Shown piece after piece: positions 1-64,000 of a DNA stretch of 64,000 bases (positions within the stretch are counted from its first letter, which is position 1; each line of letters starts with the position of its first letter). This DNA is from an uncultured Chloroflexota bacterium (GTDB taxonomy: Bacteria; Chloroflexota; Limnocylindria; Limnocylindrales; CSP1-4): positions 124,001 through 188,000 of the forward strand of contig CAIJPD010000052.1 in NCBI GenBank assembly GCA_903822495.1. The letters are read 5' to 3'. A program made the translations under genes and the position numbers. The notes below the pieces were generated by a model. The model did not search any database. It was not told the DNA's origin and was given only the letters and a program-made list of their open reading frames with translations.

Positions 1-3000
1 TTCAAGTCGTTTGCCGAGCGGACCACGGTGGAGTTCGGCCCCGGCATCAGCGCGGTCGTCGGCCCCAACGGCTCCGGCAAGAGCAACCTGGCCGACGCCC
101 TGCGCTGGACGCTGGGGGAGCAGGGTCGTTCGCTCCGGACCCGCAAGGCGGAGGACGTGATCTGGGCCGGCTCAGAGCGACGCGGCGCCCAGGGCATGGC
201 CGACGTGAGCCTGCTGCTCGACAACGCCGACGGCCTGCTGCCGGTTGACTTCGCCGTCGTGGAGCTGGGCCGCCGGCTCTACCGCTCGGGCGAGAACGAC
301 TACCTGCTCAACCGCCAGCGCGTGCGGCTGAAGGACCTCGTCGACCTCCTGGATGCCGCCCACCTCGCCGACAACGCGTTCCTGTTCATCGGACAGGGCA
401 TGGTGGACCAGGCGCTGGCCCTGCGCCCCGAGGAGCGCCGGCCGCTGTTCGAGGAGGTCGCCGGCGTCCGGCGACACGAGCGCCGGAAGCGACGCTCCGA
501 GGACCAGCTGACCGAGTCGCTCGCCAACCTCGCACGACTCGAAGACATCCTCGCCGAGTTGCGGCCACAGGCCAGGCGGCTCGCCGCGCAGGCCGAGCAG
601 CAGGCGTCGCGGATCAGCGCCGGCGATGAGCTGGCCGAGGGGTTGCTGCGCAGCGCGCACGCCCGCTGGTTTGACGCCGCCGCGCGGGTCTCGGTCGCCT
701 CGACGCTCAGGACCCGCACGCGCCTCGAGGCCGACAGGGCCATGGCCGATCTGGCGGCGGCCGAGGACCGCGTCGCTGCGATGACGGCCCAGCTCGCCGT
801 GCGTGCCACCGAGGAGCGGGAGCGACGGGGGGCCTTCGAGGCGGCCGGCGTCGCACGGACCACGCTCACCGTCCGCCAGGAGCGCCTGGCCGCCGAGGCG
901 GAGGCGTTGGCTCGCGACCGTGTCCGGCTCGGTGATGAACGCGGCGTCGTGGTGGTGGATCTGGAAGCCCAGCGGCGCGTGCTCTCCTCACCAGTGCCGC
1001 CCCGGGACCTGGACCTGGAAGCGGCGCTCACCGAGGCTGAGCGGTTCCTCGCGGAGGCGGTCGGGGAGCTGGCGACGCTCCGTGCCGCGGATCGTGCGCG
1101 CGGCGAGGAACTGCATGCGCTGCGCCGGGCCGAGGCCGCGCGGACTGCGGAGATCGAGACGGCTCGCCGACGGCTGGCCGAGGCGGAGGCCCGCGCCGGC
1201 GCCGAGGCGGCCGGGGAAGCGGCGGCCGCGGACCGCGTGCCCCAGCTGGAGTCGCGCGCCGCGGCGGCCCGCGAGGCGCTCTCGGCAGCCGCGGCGGATG
1301 AGCGGCGTGCGGCCGAGGCCCGCGAGTCGGCCCGAGGGTCCGCCGAGAGCGCGGAGGCGGGCCGAACGACCGCGCTGGATGCCGCGCAGACACGATCGGG
1401 GGCCCTCGCGGCCCGCCGAGGACGCCTGGAGGCGCTTCGGGGTCGGCTCCAGGAGGAGGAGACTCGGGGGATCGCCAGGGCCGCCAAGCGGCGTGGCGGG
1501 CGGCGGCTCGACGAGGACCTGCTCGTGGAGCCTGCGCTCCGCCAGGCGGTCCAGGCGGCGCTCTCCGACAGCGCCCGGGCCTACTTGGTACCGCGCGCGT
1601 CAGTCGGCGAGCTGGGCGGCGAGCGCGGGATGCTGATGGTCGGCGACGCCGGGCCGGCGGCCATCGCGAAGTCCGTCCAGGGCGCCGAGGTCCGCCTGCG
1701 CGAGTCGGTCGCGGCCCGCGGCGGGGGGGTCCTCGACCAGGCGATCCGACGCGACGCCGTCGGTGGTGCCACACGCCTGCTCGCACGCGCGGCCTGGCTG
1801 CCGTCGCTCGCCGACTGCGTGGAGATCCAGGGCGACTTGCTGCCTGGATGGGTCGCCGTTCCCCGTGATGGAGGGGCGGTGGTCTCGGACCTCGTGATCC
1901 TGCTGGGCGCCGCCGATGGAACGCTGGAGCGGCGCGCAGAGGTCGAGGCGCTCGCGGCCGAGGTCGGCCGTCTGGAAGGCGAAGAGGCCGCCGCCAAGGA
2001 CGCCGCATCGGCGGCGAGCGGGTCCGCCGCCGCCGCCCGGCAGGCGCTGGAGGTCGCCCGAGCGGCGGAGTCGGCAGCCAGCGGCGCTCGCCGGCGGTGC
2101 GAGGAGGCGGATCGCGCGGCCGCCCGGGATCTCGAGGTGGTGGCGCGCGAGCTGGGCTGGCACCGGTCGCAGGCAGAGCGCCTGCGTGCGGAGGTCGAGC
2201 GATCGCGCGACGCGCTCGCGCTGCTCGGTGCCCCTCGCCCCGGCGACGGTCGGGCGGAGCCCGCGGCATCCGGCGCGGATCCCTCGGCGGTATCCACGTG
2301 GGAGCAGCGGGCCACGGATATCCGCGCCAGGCGCGACCGGCTGGCGCAGCAGTCGGCGGCCGTCGATCTGACCCGGCGCGAGGCCGAGGCACGTCGGACT
2401 CGTGCCGAGGCGACGATCATGGTTCGCGACGAACGATTGGCCGCGCTGGATGCCGAGGTGATCCGGCTCGGCGAACGGGAGCGCGACCTGGATGGCCTCC
2501 GGGACAGCCTGGGGCGCGAGGCCGCCGAGGCTGTCGCCCGGGAGGCCGCCGCCCGCGCCGCCCTGGACCAGGGCCTCGCGACGGACCACGTCGGCCGTGA
2601 GCAGCTGGCCACGGCGGAGCGCGGCGTCGCGGCGATCAGGGATCGCCTCCGGGCCATGGAGGAGCAGGCACGGGCCGCCGAGCGAGCCGGCCTGGAGGCC
2701 GATCTGGGCCTCGACGCCCTTCGCGAGCAACTGCTGGTGGATCTGGCGGCCATCGGCGAGGTCGCCCTGCGGCGGTTGCCCGCGGTCCCCCCGGGACCGC
2801 CGCCCGCCACGCTGGTGGACCAGGAGAGCCTCACCGGCGGCGGCTTCCCCGTCCCCAGCGCCGACGTGGTGGTCCGCGTCCCCGCGGTCGGCGAGCCAGT
2901 CTCCGACGATGGCGCGACGCCCGATGACGAACGTGCTCGACTCGAGCGCGGCCTCCTGGCGGCGGCCCAGCGCTGGGCCGCCGAACCCGCCCCGGAAGAT

Positions 3001-3708
3001 GCCCCGAGCTCGGCGCGCCTCTCGGCGCTGCGTCGACGGTTCAGCGACCTCGGTGCGGGGAACCCGTATGCGGTCGAGGAGTACCAGGCGCTCAAGGCCC
3101 GGCTCGATGACCTCGACTCGCAGCGAGCGGATCTCGGGACCGCCATCGCCCGGACGCGCCAGCTGATCGAGGAGTTGAGCACGCTGATCGCCGACCAGTT
3201 CCGGACGACGTTCCGCGCGCTCGAGACGGCGTTCGACCAGAAGTTCCAGCAGCTCTTCGGCGGTGGCTTCGCCAAGTTGGAGCTGACGGATCCCTCGGAT
3301 CTCGGGAGCACGGGGATCGAGATCACGGCGCGGCCGCCCGGCAAGAAGAAGCAGCCACTCGGGATGCTCTCGGGCGGCGAGCGGTCGCTGACCGCCGTGG
3401 CGCTGCTGCTGGCCATGCTCCAGGTCCGGCCCGTTCCCTTCTGCGTCCTCGACGAGGTGGACGCCGCGCTGGACGAGGCCAACGTGGGCCGCTTCACCGA
3501 CGCGCTTCGTGAGCTGACGAGCACCACGCAGTTCATCGTCATCACCCACAACCGCGGCACGATCAGGGCCGCCGACGCGCTGTACGGCGTGACGGTGGGC
3601 GATGACTCGGTCAGCCGGGTCATCAGCCTCCGGCTCGACGAGGCTCGGACGCTGGCGGAGCGCCAGTCGGCGACCGCCACCCAGCCCATCGACAACGCAG
3701 CGAGCTGA
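1..3708 (+). CDS. smc: Chromosome segregation protein SMC (5' partial)
   Basis: Condensin-type ATPase that organises and segregates the chromosome. The reading frame is open from base 1 (FKSFAERTTVEFG), so the gene begins just before the window and only about ten residues are missing. Visible parts are the N-terminal Walker A GPNGSGKSN, two long Ala/Glu/Arg-rich coiled-coil arms, a central hinge-like region (about nt 1510-1910), the C-terminal signature LSGGERSLTA and Walker B FCVLDEVDAALDEAN. The hinge is divergent: I do not see the usual glycine-rich dimerisation motif. A Pro/Gly-rich, non-coiled stretch (about nt 2770-2940) interrupts the second arm. ftsY follows 9 nt later, a common arrangement (smc-ftsY-ffh). 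Family assignment is secure. Confidence 0.96.
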   Translation, partial: FKSFAERTTVEFGPGISAVVGPNGSGKSNLADALRWTLGEQGRSLRTRKAEDVIWAGSERRGAQGMADVSLLLDNADGLLPVDFAVVELGRRLYRSGENDYLLNRQRVRLKDLVDLLDAAHLADNAFLFIGQGMVDQALALRPEERRPLFEEVAGVRRHERRKRRSEDQLTESLANLARLEDILAELRPQARRLAAQAEQQASRISAGDELAEGLLRSAHARWFDAAARVSVASTLRTRTRLEADRAMADLAAAEDRVAAMTAQLAVRATEERERRGAFEAAGVARTTLTVRQERLAAEAEALARDRVRLGDERGVVVVDLEAQRRVLSSPVPPRDLDLEAALTEAERFLAEAVGELATLRAADRARGEELHALRRAEAARTAEIETARRRLAEAEARAGAEAAGEAAAADRVPQLESRAAAAREALSAAAADERRAAEARESARGSAESAEAGRTTALDAAQTRSGALAARRGRLEALRGRLQEEETRGIARAAKRRGGRRLDEDLLVEPALRQAVQAALSDSARAYLVPRASVGELGGERGMLMVGDAGPAAIAKSVQGAEVRLRESVAARGGGVLDQAIRRDAVGGATRLLARAAWLPSLADCVEIQGDLLPGWVAVPRDGGAVVSDLVILLGAADGTLERRAEVEALAAEVGRLEGEEAAAKDAASAASGSAAAARQALEVARAAESAASGARRRCEEADRAAARDLEVVARELGWHRSQAERLRAEVERSRDALALLGAPRPGDGRAEPAASGADPSAVSTWEQRATDIRARRDRLAQQSAAVDLTRREAEARRTRAEATIMVRDERLAALDAEVIRLGERERDLDGLRDSLGREAAEAVAREAAARAALDQGLATDHVGREQLATAERGVAAIRDRLRAMEEQARAAERAGLEADLGLDALREQLLVDLAAIGEVALRRLPAVPPGPPPATLVDQESLTGGGFPVPSADVVVRVPAVGEPVSDDGATPDDERARLERGLLAAAQRWAAEPAPEDAPSSARLSALRRRFSDLGAGNPYAVEEYQALKARLDDLDSQRADLGTAIARTRQLIEELSTLIADQFRTTFRALETAFDQKFQQLFGGGFAKLELTDPSDLGSTGIEITARPPGKKKQPLGMLSGGERSLTAVALLLAMLQVRPVPFCVLDEVDAALDEANVGRFTDALRELTSTTQFIVITHNRGTIRAADALYGVTVGDDSVSRVISLRLDEARTLAERQSATATQPIDNAAS

Positions 3709-3717
3709 GGTTCCGAG

Positions 3718-4782
3718 ATGGCCTTCTGGCGCCGCTTCCGTCAACCCCAGCCCGGCGATCCGGACGTCGATGCGTCCGTCGAGCTCGGCGAGGATGAAGA
3801 GCCGCCCCTCGACCTCTCGGACGACGAGCTGGCGGCGGAGGCGCTGTCCGCGGTGCCGGTCGGCACGGTCGCGCCGCCCTCGGACGCCAGGCATCCGAAT
3901 GGTGACTTGACCGAGGGCCTGCGCAAGACGCGGGGCGGCTTCATGTCCCGCCTTCGGGGCCTGCTCGGCGGCGGCGACCAGGGCCCGGACTGGGAGGAGG
4001 TCGAGGAGACGTTGATCGGCGGCGACGTGGGTCCGTCGCTGGCCAGCGAGGTCGTGGAGCGCGCTCGACGGCGCAAGGACACCGAGGGTCCAGAGGCGGC
4101 AGTCCGAGCCGAGCTGACAGCGCTGCTGGCGCCGCGGAGCGGCCCGTGGACCCCGGCCCGGGTCCCGGGCGCCCCGGCCATCATCCTCGTGGTGGGCGTC
4201 AATGGGACCGGCAAGACGACGACGATCGGGAAGCTGGCCGCGCGGTACGCCGGCGAGGGCCAGCGCGTCCTCCTGGCCGCCGCCGACACCTTTCGCGCCG
4301 CGGCCATCGACCAGCTGCGGATCTGGGCCGATCGCGCCGGCGTCCAGATGGTGGCTCACGCCCCGGGTGCGGATCCCGGTGCGGTGGTCTTCGACGCCCT
4401 CGACGCGGCGGTGGCCCGTGGCGCGGACATCGTCATCGCTGACACGGCCGGCCGGCTGCACACCAAGTCGAACCTGATGGACGAGCTGACCAAGCTCCGG
4501 CGGATCATCGACAAGCGGCTGCCCGGATCCCGTCCCGAGATCCTGTTCGTGCTGGACGCGACGACCGGGCAGAACGGCCTGGCCCAGGCCACCGCGTTCC
4601 ACGCGGCGGTCGGCCTCACGGGGATCGTGCTCACCAAGCTCGATTCGACCGCCAAGGGCGGCATCGTCTTCGCGATCGAAGGCCAGCTCCGGGTCCCGGT
4701 CCGGTTCGTCGGGGTGGGGGAGGGCATCAACGACCTCCTCCCATTCGATTCGGGCCAATTCGTGCGCGCGCTCTTCGACTGA
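3718..4782 (+). CDS. ftsY: Signal recognition particle receptor FtsY
   Basis: Membrane-associated SRP receptor GTPase that docks ribosome-SRP complexes at the translocon. It has 354 residues: an acidic N-terminal A region (about residues 15-65, rich in D/E), then the NG domain. P-loop GVNGTGKTTT lies near residue 160, followed by DTFRAAAIDQL, DTAGRLHTKSNLMDEL, TKLDSTAKGG and the closing GVGEGINDLLPF. Length is normal for a short-A-domain FtsY. The ATG lies 9 nt after the smc stop; the only purine-rich stretch upstream (TGAGG) overlaps that stop codon. It is probably cotranscribed with smc. Confidence 0.97.
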   Translation: MAFWRRFRQPQPGDPDVDASVELGEDEEPPLDLSDDELAAEALSAVPVGTVAPPSDARHPNGDLTEGLRKTRGGFMSRLRGLLGGGDQGPDWEEVEETLIGGDVGPSLASEVVERARRRKDTEGPEAAVRAELTALLAPRSGPWTPARVPGAPAIILVVGVNGTGKTTTIGKLAARYAGEGQRVLLAAADTFRAAAIDQLRIWADRAGVQMVAHAPGADPGAVVFDALDAAVARGADIVIADTAGRLHTKSNLMDELTKLRRIIDKRLPGSRPEILFVLDATTGQNGLAQATAFHAAVGLTGIVLTKLDSTAKGGIVFAIEGQLRVPVRFVGVGEGINDLLPFDSGQFVRALFD

Positions 4783-4845
4783 GGTCTCCGCCCGCCCTGG
4801 TGCTCCGTCGCCTGGGCCCTGGAGCTCAGTGCGAGCGTGATCCGC

Positions 4846-4851
4846 TACACT
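4846..4851 (+). promoter_or_regulatory. Putative -10 element upstream of ffh
   Basis: TACACT in the context GCTACACTCC, about 90 nt before the ffh start. It resembles the GCTATACTCC-type boxes in front of rplS, rpsB and asd in this window. No convincing -35 hexamer is visible. It would give ffh its own transcript with a leader of about 85 nt. Confidence 0.4.
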
Positions 4852-4942
4852 CCCTGCACCTTGGCACGCCAGAACCCGTGTGCCACCCGCCGGGCGATCG
4901 ACCGTCCGGCGGCCTGACCCATCTTCGGAGCTCGGCCTACCC

Positions 4943-6283
4943 GTGTTCGATACTCTCAGCGAGCGACTGCGCGGCGCCCTCGGCAACCTGACCGGTCGCG
5001 GTCGGGTCAGCGAGGCCGATGTCGACGCGGCGCTGCGCGAGATCCGCCTCTCGCTCCTCGAGGCCGACGTCAATTTCCGCGTCGTCAAGGACTTCGTGGG
5101 CCGGCTCCGGGAACGAGCGGTTGGCGCGGACATCATCGGGAGCCTGACCGCCGGTCAGCAGGTCGTGAAGATCGTCAACGAGGAGCTCGTCGCGCTCCTC
5201 TCCGCGGGCGACCGGACCTTCCACCTGAGTGGCAGCCCCGCGGTCGTCCTGCTCGTTGGCCTGCAGGGCTCCGGCAAGACCACATCGGCCGCCAAGCTGG
5301 CACGCCAGATCGTCAAGCTGGGACGCCGACCGCTGCTGGTTGCGGCGGACCCGTACCGGCCCGCCGCCGCCGATCAACTCGAGACGCTCGGGAAGTCGAT
5401 CGACATCCCGGTCTACCGCGCGCCGGTGGGCACATCCGTGGTGGACATTGCCCGCGGCGGCATCGACGCCGCTCGCCGCCTGGTCCGCGATACCGTGATC
5501 CTGGATACGGCCGGCCGCCTGACCATCGACGAGGCGCTCATGGCGGAGATCGCGGCCGTCAGCGCCGCCGTTCGCCCGATCGAGACCCTCCTGGTCGTGG
5601 ACGCGATGACCGGCCAGGAAGCGGTGGCGGTCGCCCAGGCCTTCGCGGCCGCCCTGCCCGTCACGGGCCTCGTCCTGACCAAGATCGACGGCGATGCGCG
5701 CGGCGGCGCAGCCTTGTCCATCAGCGCCGTCACCGGCCTGCCCGTCAAGTTCATCGGCACCGGCGAGAAGACCGACGCCCTGGAGATCTTCCACCCGGAT
5801 CGGCTCGCCGGCCGGATCCTGGGGATGGGCGACATCCTCACGCTCGTCGAGCGCGCCCAGGAGGTCGTCGACGAGAAGCAGGCCCTCAAGATGCAGGAGA
5901 AGCTGCGCAAGGCGCAGTTCACCCTGGAGGACTTCCTCGACCAGCTCCAGCAGGTCCAGAAGATGGGCCCCATCGGCCAGATCATGAAGATGATCCCCGG
6001 GATGGGCGACATGGCCAAGGAGGCCGAGAAGGCCGTGGAGCGGGGCGACCTCAGGCGAACCGAGGCGATCATCCGGGCGATGACGCCGCGCGAGCGCCGC
6101 AATCCGGATGTGCTGAACGCCTCGCGCCGGCGCCGGATCGCGACGGGCTCCGGGACCAACCTTCCAGACGTCAACAAGCTGGTCAAGCAGTTTGCGGAGA
6201 TGCAGAAGCTCATGAAGCAGCTATCGGGTCGCGGGGGCAGTGGCCGACGTGGCATGCCGGCCGGAATGCGGGGCCGTCGGTGA
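4943..6283 (+). CDS. ffh: Signal recognition particle protein Ffh (SRP54)
   Basis: Cytosolic SRP GTPase that binds signal sequences and SRP RNA. N domain first, then G domain with GLQGSGKTT (about residues 106-114), DPYRPAAADQL, DTAGRL and TKIDGDARGG. The Met-rich M domain holds GPIGQIMKMIPGM and the basic RNA-binding stretch RRRRIATGSGT. I chose the GTG at 4943 because it gives the canonical FDTLSERL N-terminus; an upstream in-frame ATG at 4880 would add 21 residues with no family match. The 446-residue length is typical. The stop overlaps the next start (GTGA). No SRP RNA gene was recognised nearby. Confidence 0.96.
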   Translation: MFDTLSERLRGALGNLTGRGRVSEADVDAALREIRLSLLEADVNFRVVKDFVGRLRERAVGADIIGSLTAGQQVVKIVNEELVALLSAGDRTFHLSGSPAVVLLVGLQGSGKTTSAAKLARQIVKLGRRPLLVAADPYRPAAADQLETLGKSIDIPVYRAPVGTSVVDIARGGIDAARRLVRDTVILDTAGRLTIDEALMAEIAAVSAAVRPIETLLVVDAMTGQEAVAVAQAFAAALPVTGLVLTKIDGDARGGAALSISAVTGLPVKFIGTGEKTDALEIFHPDRLAGRILGMGDILTLVERAQEVVDEKQALKMQEKLRKAQFTLEDFLDQLQQVQKMGPIGQIMKMIPGMGDMAKEAEKAVERGDLRRTEAIIRAMTPRERRNPDVLNASRRRRIATGSGTNLPDVNKLVKQFAEMQKLMKQLSGRGGSGRRGMPAGMRGRR

Positions 6284-8151
6284 CGGAGCAGTCGGGCCAC
6301 GTCCAGGGCGTGGCGATCACCGCCGGGTCGGCCCGTCGCGGAGGGACGCGCTGGGGCGTCGGCCTCCTGTTCATCGCCGTGACCGTCGGCGCGCTGGGCG
6401 CGATCGGCACGCTCGTCTCGACGCCCACGCCGCCCGAAGCCATCGGGTTCGTACCCGCCGGCAGCGCGCTGGTGATGGAGCTTCGCGCGGACCTGCCCGG
6501 CAACCAGCGCCAGGCGCTGGGGACGCTGCTGGCGGGCCTCCCCGGGTTCACCGACCTCAACTCGGTCAATGACCGAGTTGGCGCGGCGCTCGACGCGGTC
6601 GTCGCGAAGGCCTCCGACGGAACGCATTCGTACACGGGCGACCTGCGCCCATATGCCGCCGGCGCGGCGATCCTCGCCGTCCCTGCCGCGCTGGTCGGCG
6701 CTTCGGGCGCCGCCACGACGCCCCACGGACTGGCCATCCTGACCACCGAGGGCTCGCCCGGGTGCGCACCGCTCGAGGCTGGCCGGGCTGTCACGGTGGA
6801 GGAGTACCGATCGACGGATGTTCGCAGCACGCAGGTTGCCGCCACCGGACCGTCCGGCAGCCAGGCCATGGTGACTGCCGCCTGCGCCGCGGTCGGCCGG
6901 TTCGTCGTGATCGGCGACCCTGACGCGGTCCGCCTGGCGCTCGACGCGCACGCACAGGGCCGCAACGTCATGGGCGACGCGGCATACACCGCCGCCTTCC
7001 GCGCCATGACGGGCGATCATGCCGCCTGGGTCTACCTGAACACGCGGGCGATGGCCGGCGTTGCCAGCGCCGCGCCCATGCCCTCGGGGACGACCCGGCC
7101 GGCGATGCCCGCCGATGGCCCGGAGTGGCTCGCGATGCAGATGCGACTCACCGAGCGCGGGCCCGTCTTCGAGACGGCCATGCCCGACCCCCGGTCCACC
7201 ATCCTGGCAGGATTCTCGGCCTCGCCCGGCCATGCGCCCGCCGCCAATGCGGTCAGTGCCATCGCGCCGGTCCTTCCGGCGTCCACGCTCGCGCTCGTCG
7301 AGGCGCACCAGGCCGGGGCGCTCCTTTCGGCGCTCCAGTCGCGGCAGGCGGCGGTCGCCACCTCGGGCGGCCCGGCCGCGTCGGCCCAGGCAGCGCTCGG
7401 TCCGTCACTCGCTCTGCTGGGCGGCCTGGACGCGATCCTCGGCGAGGTGGACCAGGCCGCCGTTGCCCTGGTGCCAAACGGGTCGAGCGTGACGGCCGGG
7501 CTGGTGCTCCAGGTCGCGAACGCCGATGCTGCCGCGCAGCGGATCGACCAGCTCCGCGGCATCGCGGCCCTCGCGGGTCTCCTCGGCGGGGCGCAGATCA
7601 CGGACCAGGACTTCCACGGCACGCGGATCACGACGGTGCCGGTCGGGCCATTGCTGGCGGCGAGCAGCGCTCGCGGCGCCGGCGGAGGCGGCGGACCCGG
7701 CATGTTCCCTGGCATGGGGGGGATCCCCGGCGGCGCTCCCTCGCCCCGGCCGTCGGCTTCGGCAGGGCCGGGCGCCTCGAGCCGACCGTCGATTGGCCTG
7801 CCGGCACTCCCCGCGGATGCCCGCCTCTCGGTGGCGATCCGCGGCTCCTTCGTTGTGGTGGCGCTCGACGACGCATTCGTCAAGGCCGTGCTCGATACGC
7901 CCGCCGGGGGCGGCCTTGCCGGGCAGCCCGGGTACAGGGCGGCTGTCGACGCCGCTGGTTCTCCCAATCTCGCCGGTGTCTATGCCAACCTGGCCGCCCT
8001 CGGCGGCCTCGCACCCCTGGACCTACCTGCGGCGGAGGCCGGCCGGATGGCGTCGGCCCGGCCCTATCTCGAGGCCTTTGGCGCGCTTGCCGGGAGCCTC
8101 ACCAGCGGCGACGGCCTGCTCCGTGGCCGACTCGTCATCACCCTTCCATAG
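6280..8151 (+). CDS. DUF3352-family membrane-anchored protein
   Basis: A 623-residue protein of unknown function. A basic N-terminus (RRGGTRWG) is followed by one hydrophobic segment (about residues 26-46), then a long Ala/Gly/Val-rich extracytoplasmic region. The opening EAIGFVPAGSALVMELRADLPG and the repeated half-domains resemble DUF3352 proteins. A Gly/Pro/Ser-rich low-complexity linker (GGGGGPGMFPGMGG, then SPRPSASAGPGASS) lies near residues 468-505. GTG start overlaps the ffh stop (GTGA), so translation is likely coupled to ffh. Its place between ffh and rpsP hints at a link with membrane targeting, but that is inference. Confidence 0.7.
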   Translation: MTEQSGHVQGVAITAGSARRGGTRWGVGLLFIAVTVGALGAIGTLVSTPTPPEAIGFVPAGSALVMELRADLPGNQRQALGTLLAGLPGFTDLNSVNDRVGAALDAVVAKASDGTHSYTGDLRPYAAGAAILAVPAALVGASGAATTPHGLAILTTEGSPGCAPLEAGRAVTVEEYRSTDVRSTQVAATGPSGSQAMVTAACAAVGRFVVIGDPDAVRLALDAHAQGRNVMGDAAYTAAFRAMTGDHAAWVYLNTRAMAGVASAAPMPSGTTRPAMPADGPEWLAMQMRLTERGPVFETAMPDPRSTILAGFSASPGHAPAANAVSAIAPVLPASTLALVEAHQAGALLSALQSRQAAVATSGGPAASAQAALGPSLALLGGLDAILGEVDQAAVALVPNGSSVTAGLVLQVANADAAAQRIDQLRGIAALAGLLGGAQITDQDFHGTRITTVPVGPLLAASSARGAGGGGGPGMFPGMGGIPGGAPSPRPSASAGPGASSRPSIGLPALPADARLSVAIRGSFVVVALDDAFVKAVLDTPAGGGLAGQPGYRAAVDAAGSPNLAGVYANLAALGGLAPLDLPAAEAGRMASARPYLEAFGALAGSLTSGDGLLRGRLVITLP

Positions 8152-8198
8152 GTCATCAACCAAGCATCAGGCCCATCTCAACAGGAGGAAACGCATCC

Positions 8199-8453
8199 AT
8201 GTCCGTCCGCATCCGGCTCACCCGCGTGGGCGCCACCAAGCAGCCCACCTACCGCGTGGTGGTCGCCAACAGCGCCTCGGCGCGCGATAGCCGTTCGATC
8301 GAGATTCTCGGCCACTACAACCCCCGGAGCACCCCGGTCGAGTTCGTGGTCGATGGCGACAAGGTCAAGGCGTGGATCGCCAAGGGCGCACAGCCGTCGG
8401 ACACCGTGGCCCGCCTCCTGCGCGGCGCCGGCGTCCTTCCGGCCGGCAAGTAG
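8199..8453 (+). CDS. rpsP: 30S ribosomal protein S16
   Basis: Small-subunit assembly protein of 84 residues, begins MSVRIRLTRVGATKQPTYR and contains SRSIEILGHYNP, both diagnostic for S16. A strong Shine-Dalgarno AGGAGGA (8183-8189) fixes the ATG. khpA starts 10 nt after the stop, giving the common rpsP-khpA-rimM-trmD-rplS order. Full length, nothing unusual. Confidence 0.98.
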   Translation: MSVRIRLTRVGATKQPTYRVVVANSASARDSRSIEILGHYNPRSTPVEFVVDGDKVKAWIAKGAQPSDTVARLLRGAGVLPAGK

Positions 8454-8463
8454 GACCCGCGGC

Positions 8464-8697
8464 ATGGCAGCCAAGGATCTAGTCGAGTACGTGGCCAAGT
8501 CGTTGGTGGACGATCCCGACGCCGTCAAGGTCGAGGTGCTCCGCGATCCCGATGGGACCGTCATCGAGCTCCACGTGGCCGAAGACGACATGGGCAAGGT
8601 GATCGGCCGGAACGGCAGCGTCGCCAAGGCGTTGCGGACCCTGCTCAAGGTCACCTCGGCGCGCGATGGCGAGCCGGTCAGCCTCGAGATTCTCTGA
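8464..8697 (+). CDS. khpA: KH-domain RNA-binding protein KhpA (YlqC)
   Basis: Single KH-domain protein of 77 residues with the nucleic-acid-binding GxxG loop in GKVIGRNGSVAKALR. In other bacteria KhpA partners with KhpB/Jag and affects cell-envelope and mRNA control; the partner is not in this window. ATG 10 nt after rpsP. Typical length and genomic position (rpsP-khpA-rimM). Confidence 0.95.
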   Translation: MAAKDLVEYVAKSLVDDPDAVKVEVLRDPDGTVIELHVAEDDMGKVIGRNGSVAKALRTLLKVTSARDGEPVSLEIL

Positions 8698-9370
8698 CCT
8701 GGACGCCGAGGAGCGCCTGGTCGTTGCCCTGGTCAGGGGCGTCCACGGCTTGCGCGGTGTGGTCCGCGTCGAGGTCCTGACCGACCGGCCGGAGGACCGC
8801 TTCCGGCCGGGGATCGTCCTGCGCGCCGAGGGTTCGGAGGGGCTGCTGACGATCGCGACGGCGGCGCCCGTCGCCGACGGCCCGGGTTGGCGCCTGACCT
8901 TCCGTGAGGTGCCTGATCGGACCGCCGCCGAGGCGCTTCGGGGAGTCTACCTGGAGGCCGCGCTCGATCCGGCGGGTGTGCTGGGTCGTGGCGAGTACTT
9001 CTGGCACGAAGTCATCGGCTGCACCGTGCGTGATGCCGATGGCTCCGAGCTGGGTGCGGTTCACGACCTGTACCGTGTCGCGCAGACCGAGGTCATGGTC
9101 ATCCGAGGCGGTCCGCACGGCGAGTTCGACGTGCCGATCATCCGGTCGCTGGTCCGCGTCTTCGCGCCCCGGCGCGGGGAGATCGTGGTCGATGGAGAGG
9201 CGCTGGACCTGGGTGCAGCCCCGGCGCCGCGTGACGATGACGCCCCCCGGCCCAGGGCTCCGCGTCGCGTGACCCGGAAGCCGAAGCCTTCGGCCGCGAG
9301 CGCGGCATCCAATCCGACGGAGGCCACCCAGGCCACCGACGCCGATCCTTCCGGCACGCCGGAGGCCTAG
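8666..9370 (+). CDS. rimM: 16S rRNA processing protein RimM
   Basis: Ribosome maturation factor acting on the 30S head. The N-terminal RimM domain (VVALVRGVHGLRGVVRVEVLTD) is followed by the PRC-barrel domain (WHEVIGCTVRDADGSELGAV). The ORF opens at ATG 8666, 32 nt inside khpA; no later ATG/GTG precedes the conserved domain, so this start is the best available but not certain. After the barrel there is an unusual Ala/Pro/Arg-rich tail of about 45 residues, probably disordered. Upstream of trmD, as in most bacteria. Confidence 0.92.
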   Translation: MASRSASRFSDLDAEERLVVALVRGVHGLRGVVRVEVLTDRPEDRFRPGIVLRAEGSEGLLTIATAAPVADGPGWRLTFREVPDRTAAEALRGVYLEAALDPAGVLGRGEYFWHEVIGCTVRDADGSELGAVHDLYRVAQTEVMVIRGGPHGEFDVPIIRSLVRVFAPRRGEIVVDGEALDLGAAPAPRDDDAPRPRAPRRVTRKPKPSAASAASNPTEATQATDADPSGTPEA

Positions 9371-9376
9371 TCGCCG

Positions 9377-10135
9377 ATGGCGCTCGAGATCGACGTCATC
9401 ACGCTCTTCCCGGCCATGATCCGGGCGCCGCTCGGGGAGAGCATCCCCGCGCGGATCCAGGAACGTGGCCTCGCCGAGATCCGCGTCCACGACCTGCGGG
9501 AGTGGGGCCTCGGTCGCCACTCGAGCGTGGATGACTACACCTACGGCGGCGGTGCCGGCATGGTCTTGCGACCAGAGCCGGTGGCCGCGGCCCTGGCGCA
9601 CGTCCGGCGCCCGGACTCCACCGTCATCCTCCTGGACCCAGGCGGAGAACGGTTCGGTCAGGCTCGCGCTCACGATCTGGCAGGGCGGACGCACCTCGTC
9701 TTCGTCTGTCCGCGCTACGAGGGCGTGGATGAGCGGATCCGCTCGATGGTCGATCTGGAGGTCTCGATCGGGGACTACGTCCTGACCGGCGGCGAGCTCC
9801 CGGCGCTCGTGATCATCGACGCCGTCATCAGGCTCCTGCCGGGCGCGATCGACGCCGAATCCACGACCGAAGAGTCGTTCGCCACGGGGCTGCTCGAGTA
9901 TCCCCAGTACACGCGCCCCGCCACCTTCGAGGGCCACCCGGTTCCGCCGATCCTCGTCTCCGGCGACCACGGGGCGGTTCGTCGTTGGCGGCTCAAGGAA
10001 TCGCTCCGGCGAACGCTCAGGTTGCGCCCCGACCTGATTGCCGACCGCCCGCTGACTCGCGACGAGGCGCGCCTGCTCGCAGAGGTACGGCTGGAGGAGG
10101 CCGCCGCGGGTGACGATGATGTCGCGCCGGGCTGA
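9377..10135 (+). CDS. trmD: tRNA (guanine37-N1)-methyltransferase TrmD
   Basis: Transfers methyl from SAM to N1 of G37 in tRNA anticodon loops, preventing +1 frameshifts. It is a 252-residue SPOUT knot enzyme: YGGGAGMVL, LLDPGGERFGQ, CPRYEGVDERI and the SAM-binding SIGDYVLTGGELPAL are all present. ATG follows rimM by 6 nt. Full length; typical location before rplS. Confidence 0.97.
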   Translation: MALEIDVITLFPAMIRAPLGESIPARIQERGLAEIRVHDLREWGLGRHSSVDDYTYGGGAGMVLRPEPVAAALAHVRRPDSTVILLDPGGERFGQARAHDLAGRTHLVFVCPRYEGVDERIRSMVDLEVSIGDYVLTGGELPALVIIDAVIRLLPGAIDAESTTEESFATGLLEYPQYTRPATFEGHPVPPILVSGDHGAVRRWRLKESLRRTLRLRPDLIADRPLTRDEARLLAEVRLEEAAAGDDDVAPG

Positions 10136-10155
10136 CTCGGCGGCCCGGCAGCGGG

Positions 10156-10164
10156 TGCTATACT
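10156..10164 (+). promoter_or_regulatory. Extended -10 promoter for rplS
   Basis: TGCTATACT: an extended -10 (TGn) joined to TATACT at 10159-10164, 83 nt before the rplS start and just after trmD. No good -35 hexamer at 16-18 nt, as expected for an extended -10 promoter. The same box occurs before asd and, as TGCTACACT, before rpsB. Confidence 0.6.
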
Positions 10165-10246
10165 CCGACGTCGGTCGCCATGGGCGACGCCTTCCACCGT
10201 CCACGACGCAGCTCCACGCTGCCAGCAGCAGGTCAGGAATCGCCCC

Positions 10247-10597
10247 GTGAACGTCCTCGATGAGATCGTCGCCGATCAGCTCCGCACGGACCTCCCACAT
10301 CTCGCGTCCGGCGATACCGTGCGGGTCGCCGCACGTGTCGTCGAGGGGAACCGCGAGCGGATCCAGATGTTCGAAGGCACCGTGATGCGCCTTCGCGGCG
10401 GCGGGATCACCCGGTCCATCACCGTTCGGCGCATCGCCAGCGGCGTCGGCGTGGAGCGCACCTTCAAGATCAACAGCCCGCGCATCGACAAGATCGAGGT
10501 CGTTCGCCACGGCCAGGTCCGTCGTGCCCAGCTGTACTTCCTGCGCGACCGGGTTGGCAAGGCGGCCACCCTGCGCGAGCGGCGCCCCAAGCGCTAA
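10247..10597 (+). CDS. rplS: 50S ribosomal protein L19
   Basis: Large-subunit protein at the 30S/50S interface, 116 residues. Recognisable by [37 protein letters not shown] and [17 protein letters not shown] start with a modest AGGAA upstream. It has its own extended -10 promoter, so it can be transcribed independently of rimM-trmD. A hairpin in the following gap overlaps the rnhB ribosome-binding site. Confidence 0.97.
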
Positions 10598-10608
10598 CCC
10601 GCGCGGCG

Positions 10609-10640
10609 GCCTCCGTCCAGCCCTGCGCAGGGACGGAGGC
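10609..10640 (+). other. Hairpin covering the rnhB Shine-Dalgarno
   Basis: Perfect 10-bp inverted repeat: GCCTCCGTCC at 10609-10618 pairs with GGACGGAGGC at 10631-10640 across a 12-nt loop. The right arm contains the rnhB Shine-Dalgarno GGAGG (10635-10639), which folding would hide. There is no T tract, so it is unlikely to be a simple intrinsic terminator; processing or translational control is possible. Confidence 0.55.
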
Positions 10641-10643
10641 TCC

Positions 10644-11357
10644 GTGCCGATCCAGCCCACCCTCAGGTTTGAGCGGACGCTCTGGCGCGACGGGCTCGCC
10701 CGGATCGCCGGTGTCGACGAGGTGGGCGTAGCGCCCACGTGCGGCGCCGTCGTCGCCGCCGCTGTGATCCTGAGGCCGAACGCCCGGAAGATCCCGGGCG
10801 TTCGTGATTCCAAGACCCTGTCGGCGTCGCAGCGGGAGCGCCTCGCGCCGCTGATTCGCCAGCGTGCCGTGGCCATCGGCGTGGGTGCCGCGTCGGTTGC
10901 CGAGATCGACCGACTCAACATCTATCACGCCACCCACCTGGCGATGCGGCGCGCCATCGCTCGCCTGGGCGGCCATGACCATGTCCTCGTCGATGGGCTT
11001 CGGATCGCGGGCTTCGAGGAGGCGGTGGGCGGGTACACGGCCATCGTCGACGGCGATGCGCTGTGCTACTCCATCTCATGCGCGTCCGTGGTGGCCAAGG
11101 TGGTCCGGGACCGGATGATGGCTCGGCTCGCGCTTCGCTATCCCGGGTACGGCTGGGAGCGCAACCAGGGGTATGCCACGCGCGAGCATCGCGATGCCAT
11201 CCGGGCGCGCGGGCTGACGCCGTTTCACCGTCGCAGCTTCCTCGCCCTGCAGCGGACGCTTGCCGGGGAGCAGACGTCGCTCGGCCTCCTCGCCCAACCC
11301 GAGGACCCGTCGGGTGGTGGGATCGAGGCGGACGCCGAGGGACGCCTCCGGGCCTAG
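10644..11357 (+). CDS. rnhB: Ribonuclease HII (atypical active-site loop)
   Basis: Removes ribonucleotides from DNA and RNA-DNA hybrids. GTG at 10644 is chosen for GGAGG 4 nt upstream and for the correct N-terminus, giving 237 residues. Conserved features: catalytic D25-E26 in AGVDEVG, DSKTLSASQRERL, the LVDG aspartate, SCASVVAKVVRDRM and YPGYGWERNQGYATREHRDAIRARGLTPFHR. The usual DExGRG motif reads DEVGVA (residues 25-30): the Arg and second Gly of the GRG loop, which contact the RNA-DNA junction, are replaced by Val and Ala. The enzyme may be altered in substrate recognition; identity as an RNase HII homologue is secure. Confidence 0.93.
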   Translation: MPIQPTLRFERTLWRDGLARIAGVDEVGVAPTCGAVVAAAVILRPNARKIPGVRDSKTLSASQRERLAPLIRQRAVAIGVGAASVAEIDRLNIYHATHLAMRRAIARLGGHDHVLVDGLRIAGFEEAVGGYTAIVDGDALCYSISCASVVAKVVRDRMMARLALRYPGYGWERNQGYATREHRDAIRARGLTPFHRRSFLALQRTLAGEQTSLGLLAQPEDPSGGGIEADAEGRLRA

Positions 11358-11396
11358 GGACGAGGGGCCGCACGTTGCGGACGCCCCCGGGCCGAT

Positions 11397-11828
11397 ATGT
11401 CCGCGATAAGGGAGCCGGGCCACCATCGCCCGGTGCGAACCGAGCAGCAGCACCTTGGCGACGCCGCGGAGGACCTCGTCGCGGCCCGGCTCACCGCCCT
11501 GGGCTGGATCGTGCTGGCGCGCAATCTGCGCGTCGGCCGCGGCGAGCTGGATATCGTCGCCGTGGATCCCGGACCACCGCCGGCCCTGGTGGTCGTGGAG
11601 GTCCGCTGGCGGGCCGGCCGCAGCCACGGGCTGCCGGAGGAGACGCTCGACTGGCGCAAGCGCCGTCAGCTGCGTCATACCGGCGCGGCCCTGATCGATC
11701 TACCCATGCTGGGCGGGCGGGCGTTGCCGCGCCTGCCGCTGCGGTTCGACCTCGTGGTGGTCGAGCCGCCCAGGCCTGGCTCCAGCGTCCGGCAGGTCCG
11801 CCACCATCGCTACGTCGTGGGGGGCTAG
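11397..11828 (+). CDS. YraN/UPF0102 family endonuclease-like protein
   Basis: A 143-residue protein of the UPF0102 family, which has a Holliday-junction-resolvase-like nuclease fold. It shows LGDAAEDLVAARLTALGW, then the nuclease-like GELDIVAVD and VVVEVRWRAG carrying the conserved acidic residues. Biological role is poorly known. It usually sits next to rnhB, as here. ATG at 11397 is used; a GTG at 11433 is a possible alternative that would remove 12 residues. Confidence 0.85.
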   Translation: MSAIREPGHHRPVRTEQQHLGDAAEDLVAARLTALGWIVLARNLRVGRGELDIVAVDPGPPPALVVVEVRWRAGRSHGLPEETLDWRKRRQLRHTGAALIDLPMLGGRALPRLPLRFDLVVVEPPRPGSSVRQVRHHRYVVGG

Positions 11829-11890
11829 GTCCGTGCCCTGAGGCGATGCACGCGCGCGTGCTGCGCCCCGCCGGACCGGTCAGGACCCTG

Positions 11891-11899
11891 TGCTACACT
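11891..11899 (+). promoter_or_regulatory. Extended -10 promoter for the rpsB operon
   Basis: TGCTACACT with -10 TACACT at 11894-11899, about 165 nt before rpsB. No clear -35. The 11829-12065 gap otherwise holds a 14-nt palindrome GCACGCGCGCGTGC just upstream of the promoter and a GC-rich leader with no recognised regulatory RNA. Confidence 0.55.
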
Positions 11900-12065
11900 C
11901 CGCCCGCTGCGGCCGAGCCGTGGCGCCCAATCGCCCGCGCCCTCCAGGGCACGGAGCTCACACGTGGACCGTTCCGACCGGGGCGGTGCCGAGCCGGAGT
12001 TTGATCCGGACGGTCCCCGGCGCCGGGGTTCGCGGAGGATACAACCCGACAGGAGGTCGCTCGTC

Positions 12066-12962
12066 GTGCCGTCCATCTCCATGCGCCAGCTGCTCGAGGC
12101 CGGTGTCCACTTCGGACACCAGACCCGCCGCTGGAACCCCAAGATGCGCCCGTTCATCTTCGCGGAGCGCAACGGGATCCACATCATCGACCTGGCCCAG
12201 ACGGTCAAGCGGCTTGACCTTGCGCTGGATGCTGTCCGTGACACCGTCGCGCGGGGCGAGGTCGTGCTCTTCGTCGGGACCAAGAAGCAGGCCCAGGAGC
12301 CCATCATCGCCGAGGCGACCCGGGCCGGCATGCCGTACGTCACCAAGCGCTGGCTCGGCGGCATGATGACCAACTTCACGACCATCCGGAAGCGGATCGC
12401 GCTCATGGAGCAGCTGGAGGCCCGCCGCGACAACGGTGACTTCGAGCGCCTCACCAAGAAGGAAGCGGCCAAGCTGACCGAGGAGCTCAACAAGCTCAAC
12501 GACACGCTGGGCGGCATCCGCAAGATGAAGCGTCTCCCGGGCGCCATCTTCATCGTGGATCCCCATCGCGAGCGCATCGCGGTGACGGAGGCCAACAAGC
12601 TCGAGATCCCGCTCATCGGCACGGGCGACACCAACGTGAACCCGGATGAGCTGGACTTCATCATCCCGGCCAACGACGACGCCATCCGCTCGATCCGCCT
12701 GCTCTGCTCGCTGGTTGCGGATGCCGCGATCGAGGGCGCCCGTGAGCGCGCCGCTCGGTCCGTCACCGAGCCCGAGCGCCCGGTGCAGGTGGACGAAGTC
12801 GTCTTCGAGGACGCCAAGGTCACTGACGACATCGTCGCCGCCCTCGCGGCCGGTGGTGCCCTCAGCTTCGCCCCGGACGGGGAGGATGACCTCCTCCCCG
12901 GCACCCGGACGGTCGCGGCCAAGCCGGCCGAGCCCGAAATCGGCGAGGCCGTCAGCAGCTAA
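12066..12962 (+). CDS. rpsB: 30S ribosomal protein S2
   Basis: Small-subunit protein. [41 protein letters not shown] and [26 protein letters not shown] are diagnostic. GTG at 12066 is selected by an excellent AGGAGGT at 12051-12057; the longer frame upstream does not match the family. The 298 residues include an acidic/Ala-rich C-terminal extension of about 50 residues beyond the conserved core. First gene of the rpsB-tsf-pyrH-frr cluster. Confidence 0.97.
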
Positions 12963-12967
12963 CAATG

Positions 12968-13014
12968 GTGGCGGCTGCGCACCCGGCTCCCGGGGCCGGC
13001 CTCGGCCGCCACCG
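12968..13014 (+). other. rpsB-tsf intergenic hairpin
   Basis: GGTGGCGGC (12968-12976) pairs with GCCGCCACC (13006-13014); inside it CCGGC (12984-12988) pairs with GCCGG (12996-13000). No T tract. It may act as a partial terminator or RNA-processing site setting the S2 to EF-Ts ratio. Function is inferred only from position. Confidence 0.45.
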
Positions 13015-13075
13015 CACCTCGAGATGACACCGGCGGACAAGGTCCGCCCACCCAGACAGGGAGACACCAACCACG

Positions 13076-13675
13076 ATGGCAGAGATCACGGCGGGCGCGG
13101 TCAAGGACCTGCGCGAGCGGACGGGCGCGGGCATGATGGACTGCAAGCGCGCCCTGGTGGAGTCGGGCGGCGACGTGGAGCAGGCGGTCGCGCTCCTCCG
13201 CGAGCGCGGCCTGTCGGCCGCGGCAAAGCGTGCCGATCGTGACGCCCGCGAGGGCGTGATCGGGAGCTACATCCACACGGGTGGCCGCGTCGGCGTCCTC
13301 ATCGAGGTCAACTGCGAGACGGACTTCGTCGCCCGCACCGACGAGTTCCAGAAGCTCCTTCGTGACCTGGCGATTCAGGTCGCCGGCCTCGCGCCGCTGT
13401 ACGTCGAGGCGGATCGCATCCCCGTCGACGTGCTTGCGGCCAAGAAGGCAGAGCTGGCCGAGGACGAGTCCGTGCAGAAGAAGCCCGAGGCCATCCGCGC
13501 CCAGATCGTCGAGGGCCAGCTCAAGAAGTGGTACACGCAGGTCTGCCTGTACGAGCAGCCGTTCCGGGACGAGGACCGCTCGGTCCGCGACCTGATCATC
13601 GATCGGATCGCGACGATCGGTGAGCAGATCCGGGTCCGCCGCTTCACCCGTTACGCGCTCGGCGAGGAGCTGTGA
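13076..13675 (+). CDS. tsf: Elongation factor Ts (short form)
   Basis: Guanine nucleotide exchange factor for EF-Tu, 199 residues. The N-terminal UBA-like domain has [19 protein letters not shown]; the core has [27 protein letters not shown] and the C-terminal [16 protein letters not shown]. It is the compact single-core type rather than the ~280-residue enterobacterial type. AGGGAG precedes the ATG. The stop overlaps the pyrH GTG. Confidence 0.97.
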
Positions 13676-14445
13676 GCGACGACGCCGGAGCCCATCCGGC
13701 GTCGTCGAGCGGGCTCCGCTATCGGCGGATCCTGCTCAAGCTGTCCGGCGAAGCGCTGCTCGGTGATCGCCAGTACGGCGTCGACCCTGCGTTCTGTGCG
13801 TTCATCGCGGAGCAGGTCGCCCAGGTCCAGGCCCAGGGCGTCGAGGTGGGGATCGTCGTCGGAGGCGGCAACATCTTCCGGGGCATGGCCGCGGCCGCCC
13901 GGGGCATGGACCGCGCCACCGGCGACTACATCGGCATGCTCGCGACCGTGATGAACGGGCTGGCCATGCAGGACGCGCTGGAGCGGGCCAATGTGCCCAC
14001 CCGCGTGATGACGGCCATCTCGATGAACGAGGTCGCCGAGCCCTACATTCGGCGGCGCGCCGTGCGCCACCTGGAGAAGGGCCGGGTCGTCATCTTCGTG
14101 GCCGGCACCGGCAACCCCTACTTCACGACGGATACCGCGGCCGCACTGCGCGCCGTCGAGATCGGCGCCGAGGTCCTCCTCAAGGCGACCAAGGTGGACG
14201 GCGTCTACGACGCGGATCCCATGAAGGTCCCGACGGCAGTCCGCTACGACCGGCTCGAGTACGCTGATCTCCTGCGCGACCAACTGAAGGTCCTTGACGC
14301 TGCTGCGGTCTCGCTGTGCATGGAGAATGATCTCCCAATCATTGTCTTCGACCTGAATCACCCCGACAACATCACCCGGGTCGCGTTTGGCGAGCACGTC
14401 GGCACGCTGATCAGCGGTACCCCGGCCGGAGGGCAAAGGGCATGA
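13672..14445 (+). CDS. pyrH: Uridylate kinase
   Basis: Phosphorylates UMP to UDP for pyrimidine nucleotide synthesis. Amino-acid-kinase fold with [41 protein letters not shown] and [12 protein letters not shown]. It has 257 residues; the N-terminal 15 are a poorly conserved extension created by the GTG that overlaps the tsf stop (GTGA). Cotranscribed with frr through an ATGA overlap. Confidence 0.97.
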
Positions 14446-14999
14446 CCGCCGAGATCATCAGCGCGGTGGACCACAAGATGGCCCGCGCGGTCGAGGTCAT
14501 GGAGCGCGACTTCCAGGCGATCCGGACGGGCAGGGCGTCCACCTCCCTGGTCGAGCGCATCCACGTCGACTACTACGGCACCCAGACGCCGCTCAATCAG
14601 CTCGCCTCGATCAGCGTGCCGGAGGCACACCAGATCGTGATCCAGCCGTGGGACCGCGGCGTCCTCGGGGCCATCGAGAAGGCCATCCAGAAGAGCGACA
14701 TCGGGCTCATGCCCAACGTCGATGGGACCGTTGTCCGCCTGAACATCCCGGCCCTCACGGAGGAGCGTCGCAGGGACCTCGTCAAGGGCGTCCACAAGCG
14801 CATGGAAGAGGCCAAGGTCGAGATCCGCAACCTCAGGCGCGAGGGCGGCGACGGCCTCAAGAAGGCAGAGAAGGACGGACACGTCAGCACGGACGACGCT
14901 CACCGCCTCATGGAGACGCTCCAGAAGATCACCGACCGCCACATCGTGGACGTGGATCGGCTGGGCGCCGTCAAGGAGCGGGAGGTCATGGAGGTCTAG
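14442..14999 (+). CDS. frr: Ribosome recycling factor
   Basis: Splits post-termination ribosomes together with EF-G. The full 185 residues match the family: [51 protein letters not shown] and the C-terminal helix ending [17 protein letters not shown] overlaps the pyrH stop; the stop overlaps the uppS GTG by one base. Confidence 0.98.
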
Positions 15000-15796
15000 T
15001 GGCCCGTGCTCCGCTGGCCCGTCCGCCGGACGTGCCGCCGACGGCCCACTCGGCGGCGCCCGATGTCGTTGCCGGAAGCACCCAGCCGGACGTCGAGCCG
15101 CTGGCGGTCGATGGCGACCAGCCGCGGCACGTCGCGATCATCATGGATGGGAATCGGCGCTGGGCCCGAAATCGCGGCCTGTCCGAGATCGAGGGCCACG
15201 CGGCGGGGGTCGAGTCCGTCCGCGAGATCCTCAAGCACGCGGTCCGGCGAGGGATCCCGTTCCTGACGATCTACGCATTCAGCCGCGAGAACTGGGCACG
15301 CTCCGACGCGGAGGTCGCCGGCCTGTTCGGACTCCTCTCGGCCGCCATCTGCGACGAGACGCCTGAGCTGCGCCGGCAGGGCGTCAGGGTGGCTCTCCTG
15401 GGCCGTCTCGACGAGCTTCCCGATGCGACGCGGGAGTCGGTCCAGGCCGCGCTCCACGACACCGCGGGCGGGGACCGGCTGGTGCTGAACGTCGCGTTCA
15501 ACTACGGCGGCCGAACCGAGCTGGTCGACGCGTTTCGTCGGCTGGCCCGCACCGGGATCAGCCCCGACGCCATCGACGAGGACGCCATCTCCGGCGCCCT
15601 CTACACGGCCGGACTGCCGGACCCCGACCTCGTGATCCGGACGGGCGGCGAGCAACGGCTCTCCAACTTCCTCATCTGGCAGTCGGCCTACGCCGAGTTC
15701 TACTCCTCGGACGTGCTCTGGCCGGACTTCGGGGCCGACGCCTTCGACGCCGCGCTGCTCGAGTACGCCCGACGCTCCCGACGCTTCGGGCGCTGA
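14999..15796 (+). CDS. uppS: Isoprenyl (undecaprenyl) diphosphate synthase
   Basis: Cis-prenyltransferase making the undecaprenyl diphosphate carrier for cell-wall synthesis. It shows IIMDGNRRWA with catalytic D50, GHAAGVESVREIL, YAFSRENWARS, NVAFNYGGRTELV and RTGGEQRLSNFLIWQSAYAEF. GTG at 14999 overlaps the frr stop (TAGTG) and has GGAGG close upstream; this gives 265 residues with a Pro/Ala-rich N-terminal extension of about 40 residues. Confidence 0.95.
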   Translation: MARAPLARPPDVPPTAHSAAPDVVAGSTQPDVEPLAVDGDQPRHVAIIMDGNRRWARNRGLSEIEGHAAGVESVREILKHAVRRGIPFLTIYAFSRENWARSDAEVAGLFGLLSAAICDETPELRRQGVRVALLGRLDELPDATRESVQAALHDTAGGDRLVLNVAFNYGGRTELVDAFRRLARTGISPDAIDEDAISGALYTAGLPDPDLVIRTGGEQRLSNFLIWQSAYAEFYSSDVLWPDFGADAFDAALLEYARRSRRFGR

Positions 15797-15802
15797 CGGG
15801 CG

Positions 15803-16633
15803 ATGCTGCGACAGCGGGCGACCAGCTCGGCATTCTTCGTCCCTCCGCTCGTCCTCATGGTCGCCCTGGGCGAGCCGTGGATCGCGCTGGGGGTCGCCCT
15901 GGTGACGGTCCTGGCGGCCTGGGAGGTCTTCCGGCTGCTTCGCGCCGCGGGCTACGCCACCTTCCCCGGCCTGGGCACCGTGTTCGCCCTGGCGGTCGTC
16001 GCCGACGCGGCCGCGCCGACGCTCCTGGCCGGCAGCGGCCTCTTGCTCGCGGCGATCGGGCTCATTCTCATCGGCGCCGGCGCGCTCCAGAAGGCCGACC
16101 CGCGGGATGGTCTCGCGACGTGGTCCGCGACCGTGTTCGGCGCCTTCTACGTGAGCCTGCTCGTGTTTGTCGTGCGGCTCGGCGCGGCCGTCCCCCCGCT
16201 TCCCGCCGAGGCGCCCGTGGCCTGGCTGGGTGCGGAGCGCGGGTGGATCGGCCTGCTGGTGCTCGGCGTCTGGGCATTCGACACCGGCGCCTACCTGGTG
16301 GGGCGCCAGTTCGGGCGTCGCAAGTTCATGCAGCACATCTCGCCGTCCAAGACGGTGGAGGGCTTCGCCGGCGGGACCGTCGCCACGGTGCTCGTCTGCG
16401 CGGTCCTGCTCTGGCTGCTTGGCCAGCCGATCGTCGGGGCGGTCCTCCTGGGTCCGCTGGTTGCCGCCTCAGCGCAGGCCGGTGACCTGGTCGAGTCGAT
16501 GCTCAAGCGCGCCGCCGGCGTCAAGGACTCCGGGACGCTGATCCCGGGCCACGGCGGCGTCCTGGATCGCATCGATTCGTTCCTCTTCGCGGCGCCGGTG
16601 GTGACGCTCTTTGTCGTCGCGTACGTCCGCTGA
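15803..16633 (+). CDS. cdsA: Phosphatidate cytidylyltransferase
   Basis: Integral membrane enzyme forming CDP-diacylglycerol, the precursor of all phospholipids. 276 residues with about seven or eight hydrophobic segments and the complete C-terminal signature around residues 230-258: SMLKRAAGVKDSG, then PGHGGVLDRIDS. It starts 6 nt after uppS, in the conserved uppS-cdsA-dxr-rseP order. Confidence 0.96.
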   Translation: MLRQRATSSAFFVPPLVLMVALGEPWIALGVALVTVLAAWEVFRLLRAAGYATFPGLGTVFALAVVADAAAPTLLAGSGLLLAAIGLILIGAGALQKADPRDGLATWSATVFGAFYVSLLVFVVRLGAAVPPLPAEAPVAWLGAERGWIGLLVLGVWAFDTGAYLVGRQFGRRKFMQHISPSKTVEGFAGGTVATVLVCAVLLWLLGQPIVGAVLLGPLVAASAQAGDLVESMLKRAAGVKDSGTLIPGHGGVLDRIDSFLFAAPVVTLFVVAYVR

Positions 16634-16643
16634 GCGGGGCCCG

Positions 16644-17870
16644 ATGACGGACGCCGCGCCCCGGCGGGTGGCGCTGCTTGGTTCCACGGGGTCCATCGGG
16701 CGTCAGGCCATCGATGTGATTGCCAGCGACCCGGGGCTGACGGTCGTGGCGCTCGCCGCGGGCCGGAACGCCGCCCTCCTCGTGGACCAGGCCCGCCTGC
16801 TGCGACCGGTCAGGGTCGTCGTCGCAGACGACGCCACGAGATCGGCCCTCGACGGCCTCCCGGCCGGGATCGAGGTTGGAGTAGGGGAGTCGGCGCTCGT
16901 CGAACTGGCCGTGCGCGACGATGTCGACATCGTGGTGATCGGGACCGGCGGCATCGTGTCCCTCCGCCCCGTGCTCGCCGCGCTGGCCGCCGGCAAGATC
17001 GTGGCCACCGCAAACAAGGAGACGCTCGTGGCTGGCGGGCACCTGGTCATGCCGCTGGCCCGCAGGTTGGCCGACGCGTACCAGGCGGAGCATGGGCCGG
17101 GCGGTGCGCTGGGGACCGCGCTGGGCTGGCTGCGGCCGATCGACTCCGAGCACTCGGCAATCTGGCAGTGCCTCGCCGGCGAGGACCTCGAGTCCGTGGA
17201 CCGGCTGATCCTCACGGCCTCCGGCGGCCCGTTCCGCGAGGGCCCGGTAGATCTCGGGGACGTGACCCCGGCCATGGCCCTGCGCCATCCCACGTGGACC
17301 ATGGGGGCCAAGATCACCATCGACTCGGCCACCCTGGCCAACAAGGGCCTTGAGGTCATCGAGGCCCGCTGGCTGTACGATGTCAGCCCGGATCGGATCG
17401 ACGTGGTGGTCCATCCCCAGTCGGTCGTCCACTCTGCCGTCCTGTTTCGGGACGGCTCCCTCAAGGCTCAGCTGGGCACACCTGACATGCGTCTTCCCAT
17501 CCAGTACGCGCTCACCTACCCGGCACGGCACGCATCGCGCGTGGCGGGTCCGGACCTGCTCGCCATCGGCCGCCTGGACTTTGCGTCCCCGGATGTCAGC
17601 CGCTTCCCGGCGCTCCAGATTGCGCGCAAGGCAGCCCGGCTCGGCTCACGGGCCACGGCGACCCTCATAGCGGCGGACGAGGTGGCGGTGGCGCGCTTCC
17701 TGGCTGGCACCCTGTCGTTCCCGGGAATCGCCGGCTTGCTGGATCAGGCCGTGGAGCGCTTCGGCGCAAGCGGCGACCAGGAACCCTCCTACGCCGACCT
17801 GGTGGCCCTGGACGCCGAGGTACGTGCCGCCTGCCAGACGGCTGTCATCGCCGGAAGCGTGGCCCGCTGA
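16644..17870 (+). CDS. dxr: 1-deoxy-D-xylulose 5-phosphate reductoisomerase
   Basis: Second step of the MEP isoprenoid pathway (DXP to MEP, NADPH-dependent). NADPH-binding LLGSTGSIGRQAI (residues 11-23), TANKETLVAGG, PIDSEHSAIWQCL, ASGGPFRE and HPTWTMGAKITIDSATLANKGLE are all visible. ATG 16644 gives a 408-residue protein of usual length; it lies 10 nt after cdsA. With ispG two genes on, this indicates MEP-type isoprenoid synthesis. Confidence 0.97.
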   Translation: MTDAAPRRVALLGSTGSIGRQAIDVIASDPGLTVVALAAGRNAALLVDQARLLRPVRVVVADDATRSALDGLPAGIEVGVGESALVELAVRDDVDIVVIGTGGIVSLRPVLAALAAGKIVATANKETLVAGGHLVMPLARRLADAYQAEHGPGGALGTALGWLRPIDSEHSAIWQCLAGEDLESVDRLILTASGGPFREGPVDLGDVTPAMALRHPTWTMGAKITIDSATLANKGLEVIEARWLYDVSPDRIDVVVHPQSVVHSAVLFRDGSLKAQLGTPDMRLPIQYALTYPARHASRVAGPDLLAIGRLDFASPDVSRFPALQIARKAARLGSRATATLIAADEVAVARFLAGTLSFPGIAGLLDQAVERFGASGDQEPSYADLVALDAEVRAACQTAVIAGSVAR

Positions 17871-17872
17871 CC

Positions 17873-18961
17873 GTGCTCCAGACGCTGGGCACCGTGCTGC
17901 TCTTCTTCTTCATCCTCGGATCGCTTGTGCTCATCCACGAGCTGGGACACTTCGTCGTCGCCCGGCTCGCGCGGGTCCGGGTCCTGGAATTCGGGATCGG
18001 CTTCCCGCCCCGCGCCAAGGTGCTGCGCAGCGGCGGCGAGACCCTCTACACATTGAACTGGCTCCCGATCGGCGGCTTCGTGAAGCTGGAGGGGGAGGAC
18101 GGCGATCAGGACGCGGACCCGCGCTCGTTCAGCTCCCAGCCCCTGTTCGTCCGGATGATCATCCTCGTCGCGGGCGTCGTGATGAACCTGCTCCTGGCCT
18201 TCGTGATCTTCACGGGCATCGCGCTCGTCGGAGATCCCGCGATGGGGATCGTGGCCGGCCATGTCCAGGCGGACTCTCCGGCCCAGGTCGGTGGGCTCCT
18301 GGACGGTGATCTCGTCGTCAGCATCGACGGCCAGCGCTACTCGGCCTTCGGTCCGGATAGCCTCCTCGCGGATCTCCGGGCGAACGCCGGGAACACGATC
18401 CGCGTGGGCGTGGAACGGGCGGGCGGGGTCAGCGAAGAGTTGACCGTCACGCTGCGCGATGCAGCGGCTGTCAGCGCCGGGCGGGGTGCTCTCGGGATTG
18501 AGCAGCTATCGGCAAAGATCGCGGTCTCCAGCGTCAGCTATCCGCCAACGCAGGCCATTGGGCTGGGCGCGGAGCGCACGGTCGGGGCGATGCGCATGGT
18601 CCTGGACGGGCTTGGCCAGCTGGCCACGGCCATCATCACCAAGCCAACCGAGGCGCCGCCGGCGTCGGGCCCCGTGGGGATCGCGGTCCAGATCGGCGAC
18701 GTGTTCTGGACGATGGGCCCCATCGTCACGCTCTACCTGGCCGGAATCCTGTCGGCCAACCTCGCGGTCTTCAACATCCTGCCGATCCCGCCGCTCGACG
18801 GCGGCCGGATGCTGATGATGCTGCTCAAGTCGCTGTTCGGCGCACGCGTCAGCCTCCGGATCGAGCGCCTGACGTATCTCGTCGGCTTCGTCTTCCTGTT
18901 CGCCTTCCTGATCTGGGTGACCGGCTTCGACATCATCCGGCAGCTGAGCGGCCCCAGATGA
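17873..18961 (+). CDS. rseP: Site-2 protease RseP family zinc metalloprotease
   Basis: Intramembrane protease cleaving membrane-anchored regulators and signal-peptide remnants. The 362 residues contain HELGH (22-26) in the first membrane segment, a periplasmic PDZ domain (about residues 120-200) and the second catalytic motif [14 protein letters not shown] in a later helix. GTG start 2 nt after dxr; ATGA overlap with ispG. Complete. Confidence 0.95.
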
Positions 18962-20208
18962 GCTCCACCACGGACGATCTCCGCCCGGTGCGCCGCGAGA
19001 CGGTGACCGTGGATGTGGCCGGTGTTCCGGTCGGCAGCCGTCACCCCATCGTGGTCCAGTCGATGACGAACACGGACACGGCCGACCCGCATGCCACCGC
19101 GATCCAGGTCGGTCGCCTGGCCAACGCCGGGAGCGAGCTGGTCAGGGTGACCGTCAACAACGACGCGGCCGCCGCCGCCGTCCCGGAGATGGTCCGCCGG
19201 CTGCGCGACCTCGGCGTCGACGTGCCGGTCATCGGTGACTTCCACTACAACGGCCACCAGCTCCTGGTCGAGTACCCGGAGATGGCCCGATCGCTGGCCA
19301 AGTACCGGATCAACCCCGGCAACGTGGGCACCAAGCGACACGACGAGCACTTCCAGGCGATCGTCCGCGTGGCGATCGAGAACGACAAGCCGGTCCGGAT
19401 CGGCGTCAATTGGGGTTCGCTCGACCAGGACGTCCTGACCGAGCTGATGGACGCCAATGCCGTGGCAGCCAGGCCACGGGACGGGCGGCTCGTGATGCTC
19501 GAGGCCATGGTGGAGTCGGCCATGCGGTCCGCGGAGCTGGCCGAACTGACAGGCCTGGGGCACGACCGGATCATCCTGTCCGCCAAGGTCTCCGGCGTGC
19601 GCGACCTCGTGGACGTCTACCGGATGCTCGCCACGAGATCGGACTACCCGCTGCACCTGGGGCTGACCGAGGCGGGACAGGGGATGAAGGGCGTGGTCGC
19701 CACCACGGCCGGCCTCGCCATCGTGCTCAACGAGGGGATCGGGGACACCATCCGCGTCTCGCTCACGCCGATGCCCGGCCAGGATCGCGAGGAGGAAGTG
19801 CGCGTCGCGCAGCAGGTTCTCCAGAGCCTGGGAATCCGCTCGTTCACGCCGCAGGTCACGGCCTGCCCCGGCTGCGGCCGAACAACGTCCACCTTCTTCC
19901 AGGAGCTGGCCGAGAAGGTCAGCCTCCACCTCCGCGACCGAATGCCGGTCTGGGCGGGGCAGTACCCCGGGGTCGAGGAGCTGCGCGTGGCCGTGATGGG
20001 CTGCGTCGTCAACGGCCCGGGCGAGTCGAAGCACGCCGACATCGGCATCAGCCTCCCGGGCACGTTCGAGGAGCCGGTGGCGCCCGTCTTCATCGACGGC
20101 CAGAAGGGGCCCACGCTCCGGGGCGACGGCCTTGCGGACGAGTTCCTGCGTCTCCTCGACGACTATGTCGAGCGCCGCTATCGGCCAACGGCGGCCACCT
20201 CCGGCTAG
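18958..20208 (+). CDS. ispG: (E)-4-hydroxy-3-methylbut-2-enyl-diphosphate synthase
   Basis: Iron-sulfur enzyme of the MEP pathway converting MEcPP to HMBPP. N-terminal TIM-barrel with [14 protein letters not shown] and [11 protein letters not shown]-terminal [4Fe-4S] domain with CPGCGRTT and [16 protein letters not shown]. At 416 residues it is the short bacterial form. Last gene of the rpsB-ispG run; a promoter follows within 70 nt. Confidence 0.97.
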
Positions 20209-20271
20209 CCCAGGCGGCGGCCGGCTGACCGCGACCGCAGCCTGGACCCGAGACGCCCGGCAGGGGGGCTG

Positions 20272-20300
20272 TTGAGGGTCCTGAAGGGCGCGTGTATACT
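20272..20300 (+). promoter_or_regulatory. Sigma70-type promoter for the nusA operon
   Basis: TTGAGG at 20272-20277, exact 17-nt spacer, TATACT at 20295-20300. Best -35/-10 pair seen in the window. Predicted start about 20307, leaving a leader of about 95 nt that contains a strong intrinsic terminator before nusA. No rimP gene lies between ispG and nusA. Confidence 0.7.
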
Positions 20301-20325
20301 CCGGTCAACAGTTTGGCCGCTCCGC

Positions 20326-20353
20326 GACGTGGGTGACCCCCACGTCTTTTTTT
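20326..20353 (+). terminator. Intrinsic terminator/attenuator in the nusA leader
   Basis: GACGTGGG (20326-20333), 5-nt loop, CCCACGTC (20339-20346), then seven T residues (20347-20353). It lies downstream of the nusA promoter and upstream of the nusA start, so it should prematurely stop transcripts of the operon after about 45 nt. It could also end readthrough from ispG. NusA stimulates hairpin termination, so feedback attenuation is plausible. Confidence 0.8.
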
Positions 20354-20402
20354 CGGGGCCGCCGTCCATCGATTGTCATACCGTCAGGGCGAAGGGGGCG
20401 AC

Positions 20403-21551
20403 ATGAGTCGAGATTTCGTCGGTGCCCTCCTGCAGCTCAACGCCGAGAAGCAGGTGCCCCGCGAGCAGCTGATCCGGACCGTCGAGGAGGCGATCCAGTC
20501 AGCCTATCGGCGCGTCGCCGGAGACGAGGACATCCACGTCCGGATCGACGCCGATTCCGGGAAGATCCGCGTCTTCCGCGCACGCCGCGTGGTGGATGAG
20601 ATCGACGATGCCGCCACCCAGGTGACCCTCGAGGATGCCCGAAAGCTCCAGCCCGACGCCCAGGTGGGCGACATGGTGGAGACGGAGCAGCTGGACGGCG
20701 ATGTCTTCGGCCGAATTGGCGCGCAGACGGCCAAGCAGGTCGTCCTGCAGCGGCTCCGAGAGGCCGAGCGCGACGTCGTCTTCGACCAGTTCGCCCGGAA
20801 CGAAGGCGAGCTGATCACGGGCACGGTCAATCGGGTCGAGCAGCGGGCGCTGATCCTGGACGTCGGCAAGGGCGTCGAGGCGATCCTGGCCACCACCGAG
20901 CAGTCACCGGTCGAGCACTACCGGATCGGCCAGAACGTCAAGGCCTACGTCCTCGAGGTTCGCCGGTCCGTGCGGGGCCCCCAGATCTTCGTGTCGCGCA
21001 CCCACAAGGGCTTCCTCAAGCGACTGTTCGAGCTGGAAGTCCCCGAGATCCACAACGGGACCGTCGAGGTCAAGGCCATCTCCCGGGAGGCCGGCAGCCG
21101 GTCGAAGGTCGCGGTCGGCTCCCGCCAGGAGGGTCTCGATCCGGTCGGCGCCACCGTCGGGCAGCGCGGCGCGCGCGTACAGGCGGTCGTGGCCGAGATC
21201 GGCGGCGAGAAGATCGACGTCGTCCCGTGGAACGACGACCCGGCTGTCTTCGTGGCCAACGCGCTGTCCCCGGCGCAGGTCCTGTCCGTCGACATCGATG
21301 AGGAGCACCGGATCGCCAATGTGATCGTGCCCGAGCGGATGCTCTCGCTGGCCATCGGCCGCGAGGGTCAGAACGCCCGGCTCGCCGCGCGCCTGACGGG
21401 CTGGCGGATCGACATCCGGAGCGACGTCTCGGCCGCCGAGGCCCGTGCCGCCGCGGAATCGCCTGGCCCCGAGGAGGTCATCCCCGTCGCGGAATCGCCT
21501 GCGCCCGCCGAGGCCGAGCCGGCCGCGGACTCCGGGGAGGTGGCGTCGTAG
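20403..21551 (+). CDS. nusA: Transcription termination/antitermination factor NusA
   Basis: RNA-polymerase-associated factor controlling pausing, termination and antitermination. N-terminal domain (SRDFVGALLQLNAEKQVPREQL), S1 domain (GELITGTVNRVEQRALILDVG), KH1 (RSKVAVGSRQEGLDPVGATVGQRG) and KH2 (LAIGREGQNARLAARLTGWRIDI). It ends with an acidic/Ala-rich tail and lacks the enterobacterial C-terminal repeats. ATG 20403 with GGGGG upstream; an earlier in-frame start at 20373 adds only ten unrelated residues. 382 residues. Attenuator-controlled leader. Confidence 0.97.
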   Translation: MSRDFVGALLQLNAEKQVPREQLIRTVEEAIQSAYRRVAGDEDIHVRIDADSGKIRVFRARRVVDEIDDAATQVTLEDARKLQPDAQVGDMVETEQLDGDVFGRIGAQTAKQVVLQRLREAERDVVFDQFARNEGELITGTVNRVEQRALILDVGKGVEAILATTEQSPVEHYRIGQNVKAYVLEVRRSVRGPQIFVSRTHKGFLKRLFELEVPEIHNGTVEVKAISREAGSRSKVAVGSRQEGLDPVGATVGQRGARVQAVVAEIGGEKIDVVPWNDDPAVFVANALSPAQVLSVDIDEEHRIANVIVPERMLSLAIGREGQNARLAARLTGWRIDIRSDVSAAEARAAAESPGPEEVIPVAESPAPAEAEPAADSGEVAS

Positions 21552-21559
21552 CCGCGCCG

Positions 21560-21865
21560 GTGGCCGCCGGGCGGGTTCGGCGCGCCCCCACTCGTTCCTG
21601 CGTTGCGTGCCGAACCCCGCGGGCCAAGCAGGAGTTGCTGCGCATCGTCCGGACCCCGACCGGCGAGATCCGACCGGACGCGACGGGTCGCCTGCCCGGT
21701 CGCGGCGCCTACGTCTGCCAAGGGGGCGGCTGCCTGAGCCTTGCCCTCACCCGCGGCCAGCTGGCCCGGGCACTCGAGACGACCATCCCGGCGGAGGTGC
21801 GCGCCGCGCTCCTGACCGTCCCCCAGACTGCAACACACCAAGGAGGCGAACGTGGCGAGGAGTAG
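21560..21865 (+). CDS. rnpM: YlxR/RnpM family RNA-binding protein
   Basis: Small (101-residue) nucleic-acid-binding protein of the YlxR family, reported in Bacillus to bind RNase P and modulate it. The motif CVACRTPRAKQELLRIVR and GRLPGRGAYVC match. GTG start, 8 nt after nusA. The 3' end overlaps infB by 14 nt. Position between nusA and infB is conserved. Confidence 0.92.
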   Translation: MAAGRVRRAPTRSCVACRTPRAKQELLRIVRTPTGEIRPDATGRLPGRGAYVCQGGGCLSLALTRGQLARALETTIPAEVRAALLTVPQTATHQGGERGEE

Positions 21866-23759
21866 GAGCGGCACGCGCGGCCGGCGCGGACCCCGCAAGC
21901 CGGTCCGGCGCGACGGCGCATTCGCGGGCGGCCAGGTCCAGTCGGGTGATTCGCGTGAGCGAAATGCGATCGAGCTCCCGACGACCATCACGGTCAAGGA
22001 GCTCGCCGAGGCGCTCAAGGTCAATCCCGCGGACATCATCCGCGAGCTGATCAAGAGCGGGATCTTTGCGACCATCAACCAGCTGATCGACCGCGACACG
22101 GCGTCCCTGGTCGCCGGCGAGCTCGGCTACGAGGTCGCGGAGGCGGCCGTCCCGGCGGCTCCCGGCTCGGCCGAGGCTTCCGGGTCGGATGGCGCCCCCG
22201 CGGCGGCCACCAAGGAAGACCTGTTCGAGGAGGACGACGCGTCCCTCCTGCTGCCGCGCGCGCCTATCGTCACGGTGATGGGTCACGTGGACCACGGCAA
22301 GACCAGCCTGCTCGACGCGATGCGCAGCACCACGGTTGCGGCAGGCGAGCGGGGTGGGATCACCCAGCACATCGGCGCCAGCGAGGTGGTCAAGGATGGC
22401 CGCCGCGTCGTCTTCCTCGACACCCCGGGTCACGAGGCGTTCACGGCGATGCGGGCCCGCGGCGCCAAGGTCACCGATATCGCGGTGGTCGTCGTGGCGG
22501 CGGATGACGGCGTCATGCCGCAGACGCTGGAGGCGATCAGCCACGCACGCGCGGCCAAGGTGCCGATCATCATCGCCCTGAACAAGATCGACAAGCCGGA
22601 CGCCAACCCGGACCGCGTCAAGAACGAGCTGTCCGAAGCGGGCGTGATCGTCGAGGAGTACGGCGGCGACACGCCCATGGTGCCCGTCTCGGCGCGCACC
22701 CGCGTTGGCCTGGACGCGCTGCTCGACATGATCCTGCTGGTTGCCGAGCTCCAGGAGCTCAAGGCCAATCCCAAGCGCGACGCCATCGGCACGATCATTG
22801 AGGCGGAGCTGGACAAGGGCCGAGGCGCTGTTGCCACGGTGCTCGTCCAGACCGGCACGTTGCGCGTCGGTGACACCATCGTGGTCGGCGACACGTCCGG
22901 CCGCGTCCGGGCCATGGAGAATGACCTCGGCAAGCGCGTGACGAAGGCTGGCCCGGCAACGGCCGTGGTTCTCCTTGGCCTTTCGGAGGTGCCTGCCGCG
23001 GGCGACATCCTGCGCGTGGTCAAGGACGAGAAAGCCGCGCGCGCCATGGTGGACGCCCGCAAGAACATCGCAGCCTCAAAGGCGGGCGAAGGCCCCGGAC
23101 GGGCGACGCTCGAGGACCTCTATCGGCAGATCCAGGCGGGTCAGGCCAAGGAGCTCCGGATCATCCTCAAGACGGATGTGTCCGGCTCCCTCGGGGCCAT
23201 CACGCACGCCCTGGACCAGCTCGACCAGGTCCAGGTCCGGATCAACGTCCTGCACCAGGGCGCGGGCGACATCACCGACAACGACATCCTGCTGGCGTCG
23301 GCATCCAACGCGATCGTGGTGGGCTTCAGCACGAGGATCACCGAGACCGCGCGTCGAGCCGCTGTCAGCGAGGGCGTTGACGTCCGCCTGTACGACATCA
23401 TCTACAAGCTGACCGACGACATCGAGAAGGCGCTCAGCGGCCTCCTCGAGCCGGAGATCATCGAGGTGGTCGAGGGTCGCGCCGAGGTCCGCAAGATCAT
23501 CCGCATCGGGCGGAATGCCATCGCCGGCTCGTACGTCACCGATGGTCGGCTCGTCCGGTCGAACGCCCGCGTCTGGCGCGGCGGCAAGATCATCGCCACC
23601 GACCGGATCGAGTCCCTGCGACGGTTCCGCGATGACGTACGCGAGGTCCAGAAGGACTTCGAGTGCGGTATCGGCCTCGCGAACTTCAACGATTTCGTCG
23701 AGGGCGACATCATCGAGGCGTTCAGCTCGCAGACGGTCAGTCGGTCGGCGCTCGGCTGA
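21852..23759 (+). CDS. infB: Translation initiation factor IF-2
   Basis: GTPase that brings fMet-tRNA to the 30S subunit and promotes subunit joining. GTG at 21852 has a clear AGGAGG upstream. The IF2-N domain ([25 protein letters not shown]) is followed directly by the G domain: [14 protein letters not shown] (about residues 143-156), [16 protein letters not shown] and NKIDKP. Domains II-IV follow. The 635-residue length lacks the long charged N-terminal region of many bacteria. Confidence 0.98.
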
Positions 23760-23775
23760 CCATGCGCCCAAATCG

Positions 23776-23809
23776 GATCACCGCGGGCCCCACGGGGCGC
23801 GCGGTGATC
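23776..23809 (+). other. infB-rbfA intergenic hairpin
   Basis: GATCACCGCG at 23776-23785 pairs with CGCGGTGATC at 23800-23809, with a GC-rich 14-nt loop. No T tract follows. It lies 27 nt before the rbfA ATG. Possible processing site or weak attenuator; no stronger evidence. Confidence 0.4.
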
Positions 23810-23835
23810 GCACGACCCCGGGGGGAGGGACGGCC

Positions 23836-24438
23836 ATGAGCCAGCGTACCGAGCGGATCGATGAGCTCCTCCGCCAGGAGATCACCGAGCTGCTCAGTCG
23901 ATCGGTCTCCGATCCGAGGATCGGCTTCGTGACGGTCACCCGGGTCGTCACGGCGCAGGATCTGTCCCATGCCAAGGTCTGGGTCAGCATCATCGGCCAG
24001 AGCGGGGAGCGCTCGGCCAGCCTCCATGCCCTGCGTGGGGCCATGCCCTACATCCGGCACCAGCTGGGCGATCGGGTTCGGCTCCGCCGCGTCCCGGACC
24101 TCCACGTGGAGCTGGATGACACGGCCGAGCGCGGGACGCGCGTCCTCCAGATTCTCCATGAGCTGGGCGAGGGTCGGATCCCCGATGATGGGCCCCTCCC
24201 GGGCGAGACCCTGCCGACACCCATCGCCCGCCTGCCACAGGACGGTGAGCCGGAGCACGCGCCCACGCCGGTCGTCAGCGCCCGGCGCCGGGCCACCGGT
24301 CCCCGGCCCACGGGAGCGGCCGGCAGCGGGCGCCCCCAGGGTCCCCAGGCGGGCACCAGGGGCGGCCCGTCCGATGGTCAGCGCAAGCCGGGTCCCAAGG
24401 GTTCGGAGCGGGGTGGCCGGGGCGCTCGTCCGGCATGA
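23836..24438 (+). CDS. rbfA: Ribosome-binding factor A
   Basis: 30S maturation factor (KH-like fold) acting on the 16S 5' helix. ERIDELLRQEITELLSRSVSDPRIGFVTVTRVV and RVPDLHVELDDTAERGTRVLQIL match the family. ATG 23836 is supported by GGGGGAGGGA. The conserved domain ends near residue 115; the remaining 85 residues form an unusual Pro/Gly/Arg-rich basic tail, likely disordered and RNA-binding. ATGA overlap with nrnA. Confidence 0.94.
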   Translation: MSQRTERIDELLRQEITELLSRSVSDPRIGFVTVTRVVTAQDLSHAKVWVSIIGQSGERSASLHALRGAMPYIRHQLGDRVRLRRVPDLHVELDDTAERGTRVLQILHELGEGRIPDDGPLPGETLPTPIARLPQDGEPEHAPTPVVSARRRATGPRPTGAAGSGRPQGPQAGTRGGPSDGQRKPGPKGSERGGRGARPA

Positions 24439-25451
24439 TCGACCTGGGGCCCTGGCTGCCGGACGTCCCGCCGGTCACGCTGGCGCGGATCCGATCGGCC
24501 CGGAGCGTCCTGGCCTTGACACACGAGAACCCGGACGCTGACACGATCGGGGCCGCGTTGGCGGTGGCTCGCCTGATCGAGGCCCAGGGCGGGCGGGCGT
24601 CCGTCGTGTGCACGGACCCCATCCCGCCGTTGTATGCGTTCATCCCGGGCGTGGGCGCCTTCCGGACGGACCCCGAGCCGGGCGTGACCTACGACCTGGT
24701 CGTGGTCTCGGACTGCGGCGACCTGGAGCGCACGGGCGCGGTGGCCCAGCGGAATCGTGCGCTCATCGCGTCCCTGCCGCGGGTGATCCTCGACCACCAT
24801 GCCTCCACTCGTTCCGTCGCCGACGCCGACTGGGTGGATGCCCATGCAGCCGCCACGTGCGAGCTGATCACGATCCTCGCCGTGCGGATGGGCATTCCCC
24901 TGACCGCGGCGGATGGTGCGCTGGCCGCGGCCCTCATGGCTGGCGTCGTCATGGACACGGCGACCTTCGCCCACCCGAACGCCACGCCGCGGACCCTGGC
25001 AGTCGCCGCTGCCCTCGTTGAGGCCGGCGCGCCCCTCTCGGACATCTCTCGCCGGCTGTACCGGACCAAGCCAACGGCCCAGCTGCACCTGTTTGGCCGG
25101 ATTCTCGACCGGATTTCGACCGCTGCCGGCGGCCGGATCGTCTACAGCACACTGCTGGAGCGTGACCTGGTGGCCACGGGCACCACGGCCGCCCAGTCCG
25201 AAGGATTGATCGACCTGCTGTCGCAGGCGGAGGAGGCGGACATCGCGATCCTGTTCAAGGAGGCCGGGGCTACCACCCGGATCAGTGTCCGCACCCGCCC
25301 GGGCGGCGTGGATGGCACCGTGCTCACCGGGACCTTCGGCGGGGGCGGGCATGCACGCGCCGCGGGCGCCACGGTCGAAGACACGCTCGAGGCCGCGCGT
25401 GCCGTGGTCCTTGCCGAGGCGGAGCGGCTGATCGCCGCTCTTGGCCACTGA
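24435..25451 (+). CDS. nrnA: DHH-family phosphoesterase, NrnA-like oligoribonuclease/pAp phosphatase
   Basis: Degrades short oligoribonucleotides and 3',5'-bisphosphate nucleotides (family knowledge). The DHH domain shows THENPDADTIGAAL, SDCGD, ILDHHAS and DTATF, the metal ligands; the DHHA1 domain ends with FGGGGHARAAGA. 338 residues, normal. It sits between rbfA and truB as in many Gram-positive-like genomes and may work with the PNPase downstream in finishing RNA decay. Confidence 0.92.
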   Translation: MIDLGPWLPDVPPVTLARIRSARSVLALTHENPDADTIGAALAVARLIEAQGGRASVVCTDPIPPLYAFIPGVGAFRTDPEPGVTYDLVVVSDCGDLERTGAVAQRNRALIASLPRVILDHHASTRSVADADWVDAHAAATCELITILAVRMGIPLTAADGALAAALMAGVVMDTATFAHPNATPRTLAVAAALVEAGAPLSDISRRLYRTKPTAQLHLFGRILDRISTAAGGRIVYSTLLERDLVATGTTAAQSEGLIDLLSQAEEADIAILFKEAGATTRISVRTRPGGVDGTVLTGTFGGGGHARAAGATVEDTLEAARAVVLAEAERLIAALGH

Positions 25452-25452
25452 G

Positions 25453-26442
25453 ATGGGCACACGTCGTGGCGTCGCTGACCTGGATGGCATCCTGGTCGTC
25501 GCCAAGCCGCCCGGCCCCACGTCGCACGATGTCGTGGCGCTGGTGAGACGGCTCTCGGGGACCCGCAGGGTGGGTCATGGCGGGACGCTGGATCCGTTCG
25601 CGGCTGGCGTGCTGCCGGTCTTCCTCGGCCGGGCAACGCGCCTCGTGGAGTACCACGCTTCGGATCGCAAGCAGTACCGGGCCACCATCTGCTTTGGGGC
25701 CATGTCCACGACGGACGATCCGGAGGGCGAGCTCACACCGGTGGGCGGCCCACGACTGACGCGCGACCTGGTGGAATCCGCCCTGGCCACCATGGTGGGC
25801 CCCATCTCACAGATGCCGCCGGCCTACAGCGCCCTCAAGATCGGCGGTCGCCGGGCCTACGCCATGGCCCGGGCCGGCGAGACGGTGACGCTGATGCCGC
25901 GCTCGGTCACGCTCGACCGGCTGGAGATGGTCGGCTGGGACCAGACTGATCCGGATCGTCCAATCGCCGTGGTCGACGTGGACTGCTCACCGGGGACGTA
26001 CGTCCGGGCGATTGCCCGAGACCTCGGTGCGGCGCTCGGCGGCGGCGCCTACCTCGGCGCGCTCTCCCGCATGGCGAGTGGCCCGTTCCGCCTGGAAGGC
26101 GCGATCGGTCTCGAGGAGCTTCGCGCGCTGGCGGCGACGCCCGCGTCGCTGGCGACACGGCTCCTCCCGATGGACGCGGGGCTGGAGGATCTGCCCACGG
26201 TGCAGCTCAATGACGCCGAGGTGGCCGATGTCACCTCCGGGCGATTCGTGCGCCCGACCGCCGGTCTTCCCGCCGGTGACCCGACGCAACCGGTCCGCAT
26301 CATGGACGGCGCGGGGCGGCTCGTCGCCATGGGCCTGCGGGCCGCCGGGCGGCTCGCGCCCACCAAGGTCCTGGTCGATGTCCCCGGCGCGCCGCCGCCC
26401 GGCGCGCGGCCCGCAGGCCCGACTCCGCCTGACGACGAATGA
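25453..26442 (+). CDS. truB: tRNA pseudouridine(55) synthase TruB
   Basis: Isomerises U55 in the T-loop of tRNAs. GHGGTLDPFAAGVLPV carries the catalytic Asp (D47 from this start); YRATICFG, PAYSALKIGGRRAY and CSPGTYVRAIARDLG follow. I use ATG 25453 right after the nrnA stop; a TTG at 25441 inside nrnA is a less likely start. 329 residues. Stop overlaps the ribF ATG. Confidence 0.95.
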   Translation: MGTRRGVADLDGILVVAKPPGPTSHDVVALVRRLSGTRRVGHGGTLDPFAAGVLPVFLGRATRLVEYHASDRKQYRATICFGAMSTTDDPEGELTPVGGPRLTRDLVESALATMVGPISQMPPAYSALKIGGRRAYAMARAGETVTLMPRSVTLDRLEMVGWDQTDPDRPIAVVDVDCSPGTYVRAIARDLGAALGGGAYLGALSRMASGPFRLEGAIGLEELRALAATPASLATRLLPMDAGLEDLPTVQLNDAEVADVTSGRFVRPTAGLPAGDPTQPVRIMDGAGRLVAMGLRAAGRLAPTKVLVDVPGAPPPGARPAGPTPPDDE

Positions 26443-27269
26443 TCGGCCGGACGATGGACGTTGTGGCCGGGATCGACGCCCTCCGGCCGGAGCTCGGCCG
26501 AGTCTTCTTTGCGGTCGGCGTCTTCGACGGGCTGCATCGGGGCCACTTGTACCTGCTGGAGCATCTCTTGCGGGCGTCCGCGGCCCACGGGGCTCGCGCC
26601 GGGGTGATCACCTTTGATGCCCATCCGGACGAGATCCTCGTCGGATCGGCACCCCCGCTCCTCGTTGATCCGGCGGAACGGCTGGCTCGCCTCGAGACGG
26701 CCGGTGTGGCGGTCACGGTCGTGCAGACCTTCGACGAGGCCCTTCGCAACACGACGTACGGGGACTTCGTCCGGCGGATCGCCGACCGGGTGGAGCTGGC
26801 TGGCTTCCTGATGACCCCCGACGCGGCCTTCGGGCACCGACGCGCGGGTACCCCGTCGGCCCTCGCGGACCTGGGCCTGGAGATGGGCTTCCAGGTCGAC
26901 GTGGTCCCAGTCCTGGGCGGTGACGCCGGCCCCATCCGCAGCTCCGAGATCCGTGCCGCGATCGCGGCCGGGGAGATCGATCGGGCCGCGGATCTCCTGG
27001 GTCGCGATGTCGCCCTGGTGGGCCGGGCATCAGAGGGCACCGACGCGAAGGCGACCGCCCTCCGCTTCGACTTGCCGGTGGCCATGCCGCCGGACGGGGC
27101 CTATCGCGTGCTGGTCGAGGTGGCCGGGGAGGACTATCCGCTCCGCCGACGACTCATCATCGACGGCGGCCAGGCGCGGCTGGAGCCCGCGGTGGGGGAC
27201 CATCCGACGGACCGCCTGCGGGTCAGGTTGCCCAACTCGCGTGGGCCTGCTACCATCCGCAAGTCATAG
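26439..27269 (+). CDS. ribF: RibF-type FAD synthetase with degenerate kinase domain
   Basis: The N-terminal nucleotidyltransferase (FMN adenylyltransferase) domain is recognisable: GVFDGLHRGHLYLL, TFDAHP, TPDAAFGHRRAG and PIRSSEIRAAIAAGEIDRAADLLGR. The C-terminal part, which should be riboflavin kinase (~125 residues), is only about 85 residues. It lacks the GxPTAN motif, keeping only a PDGAYRVLVEV-like strand. It may therefore adenylate FMN but not phosphorylate riboflavin. 276 residues; a second in-frame ATG lies 15 nt downstream. Confidence 0.85.
   Translation: MIGRTMDVVAGIDALRPELGRVFFAVGVFDGLHRGHLYLLEHLLRASAAHGARAGVITFDAHPDEILVGSAPPLLVDPAERLARLETAGVAVTVVQTFDEALRNTTYGDFVRRIADRVELAGFLMTPDAAFGHRRAGTPSALADLGLEMGFQVDVVPVLGGDAGPIRSSEIRAAIAAGEIDRAADLLGRDVALVGRASEGTDAKATALRFDLPVAMPPDGAYRVLVEVAGEDYPLRRRLIIDGGQARLEPAVGDHPTDRLRVRLPNSRGPATIRKS
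27228..27256 (+). promoter_or_regulatory. Promoter for rpsO-pnp
   Basis: TTGCCC (27228-27233), 17-nt spacer, TACCAT (27251-27256), with an extended TGC before the -10. It lies in the last codons of ribF, about 52 nt ahead of rpsO, letting rpsO-pnp be transcribed apart from the nusA operon. Confidence 0.6.
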
Positions 27270-27307
27270 AAGTGCAAACGTAGCAACAGTTCGTTTCGGA
27301 GGACCGA

Positions 27308-27577
27308 GTGCCGCTCGCGCGGGAACAGAAGCAGGAGATCATTACCGGGTTCGCCACAGTCGAGGGCGATACCGGCTCACCCGAAGTTCAGGTCGCCCTC
27401 CTGACGGAGCGCATCAAGGAACTGACGGATCATCTCCGAAGCTTTCCCAAGGACAACCATTCGCGCCGCGGCCTCCTCAAGCTCGTCGGCCAGCGCCGCC
27501 GCCTTCTTGCGTACCTGATCAAGAAGGACAATGCGCGCTACCGCGCCGTGATCGCACGGCTGGGACTTCGCCGCTAG
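27308..27577 (+). CDS. rpsO: 30S ribosomal protein S15
   Basis: 89-residue 16S rRNA-binding protein: [48 protein letters not shown] start with GGAGG 5-9 nt upstream. Own promoter and a hairpin terminator behind it. The rpsO-pnp pairing is widely conserved. Confidence 0.98.
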
Positions 27578-27590
27578 GCCGTTCGCTTCA

Positions 27591-27612
27591 GACCCGCGCA
27601 GTCGCGCGGGTC
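27591..27612 (+). terminator. rpsO-pnp intergenic terminator-like hairpin
   Basis: GACCCGCGC (27591-27599), AGTC loop, GCGCGGGTC (27604-27612): a perfect 9-bp stem with tetraloop. It is followed by TCTTGC, only a weak T tract, so partial termination or RNase processing ahead of pnp is likely. In E. coli the same gap is an RNase III site (knowledge, not shown here). Confidence 0.65.
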
Positions 27613-27697
27613 TCTTGCATTCGGGTCCTGGCCGGTAGGTCTGGCCACCGAGCCGCAGGCTCGCGTCCTCCGCACGATGCAGGAGGAACAGATTCCC

Positions 27698-30280
27698 GTG
27701 TCTCACATCTTCGAGACCACCCTTGGCGGCAAGACCCTGACCATCGAGACCGGGCGCCTCGCGCGCCTGGCCGGCGGTGCGGTCACGGTCCGCTACGGCG
27801 ACACCATGGTGCTGGGCACCGCCAACCGGTCGGACCCGCGCCCGGGCCTCGACTTCTTCCCGCTCACCGTCGAATTCGAAGAGCGGATGTATGCGGCCGG
27901 CAAGATCCCCGGCGGCTTCATCAAGCGCGAGGGTCGCGCCTCCGAGGCTGCCACTCTGGCGGCGCGTCTCACGGACCGCCCCCTCCGGCCGCTCTTCCCC
28001 GAGGGCTACAAGGACGACATCCAGCTCGTCATCACGGTCCTGTCCACGGATCAGGAGAACGAGCCTGACGTCCTGGGCACGGTCGCAGCCTCCGCGGCAC
28101 TGACCATCAGCGAGATCCCGTTCGCGGGCCCCGTCGGCGCTGTGCGCGTTGGTCGGATCAACGGCGAGTTCGTCGTGAACCCCACCTTCACCGAGCTCAA
28201 GGACTCGGAGCTCGACCTGATCGTCTCCGGCACCCGCGACGCGATCATGATGGTCGAGGCCGGCGCCAAGCTCCTCCCCGAGGACGTCATGGCCGAGGCC
28301 ATCCTCTTCGGGCACCGGGCGCTGCAGCCGCTCATTGATATCCAGCTCGAGCTCCAGAAGGCCGTCGGCAAGGCCAAGATCAAGCCCTTCCTTGAGCCCG
28401 GCCCCGGCTCCGTCCTCGCGTTCGCGGACGCGATCAAGTCCGGCGAGGAGCTCGTCGTCATCGACGTCGAGACCACCGGCACGGACGCCAAGATGGCTGA
28501 TCTCCTCGAGATCGCGGCCGTCAAGGTCAAGGGCGGCAAGATCATCGACCGGTTCGCGACGCTCGTGAACCCGGGCCGTCCGATCGTCGGCAACCAGATG
28601 CATGGCATCAAGGATGCGGACGTCAAGAAGTCCCCGTCCCCGGCCGAGGCTGCCAAGCAGGCACTCAAGTTCATCGGCAGCGCCAAGGTGGTCGGACACT
28701 CGGTCGGCTTCGACCTCGCGTTCCTGGAGGCCGCCGCGGCCGACGGGACCCACTTCGATGCTGGCACCTACCTCGACACCCTGACGATCGCCCGCGAGGG
28801 CTACCCGGATCTCGAGAACTACAAGCTCGAGACGCTGGCGAAGTTCTTCGGCGTGGAGCTGACGCAGGCGCACCGCGCCGGTCCTGACGCCGAGGCCACG
28901 GCCAACCTGCTGATCTGGTTCGCCAACGACCTGCCCGGCCGGATCACGGCGCTCAAGGAAGGCTTCGCGGCCTCCTTCCGAGCCAACCGTGACGGCGGCG
29001 ACGGCAAGGGGATCCAGGAGGCCGCTCGCCGCGAGGCACGCGTCTCCAAGAACCTGTTCAGCCTCATCCAGAAGAAGACCGCCCGGAAGATGGCCCTCGA
29101 TGAGGGCGTCCGGATGGACGGCCGCGCCACGACCGAGCTGCGCAAGATCTCCGTGGATGTCGGCGTCCTGCCGCGCGCCCACGGCTCGGGCCTCTTCACC
29201 CGCGGCGAGACGCAGGTCCTGACCATCGCCACCCTGGGCGCCTCCTCGGACGTCCAGCGGATCGACACGATCAGCCCCAAGACCGAGAAGTCGTACATCC
29301 ACCACTACAACTTCCCGCCGTACTCCACCGGCGAGAACCGGCCGATGCGCGGCCCCAGCCGGCGTGACATCGGGCACGGCAACCTGGCCGAGCGGGCGCT
29401 CATCCCCGTGCTGCCGTCGCACGACGAGTTCCCCTACGTCATCCGCCTCGTCAGCGAGTGCATGTCGTCGAACGGCTCCACCTCGATGGCCTCCACCTGC
29501 GGCTCCACCCTCGCCCTGATGGACGCGGGCGTGCCGATCAAGGCCCCGGTTGCCGGCGCGGCGATGGGCCTGATCAGCGAGCCGGACGGCCGGTTCGTGG
29601 TCCTGACCGACATCCTCGGCAAGGAGGACTCCGTCGGTGACATGGACTTCAAGGTGACCGGCACGCGGGACGGCATCACCGCCCTGCAGATGGACATCAA
29701 GGTCCAGGGCATCAACGAGGCGATCATCCGGACCGGGCTCAAGCAGGCGCTCGCCGCCCGTCTCGAGATCCTGGACAAGATGGTCGGCGTCCTGCCCGAG
29801 GCCCGAACCGTGATGAGCGACTTTGCGCCGCGCATCACCACCATCAAGATCAACCCGGAGAAGATCCGCGAGATCATCGGCAAGGGCGGATCGATGATCC
29901 GCAAGATCCAGGAGGAGACCGGTACCGAGATCAACGTCGAGGACGACGGCTCGGTAGAGGTCGCGGCCGTGTCGGGCGAGAACGCTCGCAAGGCCATCGC
30001 CTGGATCGAGAGCCTCACCCGTGAAGTCGAGGTGGGTGCGCTCTACCTGGGCAAGGTCACGCGGATCATGGGCTTCGGCTGCTTTGTCGAGATCATCCCC
30101 GGCAAGGAAGGGCTCATCCGGATCGGCGAGCTGGCCGATTACCATGTCCCGACGGTCGAGGATGTGGTCGCGGTGGGCGACGAAGTCATGGTCGTGGTCA
30201 CCGAGATCGACCGTCAGGGCCGGATCAACCTGTCCCGCAAGGCGGCCATGCAGCGGCACCTGGCCAAGACTAACGACTGA
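27698..30280 (+). CDS. pnp: Polynucleotide phosphorylase with inserted DnaQ-type DEDDh exonuclease domain
   Basis: Phosphorolytic 3'-5' exoribonuclease. GTG 27698 is the likely start, with AGGAGG 27681-27686; an ATG at 27677 would make 867 residues, the numbering used here. RNase PH half 1 spans about 10-235 ([31 protein letters not shown]). RNase PH half 2 spans about 475-710 ([55 protein letters not shown]). KH ([15 protein letters not shown]) and S1 ([18 protein letters not shown]) domains follow. Between the halves, residues about 257-417 are a complete DEDDh exonuclease: D263/E265, D346, H399/D404. The family is normally about 700-720 residues; this one is about 150 longer. The frame is uninterrupted across both joins. 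Confidence 0.95.
28445..28927 (+). other. DEDDh 3'-5' exonuclease domain embedded in PNPase
   Basis: Domain inside pnp. Exo [12 protein letters not shown] (D263, E265). Exo [17 protein letters not shown] (D346; the usual Asn of GHN is Ser342). Exo [18 protein letters not shown] (H399, D404). Between them are [20 protein letters not shown] and the [13 protein letters not shown] motif typical of DnaQ/PolC epsilon domains. All five catalytic residues are present, so activity is expected. It replaces or splits the helical linker that normally joins the two RNase PH halves; residues about 418-475 resemble the rest of that linker. Confidence 0.93.
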
Positions 30281-30302
30281 CCCAGCACTTCTTCGAAACC
30301 TC

Positions 30303-30330
30303 GCGAGCCGCCGGGCAACCGGCGGCTCGC
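30303..30330 (+). terminator. pnp terminator hairpin
   Basis: GCGAGCCGCCGG (30303-30314), GCAA tetraloop, CCGGCGGCTCGC (30319-30330): perfect 12-bp stem capped by a GNRA loop. It sits 22 nt after the pnp stop. No T run follows; the next bases are the asd -10 promoter. It may act as a 3'-end stabiliser or a terminator. Confidence 0.7.
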
Positions 30331-30339
30331 TGCTATACT
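30331..30339 (+). promoter_or_regulatory. Extended -10 promoter for asd
   Basis: TGCTATACT with -10 TATACT at 30334-30339, starting at the base after the pnp hairpin and 46 nt before the asd ATG. It is identical to the box in front of rplS. The expected -35 position falls inside the hairpin stem and has no -35 consensus. Confidence 0.6.
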
Positions 30340-30385
30340 CGGCCCGATTCCCGACCGTCCCCTGACAGCGGAGCCATCACCCCCG

Positions 30386-31453
30386 ATGAACCAGCGCGCC
30401 CTTACGGTCGCGGTCGTCGGCGCCACCGGCGTCGTCGGCCGGACGATGATCCAGGTCCTCGTCGAGAAGAAGTTCCCGTTCACCGAGCTCAGGCTGCTGG
30501 CCTCCGGCCGGTCCGCCGGGCGCTCTGTGACCGTCGATGGCAAGACCTACGAAGTGGGGGAGGCAACCCCCGAGGCCTTCGAGGGCGTCGACATCGCGCT
30601 CTTCTCGGCGGGCAGCGACGTCAGCCTTGAGCTCGCGCCGGAGGCCGCCGCGAGAGGCTGCACCGTCATCGACAACTCGTCCGCCTGGCGGATGGATCCC
30701 GGCAAGCCACTGGTCGTCAGCCAGGTCAATCCGGACGACCTGGAGTGGCATGAGGGGATCATCGCCAACCCCAATTGCTCGACCATGCAGCTGGTGCCGG
30801 TGCTGATGGCCCTGCGCGATTCGGCGGGCCTCAAGCGCGTCGTGGTGGACACCTACCAGTCCGTCTCCGGCACCGGAGGAGACGCCATCGCCGAGCTGGA
30901 GGCCCAGATCCGGGCCCATGCCGCCGGCGAGCCCAAGGTGGCACAGGTCTACCCGCACCCCATCGCCTTCAATGCACTGCCCGAAATCGACGTCTTCCTC
31001 GACAACGGGTACACCAAGGAGGAGTGGAAGGTCGTCAGCGAGAGCCGCAAGATCCTGCACCTCCCGGATCTGGCGCTGAGCTGCACGGCGGTCCGCGTTC
31101 CGGTCTTCATCAGCCACTCTGAGGCGGTCCACGTCGAGACGATCGGGCCGATCACGCCTGACGAGGCCCGGAGCGCCTTCGCCAAGGTGCCCGGCGTCGT
31201 CGTCCAGGACGACCCGCAGAACCACGTCTACCCGCTGGCGACGGACGCCGCCGGCAAGGACGAGGTCTTCGTGGGTCGTGTCCGCCAGGATGCCTCGCTG
31301 CCCGACAATCGCGGCATCGTCTTCTGGGTGGTCTCCGACAACTTGCGCAAGGGCGCGGCTTCCAACGCGGTCGAGATCGCCGAGGCCCTCGTCGAGCGCG
31401 ACTGGATCGCGGCGCGCTCGCGCCGTCCGAAGGCGGTCGGGGCTCCCGCGTGA
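30386..31453 (+). CDS. asd: Aspartate-semialdehyde dehydrogenase
   Basis: Reduces aspartyl phosphate to the semialdehyde for lysine/DAP, threonine and methionine synthesis. NADP-binding GATGVVGRTM (residues 12-21), SAGSDVS, active-site Cys131 in ANPNCSTMQL and QSVSGTGGDA. 355 residues, normal. First gene of an operon with udg (GTGA overlap). Confidence 0.96.
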   Translation: MNQRALTVAVVGATGVVGRTMIQVLVEKKFPFTELRLLASGRSAGRSVTVDGKTYEVGEATPEAFEGVDIALFSAGSDVSLELAPEAAARGCTVIDNSSAWRMDPGKPLVVSQVNPDDLEWHEGIIANPNCSTMQLVPVLMALRDSAGLKRVVVDTYQSVSGTGGDAIAELEAQIRAHAAGEPKVAQVYPHPIAFNALPEIDVFLDNGYTKEEWKVVSESRKILHLPDLALSCTAVRVPVFISHSEAVHVETIGPITPDEARSAFAKVPGVVVQDDPQNHVYPLATDAAGKDEVFVGRVRQDASLPDNRGIVFWVVSDNLRKGAASNAVEIAEALVERDWIAARSRRPKAVGAPA

Positions 31454-32232
31454 CCGAAACCGAGCGCCAGGCGGCGCTCGAGGGCATCGCCGGCGAGGTG
31501 GCCGCCTGCACCGGTTGCCGGCTGCACGCCGGTCGGACCCGCGCCGTCCCCGGCGAGGGCAGCGCATCGTCGGAGGTCGTCTTCGTGGGCGAGGGCCCGG
31601 GAGAGCAGGAGGACCGGCAGGGACGGCCCTTCGTGGGCGCCTCCGGGCAGTTGCTTGGCGATCTGATCGGGTCGCTGGGCTGGGGTCGACCGGACGTCTT
31701 CATCACCAACGTCGTGAAGTGTCGGCCTCCCGGCAACCGCGACCCGGAACCCGACGAGATCGCGGCCTGTGCGCCGTATCTCCGCCGGCAGCTTGAAGCC
31801 CTGGACCCGTCGGTGGTGGTCACGGTCGGCAAGCACTCCCTCAACGCCTTCCGGCCCGGCGAGCGGATCGGACGGGTCCACGGGACCACCACGCCCGCCG
31901 ATCCGGCAACCGGCGCGGGCAACGCGCTCGTCTTCTCGATGTACCACCCGGCGTTTGCGCTCTACCAGGGCTCCAACCGCAAGACGTTGTTCGAAGACAT
32001 GACCGGTCTCCCGGGCGCGCTCGTCGCGGCCCGGGCTCGTCGCGGACCGGGGGATGCCACGCGTGTGGCACCCGCAGCATCCGTCCCGACGGACGCCCTC
32101 GCCGGGGCGCCCGTCACACTCCCGGCGGCCGTCGCTCCCGTCACGCCGTTGGCGTCCGCGGGAGTGATCGACCGCGTGCCATCGCCGGCGCCCCAGGCTC
32201 CCGAGCCGGGCGACCAGCTCACCCTCTTCTGA
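31450..32232 (+). CDS. udg: Uracil-DNA glycosylase, iron-sulfur family 4-type, with clamp-binding-like tail
   Basis: Excises uracil from DNA. 260 residues. Cys20 and Cys23 (CTGCR) plus Cys in VKCRPPGNR and in ACAPYLRRQ are the four iron-sulfur ligands typical of family 4. FVGEGPGEQEDRQGRPFVG and the HP of MYHPAF form the active site. The catalytic core ends near residue 197 and is followed by an Ala/Pro/Val-rich linker ending exactly in QLTLF, which resembles the bacterial sliding-clamp-binding pentapeptide. GTG start overlapping the asd stop. Confidence 0.93.
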   Translation: MTETERQAALEGIAGEVAACTGCRLHAGRTRAVPGEGSASSEVVFVGEGPGEQEDRQGRPFVGASGQLLGDLIGSLGWGRPDVFITNVVKCRPPGNRDPEPDEIAACAPYLRRQLEALDPSVVVTVGKHSLNAFRPGERIGRVHGTTTPADPATGAGNALVFSMYHPAFALYQGSNRKTLFEDMTGLPGALVAARARRGPGDATRVAPAASVPTDALAGAPVTLPAAVAPVTPLASAGVIDRVPSPAPQAPEPGDQLTLF

Positions 32233-32259
32233 AACCCATCATCACAGCGGGGCCACACC

Positions 32260-33927
32260 ATGCCTGATCCGAGCAAGCCGCTCCGCATCATCCCGCTCGG
32301 CGGGGTGGGCGAGATCGGCAAGAACATGTACGTGTTCGAGTACGGCGACGACATCGTCGTCATCGACTGCGGACTGATGTTCCCCGACGAGGAGATGTTC
32401 GGGATTGACATCGTCATCCCCGACATCACGTATCTCAAGGAGCGACGCGCCAATGTGCGCGCCTTCCTGATCACGCACGCCCACGAGGACCACGTGGGGG
32501 CGCTCCCGTACGTGCTCCCGGAGTTCCCGGGCGTCCCGGTCTACGCGTCCACCCTGGCGCGCGGCCTGCTTGGCAACAAGATCAAGGAGCATCGTCTCCA
32601 CAACAACCCGCTGCGTGCCCTGGACCCGGGCGACGTCCTCGAGCTCGGGCCCTTCACGGCACTCCCGTTCCGTGTGGGCCACTCGATCCCGGACGCCATG
32701 GGGATCGCCCTGCGGACCCCGGTGGGCACCGTGGTCCACACCGGGGACTTCAAGTTCGATCACACGCCCGTCGACGGGAAGCTGTCCGACTTCCACATCC
32801 TCGCCAAGCTCGGTGAGGAGGGCGTCATCGCCCTGCTGTCCGACTCCACGCGGGCCGAGAACCCCGGCTACACGCCCTCGGAGCGGACCGTGGGTGAGGC
32901 GTTCCGCGAGATCATGGAGCCGCTGACCGGACGCGTCATCGTGGCCACCTTCGCGAGCAACATCGCCCGCATCCAGCAGGTCCTCGACGCCGCCGCCCAG
33001 TTCGACCGCAAGGTCGCCGTCATCGGCCGGTCGATGGAGCAGAACTTCCGGATCGCGACCGACCTCGGCTACCTCAAGTACGACCCGGGCCGGATGATCC
33101 CCAAGGACAAGATCCGCGACGTGCCGGACGGCAAGCTGGTGATCGCCACGACCGGCGCCCAGGGTGAGCCCATGGCGGGCCTGGCCCGGATGGCCAACCG
33201 GGATCACCGCAACGTCGAGATCCAGCCCGGCGACACCGTCATCGTCAGCGCGAGCCCCATCCCCGGCAACGAGGAGTACGTCTCGCGCACGATCGACAAC
33301 CTGTTCAAGGCCGGCGCGAACGTGCTGTACCACACGATCAAGCGGGCGCACGTCTCCGGGCATGGCAGCCAGGAGGAGCTCAAGCTGATGCTTGGCCTCA
33401 CCCGGCCGCGCTACTTCATCCCGATGCACGGCGAGTTCCGGATGCAGGTACAGCACGGTCGGCTGGCGATCGAGACGGGCGTGCAGCCCGAGAACGTGTT
33501 CATCATCGAGAACGGCCAGCCGATCGAGATCCTGCCCGATGGCTCCGCCCGCCGCGGCACCCCGGTCACGGCCGGCTACGTCTACGTGGACGGCCTGTCC
33601 GTCGGCGAGGTCGGGGACGTGGTGCTGCGTGACCGGCGCGCCCTCGCCAACGACGGCATCTTCATGGTCGTCGTGACCGTGGACAAGCAGACCGGCAACA
33701 TCATCGGCCGCCCGGAGGTCATCACGCGCGGGTTCGTTCACCTCAACGAGAAGGACCCGATCATGGTCGAGGCCATCGACCGCGTGATGGCGAGCATCGA
33801 GAACCCGGGCGACCACATCAGCGAGATCGCCCTGCTCAAGGTGCAGATCAAGGATGGCGTCTCCCGCTACCTGTACGAGCAGACCAAGCGACGACCGATG
33901 GTCTTCCCGGTGGTCGTCGAGGTCTAG
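32260..33927 (+). CDS. rnj: Ribonuclease J
   Basis: Metallo-beta-lactamase/beta-CASP RNase with 5'-3' exo- and endonuclease activity, central to mRNA decay in bacteria lacking RNase E. Begins LRIIPLGGVGEIGKNM; metal site HAHEDH (residues 73-78); beta-CASP motifs SDSTRAENPGYTPSE, FASNIARIQQ and HVSGHGSQEELKLML; FIPMHGEFRM. 555 residues, typical. With pnp and nrnA nearby it forms an RNA-decay set of the Gram-positive type. Confidence 0.96.
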   Translation: MPDPSKPLRIIPLGGVGEIGKNMYVFEYGDDIVVIDCGLMFPDEEMFGIDIVIPDITYLKERRANVRAFLITHAHEDHVGALPYVLPEFPGVPVYASTLARGLLGNKIKEHRLHNNPLRALDPGDVLELGPFTALPFRVGHSIPDAMGIALRTPVGTVVHTGDFKFDHTPVDGKLSDFHILAKLGEEGVIALLSDSTRAENPGYTPSERTVGEAFREIMEPLTGRVIVATFASNIARIQQVLDAAAQFDRKVAVIGRSMEQNFRIATDLGYLKYDPGRMIPKDKIRDVPDGKLVIATTGAQGEPMAGLARMANRDHRNVEIQPGDTVIVSASPIPGNEEYVSRTIDNLFKAGANVLYHTIKRAHVSGHGSQEELKLMLGLTRPRYFIPMHGEFRMQVQHGRLAIETGVQPENVFIIENGQPIEILPDGSARRGTPVTAGYVYVDGLSVGEVGDVVLRDRRALANDGIFMVVVTVDKQTGNIIGRPEVITRGFVHLNEKDPIMVEAIDRVMASIENPGDHISEIALLKVQIKDGVSRYLYEQTKRRPMVFPVVVEV

Positions 33928-33930
33928 CGA

Positions 33931-36333
33931 GTGGCACCTCGCCGCCGGACCGCCGCGCGGAAGCCTCGACCACGACGCCGAGCCGGGCCGTCGCTGCCCA
34001 GCATCTCGCTGCCGGCGATCAGCCCGGATCTCGCGCGCTCGCTGCTGGGGCTGGCGCTCCTCGTCCTGGGGGCGGTCACCCTCATTGCGCTGATCCTGCC
34101 GGGACAGGGAACGCTCACCAACTGGTGGAACGGCGCGGTCGGGCCATGGTTTGGGAGCCTCCGCTGGATGCTGCCGTTCCTGCTCATCGGCGGGGGCTGG
34201 TACCTGGAGTGGGGTGGGGGACAGCGGCCCGGCTCAGGGTGGGGTGCCACCCTGGTGGGCATTGCCCTGACCTTCGTGGCCTTCCTGGGCATGGTCGAGG
34301 TGCTCAACCTGCACCTGTTCGCACGCCCCATCAGCGGCGGCGGGCTGGGCCGATTCATGGCGGCCCGGTTCGTGCCACTGCTCTCCGGCCCGGGTGCCTT
34401 CATCGTCCTGCTGGCCCTGGCCGCGCTGGGGCTCCTCGTCGGGTTCAACCTTCGTCCGCGCGACCTGACCAGGCCCGTCGTCGCCCTGGCCCGCTGGCTG
34501 GGCGCCACGACGGCGGCGTCCGTCCAGCGCCTGGAGGCGCCACCGGCGGCCCGGGATCGATCTCGTGCCGATGCGACGGGCAGCATCGCGGACGACCCGG
34601 GCGTCCTCGACGGCCGCTCCGGCGCCCGCCCGCGCGGTCGCAGCGTCCCCGGATCCGCGGCCGCCGTAGCCGGGCAGACGGGGATCTGGGGCGAGGGCTC
34701 CGATGCGGCCATTCCCGTGGCCAACCAGTCTCAGGCGCTGACGTCCTCGACGTTTGCTCCCGCCAGGGCCGAGGGGAGCGGCACCACCGGCGCCGGGCAG
34801 CCACCACGCTCCGCGCCGGTCCTGCCACCGCCGCGCGACCCCGACGACATCACCGACGGGTCCGACTCGCCGCCCACGCGCGAGCGCCGGGAGTATGTCC
34901 TGCCCCCCCATGACCTCCTCGACAAGATGATCGAGCCCACGTCGCCGGTCGCGGACGACGCGATCCACCGCCGGAACGAGGAGATCATCGTCAAGAAGCT
35001 GGGGAGCTTCGACATCCCCGCCCAGATTGTCGGGCGCAACGCCGGCCCGGTGGTGACCCAGTACGAGGTCCAGCCGGCGGCCCACGTCAAGGTGAGCCGG
35101 ATCGAGGGACTCGCCGACGACCTGGCGATGGCGCTGGCGGCCCGCTCCCTGCGGATCGAGGCACCCATCCCCGGGAAGAGCGCCGTGGGGATCGAGATCC
35201 CCAACAAGGACTTCAACGTCGTCACCCTGCGCGGGATCCTGGAGTCACTGGACTTCGCGGCATCCGGGACCCGCCTCACGTTTGCCCTCGGCCGGGACGT
35301 GGCGGGCCGCGCCCAGGCCGTCGACCTGGCCAAGATGCCGCACCTGCTCATCGCCGGGGCCACCGGCTCGGGCAAGAGCGTCATGGTCAACGCGCTCATC
35401 ACCAGCCTGCTGTGCAATGCCACGCCGGACGAGGTCCGCATGATCCTGATGGATCTCAAGCGGGTCGAGCTGGCCGCCTACAACGGCCTTCCGCACCTCC
35501 TGGTCCCGGTCATCACCGAGCCGGAGCGCGCCAGGGCGGCCCTGAAGTGGACCGTCAACGAGATGGAGGCGCGGTATCGGCGCTTCGCGGGCGCCACGTC
35601 GCGCAACATCAAGGCCTACAACGAGTCGCGCGCGGATCCAACAGACCGGATGCCATACATCATCGTGATCATCGACGAGCTGGCCGACCTGATGATGCGC
35701 GAGGGCAAGAACGTCGAGGACAACATCGTCCGGCTGGCCCAGAAGGCACGCGCCACGGGCATCCACCTGGTCCTGGCGACCCAGCGCCCGTCGGTCAACG
35801 TGGTGACGGGTCTGATCAAGGCCAACTTCCCGTCACGAATCGCGTTTGCCATGGCCTCACAGATCGATTCGCGGACCATCCTCGACACCCCGGGCGCCGA
35901 GGACCTGATCGGACGGGGCGACATGCTGTATCAGCCCTCGGACCTGCCGCGCCCCATGCGCCTCCAGGGCGTCTTCGTGTCCGACCCGGAGATCGCGCGC
36001 GTGGTCCAGCACTGGAAGGACCAGATCGACGACCCGCACTACGACCTGGCCATCATCGAGACCGGCGAAGACGCCAGCGACACCCCGGAGCAGATCGTGG
36101 ATCCCGATGCGGACCGGCTGCTCCTGGACGCCGTCGAGGTGATCCGCGAATACGACAGGGCCTCTGCCTCGCTGCTGCAGCGGCGGCTGAAGATCGGCTA
36201 TGCCCGGGCCGCTCGGATCATCGACCAGCTGGAGGCCCGGGGATACATCGGCGCCTTCGACGGGTCGAACGCCCGCCCGGTCCTGCGCCGTGATTCCGGT
36301 GGCGGAGGCAGCGCCAACCTGGACGACGACTGA
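33931..36333 (+). CDS. ftsK: DNA translocase FtsK/SpoIIIE
   Basis: Septum-anchored DNA pump that clears the chromosome terminus. 800 residues: four hydrophobic segments in the first 180 residues (ALLVLGAVTLIALILPG onward), a Pro/Ser/Ala-rich linker to about residue 310, then the motor: Walker A GATGSGKSV (about 475-483), Walker B IIVIIDELADLMM and QRPSVNVVTGLIKANFPSRI. The C-terminal gamma winged helix (ASASLLQRRLKIGYARAARIIDQLEARGYIG) is DNA-sequence-reading. GTG start 3 nt after rnj; stop overlaps the next ATG. Confidence 0.96.
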   Translation: MAPRRRTAARKPRPRRRAGPSLPSISLPAISPDLARSLLGLALLVLGAVTLIALILPGQGTLTNWWNGAVGPWFGSLRWMLPFLLIGGGWYLEWGGGQRPGSGWGATLVGIALTFVAFLGMVEVLNLHLFARPISGGGLGRFMAARFVPLLSGPGAFIVLLALAALGLLVGFNLRPRDLTRPVVALARWLGATTAASVQRLEAPPAARDRSRADATGSIADDPGVLDGRSGARPRGRSVPGSAAAVAGQTGIWGEGSDAAIPVANQSQALTSSTFAPARAEGSGTTGAGQPPRSAPVLPPPRDPDDITDGSDSPPTRERREYVLPPHDLLDKMIEPTSPVADDAIHRRNEEIIVKKLGSFDIPAQIVGRNAGPVVTQYEVQPAAHVKVSRIEGLADDLAMALAARSLRIEAPIPGKSAVGIEIPNKDFNVVTLRGILESLDFAASGTRLTFALGRDVAGRAQAVDLAKMPHLLIAGATGSGKSVMVNALITSLLCNATPDEVRMILMDLKRVELAAYNGLPHLLVPVITEPERARAALKWTVNEMEARYRRFAGATSRNIKAYNESRADPTDRMPYIIVIIDELADLMMREGKNVEDNIVRLAQKARATGIHLVLATQRPSVNVVTGLIKANFPSRIAFAMASQIDSRTILDTPGAEDLIGRGDMLYQPSDLPRPMRLQGVFVSDPEIARVVQHWKDQIDDPHYDLAIIETGEDASDTPEQIVDPDADRLLLDAVEVIREYDRASASLLQRRLKIGYARAARIIDQLEARGYIGAFDGSNARPVLRRDSGGGGSANLDDD

Positions 36334-37811
36334 TGTTCGGCCGGGGAGGGCCGCGCGGGCAGGACAGCGGGCCGCCCGCGGAGCACACGGGGGACCCCAG
36401 GCAGCCGACCGCGGGCCGCGCCGGAGAGCCAACCGGGTCGCGCCTCCGCTCGGGTCGCGGCCGCGCACGCGGAGAATCCGGCTCGGGCGGCACGGCCAAT
36501 GATCCCGTTGGCCTGGGCGCTCCCAGCCTGCCGGAGGTCCTCCATGCCGCGCGCGAGCAGAAGGGCGTGGATCTCTACCGAGCCGAACGCGACACCAAGA
36601 TCCGTGCCCGATACCTTGCGGCCCTGGAACGCGGCGACTACCGCGAACTGCCTGGGCAGGTCTACGCCACGGGCTTCCTGCGCAACTACGCCGTCTACCT
36701 GGGCCTGGATCCCGAGGAGACGCTGGCGATGTGGCGCCGCGAGCGCGGCGACCTGGTCCGTCCCGATGCGTTGATCGTCCCACGCCGGTCGCTCCCCATG
36801 CCCGCCCGGGCCCTGCATCTCTCGCCGAGCGTGGTCGTCGGGGCCCTCATGGTCGTCGCGGTGGTGGCGCTCGGGGCCTATCTCGCCGTCCAGTTGCTCC
36901 GCTTCGCCAAGCCTCCGATCCTCGAGGTGAGCCGACCCAGCTCGGCGCTGGTCGAGGCAGGCGAGACCGACACGACCTACACCATCCTGGGTCGCTCCGT
37001 GGCCGGTGCGTCGATCACGATCATCACGCCGGGGCGGGATCAGCCGTATCGGACCCTCGCCACCGCCGATGGCAGCTGGGCCATCCAGGTGGACCTGCGC
37101 CGCGGCCAGAACAAGTTCGAGGTTTCCGCCCTCGACCCGGAGACGGGTCGCGAGGCCGAACAGGTGAAGGTGATCCAGATCAACGTCCCGTTCCTCATCG
37201 TGCAGGCTCCCGCGCTGACCGTCGCGCAGCCGGTGGAGGGGACCGTCTACGAGAACGGCGCCATCCCGGTCGAAGGCACGGCGTCCAATGCCGCCGCCGT
37301 CCAGGTGGTGGCCGCCTGGCTGGGGCCGCTGGGATCAACGGGCCAGGTCGCGCCGGCGCCGGGCGCGACACCGCTCGCGGTGGCCCCCGCCCCGGTTGGC
37401 GTCAAGGACGACGGGACGTTCTCCAGCCCGGTCGAGCTGACGGCCGGGCGCTGGTCGATCACCATCACGGCGACGTCGGCGCAGGGCAAATCGGCCTCGC
37501 TCACGCGGGCGATCACGGTGGCCTACAAGGGGGCGACCGTGGGCGTGACGATCCGCAGCTCCGCAACGTGGATCAAGGCCTGGGTGGACGGCGTCGTCTC
37601 GCCTGACACGACTGCGGCCGGCAAGACCTTCGCCACGGGTGCCGTCCTGACGTTCCAGGGCGCCAAGTCCGTGGAGATCCGCACGGGCTCGTCGGGCAAC
37701 ACGTCCTTCACCGTGAACGGCACGAGCATCGGGGTGCTTGGCAAGGTGGGGATCCCGGAGACATGGCTCTTCCAGCCACCGGACGCTCCCGTGAAGACGA
37801 CGCGGCAGTAG
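36333..37811 (+). CDS. RodZ-like HTH/transmembrane protein
   Basis: 492 residues, ATG overlapping the ftsK stop. A disordered basic N-terminus (about 1-60) is followed by a Cro/RodZ-type helix-turn-helix domain (about 65-140: LPEVLHAAREQKGVDLYRAE, TKIRARYLAALERGDYRELP, YATGFLRNYAVYLGLD). One membrane span lies at about 167-190 (VVVGALMVVAVVALGAYLAV). The extracytoplasmic region is beta-rich with repeated Ig/Bacterial-Ig-like modules (VEAGETDTTYTILGRSVAGA; VEGTVYENGAIPVEGTASN) and a DUF4115-like end. Probably a morphology/cell-wall scaffold; function inferred from architecture. Confidence 0.78.
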   Translation: MFGRGGPRGQDSGPPAEHTGDPRQPTAGRAGEPTGSRLRSGRGRARGESGSGGTANDPVGLGAPSLPEVLHAAREQKGVDLYRAERDTKIRARYLAALERGDYRELPGQVYATGFLRNYAVYLGLDPEETLAMWRRERGDLVRPDALIVPRRSLPMPARALHLSPSVVVGALMVVAVVALGAYLAVQLLRFAKPPILEVSRPSSALVEAGETDTTYTILGRSVAGASITIITPGRDQPYRTLATADGSWAIQVDLRRGQNKFEVSALDPETGREAEQVKVIQINVPFLIVQAPALTVAQPVEGTVYENGAIPVEGTASNAAAVQVVAAWLGPLGSTGQVAPAPGATPLAVAPAPVGVKDDGTFSSPVELTAGRWSITITATSAQGKSASLTRAITVAYKGATVGVTIRSSATWIKAWVDGVVSPDTTAAGKTFATGAVLTFQGAKSVEIRTGSSGNTSFTVNGTSIGVLGKVGIPETWLFQPPDAPVKTTRQ

Positions 37812-37816
37812 CGGCC

Positions 37817-38305
37817 ATGACGGATCCGGCCCTCCTCGAGCTTGCGGGACGCCTCCAGCTGGCTTGCCTGGCCGGGGCCCTCACCGTCGCGACCGCCGAG
37901 TCCTGTACCGGTGGGCTGATCGCCGCGACGCTGACCGACCTGCCGGGCTCGTCGGCCTACGTTCTGGGTGGCATCGTCTCGTATTCGGACGCCGCCAAGG
38001 CGGCGCTCCTGGGAGTCCCGGCGGCGTTGGTGTGGGAGCATGGTGCCGTGAGCGCCGAAGTGGCGGCGGCCATGGCGACCGGCGCACGCCTGCGGTTTGG
38101 TGCCTCCCTGGCCGTCTCCGTGACCGGGATCGCAGGCCCGGGTGGTGGCACCGACTCGAAGCCCGTGGGCCTGACCTTCATCGGCCTCGCCGACGCGGCC
38201 GGCACGGAGGTCCACCAGGTGACCTGGGCTGGTGACCGCGCGGCCAACCGACAGGCGAGCGTGGCCGCCGCGATCGCGTGGCTGATCGAACGGGCCGGCG
38301 GGTGA
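37817..38305 (+). CDS. pncC: Nicotinamide-nucleotide amidase (CinA C-terminal domain protein)
   Basis: Deamidates NMN to nicotinic acid mononucleotide for pyridine-nucleotide recycling. Stand-alone 162-residue CinA_C domain: VATAESCTGGLIAATLT, GGIVSYSDAAKAALLGV, SVTGIAGPGGGTDSKPVGLTF. ATG 37817 chosen over an earlier in-frame ATG inside the rodZ-like gene (37763). GTGA overlap with the Mur ligase. Confidence 0.93.
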   Translation: MTDPALLELAGRLQLACLAGALTVATAESCTGGLIAATLTDLPGSSAYVLGGIVSYSDAAKAALLGVPAALVWEHGAVSAEVAAAMATGARLRFGASLAVSVTGIAGPGGGTDSKPVGLTFIGLADAAGTEVHQVTWAGDRAANRQASVAAAIAWLIERAGG

Positions 38306-39867
38306 CCCGCACCGCGGCAGCCGTCGGGCAGGGCCTGCTCCCTGTGCGCGAGGCACGCGCGATCGTGCCGGGCGAGCGGATCCACGTCGTCGGGGCGGGT
38401 GGCGCCGGCGCCTCGGCGGCAGCGCTCCTCGGCCTGGCGTCCGGGGCCATGGTGAGCGGCTGCGATGCCGGGGGGGCATCCCCGTACACGCCGGCGCTGG
38501 AGGCGGCCGGGGTCAGGCTGGACTGGGCGCACGCTCCGGATCACGTCACACGGGATCCGCGGCCCGCTCGGCTGGCGGTGACCAAGGCCCTGACCGCGAC
38601 GGACCCCGACCACCCTGAGCTGCTCGCGGCGCGGGCGGGGGGCATCCCCGTGGAGCCGTGGCAGCAGACGGTGGCGGACGCGGCCGTCGGTCGGCGGCTG
38701 GTGGGCGTCGCGGGCACCCACGGCAAGAGCACCTCTGCCGGCTGGCTGGTCCACCTGCTCGTGGCCGCCGGTGCCGATCCGTCGGCATTCGTTGGGGCCC
38801 TGCTCCCGTCGGCACTCACCGGAGGCCTCCCCGCGACCGCACGGATAGGCCATGGGCCGGCGTTTGTCGTCGAGGCGGACGAGTACGCCGGCAACTTCGA
38901 TGCCTACCGCCCCGAGATTGCGGTCGTCACCAACGTGGACTGGGACCACCCCGACGTCTTTGCCGACCTCGATGGGGTCGTCGCCGCGTTCGAGCGCTGG
39001 ATCCGGGCCGCGCCGCGTGGCGGTGAGCCACCCACCCTGGTTGCCAACGTGGCCGATCCGGGCGTGCTCCTCCTCCTCGCGCGCCTGGCGGACTGGCCCG
39101 GGCGGCTGATCGCCACCGCGCTCGTGGACGTGCCCGGCGAATCGCTGGCCGCCGCCGCTGCCCACGTGGCCGGCACGTTCGGGACCGCCGGCGGGCCCAC
39201 GACCGCCCTGGTCGGGCGCATCGCCGCGGCGGACCCGGGGACGACGAGCCTGGAGTTGGTGGGCCTGGAGATTGACGGGAGGACCGGGCTGGCGAGGCTC
39301 GCGACCGCTGGACGCCACAACGCCCAGAACGCGCTCGGCGTCGCTGGCGCGGCCTTGGCGCTGGGCTTGGGTCCGGCGGCCATCGTGGACGGTCTCGCGA
39401 CCTTCACCGGCGTCGGCCGCCGGCTGGAGCGGGTGGGGGAGGCGGCGGGCGTGGTGGTCTACGACGACTACGGACACCACCCGGCAGCGATCCGGGCGAC
39501 CATGGCCGCACTGCGCCAACGCGAGCCCGGCCGGCGGCTGTGGGCCGTCTATGAGCCGCTGACCTTCCACCGCACGGCGGCGCTGCTGGAGCCATTTGCC
39601 GAGGTGCTGGCGGACGCCGACGCCGTCGTGGTCGCGGAGATCTGGGCCGGCCGCGACCCGGACCTGACCGTCGCCTCGGCAGCGGGGCTGGCCGAGGCCG
39701 TGGCTCGCCGGAATGCCGCCATCCCGGTGGCCGCGCCGGGCAGCGTCGAGGCCGCCGCCGACTGGCTGGCCACCCAGGTTCGAGCCGGGGACGCCGTCCT
39801 CGTCATGGGTGGCGGCCAGAGCTACCGGATTGGGCCACGGCTGCTGGAGCGCCTCAGGACGGCCTGA
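38302..39867 (+). CDS. murC: MurC-type Mur ligase
   Basis: Likely UDP-N-acetylmuramate-L-alanine ligase for peptidoglycan precursors. N-terminal Rossmann HVVGAGGAGASAAALLGLA, ATP-binding GTHGKSTSAGWL, VEADEYAGNFDAYRPEIAVVTN then DWDHPD, and C-terminal VVYDDYGHHPAAIRATMAAL. Motifs are MurC-like but shifted: GKST for GKTT, EADEY as in Mpl, YEPLTFHRT where MurC usually has QPHxYSRT. Mpl or another Mur ligase is therefore possible. 521 residues. It is not in a dcw cluster. Confidence 0.8.
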   Translation: MTRTAAAVGQGLLPVREARAIVPGERIHVVGAGGAGASAAALLGLASGAMVSGCDAGGASPYTPALEAAGVRLDWAHAPDHVTRDPRPARLAVTKALTATDPDHPELLAARAGGIPVEPWQQTVADAAVGRRLVGVAGTHGKSTSAGWLVHLLVAAGADPSAFVGALLPSALTGGLPATARIGHGPAFVVEADEYAGNFDAYRPEIAVVTNVDWDHPDVFADLDGVVAAFERWIRAAPRGGEPPTLVANVADPGVLLLLARLADWPGRLIATALVDVPGESLAAAAAHVAGTFGTAGGPTTALVGRIAAADPGTTSLELVGLEIDGRTGLARLATAGRHNAQNALGVAGAALALGLGPAAIVDGLATFTGVGRRLERVGEAAGVVVYDDYGHHPAAIRATMAALRQREPGRRLWAVYEPLTFHRTAALLEPFAEVLADADAVVVAEIWAGRDPDLTVASAAGLAEAVARRNAAIPVAAPGSVEAAADWLATQVRAGDAVLVMGGGQSYRIGPRLLERLRTA

Positions 39868-39890
39868 CGCCATCTGTGGCCCGGGCGGGG

Positions 39891-39896
39891 CATACT
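39891..39896 (+). promoter_or_regulatory. Possible -10 for yajQ
   Basis: CATACT in GGGGCATACTTGCGG, 68 nt before the yajQ ATG in the only gap of that transcription unit. No -35 recognised. Weak call. Confidence 0.3.
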
Positions 39897-39964
39897 TGCG
39901 GCGGGCAGCGGTCCGCCGTCGTCCACCCGGCCTGTCCGGGACATGTCCGTACGCAGGAGGTTCG

Positions 39965-40456
39965 ATGGCCGGGGAGATCTCCTTTGACGTCGTCAGCGAG
40001 TTCGACGCCCAGGAGCTGCGCAACGCCCTCGACCAGGTCAGGCGCGAGTGCACGCAGCGGTTCGACTTCAAGGGCGTCACGGTGGACCTGGTCCAGGAGA
40101 AGGAGCGCGTCACGCTCCTGACCGACGACGAGTTTCGGGCCACGGCGATCCGGGACCTGATCGAATCGAAGGCCGTCCGGCGCAACCTGTCCCTGAAGAT
40201 CTTCGACTGGGGGAAGGTGGAGCCCGCCGGCGGGAACAAGGTTCGCCAGGAGATCAAGTTGCGGGAAGGCCTGGCGGACGACACCGCGAAGAAGATCACC
40301 AAGTTGCTCCGTGACGAGTTCCCCAAGGTCAAGGCCCAGATCCAGGGCGATGCCGTCCGGGTGTCGGGCAAGTCACGCGACGAGCTGCAGAACGTCATCA
40401 CCCGCCTCAAGGAGCTGGACCTGGAGGTCCCGCTCCAGTTCCAGAACTACCGGTAG
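39965..40456 (+). CDS. yajQ: YajQ family nucleotide-binding protein
   Basis: 163-residue protein of the YajQ/UPF0234 family, known to bind RNA or nucleotides and in some bacteria cyclic di-GMP. Full-length match: SFDVVSEFDAQELRNALDQV, RFDFKGVTVDL, LIESKAVRRNLSLKIFDWG, EVPLQFQNYR. ATG preceded by GCAGGAGG. The much longer open frame upstream is a shadow of murC. Confidence 0.95.
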   Translation: MAGEISFDVVSEFDAQELRNALDQVRRECTQRFDFKGVTVDLVQEKERVTLLTDDEFRATAIRDLIESKAVRRNLSLKIFDWGKVEPAGGNKVRQEIKLREGLADDTAKKITKLLRDEFPKVKAQIQGDAVRVSGKSRDELQNVITRLKELDLEVPLQFQNYR

Positions 40457-40500
40457 AGTCCGCCTGGGCACCGCCCTCGTCGGCCCGCGCTAGGAGTGGC

Positions 40501-42243
40501 ATGACCACCGAAGAGCTCCCGATCCCCGCCGACGATTCTTCGCCCCCGGATCTCGATCCCGCCACGGTTGACGGGCCGCGGACGGTCGGGCGCGTGATCG
40601 CCGAGGCGCTCCGCGCGGCGGGGGTCCGCTACGCCTTCACGGTGCCGGGGGAGAGCTTCCTCGGCCTCCTCGAGGGCCTGGCCGCGGCGGGGATTCGTGT
40701 CATCGCCGCCCGTCACGAGGGCGCCGCCGCGTTCATGGCCGAGGCCCATGGCCAGCTGACCGGGCGACCCGCGGCCGTGATCGGCACGCGGGCGGTGGGC
40801 GCGGCCAACATGAGCATCGGCATCCACACGGCATTCGCCGATTCCACACCCATGTTCGTGCTGGTCGGCGGCGTCGACCGTCCGTTCCGCGGCCGTGAGG
40901 CCTTCCAGGAGGTCGACCAGGTCGCGACCTTTGGCGCCCTCGCCAAGTGGGCGGTGGAGCTGGACGCGGCCGGAGACGTGGCCGCGACGATGGAGATCGC
41001 GGTCGCCCACGCCCTCGGCGGACGCCCCGGCCCGGTCCTGATCTCCATGCCGGAAGATCTCCTCGACGAGATCGTCCCGGGCGGGGCCATCGCGATCACC
41101 CGGCCGTCACGCCGTGCGGGCGTTTCCGACGACCAGGTCCGCGGCGTGTTGCAGCTGCTGGCATCCGCGGAGCGACCGGTGATCCTCGCCGGCGGCGGTG
41201 TCCTGCGCGCGCGCTGCTCCAACGACCTGCTCCGTCTTGCCGAGCTCCTGCACGTCCCGGTGGTCGCCGCCTGGCGGCGCGGCGACGTGGTCCCCAACGA
41301 CAACCCGCTCTATCTCGGCATGACCGGCTACGGGTCACCGGCCGTGCTCCGGGAGCGCCTGGCTCGGGCGGACGCGATGCTGGTCATCGGTTGCCGGCTG
41401 AACGAGATTGCCTCCCACCAGTGGACCATTCCGGCCGCGGTGACGCGCTGGGCGCACGTGGACATCGCCCCCGCCCGGCCCTCGCCGACGCTGTCGGCCG
41501 CGGACATCACGGTCGAGGCGGACGCCAAGGTCTTCCTTCGGGCCGCGGTCTCGCGGCTCGAGAAGTCCGTGCTGCTGGCCGGACTCGTGGCAGCCCGGGA
41601 CGAGCACAACGATCATGACCGCGCGGCGTGGGAGGCCGCCACGGTGGTGGACCAGGCGCCGTGGGATGGCCCCGGGGTCCACCCGGGCCGGGTGATCGCC
41701 GCGCTCGGTCGCGTGCTGCCGGAGACGGCCATCCTCACCACTGACGCCGGAAGCTTCGCCGGCTGGGCGGCGCGTGGCTATCGGTTCCGTCGGCCGGGAA
41801 CCTTCCTCGGGCCCACCTCCGGGGCCATGGGCTACGGCCTGCCCGCAGCCATCGCGGCGGCGCTGGTCCACCGGGACCGGCCGGTCGTCGCCCTGACCGG
41901 TGACGGCGGGATGGGCATGACGCTGGCGGAGCTGGAGACGGCGGTGCGCGAGGGCGCGAAGGTGATCGCCGTGGTCTTCGACAACCAGCAGTACGCGATG
42001 ATCCGGCGCTACCAGGACGCGCGTCCCGGCGCGGCCGCGATCGCGACCGACCTCGGGCCAATCGACTTCGCCGCGGTGGCGCGGGCCCAGGGCGCGCGCG
42101 GCATCCGCGTCGAGACCGACGCCGCGTTCGAGCCCGCCCTGCGCCAGGCCCTCTCCCACGACGGGCCGACCCTGCTCCATCTCATCGTGGATCGGCGCTG
42201 GAACTCCGTCGACCTGGCGGCCACGGGGCCGGCCGATGCCTGA
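40501..42243 (+). CDS. Thiamine-diphosphate-dependent enzyme, acetolactate-synthase-like
   Basis: 580 residues with the three domains of the AHAS/pyruvate oxidase family. The PYR domain has RYAFTVPGESFLGLLEGL carrying the catalytic Glu, and RHEGAAAFMAEAHGQLTGRPA. The central domain has ERPVILAGGGVLRA. The PP domain has GAMGYGLPAAIAAAL and the ThDP/Mg motif GDGGMGMTLAELETAV ending DNQQYAMIRRYQ. No regulatory subunit or ilv gene is adjacent, so a catabolic role (2-oxoacid decarboxylase or carboligase) is as likely as branched-chain synthesis. TAGGAG precedes the ATG. Confidence 0.85.
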   Translation: MTTEELPIPADDSSPPDLDPATVDGPRTVGRVIAEALRAAGVRYAFTVPGESFLGLLEGLAAAGIRVIAARHEGAAAFMAEAHGQLTGRPAAVIGTRAVGAANMSIGIHTAFADSTPMFVLVGGVDRPFRGREAFQEVDQVATFGALAKWAVELDAAGDVAATMEIAVAHALGGRPGPVLISMPEDLLDEIVPGGAIAITRPSRRAGVSDDQVRGVLQLLASAERPVILAGGGVLRARCSNDLLRLAELLHVPVVAAWRRGDVVPNDNPLYLGMTGYGSPAVLRERLARADAMLVIGCRLNEIASHQWTIPAAVTRWAHVDIAPARPSPTLSAADITVEADAKVFLRAAVSRLEKSVLLAGLVAARDEHNDHDRAAWEAATVVDQAPWDGPGVHPGRVIAALGRVLPETAILTTDAGSFAGWAARGYRFRRPGTFLGPTSGAMGYGLPAAIAAALVHRDRPVVALTGDGGMGMTLAELETAVREGAKVIAVVFDNQQYAMIRRYQDARPGAAAIATDLGPIDFAAVARAQGARGIRVETDAAFEPALRQALSHDGPTLLHLIVDRRWNSVDLAATGPADA

Positions 42244-42577
42244 TCCCCGCACCACGTTCCACCTGGCGCCGCGGGCCCGCTGGGAGGGCTGGGCGCCCGA
42301 GGTGGCGTACGAGTCCCCCTCGCTCCACGAGGAGGGGTTCATCCACTGCACCGATGGCGTCGAGAGCATGGTCGCGACCGCCAACCGCTTCTACCGGGGC
42401 GACCCGGGCGAGTTCGTGGTCATGACGGTTGACCTGGACCGGGCAGGGAGCCCGTGGCGCTTCGACGATCCGGGCAAGCCATTCCCGCACATCTATGGGC
42501 CCATCGCCCGCGAGGCCATCCTGGCCGTCCGGCCCTTCCCGCGCGATGCCGAGGGGGCGTTCGTCCGCTTCGAGTAG
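42236..42577 (+). CDS. DUF952 family protein
   Basis: 113-residue protein of unknown function, overlapping the ThDP gene by 8 nt. Family features: SPSLHEEGFIHCTDGVESMVATANRFY and PFPHIYGPIAREAIL. These small proteins are widespread; no enzymatic role can be read from the sequence. Confidence 0.85.
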   Translation: MPDPRTTFHLAPRARWEGWAPEVAYESPSLHEEGFIHCTDGVESMVATANRFYRGDPGEFVVMTVDLDRAGSPWRFDDPGKPFPHIYGPIAREAILAVRPFPRDAEGAFVRFE

Positions 42578-42615
42578 GGGAGCGACGGCGGCGCAGGCGC
42601 GAGGCCGTGTGCGGG

Positions 42616-43491
42616 TCAGCCGGCGTGGCTGGCCGGGGCGCGTCCCACGATGGAGAACGACAACGGGATCCGCCCGCGCTCTTCGGGCAGTGCGTCTCCG
42701 TGCCCGCTCCACCAGTCGACGTTGTGTTCCGTCAGCCGCTCCAGCCGCACCCCGGCCTGGAGGAGGGCCGTGACCACCTCGCCCAGCGTCCACGCACGTG
42801 CGAACTTCCAGCTCTGGTCGTCGTCCGCGAGGGACAGGTGGTCGATGTACCCGGGCTCCCAGCCCTTGGAGGCCTCCGGACCGGCGAAGTAGTCGTAGTC
42901 GGTGGCGATCCACCGCCCGTCCTCGTCGATGTCGAACAGCCACTCCGCCGGATGCCCCTCGAAGAGGACGAATCGCCCGGTGGGGGAGAGGAGCCTGGCG
43001 ACGACCGCCGCCCAGCGGTCGATGTCCTGGACCCACATCAGGCTGCCTCGCCCCGTGTAGAGGAGGTCGGCCGTCCCGTCCAGGGAGTGCGGGGTCTCGA
43101 GCACATCCGCCTCGATCCACGTCGCCGGCGCGCCCACCGCCTCCGTCAAGCGCCGGGCCAGGTCCAGCATCCGCGGGCTGAAGTCCAGGCCGATCACCTC
43201 GTCCGCACCCAGGTTCCAGAGCGAGAGCGTGTCCCGGCCCCCCGCACACTGGAGGTGGATCGCGCGACGACATCGCCCGTGCAGGTCGCCGATCAGTTGT
43301 TCCTCCACCGGGAAGAGGTTGGAACCGCCGGAACGGATCAACGCGACGGCCTCGGCGAACCAGCCCTCGTACCGCTCGGCGGCCTCGTCCCAGGCCTGGC
43401 GGTTGGCGGCGTGCATGGCCTCGACACTGGCCGCCTCGCCCGGGGCGGCGGGGCGAACGTGTGGGAGCGTCTCATCGCCAGGGCTCGTCAT
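42616..43491 (-). CDS. Class I SAM-dependent methyltransferase
   Basis: 291 residues. SAM-binding motif I is AIHLQCAGGRDTLSLW (Gly-rich loop), motif II VIGLDFSPRMLDLARRL, then ATWIEADVLETP. The C-terminal part (HNVDWWSGHGDALPEERGRIPLSFSI) resembles uncharacterised methyltransferases related to UbiE/ArsM types; substrate unknown. A -10-like TAGACT lies exactly 6 nt before the ATG, suggesting leaderless initiation there. Convergent with DUF952. Confidence 0.82.
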   Translation of the reverse strand: MTSPGDETLPHVRPAAPGEAASVEAMHAANRQAWDEAAERYEGWFAEAVALIRSGGSNLFPVEEQLIGDLHGRCRRAIHLQCAGGRDTLSLWNLGADEVIGLDFSPRMLDLARRLTEAVGAPATWIEADVLETPHSLDGTADLLYTGRGSLMWVQDIDRWAAVVARLLSPTGRFVLFEGHPAEWLFDIDEDGRWIATDYDYFAGPEASKGWEPGYIDHLSLADDDQSWKFARAWTLGEVVTALLQAGVRLERLTEHNVDWWSGHGDALPEERGRIPLSFSIVGRAPASHAG

Positions 43492-43497
43492 TCGCCC

Positions 43498-43503
43498 AGT
43501 CTA
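43498..43503 (-). promoter_or_regulatory. -10 box of leaderless methyltransferase transcript
   Basis: On the minus strand TAGACT, then 6 nt, then ATG (43491). With initiation 7 nt after the box, the transcript would begin at the start codon. The same geometry is seen before murT, the DUF1801 gene and the PLP decarboxylase. Confidence 0.5.
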
Positions 43504-43570
43504 CGAGGCCGGGGGAGCCGGTCGTCGGCGTGCGCCGTGGGCTGCCAGGAAGCCGCTCCGGTGTGGTCGG

Positions 43571-44098
43571 TCAGGCCGGCTCCCCGCCAGGCACGGCCGC
43601 CGCGTCGAGCCGCCGCGCCAGCCCCTCGATGACCTCCACGCCCGGCACCGCCGCGAGGAGCCCTGGCGGCGCCACGACCTTCCAGTTCCGGCTCCCGCCG
43701 CCCAGCACGATCCGCTCCCGTCCCATGACGGCGGCGTCCACCAGGACGCGGAGGCCGGTCGGGAGGCCGAACGGCGTGACCCCACCAATCTCCATGCCGG
43801 TGAGCTCCCTTGTCTCATCGGCGCCGGCGAACGAGGCCTTGCGTGTTCCCAGCAGGCCGGCCACCGCGCGGTTGACGTCCAGCCGCGCGACCGCGAGGAC
43901 GACGCAGGCGGCGTAGACGCGCGGGCTGGCCTTCCCGACCACGATGATCGTGTTGGCCGAGTCCTCGGCGGAGAACCCGTAGGCCGCGCAGAACTGCGCC
44001 GTATCGGCCAGGGATGGGTCGCACGGGAAGAGGTCGTACGGGATGCCGAGCGGGGCGAGCGCGACCTGGAGCCGCGCGCGATCGGGATCGTTGGCCAT
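43571..44098 (-). CDS. YbaK/EbsC-type aminoacyl-tRNA deacylase
   Basis: 175-residue protein of the YbaK/ProRS editing-domain family, which hydrolyses mischarged or stray aminoacyl-tRNAs. Recognised by IIVVGKASPRVYAACVVLAVARLDVNRAVAGLL and GMEIGGVTPFGLP. ATG 44098 gives the usual family N-terminus; a longer frame extends antisense over the enolase-superfamily gene and is not believed. A TACCCT box lies 7 nt upstream of the ATG. Confidence 0.88.
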   Translation of the reverse strand: MANDPDRARLQVALAPLGIPYDLFPCDPSLADTAQFCAAYGFSAEDSANTIIVVGKASPRVYAACVVLAVARLDVNRAVAGLLGTRKASFAGADETRELTGMEIGGVTPFGLPTGLRVLVDAAVMGRERIVLGGGSRNWKVVAPPGLLAAVPGVEVIEGLARRLDAAAVPGGEPA

Positions 44099-44105
44099 GG
44101 CGCGG

Positions 44106-44111
44106 AGGGTA
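44106..44111 (-). promoter_or_regulatory. -10 box upstream of YbaK-type gene
   Basis: TACCCT on the minus strand, 7 nt from the ATG at 44098: nearly leaderless arrangement. Part of the divergent region with the enolase-superfamily gene. Confidence 0.4.
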
Positions 44112-44141
44112 CCCCACGCCCCCGTCGCGCACCACTCCCGG

Positions 44142-44147
44142 TATGCT
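44142..44147 (+). promoter_or_regulatory. Possible -10 for the catabolic operon
   Basis: TATGCT in CGGTATGCTGTC, 48 nt before the first gene of the 44.2-50.7 kb operon. No -35 hexamer recognised. Divergent from the YbaK gene promoter about 30 nt away. Confidence 0.35.
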
Positions 44148-44195
44148 GTCGGCTGACTCCCAGCCACTCCATCAAGGCCGCTCAAGCGAGGCCCC

Positions 44196-45356
44196 ATGCC
44201 CGTCATCACCGGCGTCGAGACCCTCCGCGTCGCGCTCCCAACCCGGCGCGTCCACAAGTGGACCGGCCTGACCGAGCCCATCGGGCGACCATTGCTGGTC
44301 CGCCTGACCGACGACGCGGGCAACGTGGGCTGGGGCGAGGCGCCGGCCTCCAAGGACTGGGGCGGGGAGTTCGGCCGCTACTTCGGCGAGAGCCCGTCGA
44401 CCGTCGCCGAGGTGATCAGCTCGTACCTCGCCAAGGCCGTGGTGGGCGTCGAGGTGGGCAACCTGGGCGATCTGCACCGGCGGATGGACCTGATGATCAA
44501 GGGGCATCCGTACGCCAAGGCGGCGCTCGACATCGCGGCCTGGGACCTGGCCGGTCGGGCTGCCGGGCTGTCGGTCACCCAGCTCCTGGGTGGGCGCGTC
44601 CGGGATCGCATCGCCATCACGCACTCCATCGGCCTGATGTCCCTGGAGGAGGCGGCCGCGGAGGCCGAGCTGCTGGCGGCGGAGGGCGTGCGCGCCATCA
44701 AGGTCAAGGTGGGGGTGGACCCGGAGCGCGACATCGCCGTCGTGAAGGCCGTGCGGCGCGCCGCCGGCGAGAAGGTCGAGATCTGCATCGACGCCAACGA
44801 GGGCTGGCGGACGCCGGGCGAGGCGATCCGCGTGGTCCGGGCGCTGGCCGACGTCCGGCTGAAGTATGTCGAGCAGCCGGTCATGGGGATCGATCGGCTG
44901 GCCCAGGTGGCCCGCGCGATCGACGAGCCGGTCATGGCCGACGAATCCGCGTGGAACGCCCACGACGTCCTCCAGATCATCGAGAAGCAGGCGGCCCAGA
45001 TCGTCTCCATCTACACGACCAAGCCCGGCGGCCTCTACCGCGCCCTCCAGGTCGCCGCCGTGTGCAAGGCGGCCGGGATCGTGTGCAACGTGAACGGCAG
45101 TATCGAGACGGGCGTTGGCAACCTCGCCAACGTCGCGCTGGCGGCCGTGGCAGAGGTGGCCGAGCTGGGCTGCGTCATCCCCGTCTCCCGGCCGGCGCAG
45201 TTCGCCGACGGCCGGATCGGCGGCATCTACTACACCGATGACCTGCTCCGCGAGGCATTCCGCTTCGAGGACGGGTACGTGGCCGTCCCCGACGGGCCCG
45301 GGTTCGGGATCGCCGTAGACGAGGCCAAGATCGACCACTATCGGCTGGTCGAGTAG
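44196..45356 (+). CDS. Enolase-superfamily enzyme, muconate-lactonizing (MLE) subgroup
   Basis: 386 residues of mandelate racemase/muconate lactonizing type. Catalytic KxK pair K169/K171 in RAIKVKVG; metal ligands D199 (DAN), E226 (EQP) and E250 (ADES); opposite Lys K276 in TTKPGGL. This KxK...K layout is the MLE/dipeptide epimerase/OSBS pattern, not the mandelate racemase one. Likely abstracts an alpha proton for epimerisation or cycloisomerisation; substrate unknown. SIETGVGN near residue 302 closes the barrel. First gene of a seven-gene same-strand operon. Confidence 0.87.
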   Translation: MPVITGVETLRVALPTRRVHKWTGLTEPIGRPLLVRLTDDAGNVGWGEAPASKDWGGEFGRYFGESPSTVAEVISSYLAKAVVGVEVGNLGDLHRRMDLMIKGHPYAKAALDIAAWDLAGRAAGLSVTQLLGGRVRDRIAITHSIGLMSLEEAAAEAELLAAEGVRAIKVKVGVDPERDIAVVKAVRRAAGEKVEICIDANEGWRTPGEAIRVVRALADVRLKYVEQPVMGIDRLAQVARAIDEPVMADESAWNAHDVLQIIEKQAAQIVSIYTTKPGGLYRALQVAAVCKAAGIVCNVNGSIETGVGNLANVALAAVAEVAELGCVIPVSRPAQFADGRIGGIYYTDDLLREAFRFEDGYVAVPDGPGFGIAVDEAKIDHYRLVE

Positions 45357-45410
45357 CCAGTCGGTCACGCCGCCCGCGCCGGCCCCGCAACCACCGTACC
45401 CGGAGACCCC

Positions 45411-46553
45411 ATGCGACCCGAGATCATCGCCCGGCAGGCCGCCGCCATCCGTGCCCACGGCCTCGATGCCCTCATCTCCTGCTCGCCCGAGAACTTCGCC
45501 TACGCCACGGGCTTCGTGGTGCCGTCCCAGCCACTGATCCGGCACCGCCATGCGATGGCCATCGTGACGGCGGACGGCGACGTGAGCCTGTTTGGGGTGG
45601 ACATGGAGGCGTCCACGATCGCCCGCCAGGCGCCGGGTGTGCCCGCGACGATCTGGAAGGAGTTCTCCGACGACCCCATGCGGATCCTCGCGACCCGCCT
45701 GACCGTGCTGGGCCTGGCCGGCTCCCGGATCGGGATCGAGCTGGATTACCTGCCGGCCGGCGACTTCGCCCGGCTCACGTGGCTCATGCCCAACGCCAGC
45801 TTCGAGGCCGGCGAGGGCATTCTGGCCCGGCTCCGCCAGATCAAGACGCCCGACGAGATCGCCCTCCTCCGACGGCTCTCGCGGATCGCCGACCAGGCGA
45901 TCACGGATGCGCTGGCGGCCGTCCGGACCGGCGACAGCGAGCTGGACATCGCCGGGCACCTGACCCGCAACGTCTATTCGCTGGGTGCCGAGCACTTCAA
46001 GCTCCTGATCATCGCCACCGGCGACCGGAGCCGGCTGCCCAACGTCGGACCGTCGGAGCGGCGTCTGGAGCCGAGGGACGTCTGCCGGGTGGAGATCTTC
46101 TCCGTCATGGGCGGCTACCAGGCGGGCGTCTGTCGGACCGCGGTCGTGGAGCAGGCACCGCCCATGGCCGACGAGATCTGGGCCCACCTCGTGGAGGCCA
46201 AGTACCGGATCATGGCGATGGTCAAGCCCGGCGCCTCCTGCCTGGCGATCTACGACGCCTTCATCGCCCACCTGGCCAGGAAGAACCTTCCGCCCATCTC
46301 GTTTGTGGGCCACGGCATCGGGCTGCATCTCCACGAGGACCCATACCTGGGCCGGACGCCCATCCTGGGCAAGCCCGGCGAGGACGCGATGCTGGAGGAG
46401 GGGATGGTCCTGGGCTTCGAGCCGCTCTGCTACGAGACCGGCTACGGATTCGGGATGCAGAACAAGGACATGCTGGTGGTCACCGCGGACGGCAGTGAGC
46501 TGCTGAGCGACTACGCCAACACGGACCGGCTGCTGGTCGTCCAGGGCCGCTAG
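45411..46553 (+). CDS. M24 (creatinase/aminopeptidase P fold) protein lacking the metal site
   Basis: 380 residues with an N-terminal creatinase_N domain (LISCSPENFAYATGF) and a C-terminal pita-bread domain (VGHGIGLHLHEDP). Canonical metal residues are largely replaced: the PH motif reads PN (N211), the two Asp ligands are E228 and G239, and the final Glu is N351; H301 and E337 remain. M24 members without metal include creatinase and ectoine hydrolase, so a C-N hydrolase on a small molecule is more likely than a peptidase. Second gene of the operon, 54 nt after the first. Confidence 0.82.
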   Translation: MRPEIIARQAAAIRAHGLDALISCSPENFAYATGFVVPSQPLIRHRHAMAIVTADGDVSLFGVDMEASTIARQAPGVPATIWKEFSDDPMRILATRLTVLGLAGSRIGIELDYLPAGDFARLTWLMPNASFEAGEGILARLRQIKTPDEIALLRRLSRIADQAITDALAAVRTGDSELDIAGHLTRNVYSLGAEHFKLLIIATGDRSRLPNVGPSERRLEPRDVCRVEIFSVMGGYQAGVCRTAVVEQAPPMADEIWAHLVEAKYRIMAMVKPGASCLAIYDAFIAHLARKNLPPISFVGHGIGLHLHEDPYLGRTPILGKPGEDAMLEEGMVLGFEPLCYETGYGFGMQNKDMLVVTADGSELLSDYANTDRLLVVQGR

Positions 46554-46589
46554 GAAGGCCCGACGGGCCGATGGGGAGGGAGACCAGGG

Positions 46590-48035
46590 ATGGCCGCACC
46601 GACGAAGACGCTCATCGAGCATCTCGACTTCGCGCTGACGGTGGACGCCCACGACACGGCCCTGCGCGACGCATCGGTCGTGGTGGAGGGTGACCGGATC
46701 GCCGACGTGGGCCCGGCCGCGGCAGTGGCGTCCCGGCGTGCCGGCGAGGCCTACGACCGCGTGATCGACGGGCGGATGCTGGGGATGACGCCGGGCTTCG
46801 TGGACACCCACGTCCACCTCTCGGAGATGCTCTCCCGCGCGGTCTTCCCGGACCTCGTCAACACGCGCGCCTGGGTCTTCCACTGGGCCAAGCCGTTCTA
46901 CGCGGCCGTGGACGACGAGGACGAGTACGTCAGCGCCAAGCTGTGCATCACCGAGATGCTCCGGTCGGGGACGACCGCGTTCCTGGACATGGGAGCGCAG
47001 AACGATCCGGGGGTCGTCCTCCGGGCCATGGCGGAGCTGGGGATGCGCGGCGTCACCGGCCGCCACGCGGCCGATGTCCGGCCCACGGAGCTGCCGCGGG
47101 GCTGGACCGAGGAGATGGTGGACCACCACTTCTTCCCGGACGCGGCCACCGCGCTGCGCGAGTTGCGGGCGACCGTGGAGCGGCATGGCACGGCGCCGAA
47201 CGGCGGACTCGCGCGCGTCTGGGTGAACATCGAGGGCAAGGAGCCCTGCTCGCTTGAGCTGCATGTCGGCGCGCGCGCCCTGGCGGAGGAGCTGGGCGTG
47301 GGGACGACCTACCATCTGACCACCTCCATCGAGGAGGCGCGCGTCTCGGAGCGCAAGCACGGGATGTGGCCGATCAGCCGGATCGAGGCGGCCGGCGGCC
47401 TGGGCCCCAACCTCGTGATCGCCCACTGCGTGGCGGTGGCCGATCACGAGGTGGAGACGCTCCGCCGCCACGGGACCAAGGTGGCGTTCTGTCCGGGCTC
47501 CGCGCTCAAGTTGGCCAAGGGTGCGGCCAACATCGGCAAGTACCCGGAGATGGTTCGCGCCGGCGTGACGGTGGGCCTGGGCACGGACGGGGTCTCGGCG
47601 TCGGGCAACATGAACCTGATGCGCCAGCTGTACGTCATGGCCGGGATGTTCAAGGACGCCCGGATCGACCCGGAGGCCTTCACGGCCCGCGAAGCCCTTC
47701 GGGCCGCCACGATCGACGGGGCGACGGCGCTCCTGTGGGACCAGGAGATCGGGTCGCTGGAGGTGGGCAAGAAGGCGGACTTCGTGCTCTTCGACCTCGA
47801 CCACATCGAGTGGACGCCGTTCCACGATCCGCTCCAGGCGCTGGTGTTCTCCGCGTCGTCCGCGTCCATCGCAGAGACGTGGGTCAACGGCGTCGCACTC
47901 TACCGCGACGGCGCCGTTCAGGGCGTGGACGAGCGGGCGCTCCGGGTCGAGTCCAGGCAGCGCGCGGCGGCAGCGGTGCGACGCGCCGGCCTGGCGGACG
48001 AGGGCGTGCCCATCAAGACCACGCTCTACGACTGA
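46590..48035 (+). CDS. Amidohydrolase, TRZ/ATZ deaminase-like
   Basis: 481-residue metal-dependent hydrolase of the amidohydrolase superfamily. PGFVDTHVHLSEM (H74, H76), the YHLTTSIEE His, IAHCV and GTDGVSASGNMNL give the mononuclear TRZ/ATZ-type site; the C-terminal composite beta domain has GSLEVGKKADFVLFDL. Relatives deaminate or dechlorinate cyclic N-containing compounds (adenosine, guanine, s-triazines). Substrate here unknown. The neighbours are two other hydrolase/isomerase families and an opine dehydrogenase 10 nt downstream. Confidence 0.87.
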   Translation: MAAPTKTLIEHLDFALTVDAHDTALRDASVVVEGDRIADVGPAAAVASRRAGEAYDRVIDGRMLGMTPGFVDTHVHLSEMLSRAVFPDLVNTRAWVFHWAKPFYAAVDDEDEYVSAKLCITEMLRSGTTAFLDMGAQNDPGVVLRAMAELGMRGVTGRHAADVRPTELPRGWTEEMVDHHFFPDAATALRELRATVERHGTAPNGGLARVWVNIEGKEPCSLELHVGARALAEELGVGTTYHLTTSIEEARVSERKHGMWPISRIEAAGGLGPNLVIAHCVAVADHEVETLRRHGTKVAFCPGSALKLAKGAANIGKYPEMVRAGVTVGLGTDGVSASGNMNLMRQLYVMAGMFKDARIDPEAFTAREALRAATIDGATALLWDQEIGSLEVGKKADFVLFDLDHIEWTPFHDPLQALVFSASSASIAETWVNGVALYRDGAVQGVDERALRVESRQRAAAAVRRAGLADEGVPIKTTLYD

Positions 48036-48045
48036 GGAGGCGACG

Positions 48046-49125
48046 ATGCGAGTGGCGCTCCTGGGCGCCGGCGCGGGGGGCGCCTCCGCGGTCGCCGAGC
48101 TCACGCAGGCAGGCCACGAGGTCCGCTGGTGGGCCCGGCGGGACGAGACCCTGGACCCGTTCCGGGCGATGGGCGGCGTTCGCCACGAGGGGCTGCTGGG
48201 GACCGGGCTGGCGGTGCCTGGGCTGATGACGTCGGATATGGCACAGGCCATGCGGGATGCGGACGTGGCGGTGGTCTCCCTGCCCACCTTCTCGCACGGC
48301 CCCATCGCGCGCGCCATGGCGGCCGCAGGGTGGCCGGTCGGCATGCCGATCGTGCTGAACCCCGGGCACACCGGTGGTGCGCTGGAGTTCTGCCACGCCT
48401 GGGGACCGGCGGGGCTCCCCCCCGTGGCCGAGCTCTCCACGCTCACGTACGTGGCACGCAAGCTGGCCCCCGGCAGCGTGACGATCAGCGGCCACGCCCG
48501 AACCGTGCGCGTCGCCGGCCTGCCGGGCTCCGGTGCCGCCGTGTCCGCGGCCCAAGCGCTCTTTCCATCCGCATCACCGGTGCCGGACGTGATCGCCTCC
48601 GGGCTCTCGAACGTCAACCTGGTGCTCCACCCGCCGGGCGCGATCATGGCGGCCGCGTGGGTCGAAGGGACCGGGGGCGACTTCACGTTCTATGTCCAGG
48701 GGATGACACCGGGTGTCGGCCGCGTCCTGGAAGCGCTCGATGTCGAGCGCCTCGCCGTGGCCGCGGCATTTGGCCATCGGCTACCCAACCTGCTCGAGGA
48801 GATGCGCGCGATCGGGACCGTGGAGCCCGAGACTCCCTCGGACACGCCCTTCGCCCAGGCCATCGCCGCCGCCGAGGCCAACCGCTTCATCAAGGCGCCC
48901 GGCTCCTTCGAGCACCGCTACTACCGCGAGGACTTCGGGCACTGCGTGCTCGCGTTCACGGAGATCGCGGCGATCGCGGGGGTCCCGGTCCCGGTCGCCG
49001 ACAGCCTCTTCACCATCGCGGAACACCTGCTGGGTGGGGACCTGCGGGCTCGCGGGAGGACCGCCGAGGTCATGGGGATCGCCGGACTGACTCGCGACCA
49101 GCTGGAGCGGAAGGTGCGCGGATGA
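48046..49125 (+). CDS. NAD(P)-dependent octopine/nopaline (opine) dehydrogenase family
   Basis: 359 residues. Rossmann start RVALLGAGAGGASAVAELTQAGHEV; middle part VVSLPTFSHGPIARAMA; C-terminal opine dehydrogenase domain with SNVNLVLHPPGAIM and the FEHRYYREDFGHCVLAF region. Family members make or oxidise N-(carboxyalkyl) amino acids. In this operon an oxidative, catabolic direction is plausible. GAGGAGG precedes the ATG; ATGA overlap with the next gene. Confidence 0.85.
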   Translation: MRVALLGAGAGGASAVAELTQAGHEVRWWARRDETLDPFRAMGGVRHEGLLGTGLAVPGLMTSDMAQAMRDADVAVVSLPTFSHGPIARAMAAAGWPVGMPIVLNPGHTGGALEFCHAWGPAGLPPVAELSTLTYVARKLAPGSVTISGHARTVRVAGLPGSGAAVSAAQALFPSASPVPDVIASGLSNVNLVLHPPGAIMAAAWVEGTGGDFTFYVQGMTPGVGRVLEALDVERLAVAAAFGHRLPNLLEEMRAIGTVEPETPSDTPFAQAIAAAEANRFIKAPGSFEHRYYREDFGHCVLAFTEIAAIAGVPVPVADSLFTIAEHLLGGDLRARGRTAEVMGIAGLTRDQLERKVRG

Positions 49126-50087
49126 CGGACGGAGGCTTGGACGTGTCCATGGCCACCACAGAGCCCACCGCGTCCGTCGTGGACTGGCCCGGCCTGGTCA
49201 TCGCCATGGTGGGCGGGGACCGACGCGAGCAGGAGATTGCCCGCCAGGCCGTGGCCACCGGCGCAACGGTTCGGGCCTATGCCATCCCGTACCCGGACGA
49301 GGGCATCCCGGGGCTGATCCGGGCCGGCTCGTTCGCCGAGGCCCTGGCGGGTGCGGACATCGCGCTCTTCCCCATCCCGGGGATCGCCCCGGATGGTGCA
49401 CTCCACGCCCCCGCAGCGGCTCCGGAGCGGGTCATCCCCACGCGCGCCGCCCTCGCCGGCATGCGCGCGCCGGCCCACATCATCCTGGGTTGGGCCGATG
49501 CCAACCTGAACGGGCACTGTGACGCGCTCGGGATCCAGCGCCACGAGTACGAGTGGGACCGGGAGCTGATGCTCCTGCGGGCCCCGGCGATCATCGAGGG
49601 CATGCTCCGGCTCATGATCGAGCGCACGGACATCACGATCCACCGCGCGCGGGTGGTGCAGGTCGGCCAGGGGGCGATCGGGGCGCTGGCCACCAGGGCG
49701 CTGATCTCCCTGGGGGCCCGCGTCCACGTCGTGGCCAGGAGCGGCGAGCAACGGGCCGCCGCCATGGCGGCGGGCGCCGAGGCGAGCCCGCTCGAGGCGC
49801 TGGCCGACCTGCTGCCCACCGCCGACATCGTCCTCTCCACCATCCCGGCCCGGCTGCTGGTCCGGCCGCTGCTCGACCGCGTCAACCCGCGTGCACTCGT
49901 CATCGATCTTTCGTCGCCGCCGGGCGGCGTGGACTGGGACGCGGCGAAGGAGCTGGGCCTGAACGCCGTGTGGGGCCGCGCCCTCGGCAACCGGGCGCCG
50001 ATCACCGTGGGTCGGTCCCAGTGGGGCGGCATCCGCGCTCGAATCGAGGCCATCGTGGCCGCACGCACCGGGGACCCGGCCCGCTAG
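49122..50087 (+). CDS. Dipicolinate synthase subunit A (DpaA/SpoVFA)-like oxidoreductase
   Basis: 321 residues with an N-terminal domain VIAMVGGDRREQEIARQAVATGA like that of DpaA, and an NAD(P)-binding VVQVGQGAIGALATRALISLGARVHVVAR followed by LPTADIVLSTIPARLLV. DpaA normally makes dipicolinate in endospore formers together with DpaB. No DpaB or spore gene is here, so this is probably a paralogous oxidoreductase acting on a cyclic imino-acid or opine-like intermediate. ATG 49122 overlaps the previous stop; ATG 49149 is an alternative. Confidence 0.75.
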   Translation: MTDGGLDVSMATTEPTASVVDWPGLVIAMVGGDRREQEIARQAVATGATVRAYAIPYPDEGIPGLIRAGSFAEALAGADIALFPIPGIAPDGALHAPAAAPERVIPTRAALAGMRAPAHIILGWADANLNGHCDALGIQRHEYEWDRELMLLRAPAIIEGMLRLMIERTDITIHRARVVQVGQGAIGALATRALISLGARVHVVARSGEQRAAAMAAGAEASPLEALADLLPTADIVLSTIPARLLVRPLLDRVNPRALVIDLSSPPGGVDWDAAKELGLNAVWGRALGNRAPITVGRSQWGGIRARIEAIVAARTGDPAR

Positions 50088-50127
50088 GCTGTCGTCAACA
50101 CAGCCGCAACCCAAGGAGGACAGTCCC

Positions 50128-50322
50128 ATGCCCATCGTGATCGTCGAGATGTGGGAAGGCCGGACGGTCGACCAGAAGCGCAACCTGATCAAGGCGCTGA
50201 CCGACGCGATGGTGGAGCACGCCGCCTGCACCCCGGACCACCTCCACGTCGTGATCCACGAGATCAAGAAGGAGAACTGGGGCCGGAACGGGGAGATCTC
50301 CATCGACGCGGTGAAGAAGTGA
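50128..50322 (+). CDS. 4-oxalocrotonate tautomerase family protein
   Basis: 64-residue tautomerase with Pro2 (catalytic N-terminal proline after Met removal) and EGRTVDQKRNLIKALTDAM. Family enzymes interconvert enol and keto forms of unsaturated 2-oxoacids. AAGGAGGA before the ATG. GTGA overlap with the VOC gene. Its presence suggests that the operon pathway passes through a 2-hydroxy-dienoate or enol-pyruvate-like intermediate (inference). Confidence 0.9.
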   Translation: MPIVIVEMWEGRTVDQKRNLIKALTDAMVEHAACTPDHLHVVIHEIKKENWGRNGEISIDAVKK

Positions 50323-50699
50323 GCGACGAGCGCGCCCGCGGGCACGTCCAGACCTACGGGCACTGCCTGATCATGGTCCAGGACATCGAGGTGTCCAAGC
50401 CGTTCTACGTGGACCTCCTGGGCTTCTCGGTCCGCCAGTACACGCCGGCATCTTCGGGTCGGGCGTTCCTGGCCTTCACCCAGGGGATTGCGCTCACGGA
50501 CGGACGCGCCGAGGGCCACAAGCAGATCGACCACATCGCGTGGGAGGTCGACGACGTGCGCGTCCTGAGCGATCGCCTGCAGGCCGCCGGGGTCAGCTTC
50601 TTCAACGAGCTTCACGATGGGCCGTACGGTCTGACCATCTACGTGGCCGATCCGGATGGGACCAAGGTCGAGCTCTACCAGGTGGGCGCCAAGGTCTGA
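50319..50699 (+). CDS. Glyoxalase/VOC (dioxygenase-like) family protein
   Basis: 126-residue vicinal-oxygen-chelate protein with HCLIMVQDIEVSKPFYVDLLGF and IDHIAWEVDDVRVL, ending GLTIYVADPDGTKVELYQVG: two beta-alpha-beta-beta-beta modules with His/Glu metal ligands. Could be an extradiol-dioxygenase-type or isomerase-type enzyme. GTG start overlapping the tautomerase stop. Last clear member of the operon. Confidence 0.85.
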   Translation: MSDERARGHVQTYGHCLIMVQDIEVSKPFYVDLLGFSVRQYTPASSGRAFLAFTQGIALTDGRAEGHKQIDHIAWEVDDVRVLSDRLQAAGVSFFNELHDGPYGLTIYVADPDGTKVELYQVGAKV

Positions 50700-50752
50700 G
50701 CGGAGCAGCGCCCGGTCCTGCCGCGGACCGGACCGGGCGCGAACGAACGGGG

Positions 50753-51484
50753 GTGCGCGTGGCCACATCTCGCTTCACGGGCTTCCGGCCCGAGGCCATC
50801 CAGCTTCTCGTCGAGCTGGGCGCCAACAACGATCGGGCATGGTTTGCCCGACGCAAGGCGGACTACGAGCGATTCCTCAAGGAGCCGCTCGAGTCGTTGT
50901 GCGTGTCCCTCGCCGAGCGCTGTACCGACCGCGGCCTGCCATTCCAGGCGGATCCCAAGCGGTCGCCGTTCCGCTTCTACCGCGATACCCGGTTCAGCAA
51001 GGACAAGTCGCCGTACAAGACCCACGTCGGGGCGAGCTTCCCGTACCTCGGTGCGGACGGGCTGGCATCGACCGCGGGCGATGCCGCGGTCGATGCGCCA
51101 GCGGATGGCCTGCGTGGGAACGGTGGCTACTTCAGCTTCGGCCCCGGGGAGATCGTTGTCGGGGGCGGGATGTATGACCCCGGCAAAGAACGGCTGGCGC
51201 GATTCCGGTTGCTGGTGGCCCACCAACCCGACCGTGTCCGCGCCGCCCTCGACGATCCCGGCTTCGTTCGCGAGTTCGGCGCGGCCTACGCACTGGAGTC
51301 CTTGAAGCGCGTCCCGCCTGGTCTCCCGTCGGACCACCCGATGGCAGAGCGGCTGCGCTGGAAGGACGTCGTCTTCATCCGCAACCTGTCCGATGAGGAG
51401 GCGTTCTCCCCGGCACTGCCCGACACGCTGGCCGATGCCTATGCCGCCGCGCTGCCGGTCTTCCGGTTCCTGTCCAGCCTCTAA
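50753..51484 (+). CDS. DUF2461 family protein
   Basis: 243-residue protein of unknown function; family signature RFYRDTRFSKDKSPYKTHVGASF, GGYFSFGPGEIVVGGGMYDP and DHPMAERLRWKDVVF. Two adjacent GTG codons (50753, 50759) are possible starts; the longer open frame upstream is a shadow of the VOC gene. A weak hairpin at 51510-51526 (CCGGGA/TCCCGG) lies in the convergent gap that follows. Confidence 0.87.
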   Translation: MRVATSRFTGFRPEAIQLLVELGANNDRAWFARRKADYERFLKEPLESLCVSLAERCTDRGLPFQADPKRSPFRFYRDTRFSKDKSPYKTHVGASFPYLGADGLASTAGDAAVDAPADGLRGNGGYFSFGPGEIVVGGGMYDPGKERLARFRLLVAHQPDRVRAALDDPGFVREFGAAYALESLKRVPPGLPSDHPMAERLRWKDVVFIRNLSDEEAFSPALPDTLADAYAAALPVFRFLSSL

Positions 51485-51607
51485 CTGACTCGCCCCGCAA
51501 GACGCGTCTCCGGGACGGGATCCCGGCGCGTTCGACGTCAAGTGGACGCCCGACCCGGTGTCGCCGGGCCGCCAGGCGGTGGCGAGCTGGCAAGGAAGGC
51601 GACGGGG

Positions 51608-51886
51608 TCAGCCGCCCGAGACAGCCGGGACCACCAGCACGTCGGCTCCATCGGTGAGGGGCGTGTCCAGCCCGGCCAGGTCGCCGTCGACGAACAGGTT
51701 CAGGTGCTCGCGGATGCTGGGCCCGGCGTCCAGGAGCCTGGGCCGGAGGCCGGGGACCTGCCGCCCGAGGTCGTCGATGGCATCGAGCAGGGTCTCGCCC
51801 CTGGCCTGCACCGCTCGCGGGCAACCCGGGAAGAGCGCCACGAGCGAGCGCGGGAGATGGACGGTGACGACGGACGGCGGCGCCAT
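51608..51886 (-). CDS. MoaD/ThiS-like ubiquitin-fold sulfur carrier
   Basis: 92-residue beta-grasp protein ending in the diagnostic Gly-Gly (VPAVSGG), preceded by LDTPLTDGADVLVVP. Such proteins carry thiocarboxylate sulfur for molybdopterin, thiamin or other pathways, after adenylation by an E1-like enzyme. No E1 or cofactor gene is nearby. Its ATG overlaps the stop of the BNR gene (TGATG on the minus strand), so the two are translationally coupled. Confidence 0.88.
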   Translation of the reverse strand: MAPPSVVTVHLPRSLVALFPGCPRAVQARGETLLDAIDDLGRQVPGLRPRLLDAGPSIREHLNLFVDGDLAGLDTPLTDGADVLVVPAVSGG

Positions 51887-52953
51887 CACTCGAGCGTGAT
51901 CGCCTCGACCGAGTAGACCCGGGGCAGGTTCTCGGCGACCAGCCTCCAGGTACGCCCCTCGTCGAGGCTCCCGTAGACCTGCCCGGTGCTGGTCCCAACG
52001 TAGACCCCGACCCCCTCCATGCGGTCCACCGCCATCGCCTCGCGCAGGACGCCGAGATACGCTCCATGCTGCGGCAGCCCTTCGCCGGACTGGAGCCACG
52101 TCTTCCCGGCGTCATTCGTGCGCCACACCGCCGCCGCCTTGGGCATCATCCGGCCGTAGCCTTCGAGCGGGATGGTCCAGACGGTCTGCGGGTCTCGCGG
52201 ATGGGCGGCCATCGGGAAGCCAAACTCGGACGGCAGTCCGTCGGTGATCTCGTGCCAGTCGCGGCCGCCATTCTCCGAGCGGTAGACCCCGCAGTGGTTC
52301 TGCTGGTAGAGCCGCTCGCCGCCGTCCGCCGCCAGCACCAGCTTGTGCACACACTGGCCGAACTCCGGGTAGCGCTCCGGCCCGTACTCCTGCCGGGTCC
52401 CCTTGTTGCGCAGGTCCCACGTGGCCCCGCCGTCACGGGTCTCGAAGACGCCGACCGCCGAGATGCCCACCCAGACCCGATCCCGGTCGGCAGGGTGGGG
52501 GACGATGGTATGGAGGCACAGACCGCCGTTGCCCGGCTGCCACTCGGGGCGCGTCGGGTGGTTGGTCAGGCCCTCCACGTGCTCCCAGGTCACGCCGGCG
52601 TCGCGGCTCCGGAAGAGGCCTGCAGGTTCGACGCCCGCGTAGACGGTCCCGAACCGGTCCGCCGCCACGTTCCAGACCTGGGTCAGCCTGGGCCCGTCGT
52701 CGCCATAGGTGAGCCCGTCGCTGGAGTGGGACCAGGTCTCGCCAAGGTCGTCGCTGCGCCAGACGGCCGGGCCGTACCAGGCGCTGGCGGCCCCCGCGAC
52801 CAGGATGTTGGAGCCCGGAACCACGGCGATGGCATAGACGGACCAGCCCTCGCACAGCGGGCCACGCATGGTCCAGGTCGTTCGCGACGCGTCTCCGTCG
52901 AGGATGAACGCGCCCTTGGGCGTACCGATCAGGAGCGAGACTCGGTTGGGCAC
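51886..52953 (-). CDS. BNR/YCF48-type beta-propeller (sialidase-like) protein
   Basis: 355 residues from GTG 52953, chosen for GGAGG 5 nt upstream. Repeated Asp-box/BNR motifs run through the protein: SDDLGETW, SRDAGVTWEHV, TRDGGATWDL, SENGGRDWHEI, TNDAGKTWLQS, SLDEGRTWRLV. There is no signal peptide or membrane span, so it is probably cytoplasmic. Commonly annotated as exo-alpha-sialidase, but no catalytic residues prove that. Coupled to the MoaD-like gene. A longer frame to 53052 is less likely. Confidence 0.85.
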   Translation of the reverse strand: MPNRVSLLIGTPKGAFILDGDASRTTWTMRGPLCEGWSVYAIAVVPGSNILVAGAASAWYGPAVWRSDDLGETWSHSSDGLTYGDDGPRLTQVWNVAADRFGTVYAGVEPAGLFRSRDAGVTWEHVEGLTNHPTRPEWQPGNGGLCLHTIVPHPADRDRVWVGISAVGVFETRDGGATWDLRNKGTRQEYGPERYPEFGQCVHKLVLAADGGERLYQQNHCGVYRSENGGRDWHEITDGLPSEFGFPMAAHPRDPQTVWTIPLEGYGRMMPKAAAVWRTNDAGKTWLQSGEGLPQHGAYLGVLREAMAVDRMEGVGVYVGTSTGQVYGSLDEGRTWRLVAENLPRVYSVEAITLE

Positions 52954-52984
52954 AGGAACCTCCACCGGGGTGGGCTGCGGGCGC

Positions 52985-54102
52985 TCAATGGACTGCGCGA
53001 CGCTCAGTATGCCGAGAGGAGCCTCGGACACGTGCGCCGCAAGACCAGACAAGCCGCTCCAGCAATCGGGTGACGAGCCAGGGCCCGAGGGGGAGGAGGA
53101 CGGCCGAAACGAACCGCGTCAGCGCGGCGGTGCTCCATGGCCAGGGCAGGACGCGACGGACGAGTTCACGCTCCGCCTCGAGGGCGGCGAGGGCCCTGGT
53201 CTGGACTTCCATGGCCGCGCCATCCGCACGGTCGACGGCGGCGTGCAAGGCGCTGATCGTCATGCTCGTGCGACGACCAACGCCGCTCCGGAGCCGATCC
53301 TTCTCGGCCGCGAGACGACCGTGCACGCCCTGGAGCGGCAGGTCGAAGGCTGCCGCGGCAACCAGGGCAGTCATGACACACCAGACCGCGGTGATCATCA
53401 GGTAGCCCGTCTCGGCCGTGGCCGGGATCAGCAACACGCTGGGGCGAGGAGCACCACGAGCCCCGCCGCCGTCGTGGACGTGACCCGGGGCATCGCGCAC
53501 AGCGGTCCCGGGTTGAACAGGTCAACGTCCCCAATCGACGCGTGGAGCCGGTCGATCAGGCGAAGCTGCCGGAACGTGTGGAAGATCAGGATCAGGAAGA
53601 GTGCGGTGACGAGGCTCTCCGAGCCCCAGCGCAGGACGAGCCCGACGGGCGACAGGCTCGCCGCGCCGCTTCCAACGGGATCCATGACGTAGCCGAGCGG
53701 GGTGATGACGATTGAGACGGCCGTGATCGCGAGTGCCGGCCGCGTCGGCACGACCACCAACTGGTATGTCACATCCACGACGTCGGCATCGGTCAGGGTC
53801 AGGACGGGGCGAAGCACCTGGAGGGCGCGGGTCGATGACCGATCCAGCAGGTGGATCAGCCCCAGCACGGCAACCGGGAGAGCGCCGTAGTAGGTCGCCT
53901 GGATGGCCCCCGCCTGCTGGATCGCCGGTTCGACGGCGGCGGCCAGCAACTGGAGGGCGATCCCGGCGGCCATCAGGCCCATGTAGGCCAGCCAGGCGGG
54001 TCCAGGCCGGCGGTCCACCCACGCCGCAACGACGTTCACCCAGCTGGGCCGGTAGTCGCCAGGTGTCTGCGCGCGATCGTCGACGACAGCGATCTCGGTC
54101 AT
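52985..54102 (-). pseudogene. Multi-pass membrane protein gene split by a frameshift
   Basis: ATG 54102 (GGGAGGAAG upstream) begins MTEIAVVDD; membrane segments include WLAYMGLMAAGIALQLLAAAV, GALPVAVLGLIHLL, ALAITAVSIVITPLGYVM and VTALFLILIFHTF. This frame stops at 53428 just after VVLLAPACC. The -1 frame continues with SVLLIPATAETGYLMITAVWCVMTALVAAAAFDL, a coiled stretch and another hydrophobic segment, ending at 52985. Adding one base to the CCCC run near 53440-53445 would join them. Either a real frameshift or a homopolymer error. No family recognised. Confidence 0.65.
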
Positions 54103-54165
54103 CCCGCTTCCTCCCCTCTGCGTCGCGGCCCATCGCACCGACTGGTGCAAGCGGGACCCCAACGC

Positions 54166-54171
54166 TACCCT
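54166..54171 (+). promoter_or_regulatory. -10 box of leaderless DUF1801 transcript
   Basis: TACCCT, then 6 nt, then ATG at 54178. No Shine-Dalgarno is present, consistent with a leaderless start. Confidence 0.45.
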
Positions 54172-54177
54172 GCGCCC

Positions 54178-54540
54178 ATGGCCGCCATCAGCGACTACAT
54201 CGCCGCCGTGCCGGACGACGCAATCCGGACGCTGCTGATCCGCCTCCGCGCGGTCATCGCCGGTGCTGCGCCCCACGCCGTCGAGGACTGGGCGTATGGC
54301 ATGCCCGCCTTCCGCTACAGGGGCACGCCCATCGACGGCTTCGCGGCCGCGACGGCGTGGGTCGGCTCTTACCCCATGAGCGGCTCCCTCGTCGAGCGCC
54401 ACGCATCGGAGCTGGCCGGGTTCTCGACGGCCAAGGGGACGGTTCGCCTGACACCGGAGACCGGGGTCCCGGTGGCCCTGATCGCGGCGATGGTACGCGA
54501 GCGGGTCGCCGAGGTCGACGCGAAGGCGACTCGGCCCTGA
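54178..54540 (+). CDS. DUF1801/YdhG-like protein
   Basis: 120 residues: ISDYIAAVPDDAIRTLLIRLRAVI, EDWAYGMPAFRYRGTPIDGFAA and GFSTAKGTVRL match the DUF1801 (YdhG-like, frataxin-like fold) family of unknown function. Leaderless-type promoter. The stop overlaps the probable start of the winged-helix gene (CTGA). Confidence 0.85.
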   Translation: MAAISDYIAAVPDDAIRTLLIRLRAVIAGAAPHAVEDWAYGMPAFRYRGTPIDGFAAATAWVGSYPMSGSLVERHASELAGFSTAKGTVRLTPETGVPVALIAAMVRERVAEVDAKATRP

Positions 54541-55571
54541 CCGGACGGGTCCTCACCCAGCGCCACCTGAACCGGACCCTGCTTGATCGCCAGCAGCTCC
54601 TGCGTCGCGCGTCGGCCGCGGTCCCCATCCGTGCCGTCATCGACCGGATCGGCGGCATCCAGGCCCAATACGCTCCGGCCGCCTACGTGGGCCTCTGGAC
54701 GCGCCTGGACGGCTTTGCGCGCCCGGACCTGACCCGCGCCCTCGAGAGCGCCACCATCGTCCAGGGGACCCTCATGCGGGGGACGATCCACCTGGTGTCC
54801 CGCGAGGCGTATTGGCCGTTCGCGGTCGGGATCCGCGCGGCTCGACGCGCATGGGCCGCGCGCGTGTCCACCATCCCGTCCGAGGCCGAGCTTCGCGACC
54901 GCGGCGACGCCCTGCGGGCCGCTCTGGCTTCCGGTCCTCGGACGGTTGCGGAGCTTGGCGAGCTGGGCAAGGGATTCGTGGGTGACCTGGGCTACTGGGT
55001 CGACCTGGTGCGCGTGCCCCCGTCGGGCACCTGGGAGCATCGACGGGCCGATCGGCTGGCCCTGGCCGAGACCTGGATTGGGCCCGACGACGCGACGGAG
55101 GCAGAAGGGGTGGCGCTTCTCGTGACCACGTACCTGCGCGCGTTCGGCCCGGCGCCGTTCGCGGACATCGCCGCGTGGGCGGGCATCCCGGTGGCCGCGG
55201 CGCGTGAGGGTGCGACGGGCCTGGACCTGATCCAGTAGCGAGACGAGCGGGGCCGTGAACTGGTGGACCTGGCCGGGCTGGACCTGCCAGACCCGGACGT
55301 GCCCGTACCCGTCCGCTTCCTTGGCCACTGGGACGCGGTCCTGCTCACGCACGCCCGCAGGACCGGCGTCCTGCCGGAGGACATCCGGTCACGCATCTTC
55401 GCGTCCAGCAACCCGTTCTCGGTCGGCACGGTCCTGATCGACGGGCGCGTGGTTGCGTCGTGGTCGCTGCGCGCCCACCGGATCGAGGTGGTGCCGTACG
55501 GGCCAATCCCGACGGCCGTCGCCCACGAGCTGGAGGCTGAGCGCGAGGCGCTGGAGGCGTTCCACGCCTGA
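54537..55571 (+). pseudogene. Winged-helix DNA-binding (HTH_42/AlkZ-like) gene with in-frame amber stop
   Basis: Reading frame LTQRHLNRTLLDRQQLLRR, DRIGGIQAQYAPAAYVGLW, IVQGTLMRGTIHLVSREAYW matches the HTH_42 family, which includes DNA-crosslink glycosylases such as AlkZ. The frame meets TAG at 55236-55238 after GLDLIQ and then continues in the same frame with RDERGRELVDLAGLDLPDP and VPVRFLGHWDAVLLTHARRTGVLP, exactly the family's C-terminal part. Thus one nonsense codon splits an otherwise intact gene of about 345 codons. The start is unclear: no ATG/GTG; CTG 54537 overlaps the DUF1801 stop. Confidence 0.75.
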
Positions 55572-55615
55572 CGGTGCGTCGGGTCCGGTTGGCGCCGGCG
55601 GGGCGAAGGCCCGCC

Positions 55616-56515
55616 CTACGACGGCTCGATCGGCACCGGACGCTGCCCAGCATCAGCCGGCCCATCGCGCCGCGTGGCCAGGATGGAGCCCGCGGTCACG
55701 AGGATAAAGCCGACGACCATCGCGACGGTGAACGTCTCGTCCAGGACCAGGACCCCCAGGACGGCCGCGACCGCCGGGTTGACGTACGTGATGATGGTGG
55801 CCCTGACGGGACCAATCTCCTTGATGAGCTCGGCAAAGAACAGGAACGCCAGGGCCGTGCAGAAGATCCCAAGCATCACCACGCTGCCGACGACTGCGCC
55901 GCTCGGCAGGGCCTGGGGCCAGCCCTGGGCGCCGGAGATGAGCCCGTACAGCACCACGTTAAACGACAGGGAGAGCGCCATGATCGCCACCGAGGAGACG
56001 CCGGCCAGCTGGCGCGACAGGATCGCCGGTCCAATGGCGTATCCGATGACGGTGAGCGCCACCAGGACCAGCGGGATGACGCCCGTCGTCTCGAAGTCAC
56101 CGCCCGCGATCGCGGCGACGCCGGCCAGGCCCACCAGCAGTCCAACCAGCCCGCGTCCGCCGATGCGGTGCACGCTGCCAGTCGCGACGGCGATCAGGGA
56201 ACCGACCAGCGGCACGCCGGCGATCAGGAGGCCGGCCAGCGAGCTGGAAACCTGCTGCTCCGCCGTCGAGAGGCAGACCCACGGAATCGTGATCTCCACC
56301 ACGGCGAAGGTCAGCACCCAGCGCCAGTGACGGAGGACCGACCTGACGTCGGTGGTCAGGAGCGCCGCGGGGACCAGGATCGCAGCGCCAATCGCGGTCC
56401 TGACGAAGATCAGGAAGGCCGGCGAGATCTCGCCGACGGCGATCCGGATGAACAGGTACGGGATGCCCCACAGGAGGGACATCACGCCGAACAGGACGAC
56501 GCCGCGGCGGGTCAC
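55616..56515 (-). CDS. EamA/DMT-family transporter
   Basis: 299 residues, about ten membrane helices in two EamA repeats (GVVLFGVMSLLWGIPYLFIRIAVG; SSVAIMALSLSFNVVLYGLI onward; FTVAMVVGFILVTAGSILATRR). Family members export amino acids and other small metabolites. GTG start overlaps the stop of the upstream decarboxylase (GTGA), so export of the decarboxylation product is a reasonable guess. Confidence 0.85.
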   Translation of the reverse strand: MTRRGVVLFGVMSLLWGIPYLFIRIAVGEISPAFLIFVRTAIGAAILVPAALLTTDVRSVLRHWRWVLTFAVVEITIPWVCLSTAEQQVSSSLAGLLIAGVPLVGSLIAVATGSVHRIGGRGLVGLLVGLAGVAAIAGGDFETTGVIPLVLVALTVIGYAIGPAILSRQLAGVSSVAIMALSLSFNVVLYGLISGAQGWPQALPSGAVVGSVVMLGIFCTALAFLFFAELIKEIGPVRATIITYVNPAVAAVLGVLVLDETFTVAMVVGFILVTAGSILATRRDGPADAGQRPVPIEPS

Positions 56516-58029
56516 CCAGCCCCGCCGGCGGCTCCGCCCGTGAGCTCGTCCCCGAACCCGATGACCGCGTCCACGAGTGCGTCGACGTCGGCGAGCGTGG
56601 TCCGCGGGTTGATGTAGCACGGCCGGATCGCGAACCGGCCGGCCACCACCGTGCTCGAGGGCACCTGGCCCGTCTCCCGCCGGAGCCGCTCCAGGATCCG
56701 AGCGTTGAGCGCGTCTGGTTCGACACCGGCCGGCGCCCGGTAGCGGAAGCACGCGACCGAGAGCTGCGGGTCCAGGAGGAGCTCCAGTCGGGGATCCGCC
56801 ATGGCCCGATCGGCGAGATGGCGCGCGTACGCCACGTGGCGATCCACCCGCGCGATCACGCCAGCGCGCCCGATCTCGCGCAGGACCGCCCACACCATGA
56901 CCCCGCGCGGTGGCGCCGACAGCTCCAGGCCCTGGTCCGCCCAGCGACCGTTCATCCGGTCGAACTGGGAGACCGCCGGTGCATCCTCGGGGGTGAAGGC
57001 ACCCTCCAGGTAGGCGGCATCGCCCTCCGCGAAGGCACGAGTGAGGACGCCCTCGTCGCGCACGAAGGTGGCCGCCACGCCCACGCCGGTCGCCAGCCAC
57101 TTGTGCGGATCGACGATCCACGAGTCCGCCAGATCAAGGCCCGCGTACAGCCGAGCCAGGCGGGGAGACGCGTTGCCGATCAACCCGTAGGCGCCGTCGA
57201 CATGGACCCAGCTGGAGAACCGCTGCGCGATGGCCGCGACGCCGGCGACGTCATCGACCGAGCCGGTGTCGGTGGTCCCGGCGATGGCGACCGTCGCGAC
57301 GGGCACGATGCCGTCCCGCGCATCGGCTGTCATGGCGGCCTCCAGCTCGTCCAGGCGGATCCGGCCATCGCCGTCCACGGGGATCGGGCGAACCGCCTGG
57401 CGACCCAGCCCCAGGACCGCTGCCGCGCGGTGGACGGTGCGGTGCGCCAGCTCGGAGGCATAGATGCGGCCACGAACCCCGGCCGGCGTGCCGTCCTCGG
57501 CCACGTTGAAGCCCAGGCGCTCGAACGCCGACTGACGGGCGCTGCCGAGGCCGATCAGGTTGGCCGTGGACCCGCCGCTGGAATAGACGCCGGTGACGCC
57601 CTCCGGGAGCCCGCACAGCTGTGCCAGCCAGCGGAGGCTGTCGTGCTCGAGGCGATTGAAGGCGTGGATGGTGTAGCGCTGACCGCCGGCAAAGGCCATG
57701 GCGGTCTCGGCGATGGCGCCACTGGTCGACGCGCCGGTCGTGATGAAGCCCACGAACCCGGGAGCGCCGATCCGGGATCCCTCGGCGACCAGACCCGCCA
57801 GCTCATCCACCATCGCATCGAGGCCAATCCCGGCCTCCGGCAGGTGCCCAGCAGTCGCCGCATCGGACGGCCGCTGGTACGCGGCATACGGGACGGTCGC
57901 GTGCGCCGCCTGGAAGGCGTCGATGGCCGGGCCCAGGCGCGCGAGGGCATGGGACGCGCGGCCCGTCTCGGCCGCCTCGGGCAGGGCGAGGTCTCCCGTG
58001 GAGGCGGCGGACGGCAGTCGGTCTGGCAT
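56512..58029 (-). CDS. PLP-dependent group II decarboxylase (aromatic-amino-acid/glutamate type)
   Basis: 505 residues. YSSGGSTANLIGL, AIAGTTDTGSVDDV, WVHVDGAYGL and the PLP lysine in IVDPHKWLATG identify the pyridoxal decarboxylase family; substrate not deducible. I start at ATG 58029 because a GATACT -10 box lies exactly 6 nt upstream, as in other leaderless genes here; ATGs at 58050 and 58056 lie upstream. The 297-bp gap at 58030-58326 holds this promoter and no gene that I can support. Confidence 0.85.
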   Translation of the reverse strand: MPDRLPSAASTGDLALPEAAETGRASHALARLGPAIDAFQAAHATVPYAAYQRPSDAATAGHLPEAGIGLDAMVDELAGLVAEGSRIGAPGFVGFITTGASTSGAIAETAMAFAGGQRYTIHAFNRLEHDSLRWLAQLCGLPEGVTGVYSSGGSTANLIGLGSARQSAFERLGFNVAEDGTPAGVRGRIYASELAHRTVHRAAAVLGLGRQAVRPIPVDGDGRIRLDELEAAMTADARDGIVPVATVAIAGTTDTGSVDDVAGVAAIAQRFSSWVHVDGAYGLIGNASPRLARLYAGLDLADSWIVDPHKWLATGVGVAATFVRDEGVLTRAFAEGDAAYLEGAFTPEDAPAVSQFDRMNGRWADQGLELSAPPRGVMVWAVLREIGRAGVIARVDRHVAYARHLADRAMADPRLELLLDPQLSVACFRYRAPAGVEPDALNARILERLRRETGQVPSSTVVAGRFAIRPCYINPRTTLADVDALVDAVIGFGDELTGGAAGGAG

Positions 58030-58035
58030 CCGTGC

Positions 58036-58041
58036 AGTATC
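58036..58041 (-). promoter_or_regulatory. -10 box of leaderless decarboxylase transcript
   Basis: GATACT on the minus strand, 6 nt before ATG 58029. Same spacing as for murT, DUF1801 and the methyltransferase. Confidence 0.45.
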
Positions 58042-58326
58042 GCCCACCATGCCCATTCGGCTGGAGCGTTCAGGGTGCCCCGTCCGAGGTGGTCGAAGCG
58101 CGGGCACGGGGTTCTCCCGGGCCGCGTCGATTCCGATGCGGCCGTCGCCCGGTGCGACGGGCTCCATGCCCTGGTCGCTTCCCCGGCCATCGCCCTCAGC
58201 CGGGCCGTGGCCGTCGGGATGTCGGAAGGTCCGGGTGCGGGCGCCGCCTTGACGGACCGACTGGCGGACGAGCCTGCGCTGACCGCGTGCGGCCGCGGAG
58301 CAGGCTCGCGGGACCGGATGGTGGTC

Positions 58327-59067
58327 CTAGCGAGGGACGTAGACGTCGCGGATGAGGGTCATGCCCGTGAGTTGGTAGCCAAGGTCGGAGGCGAGGAGAA
58401 CGACCAGCGGCGCGAAGTCCTCGGGCCTGCCGATGATCCCCGCCGCGATCCGGCGATCCGCCTCCTCGGCAGACAGGCCGCGTCGCCACATCGCGGTGTC
58501 CGTGGCGCCGGGCCCCAGGGCATTGACGCTGATCCGATGCTCCTTGAGCTCACGGGCAAGGGACCGGGAGAGGGCGAGGACGCCGCCCTTGGACGCCGCG
58601 TAGTGCGCGCCATTGGGCTGGCCATCGATGCCGCGGTTGGATCCCATGTTGATGATCCGGCCGCCGCCGCGGGCGATGAGGTGCGGGATGGCCGCCTTGC
58701 AGGCGAGGAACATGCCCTTGAGGTTGGCGTCGATCACCGCGTCCCACTCGTCCTCGGGCAGATCCTTGACCAGGACCTTCCCCGAGCGGCCACCGACGTT
58801 CAGGAGGATGTCGAGCCCGCCGAATTCCACCACCACGGCCTCGACGAGGGCGGCGACCTCCGAGGACTGGCGAAGGTCCACCCGATAGGCACGGCTTCGA
58901 CCACCAGAAGCGGCGATCTCCCCGGCCACCGACTGCGCGGCCTCCAGGCTCAGGTCTGCGACCGCCACGGTCGCCCCCGACGCGGCCAGCGCCGAGGAGT
59001 ACGCCCGGCCAAACCCGCCGCCACCGCCGGTGACCAGCGCGACCTTGCCATCGAGCCGAACGTCCAT
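58327..59067 (-). CDS. SDR-family oxidoreductase
   Basis: 246-residue short-chain dehydrogenase: cofactor loop VTGGGGGFGRAYSSAL, VADLSLEAA (Asp after beta-2, favouring NAD), LNVGG in place of NNAG, catalytic Tyr and Lys in HYAASKGGVLALSRSL and the Ser in NMGSNRG. The C-terminus ends TGMTLIRDVYVPR rather than the usual GG-rich tail. Substrate unknown. Divergent from murT. Confidence 0.9.
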   Translation of the reverse strand: MDVRLDGKVALVTGGGGGFGRAYSSALAASGATVAVADLSLEAAQSVAGEIAASGGRSRAYRVDLRQSSEVAALVEAVVVEFGGLDILLNVGGRSGKVLVKDLPEDEWDAVIDANLKGMFLACKAAIPHLIARGGGRIINMGSNRGIDGQPNGAHYAASKGGVLALSRSLARELKEHRISVNALGPGATDTAMWRRGLSAEEADRRIAAGIIGRPEDFAPLVVLLASDLGYQLTGMTLIRDVYVPR

Positions 59068-59101
59068 GTGCACCCACCCCCAGCGGCCACCAATCCCGCC
59101 G

Positions 59102-59107
59102 ATCATA
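59102..59107 (-). promoter_or_regulatory. -10 box for the minus-strand SDR
   Basis: TATGAT on the minus strand in GCCTATGATCGG, 34 nt before the SDR ATG. Lies about 55 nt from the divergent murT promoter. Confidence 0.4.
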
Positions 59108-59156
59108 GGCGAGCGCCCCCGGAACCTCCGCCTGCCCGCGAGCCCGTCGCCGCCGC

Positions 59157-59165
59157 TGCTACAGT
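59157..59165 (+). promoter_or_regulatory. Extended -10 of leaderless murT transcript
   Basis: TGCTACAGT with -10 TACAGT at 59160-59165, then 6 nt, then ATG 59172. No Shine-Dalgarno can fit, so the mRNA should start at the A of the ATG. Confidence 0.55.
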
Positions 59166-59171
59166 TGGTCG

Positions 59172-60578
59172 ATGGTCAGGATCGGAGCCCGTGATCGCGC
59201 CGCCGTCATCGCGGCCCGAGCCGCGGGGCGCCTGACGCGCGCGACCGGGCGCGCGGGGACCTCGCTCCCCGGGCTGGTCGCCGGGCGTCTGAGCCCCGGC
59301 ATCGTGGGCCGGTTGGCCAGCACGCTTGGCCCCGTCACGCTGGTCTCCGGGACCAACGGGAAGACCACGACGGCGCTCACCATCTCTGGCATCCTCGAGG
59401 CCACGGGCCACGCCGTCGTCTCGAATCCATCCGGTGCCAATCTTGGCCAGGCGATCGCCACGACGATCGTGGCCCGGGCCGGCCTGCGGCCGGGGAGTGG
59501 GGTCACGCGAGATCACGCGGTGCTCGAGGTCGACGAAGCCGCCCTGCCGGCGCTCATGGACCAGGTGCCGGTTGCCGTCCTGCTCCTGACGAACCTCTTT
59601 CGTGACCAGCTGGACCGGTTCGGCGAGACAGACCGGATCGTGCGGCTGTGGCGCGCGATGCTGGATCGTCACCCGGACGTGCCCGTCGTCTTCTGCGCGG
59701 ACGATCCGCGGGTCGCCGCCCTGGTCCGGGGTCGGCCCAACGCCCACGGCTACGGCTTCGCGGACCGACCGTCATCGGGCACCAGCGGGACCGCGGTCAC
59801 CACCGACGTCACGACCTGCCCGGTGTGTGCCGCTCGCCTGCTGACGTCCTGGGTGAGCATCGGGCACCTCGGGGCATACCGATGCTCCGTCTGCGACTTC
59901 GCCCGACCGACGCCGGAGGTGAGCGTGGGGGTGGCACAGGACCGCGGCCTGGCCGGCCAGACCCTGGTCTTCGGGTTACCCGGCGGGCGGACGCTGGAAG
60001 CGCCCGTCAGCCTGATCGGGACGGCCAACGCGTACAACGCGGCCGGGGCGCTGGCCGTGGCGCTGACGCTGGGCGTGGACGCGCAGGCCGCGGCGCGCGC
60101 CCTGTCGGACGCCGTGCCCGCCTTCGCGCGCTGGGAGAGCCTGGAGATGGCGGGCCGACGCGTCGTCCTGAGTCTCGTCAAGAACCCGGCGAGCCTGGAC
60201 GAGGTCACTCGGTCGGGCTCGGTGGCACACGTGGATGGCGTCCTCTTCTGCATGAACGATCAGCACGCCGACGGCCGCGATGTCTCCTGGTATTGGGACG
60301 TGGACCCGACAGCACTCGTCCCGGGCCGTCGGATCGCGATCTCCGGCACGCGTGGCCCGGATCTGCTGCTCCGGCTTCGCTACCAGCTGGTCCGGCGGCC
60401 GGAGGACGGGATCGAGGGACTCATCGGCCTGTTCGAACGCCCCATCGACGGCCTCGACGCCCTCGTCCGCGCAGTCCCCGAGGGAGGCTCCGTGCTGGTG
60501 GTCTCGACGTACACGGCGCTCCTCGGCGTGCGCGCCGCGTTGGTCAAGCGGGGCCTGGTCCCGGCGATGCCGACGTGA
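59172..60578 (+). CDS. murT: Lipid II isoglutaminyl synthase subunit MurT
   Basis: Mur-ligase-like subunit that activates the alpha-carboxyl of D-Glu in lipid II; GatD supplies ammonia. 468 residues: ATP loop SGTNGKTTTALT (59-70), NLFRDQLDRFGE, a zinc-ribbon insert with C216/C219 and C238/C241, and the C-terminal DUF1727 region with KNPASLDEV and DGRDVSWYWDVDP. All family hallmarks are present. GTGA overlap with gatD. Confidence 0.94.
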   Translation: MVRIGARDRAAVIAARAAGRLTRATGRAGTSLPGLVAGRLSPGIVGRLASTLGPVTLVSGTNGKTTTALTISGILEATGHAVVSNPSGANLGQAIATTIVARAGLRPGSGVTRDHAVLEVDEAALPALMDQVPVAVLLLTNLFRDQLDRFGETDRIVRLWRAMLDRHPDVPVVFCADDPRVAALVRGRPNAHGYGFADRPSSGTSGTAVTTDVTTCPVCAARLLTSWVSIGHLGAYRCSVCDFARPTPEVSVGVAQDRGLAGQTLVFGLPGGRTLEAPVSLIGTANAYNAAGALAVALTLGVDAQAAARALSDAVPAFARWESLEMAGRRVVLSLVKNPASLDEVTRSGSVAHVDGVLFCMNDQHADGRDVSWYWDVDPTALVPGRRIAISGTRGPDLLLRLRYQLVRRPEDGIEGLIGLFERPIDGLDALVRAVPEGGSVLVVSTYTALLGVRAALVKRGLVPAMPT

Positions 60579-61492
60579 GCGGGGCGGCGGCGACCGGTGT
60601 CGCGCGGCGGCTCGTGATCGGCCACCTCTTCGCCGACCTCCTCAACCTGTACGGCGATCGCGGGAACATCGCCACGCTCACCCGTCGGGCGCAATGGCGG
60701 GGGATCACCGTCGAGATCCGCCCGATCGGACGGGACGACGGCGACGCCCTCACGGACGTTGACATCGCCTTCATCGGGGGCGGCCAGGACGCCGAGCAGG
60801 TCGCCGTCGCGCAGGGCCTCCAGGCGCTTGGCCCGGCCCTGGTCGAGGCGGTGCGGGGCGGGACGGCACTCCTCGCCGTGTGCGGTGGCTACCAGAACCT
60901 TGGCCACGCCTACCGGAGCGAGCTGGTCGGCGACCTGCCGGGCCCGGGCCTCCTGGACGCGGAGACCGAGGCCCCGCGAGGGGCACCGCGGCGGGTTGGC
61001 GGGATCGTGATCCAGCTGGAGGAGGGTTCCCCGATCGCCGCCGGCGGACGCGCGTCGGCAGAGCGGGCCGGCCACGCGGGCGCCGAGACGCGCCTGGTCG
61101 GCTTCGAGAACCACAGCGGGCTCACCCGGCTCGGTCCAGGTGCGCGACCATTGGGCCGGACGCTCGTGGGGTGGGGCAACAACGGAGGCGACGGCGGCGA
61201 GGGACTCCTCGCGTACCCCGACGAGGGTGGCTTCGCGGGGGTCCGGATCGGGACCTACCTGCACGGTCCGCTGCTGCCCCGGAACCCCCACCTGGGCGAT
61301 TACCTCCTTGCCTGCGCCCTTGGCCGAACCCGCCAGGATCCCGCCCTGGAGCCCATCCCCGACGACGCCGAGTGGGCCGCGCACGCGGCGTTCGAGGCGC
61401 GCTGGCGCGCCGATTGGGAGCGCGGGCGGCGGATGTCGAGAACGCGCGCGGGCCGATTGGTGGAGCGCCTCGAGAACCTGGTCGGCTTCTAG
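60575..61492 (+). CDS. gatD: Lipid II isoglutaminyl synthase glutaminase subunit GatD
   Basis: Class I glutamine amidotransferase (CobB/CobQ-like) giving NH3 to MurT. 305 residues: IGHLFADLLNLYGDRGNIATL, nucleophile Cys103 in LLAVCGGYQNLGH, GFENHSGLTRLG and the catalytic His in GTYLHGPLLPRNP. GTG start inside the murT stop. A C-terminal Arg-rich extension (about 60 residues) follows the core. Together with murT it implies amidated peptidoglycan stem peptides. Confidence 0.94.
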   Translation: MSGAAATGVARRLVIGHLFADLLNLYGDRGNIATLTRRAQWRGITVEIRPIGRDDGDALTDVDIAFIGGGQDAEQVAVAQGLQALGPALVEAVRGGTALLAVCGGYQNLGHAYRSELVGDLPGPGLLDAETEAPRGAPRRVGGIVIQLEEGSPIAAGGRASAERAGHAGAETRLVGFENHSGLTRLGPGARPLGRTLVGWGNNGGDGGEGLLAYPDEGGFAGVRIGTYLHGPLLPRNPHLGDYLLACALGRTRQDPALEPIPDDAEWAAHAAFEARWRADWERGRRMSRTRAGRLVERLENLVGF

Positions 61493-61611
61493 GGCCGGAG
61501 GGCCCCCGCAACTCGGTCGTCTGGCGCTGGCCCGATGGCGACCGTTTCTGGACGATGGAGCAGGATGCCCGCCTCGGCGCTCAGTGCGGGGTGGCGGCAC
61601 AAGGAGTTGCC

Positions 61612-62379
61612 ATGGACACCACTCGCCATGCTGGCCGCGTCGTGATCGTCACGGGCGCCGGCTACGGGATCGGCCGCGGGACGGCCCTCCGCTTCGCCCG
61701 CGAGGGGGCCACCGTCATCGGGATCGACGTCAGCGACGAAGGCCTCGCGCTCGCCAGGGCCGAATTCGATTCCGCCGGCGTCAAGGTGGACCTCCGCAAG
61801 GCGGACATCACCAGCCAGGCCGACGTGGACCGCCTGTTCGTCGATGTCATCGGCACCCACGGCAGGGTCGACGTGCTGGCCAACGTCGCCGGGATCATGG
61901 ACCATTTCGTCGTGGCCGCCGACGTGGACGACGCCACGTGGAACCGCGTCATGGATGTCAACGTGACCGGCCCGATGCGGATGATCCGGGCCGCGCTGCC
62001 GGGCATGCTGGAGCGCAAGGCCGGGGCGATCGTCAACGTCGCCTCCGTGGGCGGCTTCAAGGGCGGCACCGCCGGCGTGGCGTACACCACTTCCAAGCAC
62101 GCGGTCGTCGGGCTGACCCGGAACACGGCATGGGTGTACGCCAAGCAGGGCATCCGCTGCAACGCGGTCTGCCCGGGCGGCGTCCAGACCAATATCGGGA
62201 CCTCCTCGGCGCCAAGGGATCCATCCATCATGGCCGTGTTCGCGCCGATCCACGGCGCCGTCAACGGCATGGCGCAGCCCGATGACATCGCATCGCTGAT
62301 CAGCTGGCTGGCCAGCGACGAGGCGAGGAACGTCAACGGCGCGATCGTGGCCGACGACGGCGGCTGGTCGGCGGGCTGA
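61612..62379 (+). CDS. SDR-family oxidoreductase (FabG-like)
   Basis: 255 residues with VTGAGYGIGRGTALRFA, IGIDVSDEG, NVAGIMDHF, catalytic Ser in NVASVGGF, YTTSKHAVVGL and the closing GAIVADDGGWSAG. Ser-Tyr-Lys catalytic set is complete. AAGGAG before the ATG. Substrate unknown; 120 nt after gatD, possibly its own unit. Confidence 0.9.
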   Translation: MDTTRHAGRVVIVTGAGYGIGRGTALRFAREGATVIGIDVSDEGLALARAEFDSAGVKVDLRKADITSQADVDRLFVDVIGTHGRVDVLANVAGIMDHFVVAADVDDATWNRVMDVNVTGPMRMIRAALPGMLERKAGAIVNVASVGGFKGGTAGVAYTTSKHAVVGLTRNTAWVYAKQGIRCNAVCPGGVQTNIGTSSAPRDPSIMAVFAPIHGAVNGMAQPDDIASLISWLASDEARNVNGAIVADDGGWSAG

Positions 62380-62461
62380 CCCGGTCCGGCGGCGGGGCCC
62401 GGCGGCGGTTGGCCGGGTCCCGCCGCTGGCTATCATCGGGGCCTACAGAGGTGCACCCGGC

Positions 62462-63013
62462 ATGGCCCTTCGCCACGACTGCTTCATCGTCTACCACCCG
62501 GCGGACCACGACTTGGCGGACGCCTTCGTGGCCAGGTTCAGGGACGTGTTCGTGCCGCGCACCCGCGCCATCAGCGACCAGGACGGCCTGGCCGCTGGAT
62601 CCGAATCCGACCGGCCTGGTCTGCTCCATGAGATTCGCGAGAAGTACATCTGGGATGCCCGCCTGACCATCGTGCTGACGGGGACGTGCACCTGGGCCAG
62701 TCGCTACGTGGACTGGGAGATCGCCGCCGCGCTGGAGGACGACCACCTCCACCCGCCCCCTACCCGAGGCGACCCCGGCGGCCGACGGACAGGCCTGCTC
62801 GGGATCCGGCTGCCCAGCGTCCCGGGCGCAGCGCCCGCGGTCGTTCCGGAGCGATTCGCCGACAACGTCGATGCCGGCTATGCCCAGTTCCGGGGCTATC
62901 CGGCCTCGTCCGAGGAGCTCCGCTACTGGGTGGAGAGCGCCCAGGTCAAGGCACAGTACGGCGACCCTGACAACTCCCGGCCGTTGCGCCTGGAGGATGC
63001 CGCCTGCGGTTGA
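62462..63013 (+). CDS. TIR-like (ThsB/DUF1863-type) domain protein
   Basis: 183 residues. N-terminal HDCFIVYHPADHDLADAFVARF is the TIR-like first strand and helix; IREKYIWDARLTIVLTGTC and TWASRYVDWEIAAAL match the signature of the ThsB-type TIR-like domain, which in Thoeris defence makes a signal nucleotide. The region after residue 110 (LLGIRLPSVP) is family-like too. No ThsA, NADase or effector gene is beside it. TATCAT at 62431-62436 may be its -10. Defence role is inference. Confidence 0.75.
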   Translation: MALRHDCFIVYHPADHDLADAFVARFRDVFVPRTRAISDQDGLAAGSESDRPGLLHEIREKYIWDARLTIVLTGTCTWASRYVDWEIAAALEDDHLHPPPTRGDPGGRRTGLLGIRLPSVPGAAPAVVPERFADNVDAGYAQFRGYPASSEELRYWVESAQVKAQYGDPDNSRPLRLEDAACG

Positions 63014-63042
63014 CCACGTCGGGCCCCGCGGCGACGCGACCG

Positions 63043-63056
63043 GGCCCGCGCGGGCC
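63043..63056. other. Palindrome in convergent gap
   Basis: Perfect 14-nt palindrome GGCCCGCGCGGGCC between the ends of the TIR-like and FMN-reductase genes. Position suggests a bidirectional terminator, but there is no T tract on either strand. Confidence 0.3.
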
Positions 63057-63064
63057 TGCCGGCG

Positions 63065-63706
63065 CTAGCGATCGGGGAGGTCGCCCAGGAGGCCGTCCAG
63101 CGGAACGGGGTGATCGAAAGGGTCGACGGCCACTCGAGCCGGCCTGGCCGCGACCTCCGCGGCCAGCTCCCGCGCGGCACGGCGAATCCGATGCGCCAGC
63201 GCCGGCTCGGCGGCTGTCGCCTCCCGTCCCCAGTCCTCGGAGGCGGCGTAGACCCCGGTGGGGATGACCAGTGCGCCCAGGTAGGCAAACAACGGACGGA
63301 GCGCGTGGTCCAGCGCCAGGGAGTGGCGCGCGGTTCCGCCCGTCGCGGCGACGAGGACCGGTAGCCCGGCCAGGGCGCCGCGGTCCAGCACGTCGAAGAA
63401 GAGCTTGAAGAGGCCGGAGTAGGAGCCGGTGAAGATTGGCGTGGCCGCGATGAGCCCGTCCGCGCCCTGGACCGCGTCAATCGCTTCGCGCAGTGTGTCG
63501 CCGGGGAAGCCCGTCAGGACGTTGTTGACCAGGTCCTGCGCGTGATCCCGCACGGAGACGACACGGACCCAGGGCTCCAGCCCGGCCTCGCGCAGGCCTG
63601 TGTCGGTCGCGGCCGCCAGGCGGTCCGCCAGCAGGCGCGTTGACGACGGCTGGCTCAGCCCCGCGCTCACGACCACGAGCCGTCGGACCGGCCGGTCGAG
63701 CGTCAC
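63065..63706 (-). CDS. NADPH-dependent FMN reductase
   Basis: 213-residue flavodoxin-fold reductase: LVVVSAGLSQPSSTRLLADRLA, GADGLIAATPIFTGSYSGLFKLFFD and VLVAATGGTARHSLALDHALRPLFAYL. It resembles the CE1758-type reductases that feed reduced FMN to luciferase-like monooxygenases; the gene just upstream on the same strand is such a protein, 2 nt away. Confidence 0.88.
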   Translation of the reverse strand: MTLDRPVRRLVVVSAGLSQPSSTRLLADRLAAATDTGLREAGLEPWVRVVSVRDHAQDLVNNVLTGFPGDTLREAIDAVQGADGLIAATPIFTGSYSGLFKLFFDVLDRGALAGLPVLVAATGGTARHSLALDHALRPLFAYLGALVIPTGVYAASEDWGREATAAEPALAHRIRRAARELAAEVAARPARVAVDPFDHPVPLDGLLGDLPDR

Positions 63707-63708
63707 GG

Positions 63709-64000
63709 TCAGGCGCCCGTCGCGCCGGTGCCGGGCGCGGGCGCAACGGGCGCGGGCTCCAGCACGCGGCCCCCGGCGGCCTGCCCTGCGTCGCGGGCGA
63801 CCTTCAGGCTGGCGTGCGTGGGCCCGCCCGGGATCCCTGGCCGCCGCCGTGCCGCGAACTCGCGGCGAAGCACGGGCAGGATCTCGCCCAGGAAGTCCAT
63901 CTGCTCCAGGACGGTCTTGAGCGGGAGTCCGGCATGGTCCACCAGGAAGAGCTGGCGCTGGTAGTCGCCCACGAACTCGCGGAACCCCAGCGTCCGGTCG
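63709..64000 (-). CDS. Luciferase-like (LLM) flavin-dependent oxidoreductase, C-terminal part
   Basis: The frame is open to the window edge (TLGFREFVGDYQRQLFLVDHAGLPLKTVLEQMDFLGEILPVLRREF), so only the C-terminal ~96 residues are seen. The pattern GDYQRQLFLVD...GLPLKTVLEQMDFLGEIL is typical of CE1758-family FMN-dependent monooxygenases. It ends in a Pro/Ala-rich tail. Functional pair with the following FMN reductase. Confidence 0.75.
   Translation of the reverse strand, partial: DRTLGFREFVGDYQRQLFLVDHAGLPLKTVLEQMDFLGEILPVLRREFAARRRPGIPGGPTHASLKVARDAGQAAGGRVLEPAPVAPAPGTGATGA

Follow-up and report, generated by a model that had tools for sequence, protein, structure and literature searches.

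The window analyzed herein, a 64,000-nucleotide stretch of DNA from an uncultured Chloroflexota bacterium, belongs to a metagenome-type assembly of 3.6 Mb (89.7% complete), and carries seven intact open reading frames on the plus strand at positions 44196-50699. As assigned by Pfam matches above the gathering score, these encode an enolase-superfamily enzyme of the MLE subgroup (g1, 44196..45356; MR_MLE_N/C), a creatinase-like M24 protein with a lost metal site (g2, 45411..46553; Creatinase_N and Peptidase_M24), a TRZ/ATZ-branch amidohydrolase without the deaminase glutamate (g3, 46590..48035; Amidohydro_1), an opine-dehydrogenase-family enzyme (ODH; g4, 48046..49125; Octopine_DH, PF02317), a DpaA_N plus Rossmann protein (g5, 49122..50087; DpaA_N), a 4-oxalocrotonate-tautomerase-family (4-OT) protein (g6, 50128..50322; Tautomerase), and a VOC metalloprotein with a GTG start (g7, 50319..50699; Glyoxalase). 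The family names given to the seven genes in an earlier sequence-only reading were in agreement with Pfam and NCBIfam, apart from the TRZ/ATZ and DpaA qualifications described below, and its gap range of -4 to 54 nt exactly matched the measured gaps (54, 36, 10, -4, 40, and -4 nt from g1 to g7, with 4-nt overlaps at g4/g5 and g6/g7). That reading had also considered that independent promoters between the genes would speak against a single operon; neither a sigma-70-like promoter on the plus strand nor a terminator was found inside it. As the reading stated, no transporter is included in the window operon, unlike the related clusters described below, which possess NMT1-type or BMP-type ABC importers. 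The operon also has no regulator, its flanking genes are unrelated or housekeeping, and the gene immediately downstream encodes a DUF2461 protein. The gene for a TPP enzyme at 40501-42243 was ruled out as an operon member, since opposite-strand genes intervene.

All seven genes were found in the same order, with 89-99% identity, in a congener (G004), and both flanks of the operon are syntenic between the two genomes. The seven genes are under purifying selection, with dN/dS values between the window and this congener ranging from 0.026 to 0.133. The G+C content of the operon (70.9%) was close to that of the window (71.1%), and there was therefore no compositional sign of recent import. In G004, approximately 3.2 kb of extra DNA including an apparent transposase gene lies just upstream of the enolase gene.

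The active-site residues of g1 to g7 were then considered, with their roles assigned from general family knowledge. In g1, the MLE-subgroup residues are intact, namely the KxK motif, the D/E/D metal ligands, and the second Lys across the barrel, and the catalytic residues are kept across the cluster orthologues with the exception of the copy in genome G298. The metal-ligand positions of g2 are occupied by E, G, H, E, and K versus the D, D, H, E, and E expected for M24 proteins, and this ligand loss bore out the previous description of the window protein as metal-less. The same replacements occur in the rhizobial copies and in that of G064, a genome from the window's family; the copies in a distant Chloroflexota genus, g81, keep the D, D, H, E, and E ligands intact. 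Against the equivalog model of the ectoine hydrolase DoeA/EutD, g2 scored 75.8 bits, below the cut-off of 613. Alignment of g3 with 3hpa and among its orthologues revealed that it keeps the metal residues HxH, His, His, and Asp, like other TRZ/ATZ-branch enzymes such as atrazine chlorohydrolase, 8-oxoguanine deaminase, and 3hpa. Unlike these enzymes, g3 and all its cluster orthologues have Thr or Ser at the position of the HxxE glutamate, HLAE being replaced by HLTT, HLAT, or HIAS in every orthologue covering the region, and all scores of g3 against the NCBIfam TRZ/ATZ models were far below the cut-offs. The earlier designation as a TRZ/ATZ amidohydrolase thus held at the level of the branch but not at that of these models, and g3 is predicted to lie within the TRZ/ATZ branch but outside its deaminases, because the HxxE glutamate is missing. 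AlphaFold2 models of g2 and g7 built from two-row alignments gave a mean pLDDT of approximately 35 and were discarded.

The assignment of g4 to the opine dehydrogenase family was confirmed by a PF02317 score of 118.2 bits (gathering score, 30). Its closest solved relative is CENDH from Arthrobacter (1bg6), with which, as with the octopine and nopaline dehydrogenases, it shares the fold family over its full length and conserved His and Asp positions, which make up the catalytic pair in CENDH. In contrast to these enzymes, g4 falls in a separate, cluster-tied clade and is coupled to a DpaA-like protein. This partner, g5, resembles the dipicolinate synthase subunit A (SpoVFA/DpaA) in having a DpaA_N domain (58 bits) followed by an NAD(P)-binding domain. 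It does not, however, belong to the DpaA family proper, since its equivalog scores were below the cut-offs (162.9 versus 319.65 for TIGR02853; 181.4 versus 261 for PRK08306). No gene for the DpaB flavoprotein was found among the seven operon genes, and the DpaA-like protein P0005 is approximately 26-28% identical to plasmid-borne Firmicute DpaA. The term DpaA-like used in the sequence-only reading was therefore appropriate for the domain, but neither the equivalog scores nor a DpaB neighbour identified g5 as the synthase subunit itself. The tautomerase and VOC calls were upheld by the Pfam scores. The tautomerase g6 scored just above the TIGR00013 cut-off and possesses Pro-1 and Arg-11, with His at the position of Arg-39, and g7 keeps the metal residues His, His, and Glu, which are shared by the rhizobial copies and by most of those from g81.

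The spread of the cluster outside Chloroflexota was judged from plasmid records, as the search of genome contigs matched only the congener G004. Orthologues of the ODH and DpaA-like genes with approximately 58-61% identity (59-61% for g5) were found in 14 plasmid records from Aminobacter, Shinella, and Phyllobacterium, among which are Shinella sp. HZN7, Aminobacter sp. MSH1, and Phyllobacterium zundukense. Thirteen of these records also carry the M24 (76-77%), enolase (63-64%), and full-length g3 (70-72%) genes, and the fourteenth, pAA03, begins at a truncated g3 and has only half of it. The inspected clusters are arranged as enolase, M24, g3, ODH, DpaA-like, a hydantoinase-like amidohydrolase (AHS2), a protein that matched no Pfam family, 4-OT, and isochorismatase, the last being a fusion whose C-terminal half is orthologous to the g7 VOC protein (58% identity). 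All seven window genes are hence present on the plasmids in the same order, on one strand, and with overall identities of approximately 58-77%, and the short overlaps between the ODH and DpaA-like genes and between the 4-OT and VOC-bearing genes recur there. In three Aminobacter copies, genes for a D-amino acid dehydrogenase, malate synthase G, and HbpS are inserted between g3 and the ODH gene. In Neorhizobium, a luciferase-like monooxygenase gene was seen near g3.

In the class, represented by 177 genomes, strong matches to the DpaA-like protein were restricted to the window's genus. In five inspected g81 genomes, the 4-OT, VOC, M24, enolase, ODH, and DpaA-like genes occur together with a cytosine-deaminase-like gene, and reading of the wider region in two of them (G307 and G237) revealed the isochorismatase, AHS2, and g3 orthologue (57%) on the opposite strand at a distance of approximately 11 kb; g81 thus carries a rearranged complete set of the seven genes. 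Partial sets were found elsewhere. Genome G064 has the M24, enolase, and ODH genes alongside an isochorismatase-like gene and genes for an importer resembling the NMT1 type, and also the 4-OT and VOC genes; it has neither g3 nor the DpaA-like gene, in whose place an EutC/BhcD-related protein of the ornithine-cyclodeaminase family adjoins 4-OT. In G232, which has a BMP-type importer, the enolase and ODH genes stand on either side of a luciferase-like monooxygenase gene, and in G298 the enolase gene is adjoined by HyuA and HyuB; luciferase-like monooxygenases lie near cluster genes in G232, G298, and G064. Enolase and ODH were the most constant pair across the lineages. In one draw of 400 genomes, the enolase orthologue was present in 11, the DpaA-like gene in 9, and both in 8, which corresponds to hypergeometric probabilities of 1e-13 per genome, the genomes not being independent, and 0.0012 per genus.

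Every window gene was closer to its rhizobial copies than to those of g81 or G064. In an ODH tree, the cluster ODHs of both phyla were separated from 14 other Chloroflexota ODHs with a support of 89/80, a grouping recovered in 90% of bootstrap trees though with long branches, and the window and rhizobial enzymes were joined at 100/100 in this long-branched tree. Judging from these sequence relationships, the gene block most likely moved horizontally between the phyla. Taken together, the conservation across phyla supports the view that the seven genes constitute one catabolic-type unit, in line with the earlier description of a single catabolic-looking operon and with the gene-neighbourhood co-occurrence that it had proposed to check.

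The fuller clusters additionally contain an amidohydrolase resembling hydantoinase/allantoinase and an isochorismatase resembling RutB, as well as a cytosine-deaminase-like protein, RidA, GntR, ABC importers, and enzymes that use glyoxylate. The best scores were those for allantoinase/D-hydantoinase in AHS2 and those for RutB and biuret hydrolase in the isochorismatase, all below the equivalog cut-offs. These companions, together with HyuA/HyuB and the luciferase-like proteins, suggest a cyclic ureide, amidine, or pyrimidine-like ring as the substrate. Glyoxylate is also suggested as a product, since malate synthase G was present in all three Aminobacter clusters inspected and g81 has a hydroxypyruvate-isomerase-like gene. 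Several observations argue against the ureide reading. The hydantoinase-like, RutB-like, and cytosine-deaminase-like genes are absent from the window operon, and candidates on other contigs of the window genome reach identities of only 28-42%, the AHS2-like and isochorismatase-like ones (36-42%) lying near xanthine-dehydrogenase-type genes as named by eye. The companions differ between lineages, so the substrates may differ as well; the lack of the DpaA-like gene and g3 in G064 and the variation in tautomerase Arg-39 and in M24 chemistry likewise weigh against it. Creatinine catabolism, considered on account of the co-occurring creatinase-, cytosine-deaminase-, and carbamoyl-hydrolase-like genes, was rejected as it leaves the enolase, ODH, DpaA-like, 4-OT, and VOC proteins unexplained.

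With these points weighed, we tentatively consider the seven genes to be the core genes of a catabolic cluster, shared by horizontal transfer, for a cyclic ureide/amidine N-heterocycle or an opine-like acid bearing one. From the observed gene content, order in two phyla, selection, and mostly intact catalytic residues, and from the association elsewhere with importers and with genes of the hydantoinase/allantoinase-like and RutB-like kinds, we infer the substrate as well as each step and the order of the steps as follows. The compound would be taken up via an ABC importer encoded outside the operon. The g2 M24 protein, a proposed ring-opening C-N hydrolase, and the amidohydrolases (g3, and the hydantoinase-like one in the fuller clusters) would together carry out the ring opening and strip off the amidine or urea moiety, with the RutB-like hydrolase clearing the carbamoyl group. 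The enolase-superfamily enzyme g1, as a putative epimerase/dehydratase of an N-substituted amino acid, could together with the tautomerase and VOC protein invert a stereocentre or shift protons on this amino acid or an enol. Finally, g4 coupled to g5, its proposed redox partner, would perform NAD(P)-dependent redox chemistry at the C-N bond, yielding an amine together with a 2-oxoacid, for which glyoxylate is a plausible candidate. The hydrolysis, C-N redox, and enol/2-oxoacid chemistry of the sequence-only reading fits the families, but the companions favour a cyclic ureide or amidine over the plain opine. An undescribed, horizontally shared pathway of Chloroflexota and soil- and root-associated Alphaproteobacteria for ureide- or amidine-bearing opine-like compounds, with a two-protein ODH/DpaA-like redox step and a glutamate-less TRZ/ATZ-branch hydrolase whose reaction would be unlike those of its relatives, is a reading to which we give a little less than even weight.

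By analogy, the logic of the cluster most resembles that of ectoine/hydroxyectoine utilisation, which comprises epimerisation, imine reduction, and M24 ring opening (PMC5924519), combined with hydantoin degradation. As in the ectoine clusters (EutABCDE, DoeA), a metal-less-type M24 hydrolase, an epimerase, and NAD(P)-dependent redox genes are brought together, and the ornithine-cyclodeaminase-family protein of G064 resembles EutC; in contrast, an enolase replaces the EutA racemase, EutE is missing, and the amidohydrolases, ODH, 4-OT, and VOC protein have no counterpart there. As in hyu clusters, the fuller relatives possess hydantoinase-like and carbamoyl-hydrolase-like genes, between whose steps an enolase-type racemase would fit. 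An epimerase role of g1 at this point is plausible because NSAR-type enolase-superfamily enzymes racemise N-carbamoyl amino acids (PMC7431475). The window operon itself is not a hyu cluster, since the hydantoinase and carbamoylase genes, both present in the rhizobial and g81 relatives, are missing; moreover, the carbamoyl hydrolase is of the RutB/isochorismatase type, and ODH, DpaA-like, and M24 proteins are foreign to hyu clusters. The dihydropyrimidinase/D-carbamoylase loci of Aminobacter were set aside as small hyu-type loci, the parts of the source consulted making no mention of the core genes (PMC3546935).

In the open-access literature searched, no description of the cluster or gene combination was found, in accordance with the earlier remark that the combination was not recognised as a known pathway, and neither "opine" nor "hydantoin" occurs in the Aminobacter MSH1 genome paper. 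We regard the cluster as a genuine pathway that is shared between lineages, is assembled from known families of enzymes, and is, provisionally, undescribed. Its conservation ties seven enzymes without an assigned role to one pathway, and does so also in Shinella sp. HZN7, Aminobacter sp. MSH1, and Phyllobacterium zundukense, in which the substrate is approachable by growth and knockout tests. Were the substrate identified, a DpaA-like family that is not part of sporulation, an ODH clade, and an amidohydrolase clade lacking the deaminase residue would each gain a function, and a nitrogen compound that serves bacteria in both phyla would come to light.

Plain opine catabolism, in which the hydrolases would first strip a lactam or amide, the enolase enzyme would act as epimerase on an N-carboxyalkyl amino acid, and the ODH would cleave the latter oxidatively, is the alternative that survives best, although we consider it unlikely. 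It is in agreement with the proximity of g4 to CENDH, the conserved His and Asp positions, the constancy of the enolase/ODH pair, and the rhizobial hosts; however, the hydantoinase-, RutB-, and cytosine-deaminase-like and HyuA/HyuB companions would be left unexplained, and ODH enzymes usually operate in the reductive direction in vivo.

It is improbable that the cluster serves ectoine-like compatible-solute use, in which epimerisation of a cyclic amidine carboxylate would be followed by its reduction as a cyclic imine and then by ring opening through the M24 protein. Such a sequence would follow the EutA/EutC/EutD logic (PMC5924519), with which the lost M24 metal ligands and the EutC/BhcD-related protein at the DpaA place in G064 are consistent, but the M24 score is far below the EutD/DoeA cut-offs, the window operon has no EutE, aminotransferase, or AsnC-type gene, and the hydantoinase-like genes are unaccounted for.

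Slightly less probable still is a biosynthetic cluster, in which the ODH and DpaA-like proteins would couple an amino acid to a 2-oxoacid, forming an opine- or dipicolinate-like product such as a metallophore. ODHs are often biosynthetic and the DpaA_N domain is present; nevertheless, the related clusters contain hydrolases of three types along with GntR-type regulators, importers, and enzymes that consume glyoxylate, no exporter or synthetase is present, and the equivalog scores of the DpaA-like protein are sub-threshold, all of which argues against biosynthesis. A chance neighbourhood of unrelated metabolic genes, to which the missing regulator and transporter and the unrelated or housekeeping flanks might have pointed, is highly improbable and is contradicted by the identical order of the seven genes in two phyla, their rearranged set in g81, and their near-perfect co-occurrence on the plasmids.

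Direct evidence that the cluster can move was provided by the Aminobacter aminovorans plasmid pAA03 (locus L068; coordinates here and below are local to each locus), because the cluster segment is bracketed by two copies of a TniQ/TniB/Mu-type transposase gene set (5137-8492 and 23444-26799) sharing identical protein accessions, and one of its ends is a truncated g3, the TRZ/ATZ-branch amidohydrolase gene. In the congener G004, which carries all seven genes, a probable transposase gene lies immediately 5' of the operon (L097, about 9950-11350); the window has none at that position. Directly 3' of the operon, a DUF2461 gene on the same (+) strand (window 50753-51481) was found to adjoin it in both the window and G004.

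L071 (18113-19102) and other rhizobial clusters encode a single protein that combines an isochorismatase with a VOC domain, and its VOC half is orthologous to g7 of the window. The g3 orthologue of Neorhizobium sp. EC2-8 (L099, 14998-16438), adjoining luciferase-like monooxygenase and dihydroorotate-dehydrogenase-like genes, is spread over three frames, reflecting either a broken gene or a sequencing error.

In G064, a genome of the window's family lacking the DpaA-like gene, the 4-OT gene adjoins one for a member of the ornithine cyclodeaminase/mu-crystallin family (L093, 16525-17715); this protein, a relative of BhcD and of the ectoine-utilisation protein EutC, is a possible functional stand-in for the absent one. 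A distant DpaA-like protein (30% identity) in G317 (L092, 8062-9015, - strand) is another non-sporulation member, in a gene set different from that of the cluster; by eye, its neighbours comprise genes for a DapA-like protein and for LigA/LigB-like dioxygenases, together with a branched-chain-type ABC importer.

Further groups of xanthine-dehydrogenase-type, allantoinase-like and cytosine-deaminase-like genes, recognised partly by eye on contigs C66 and C18 of the window's own genome, G000 (L117 and L121), suggested a broader use of N-heterocycles by this organism.
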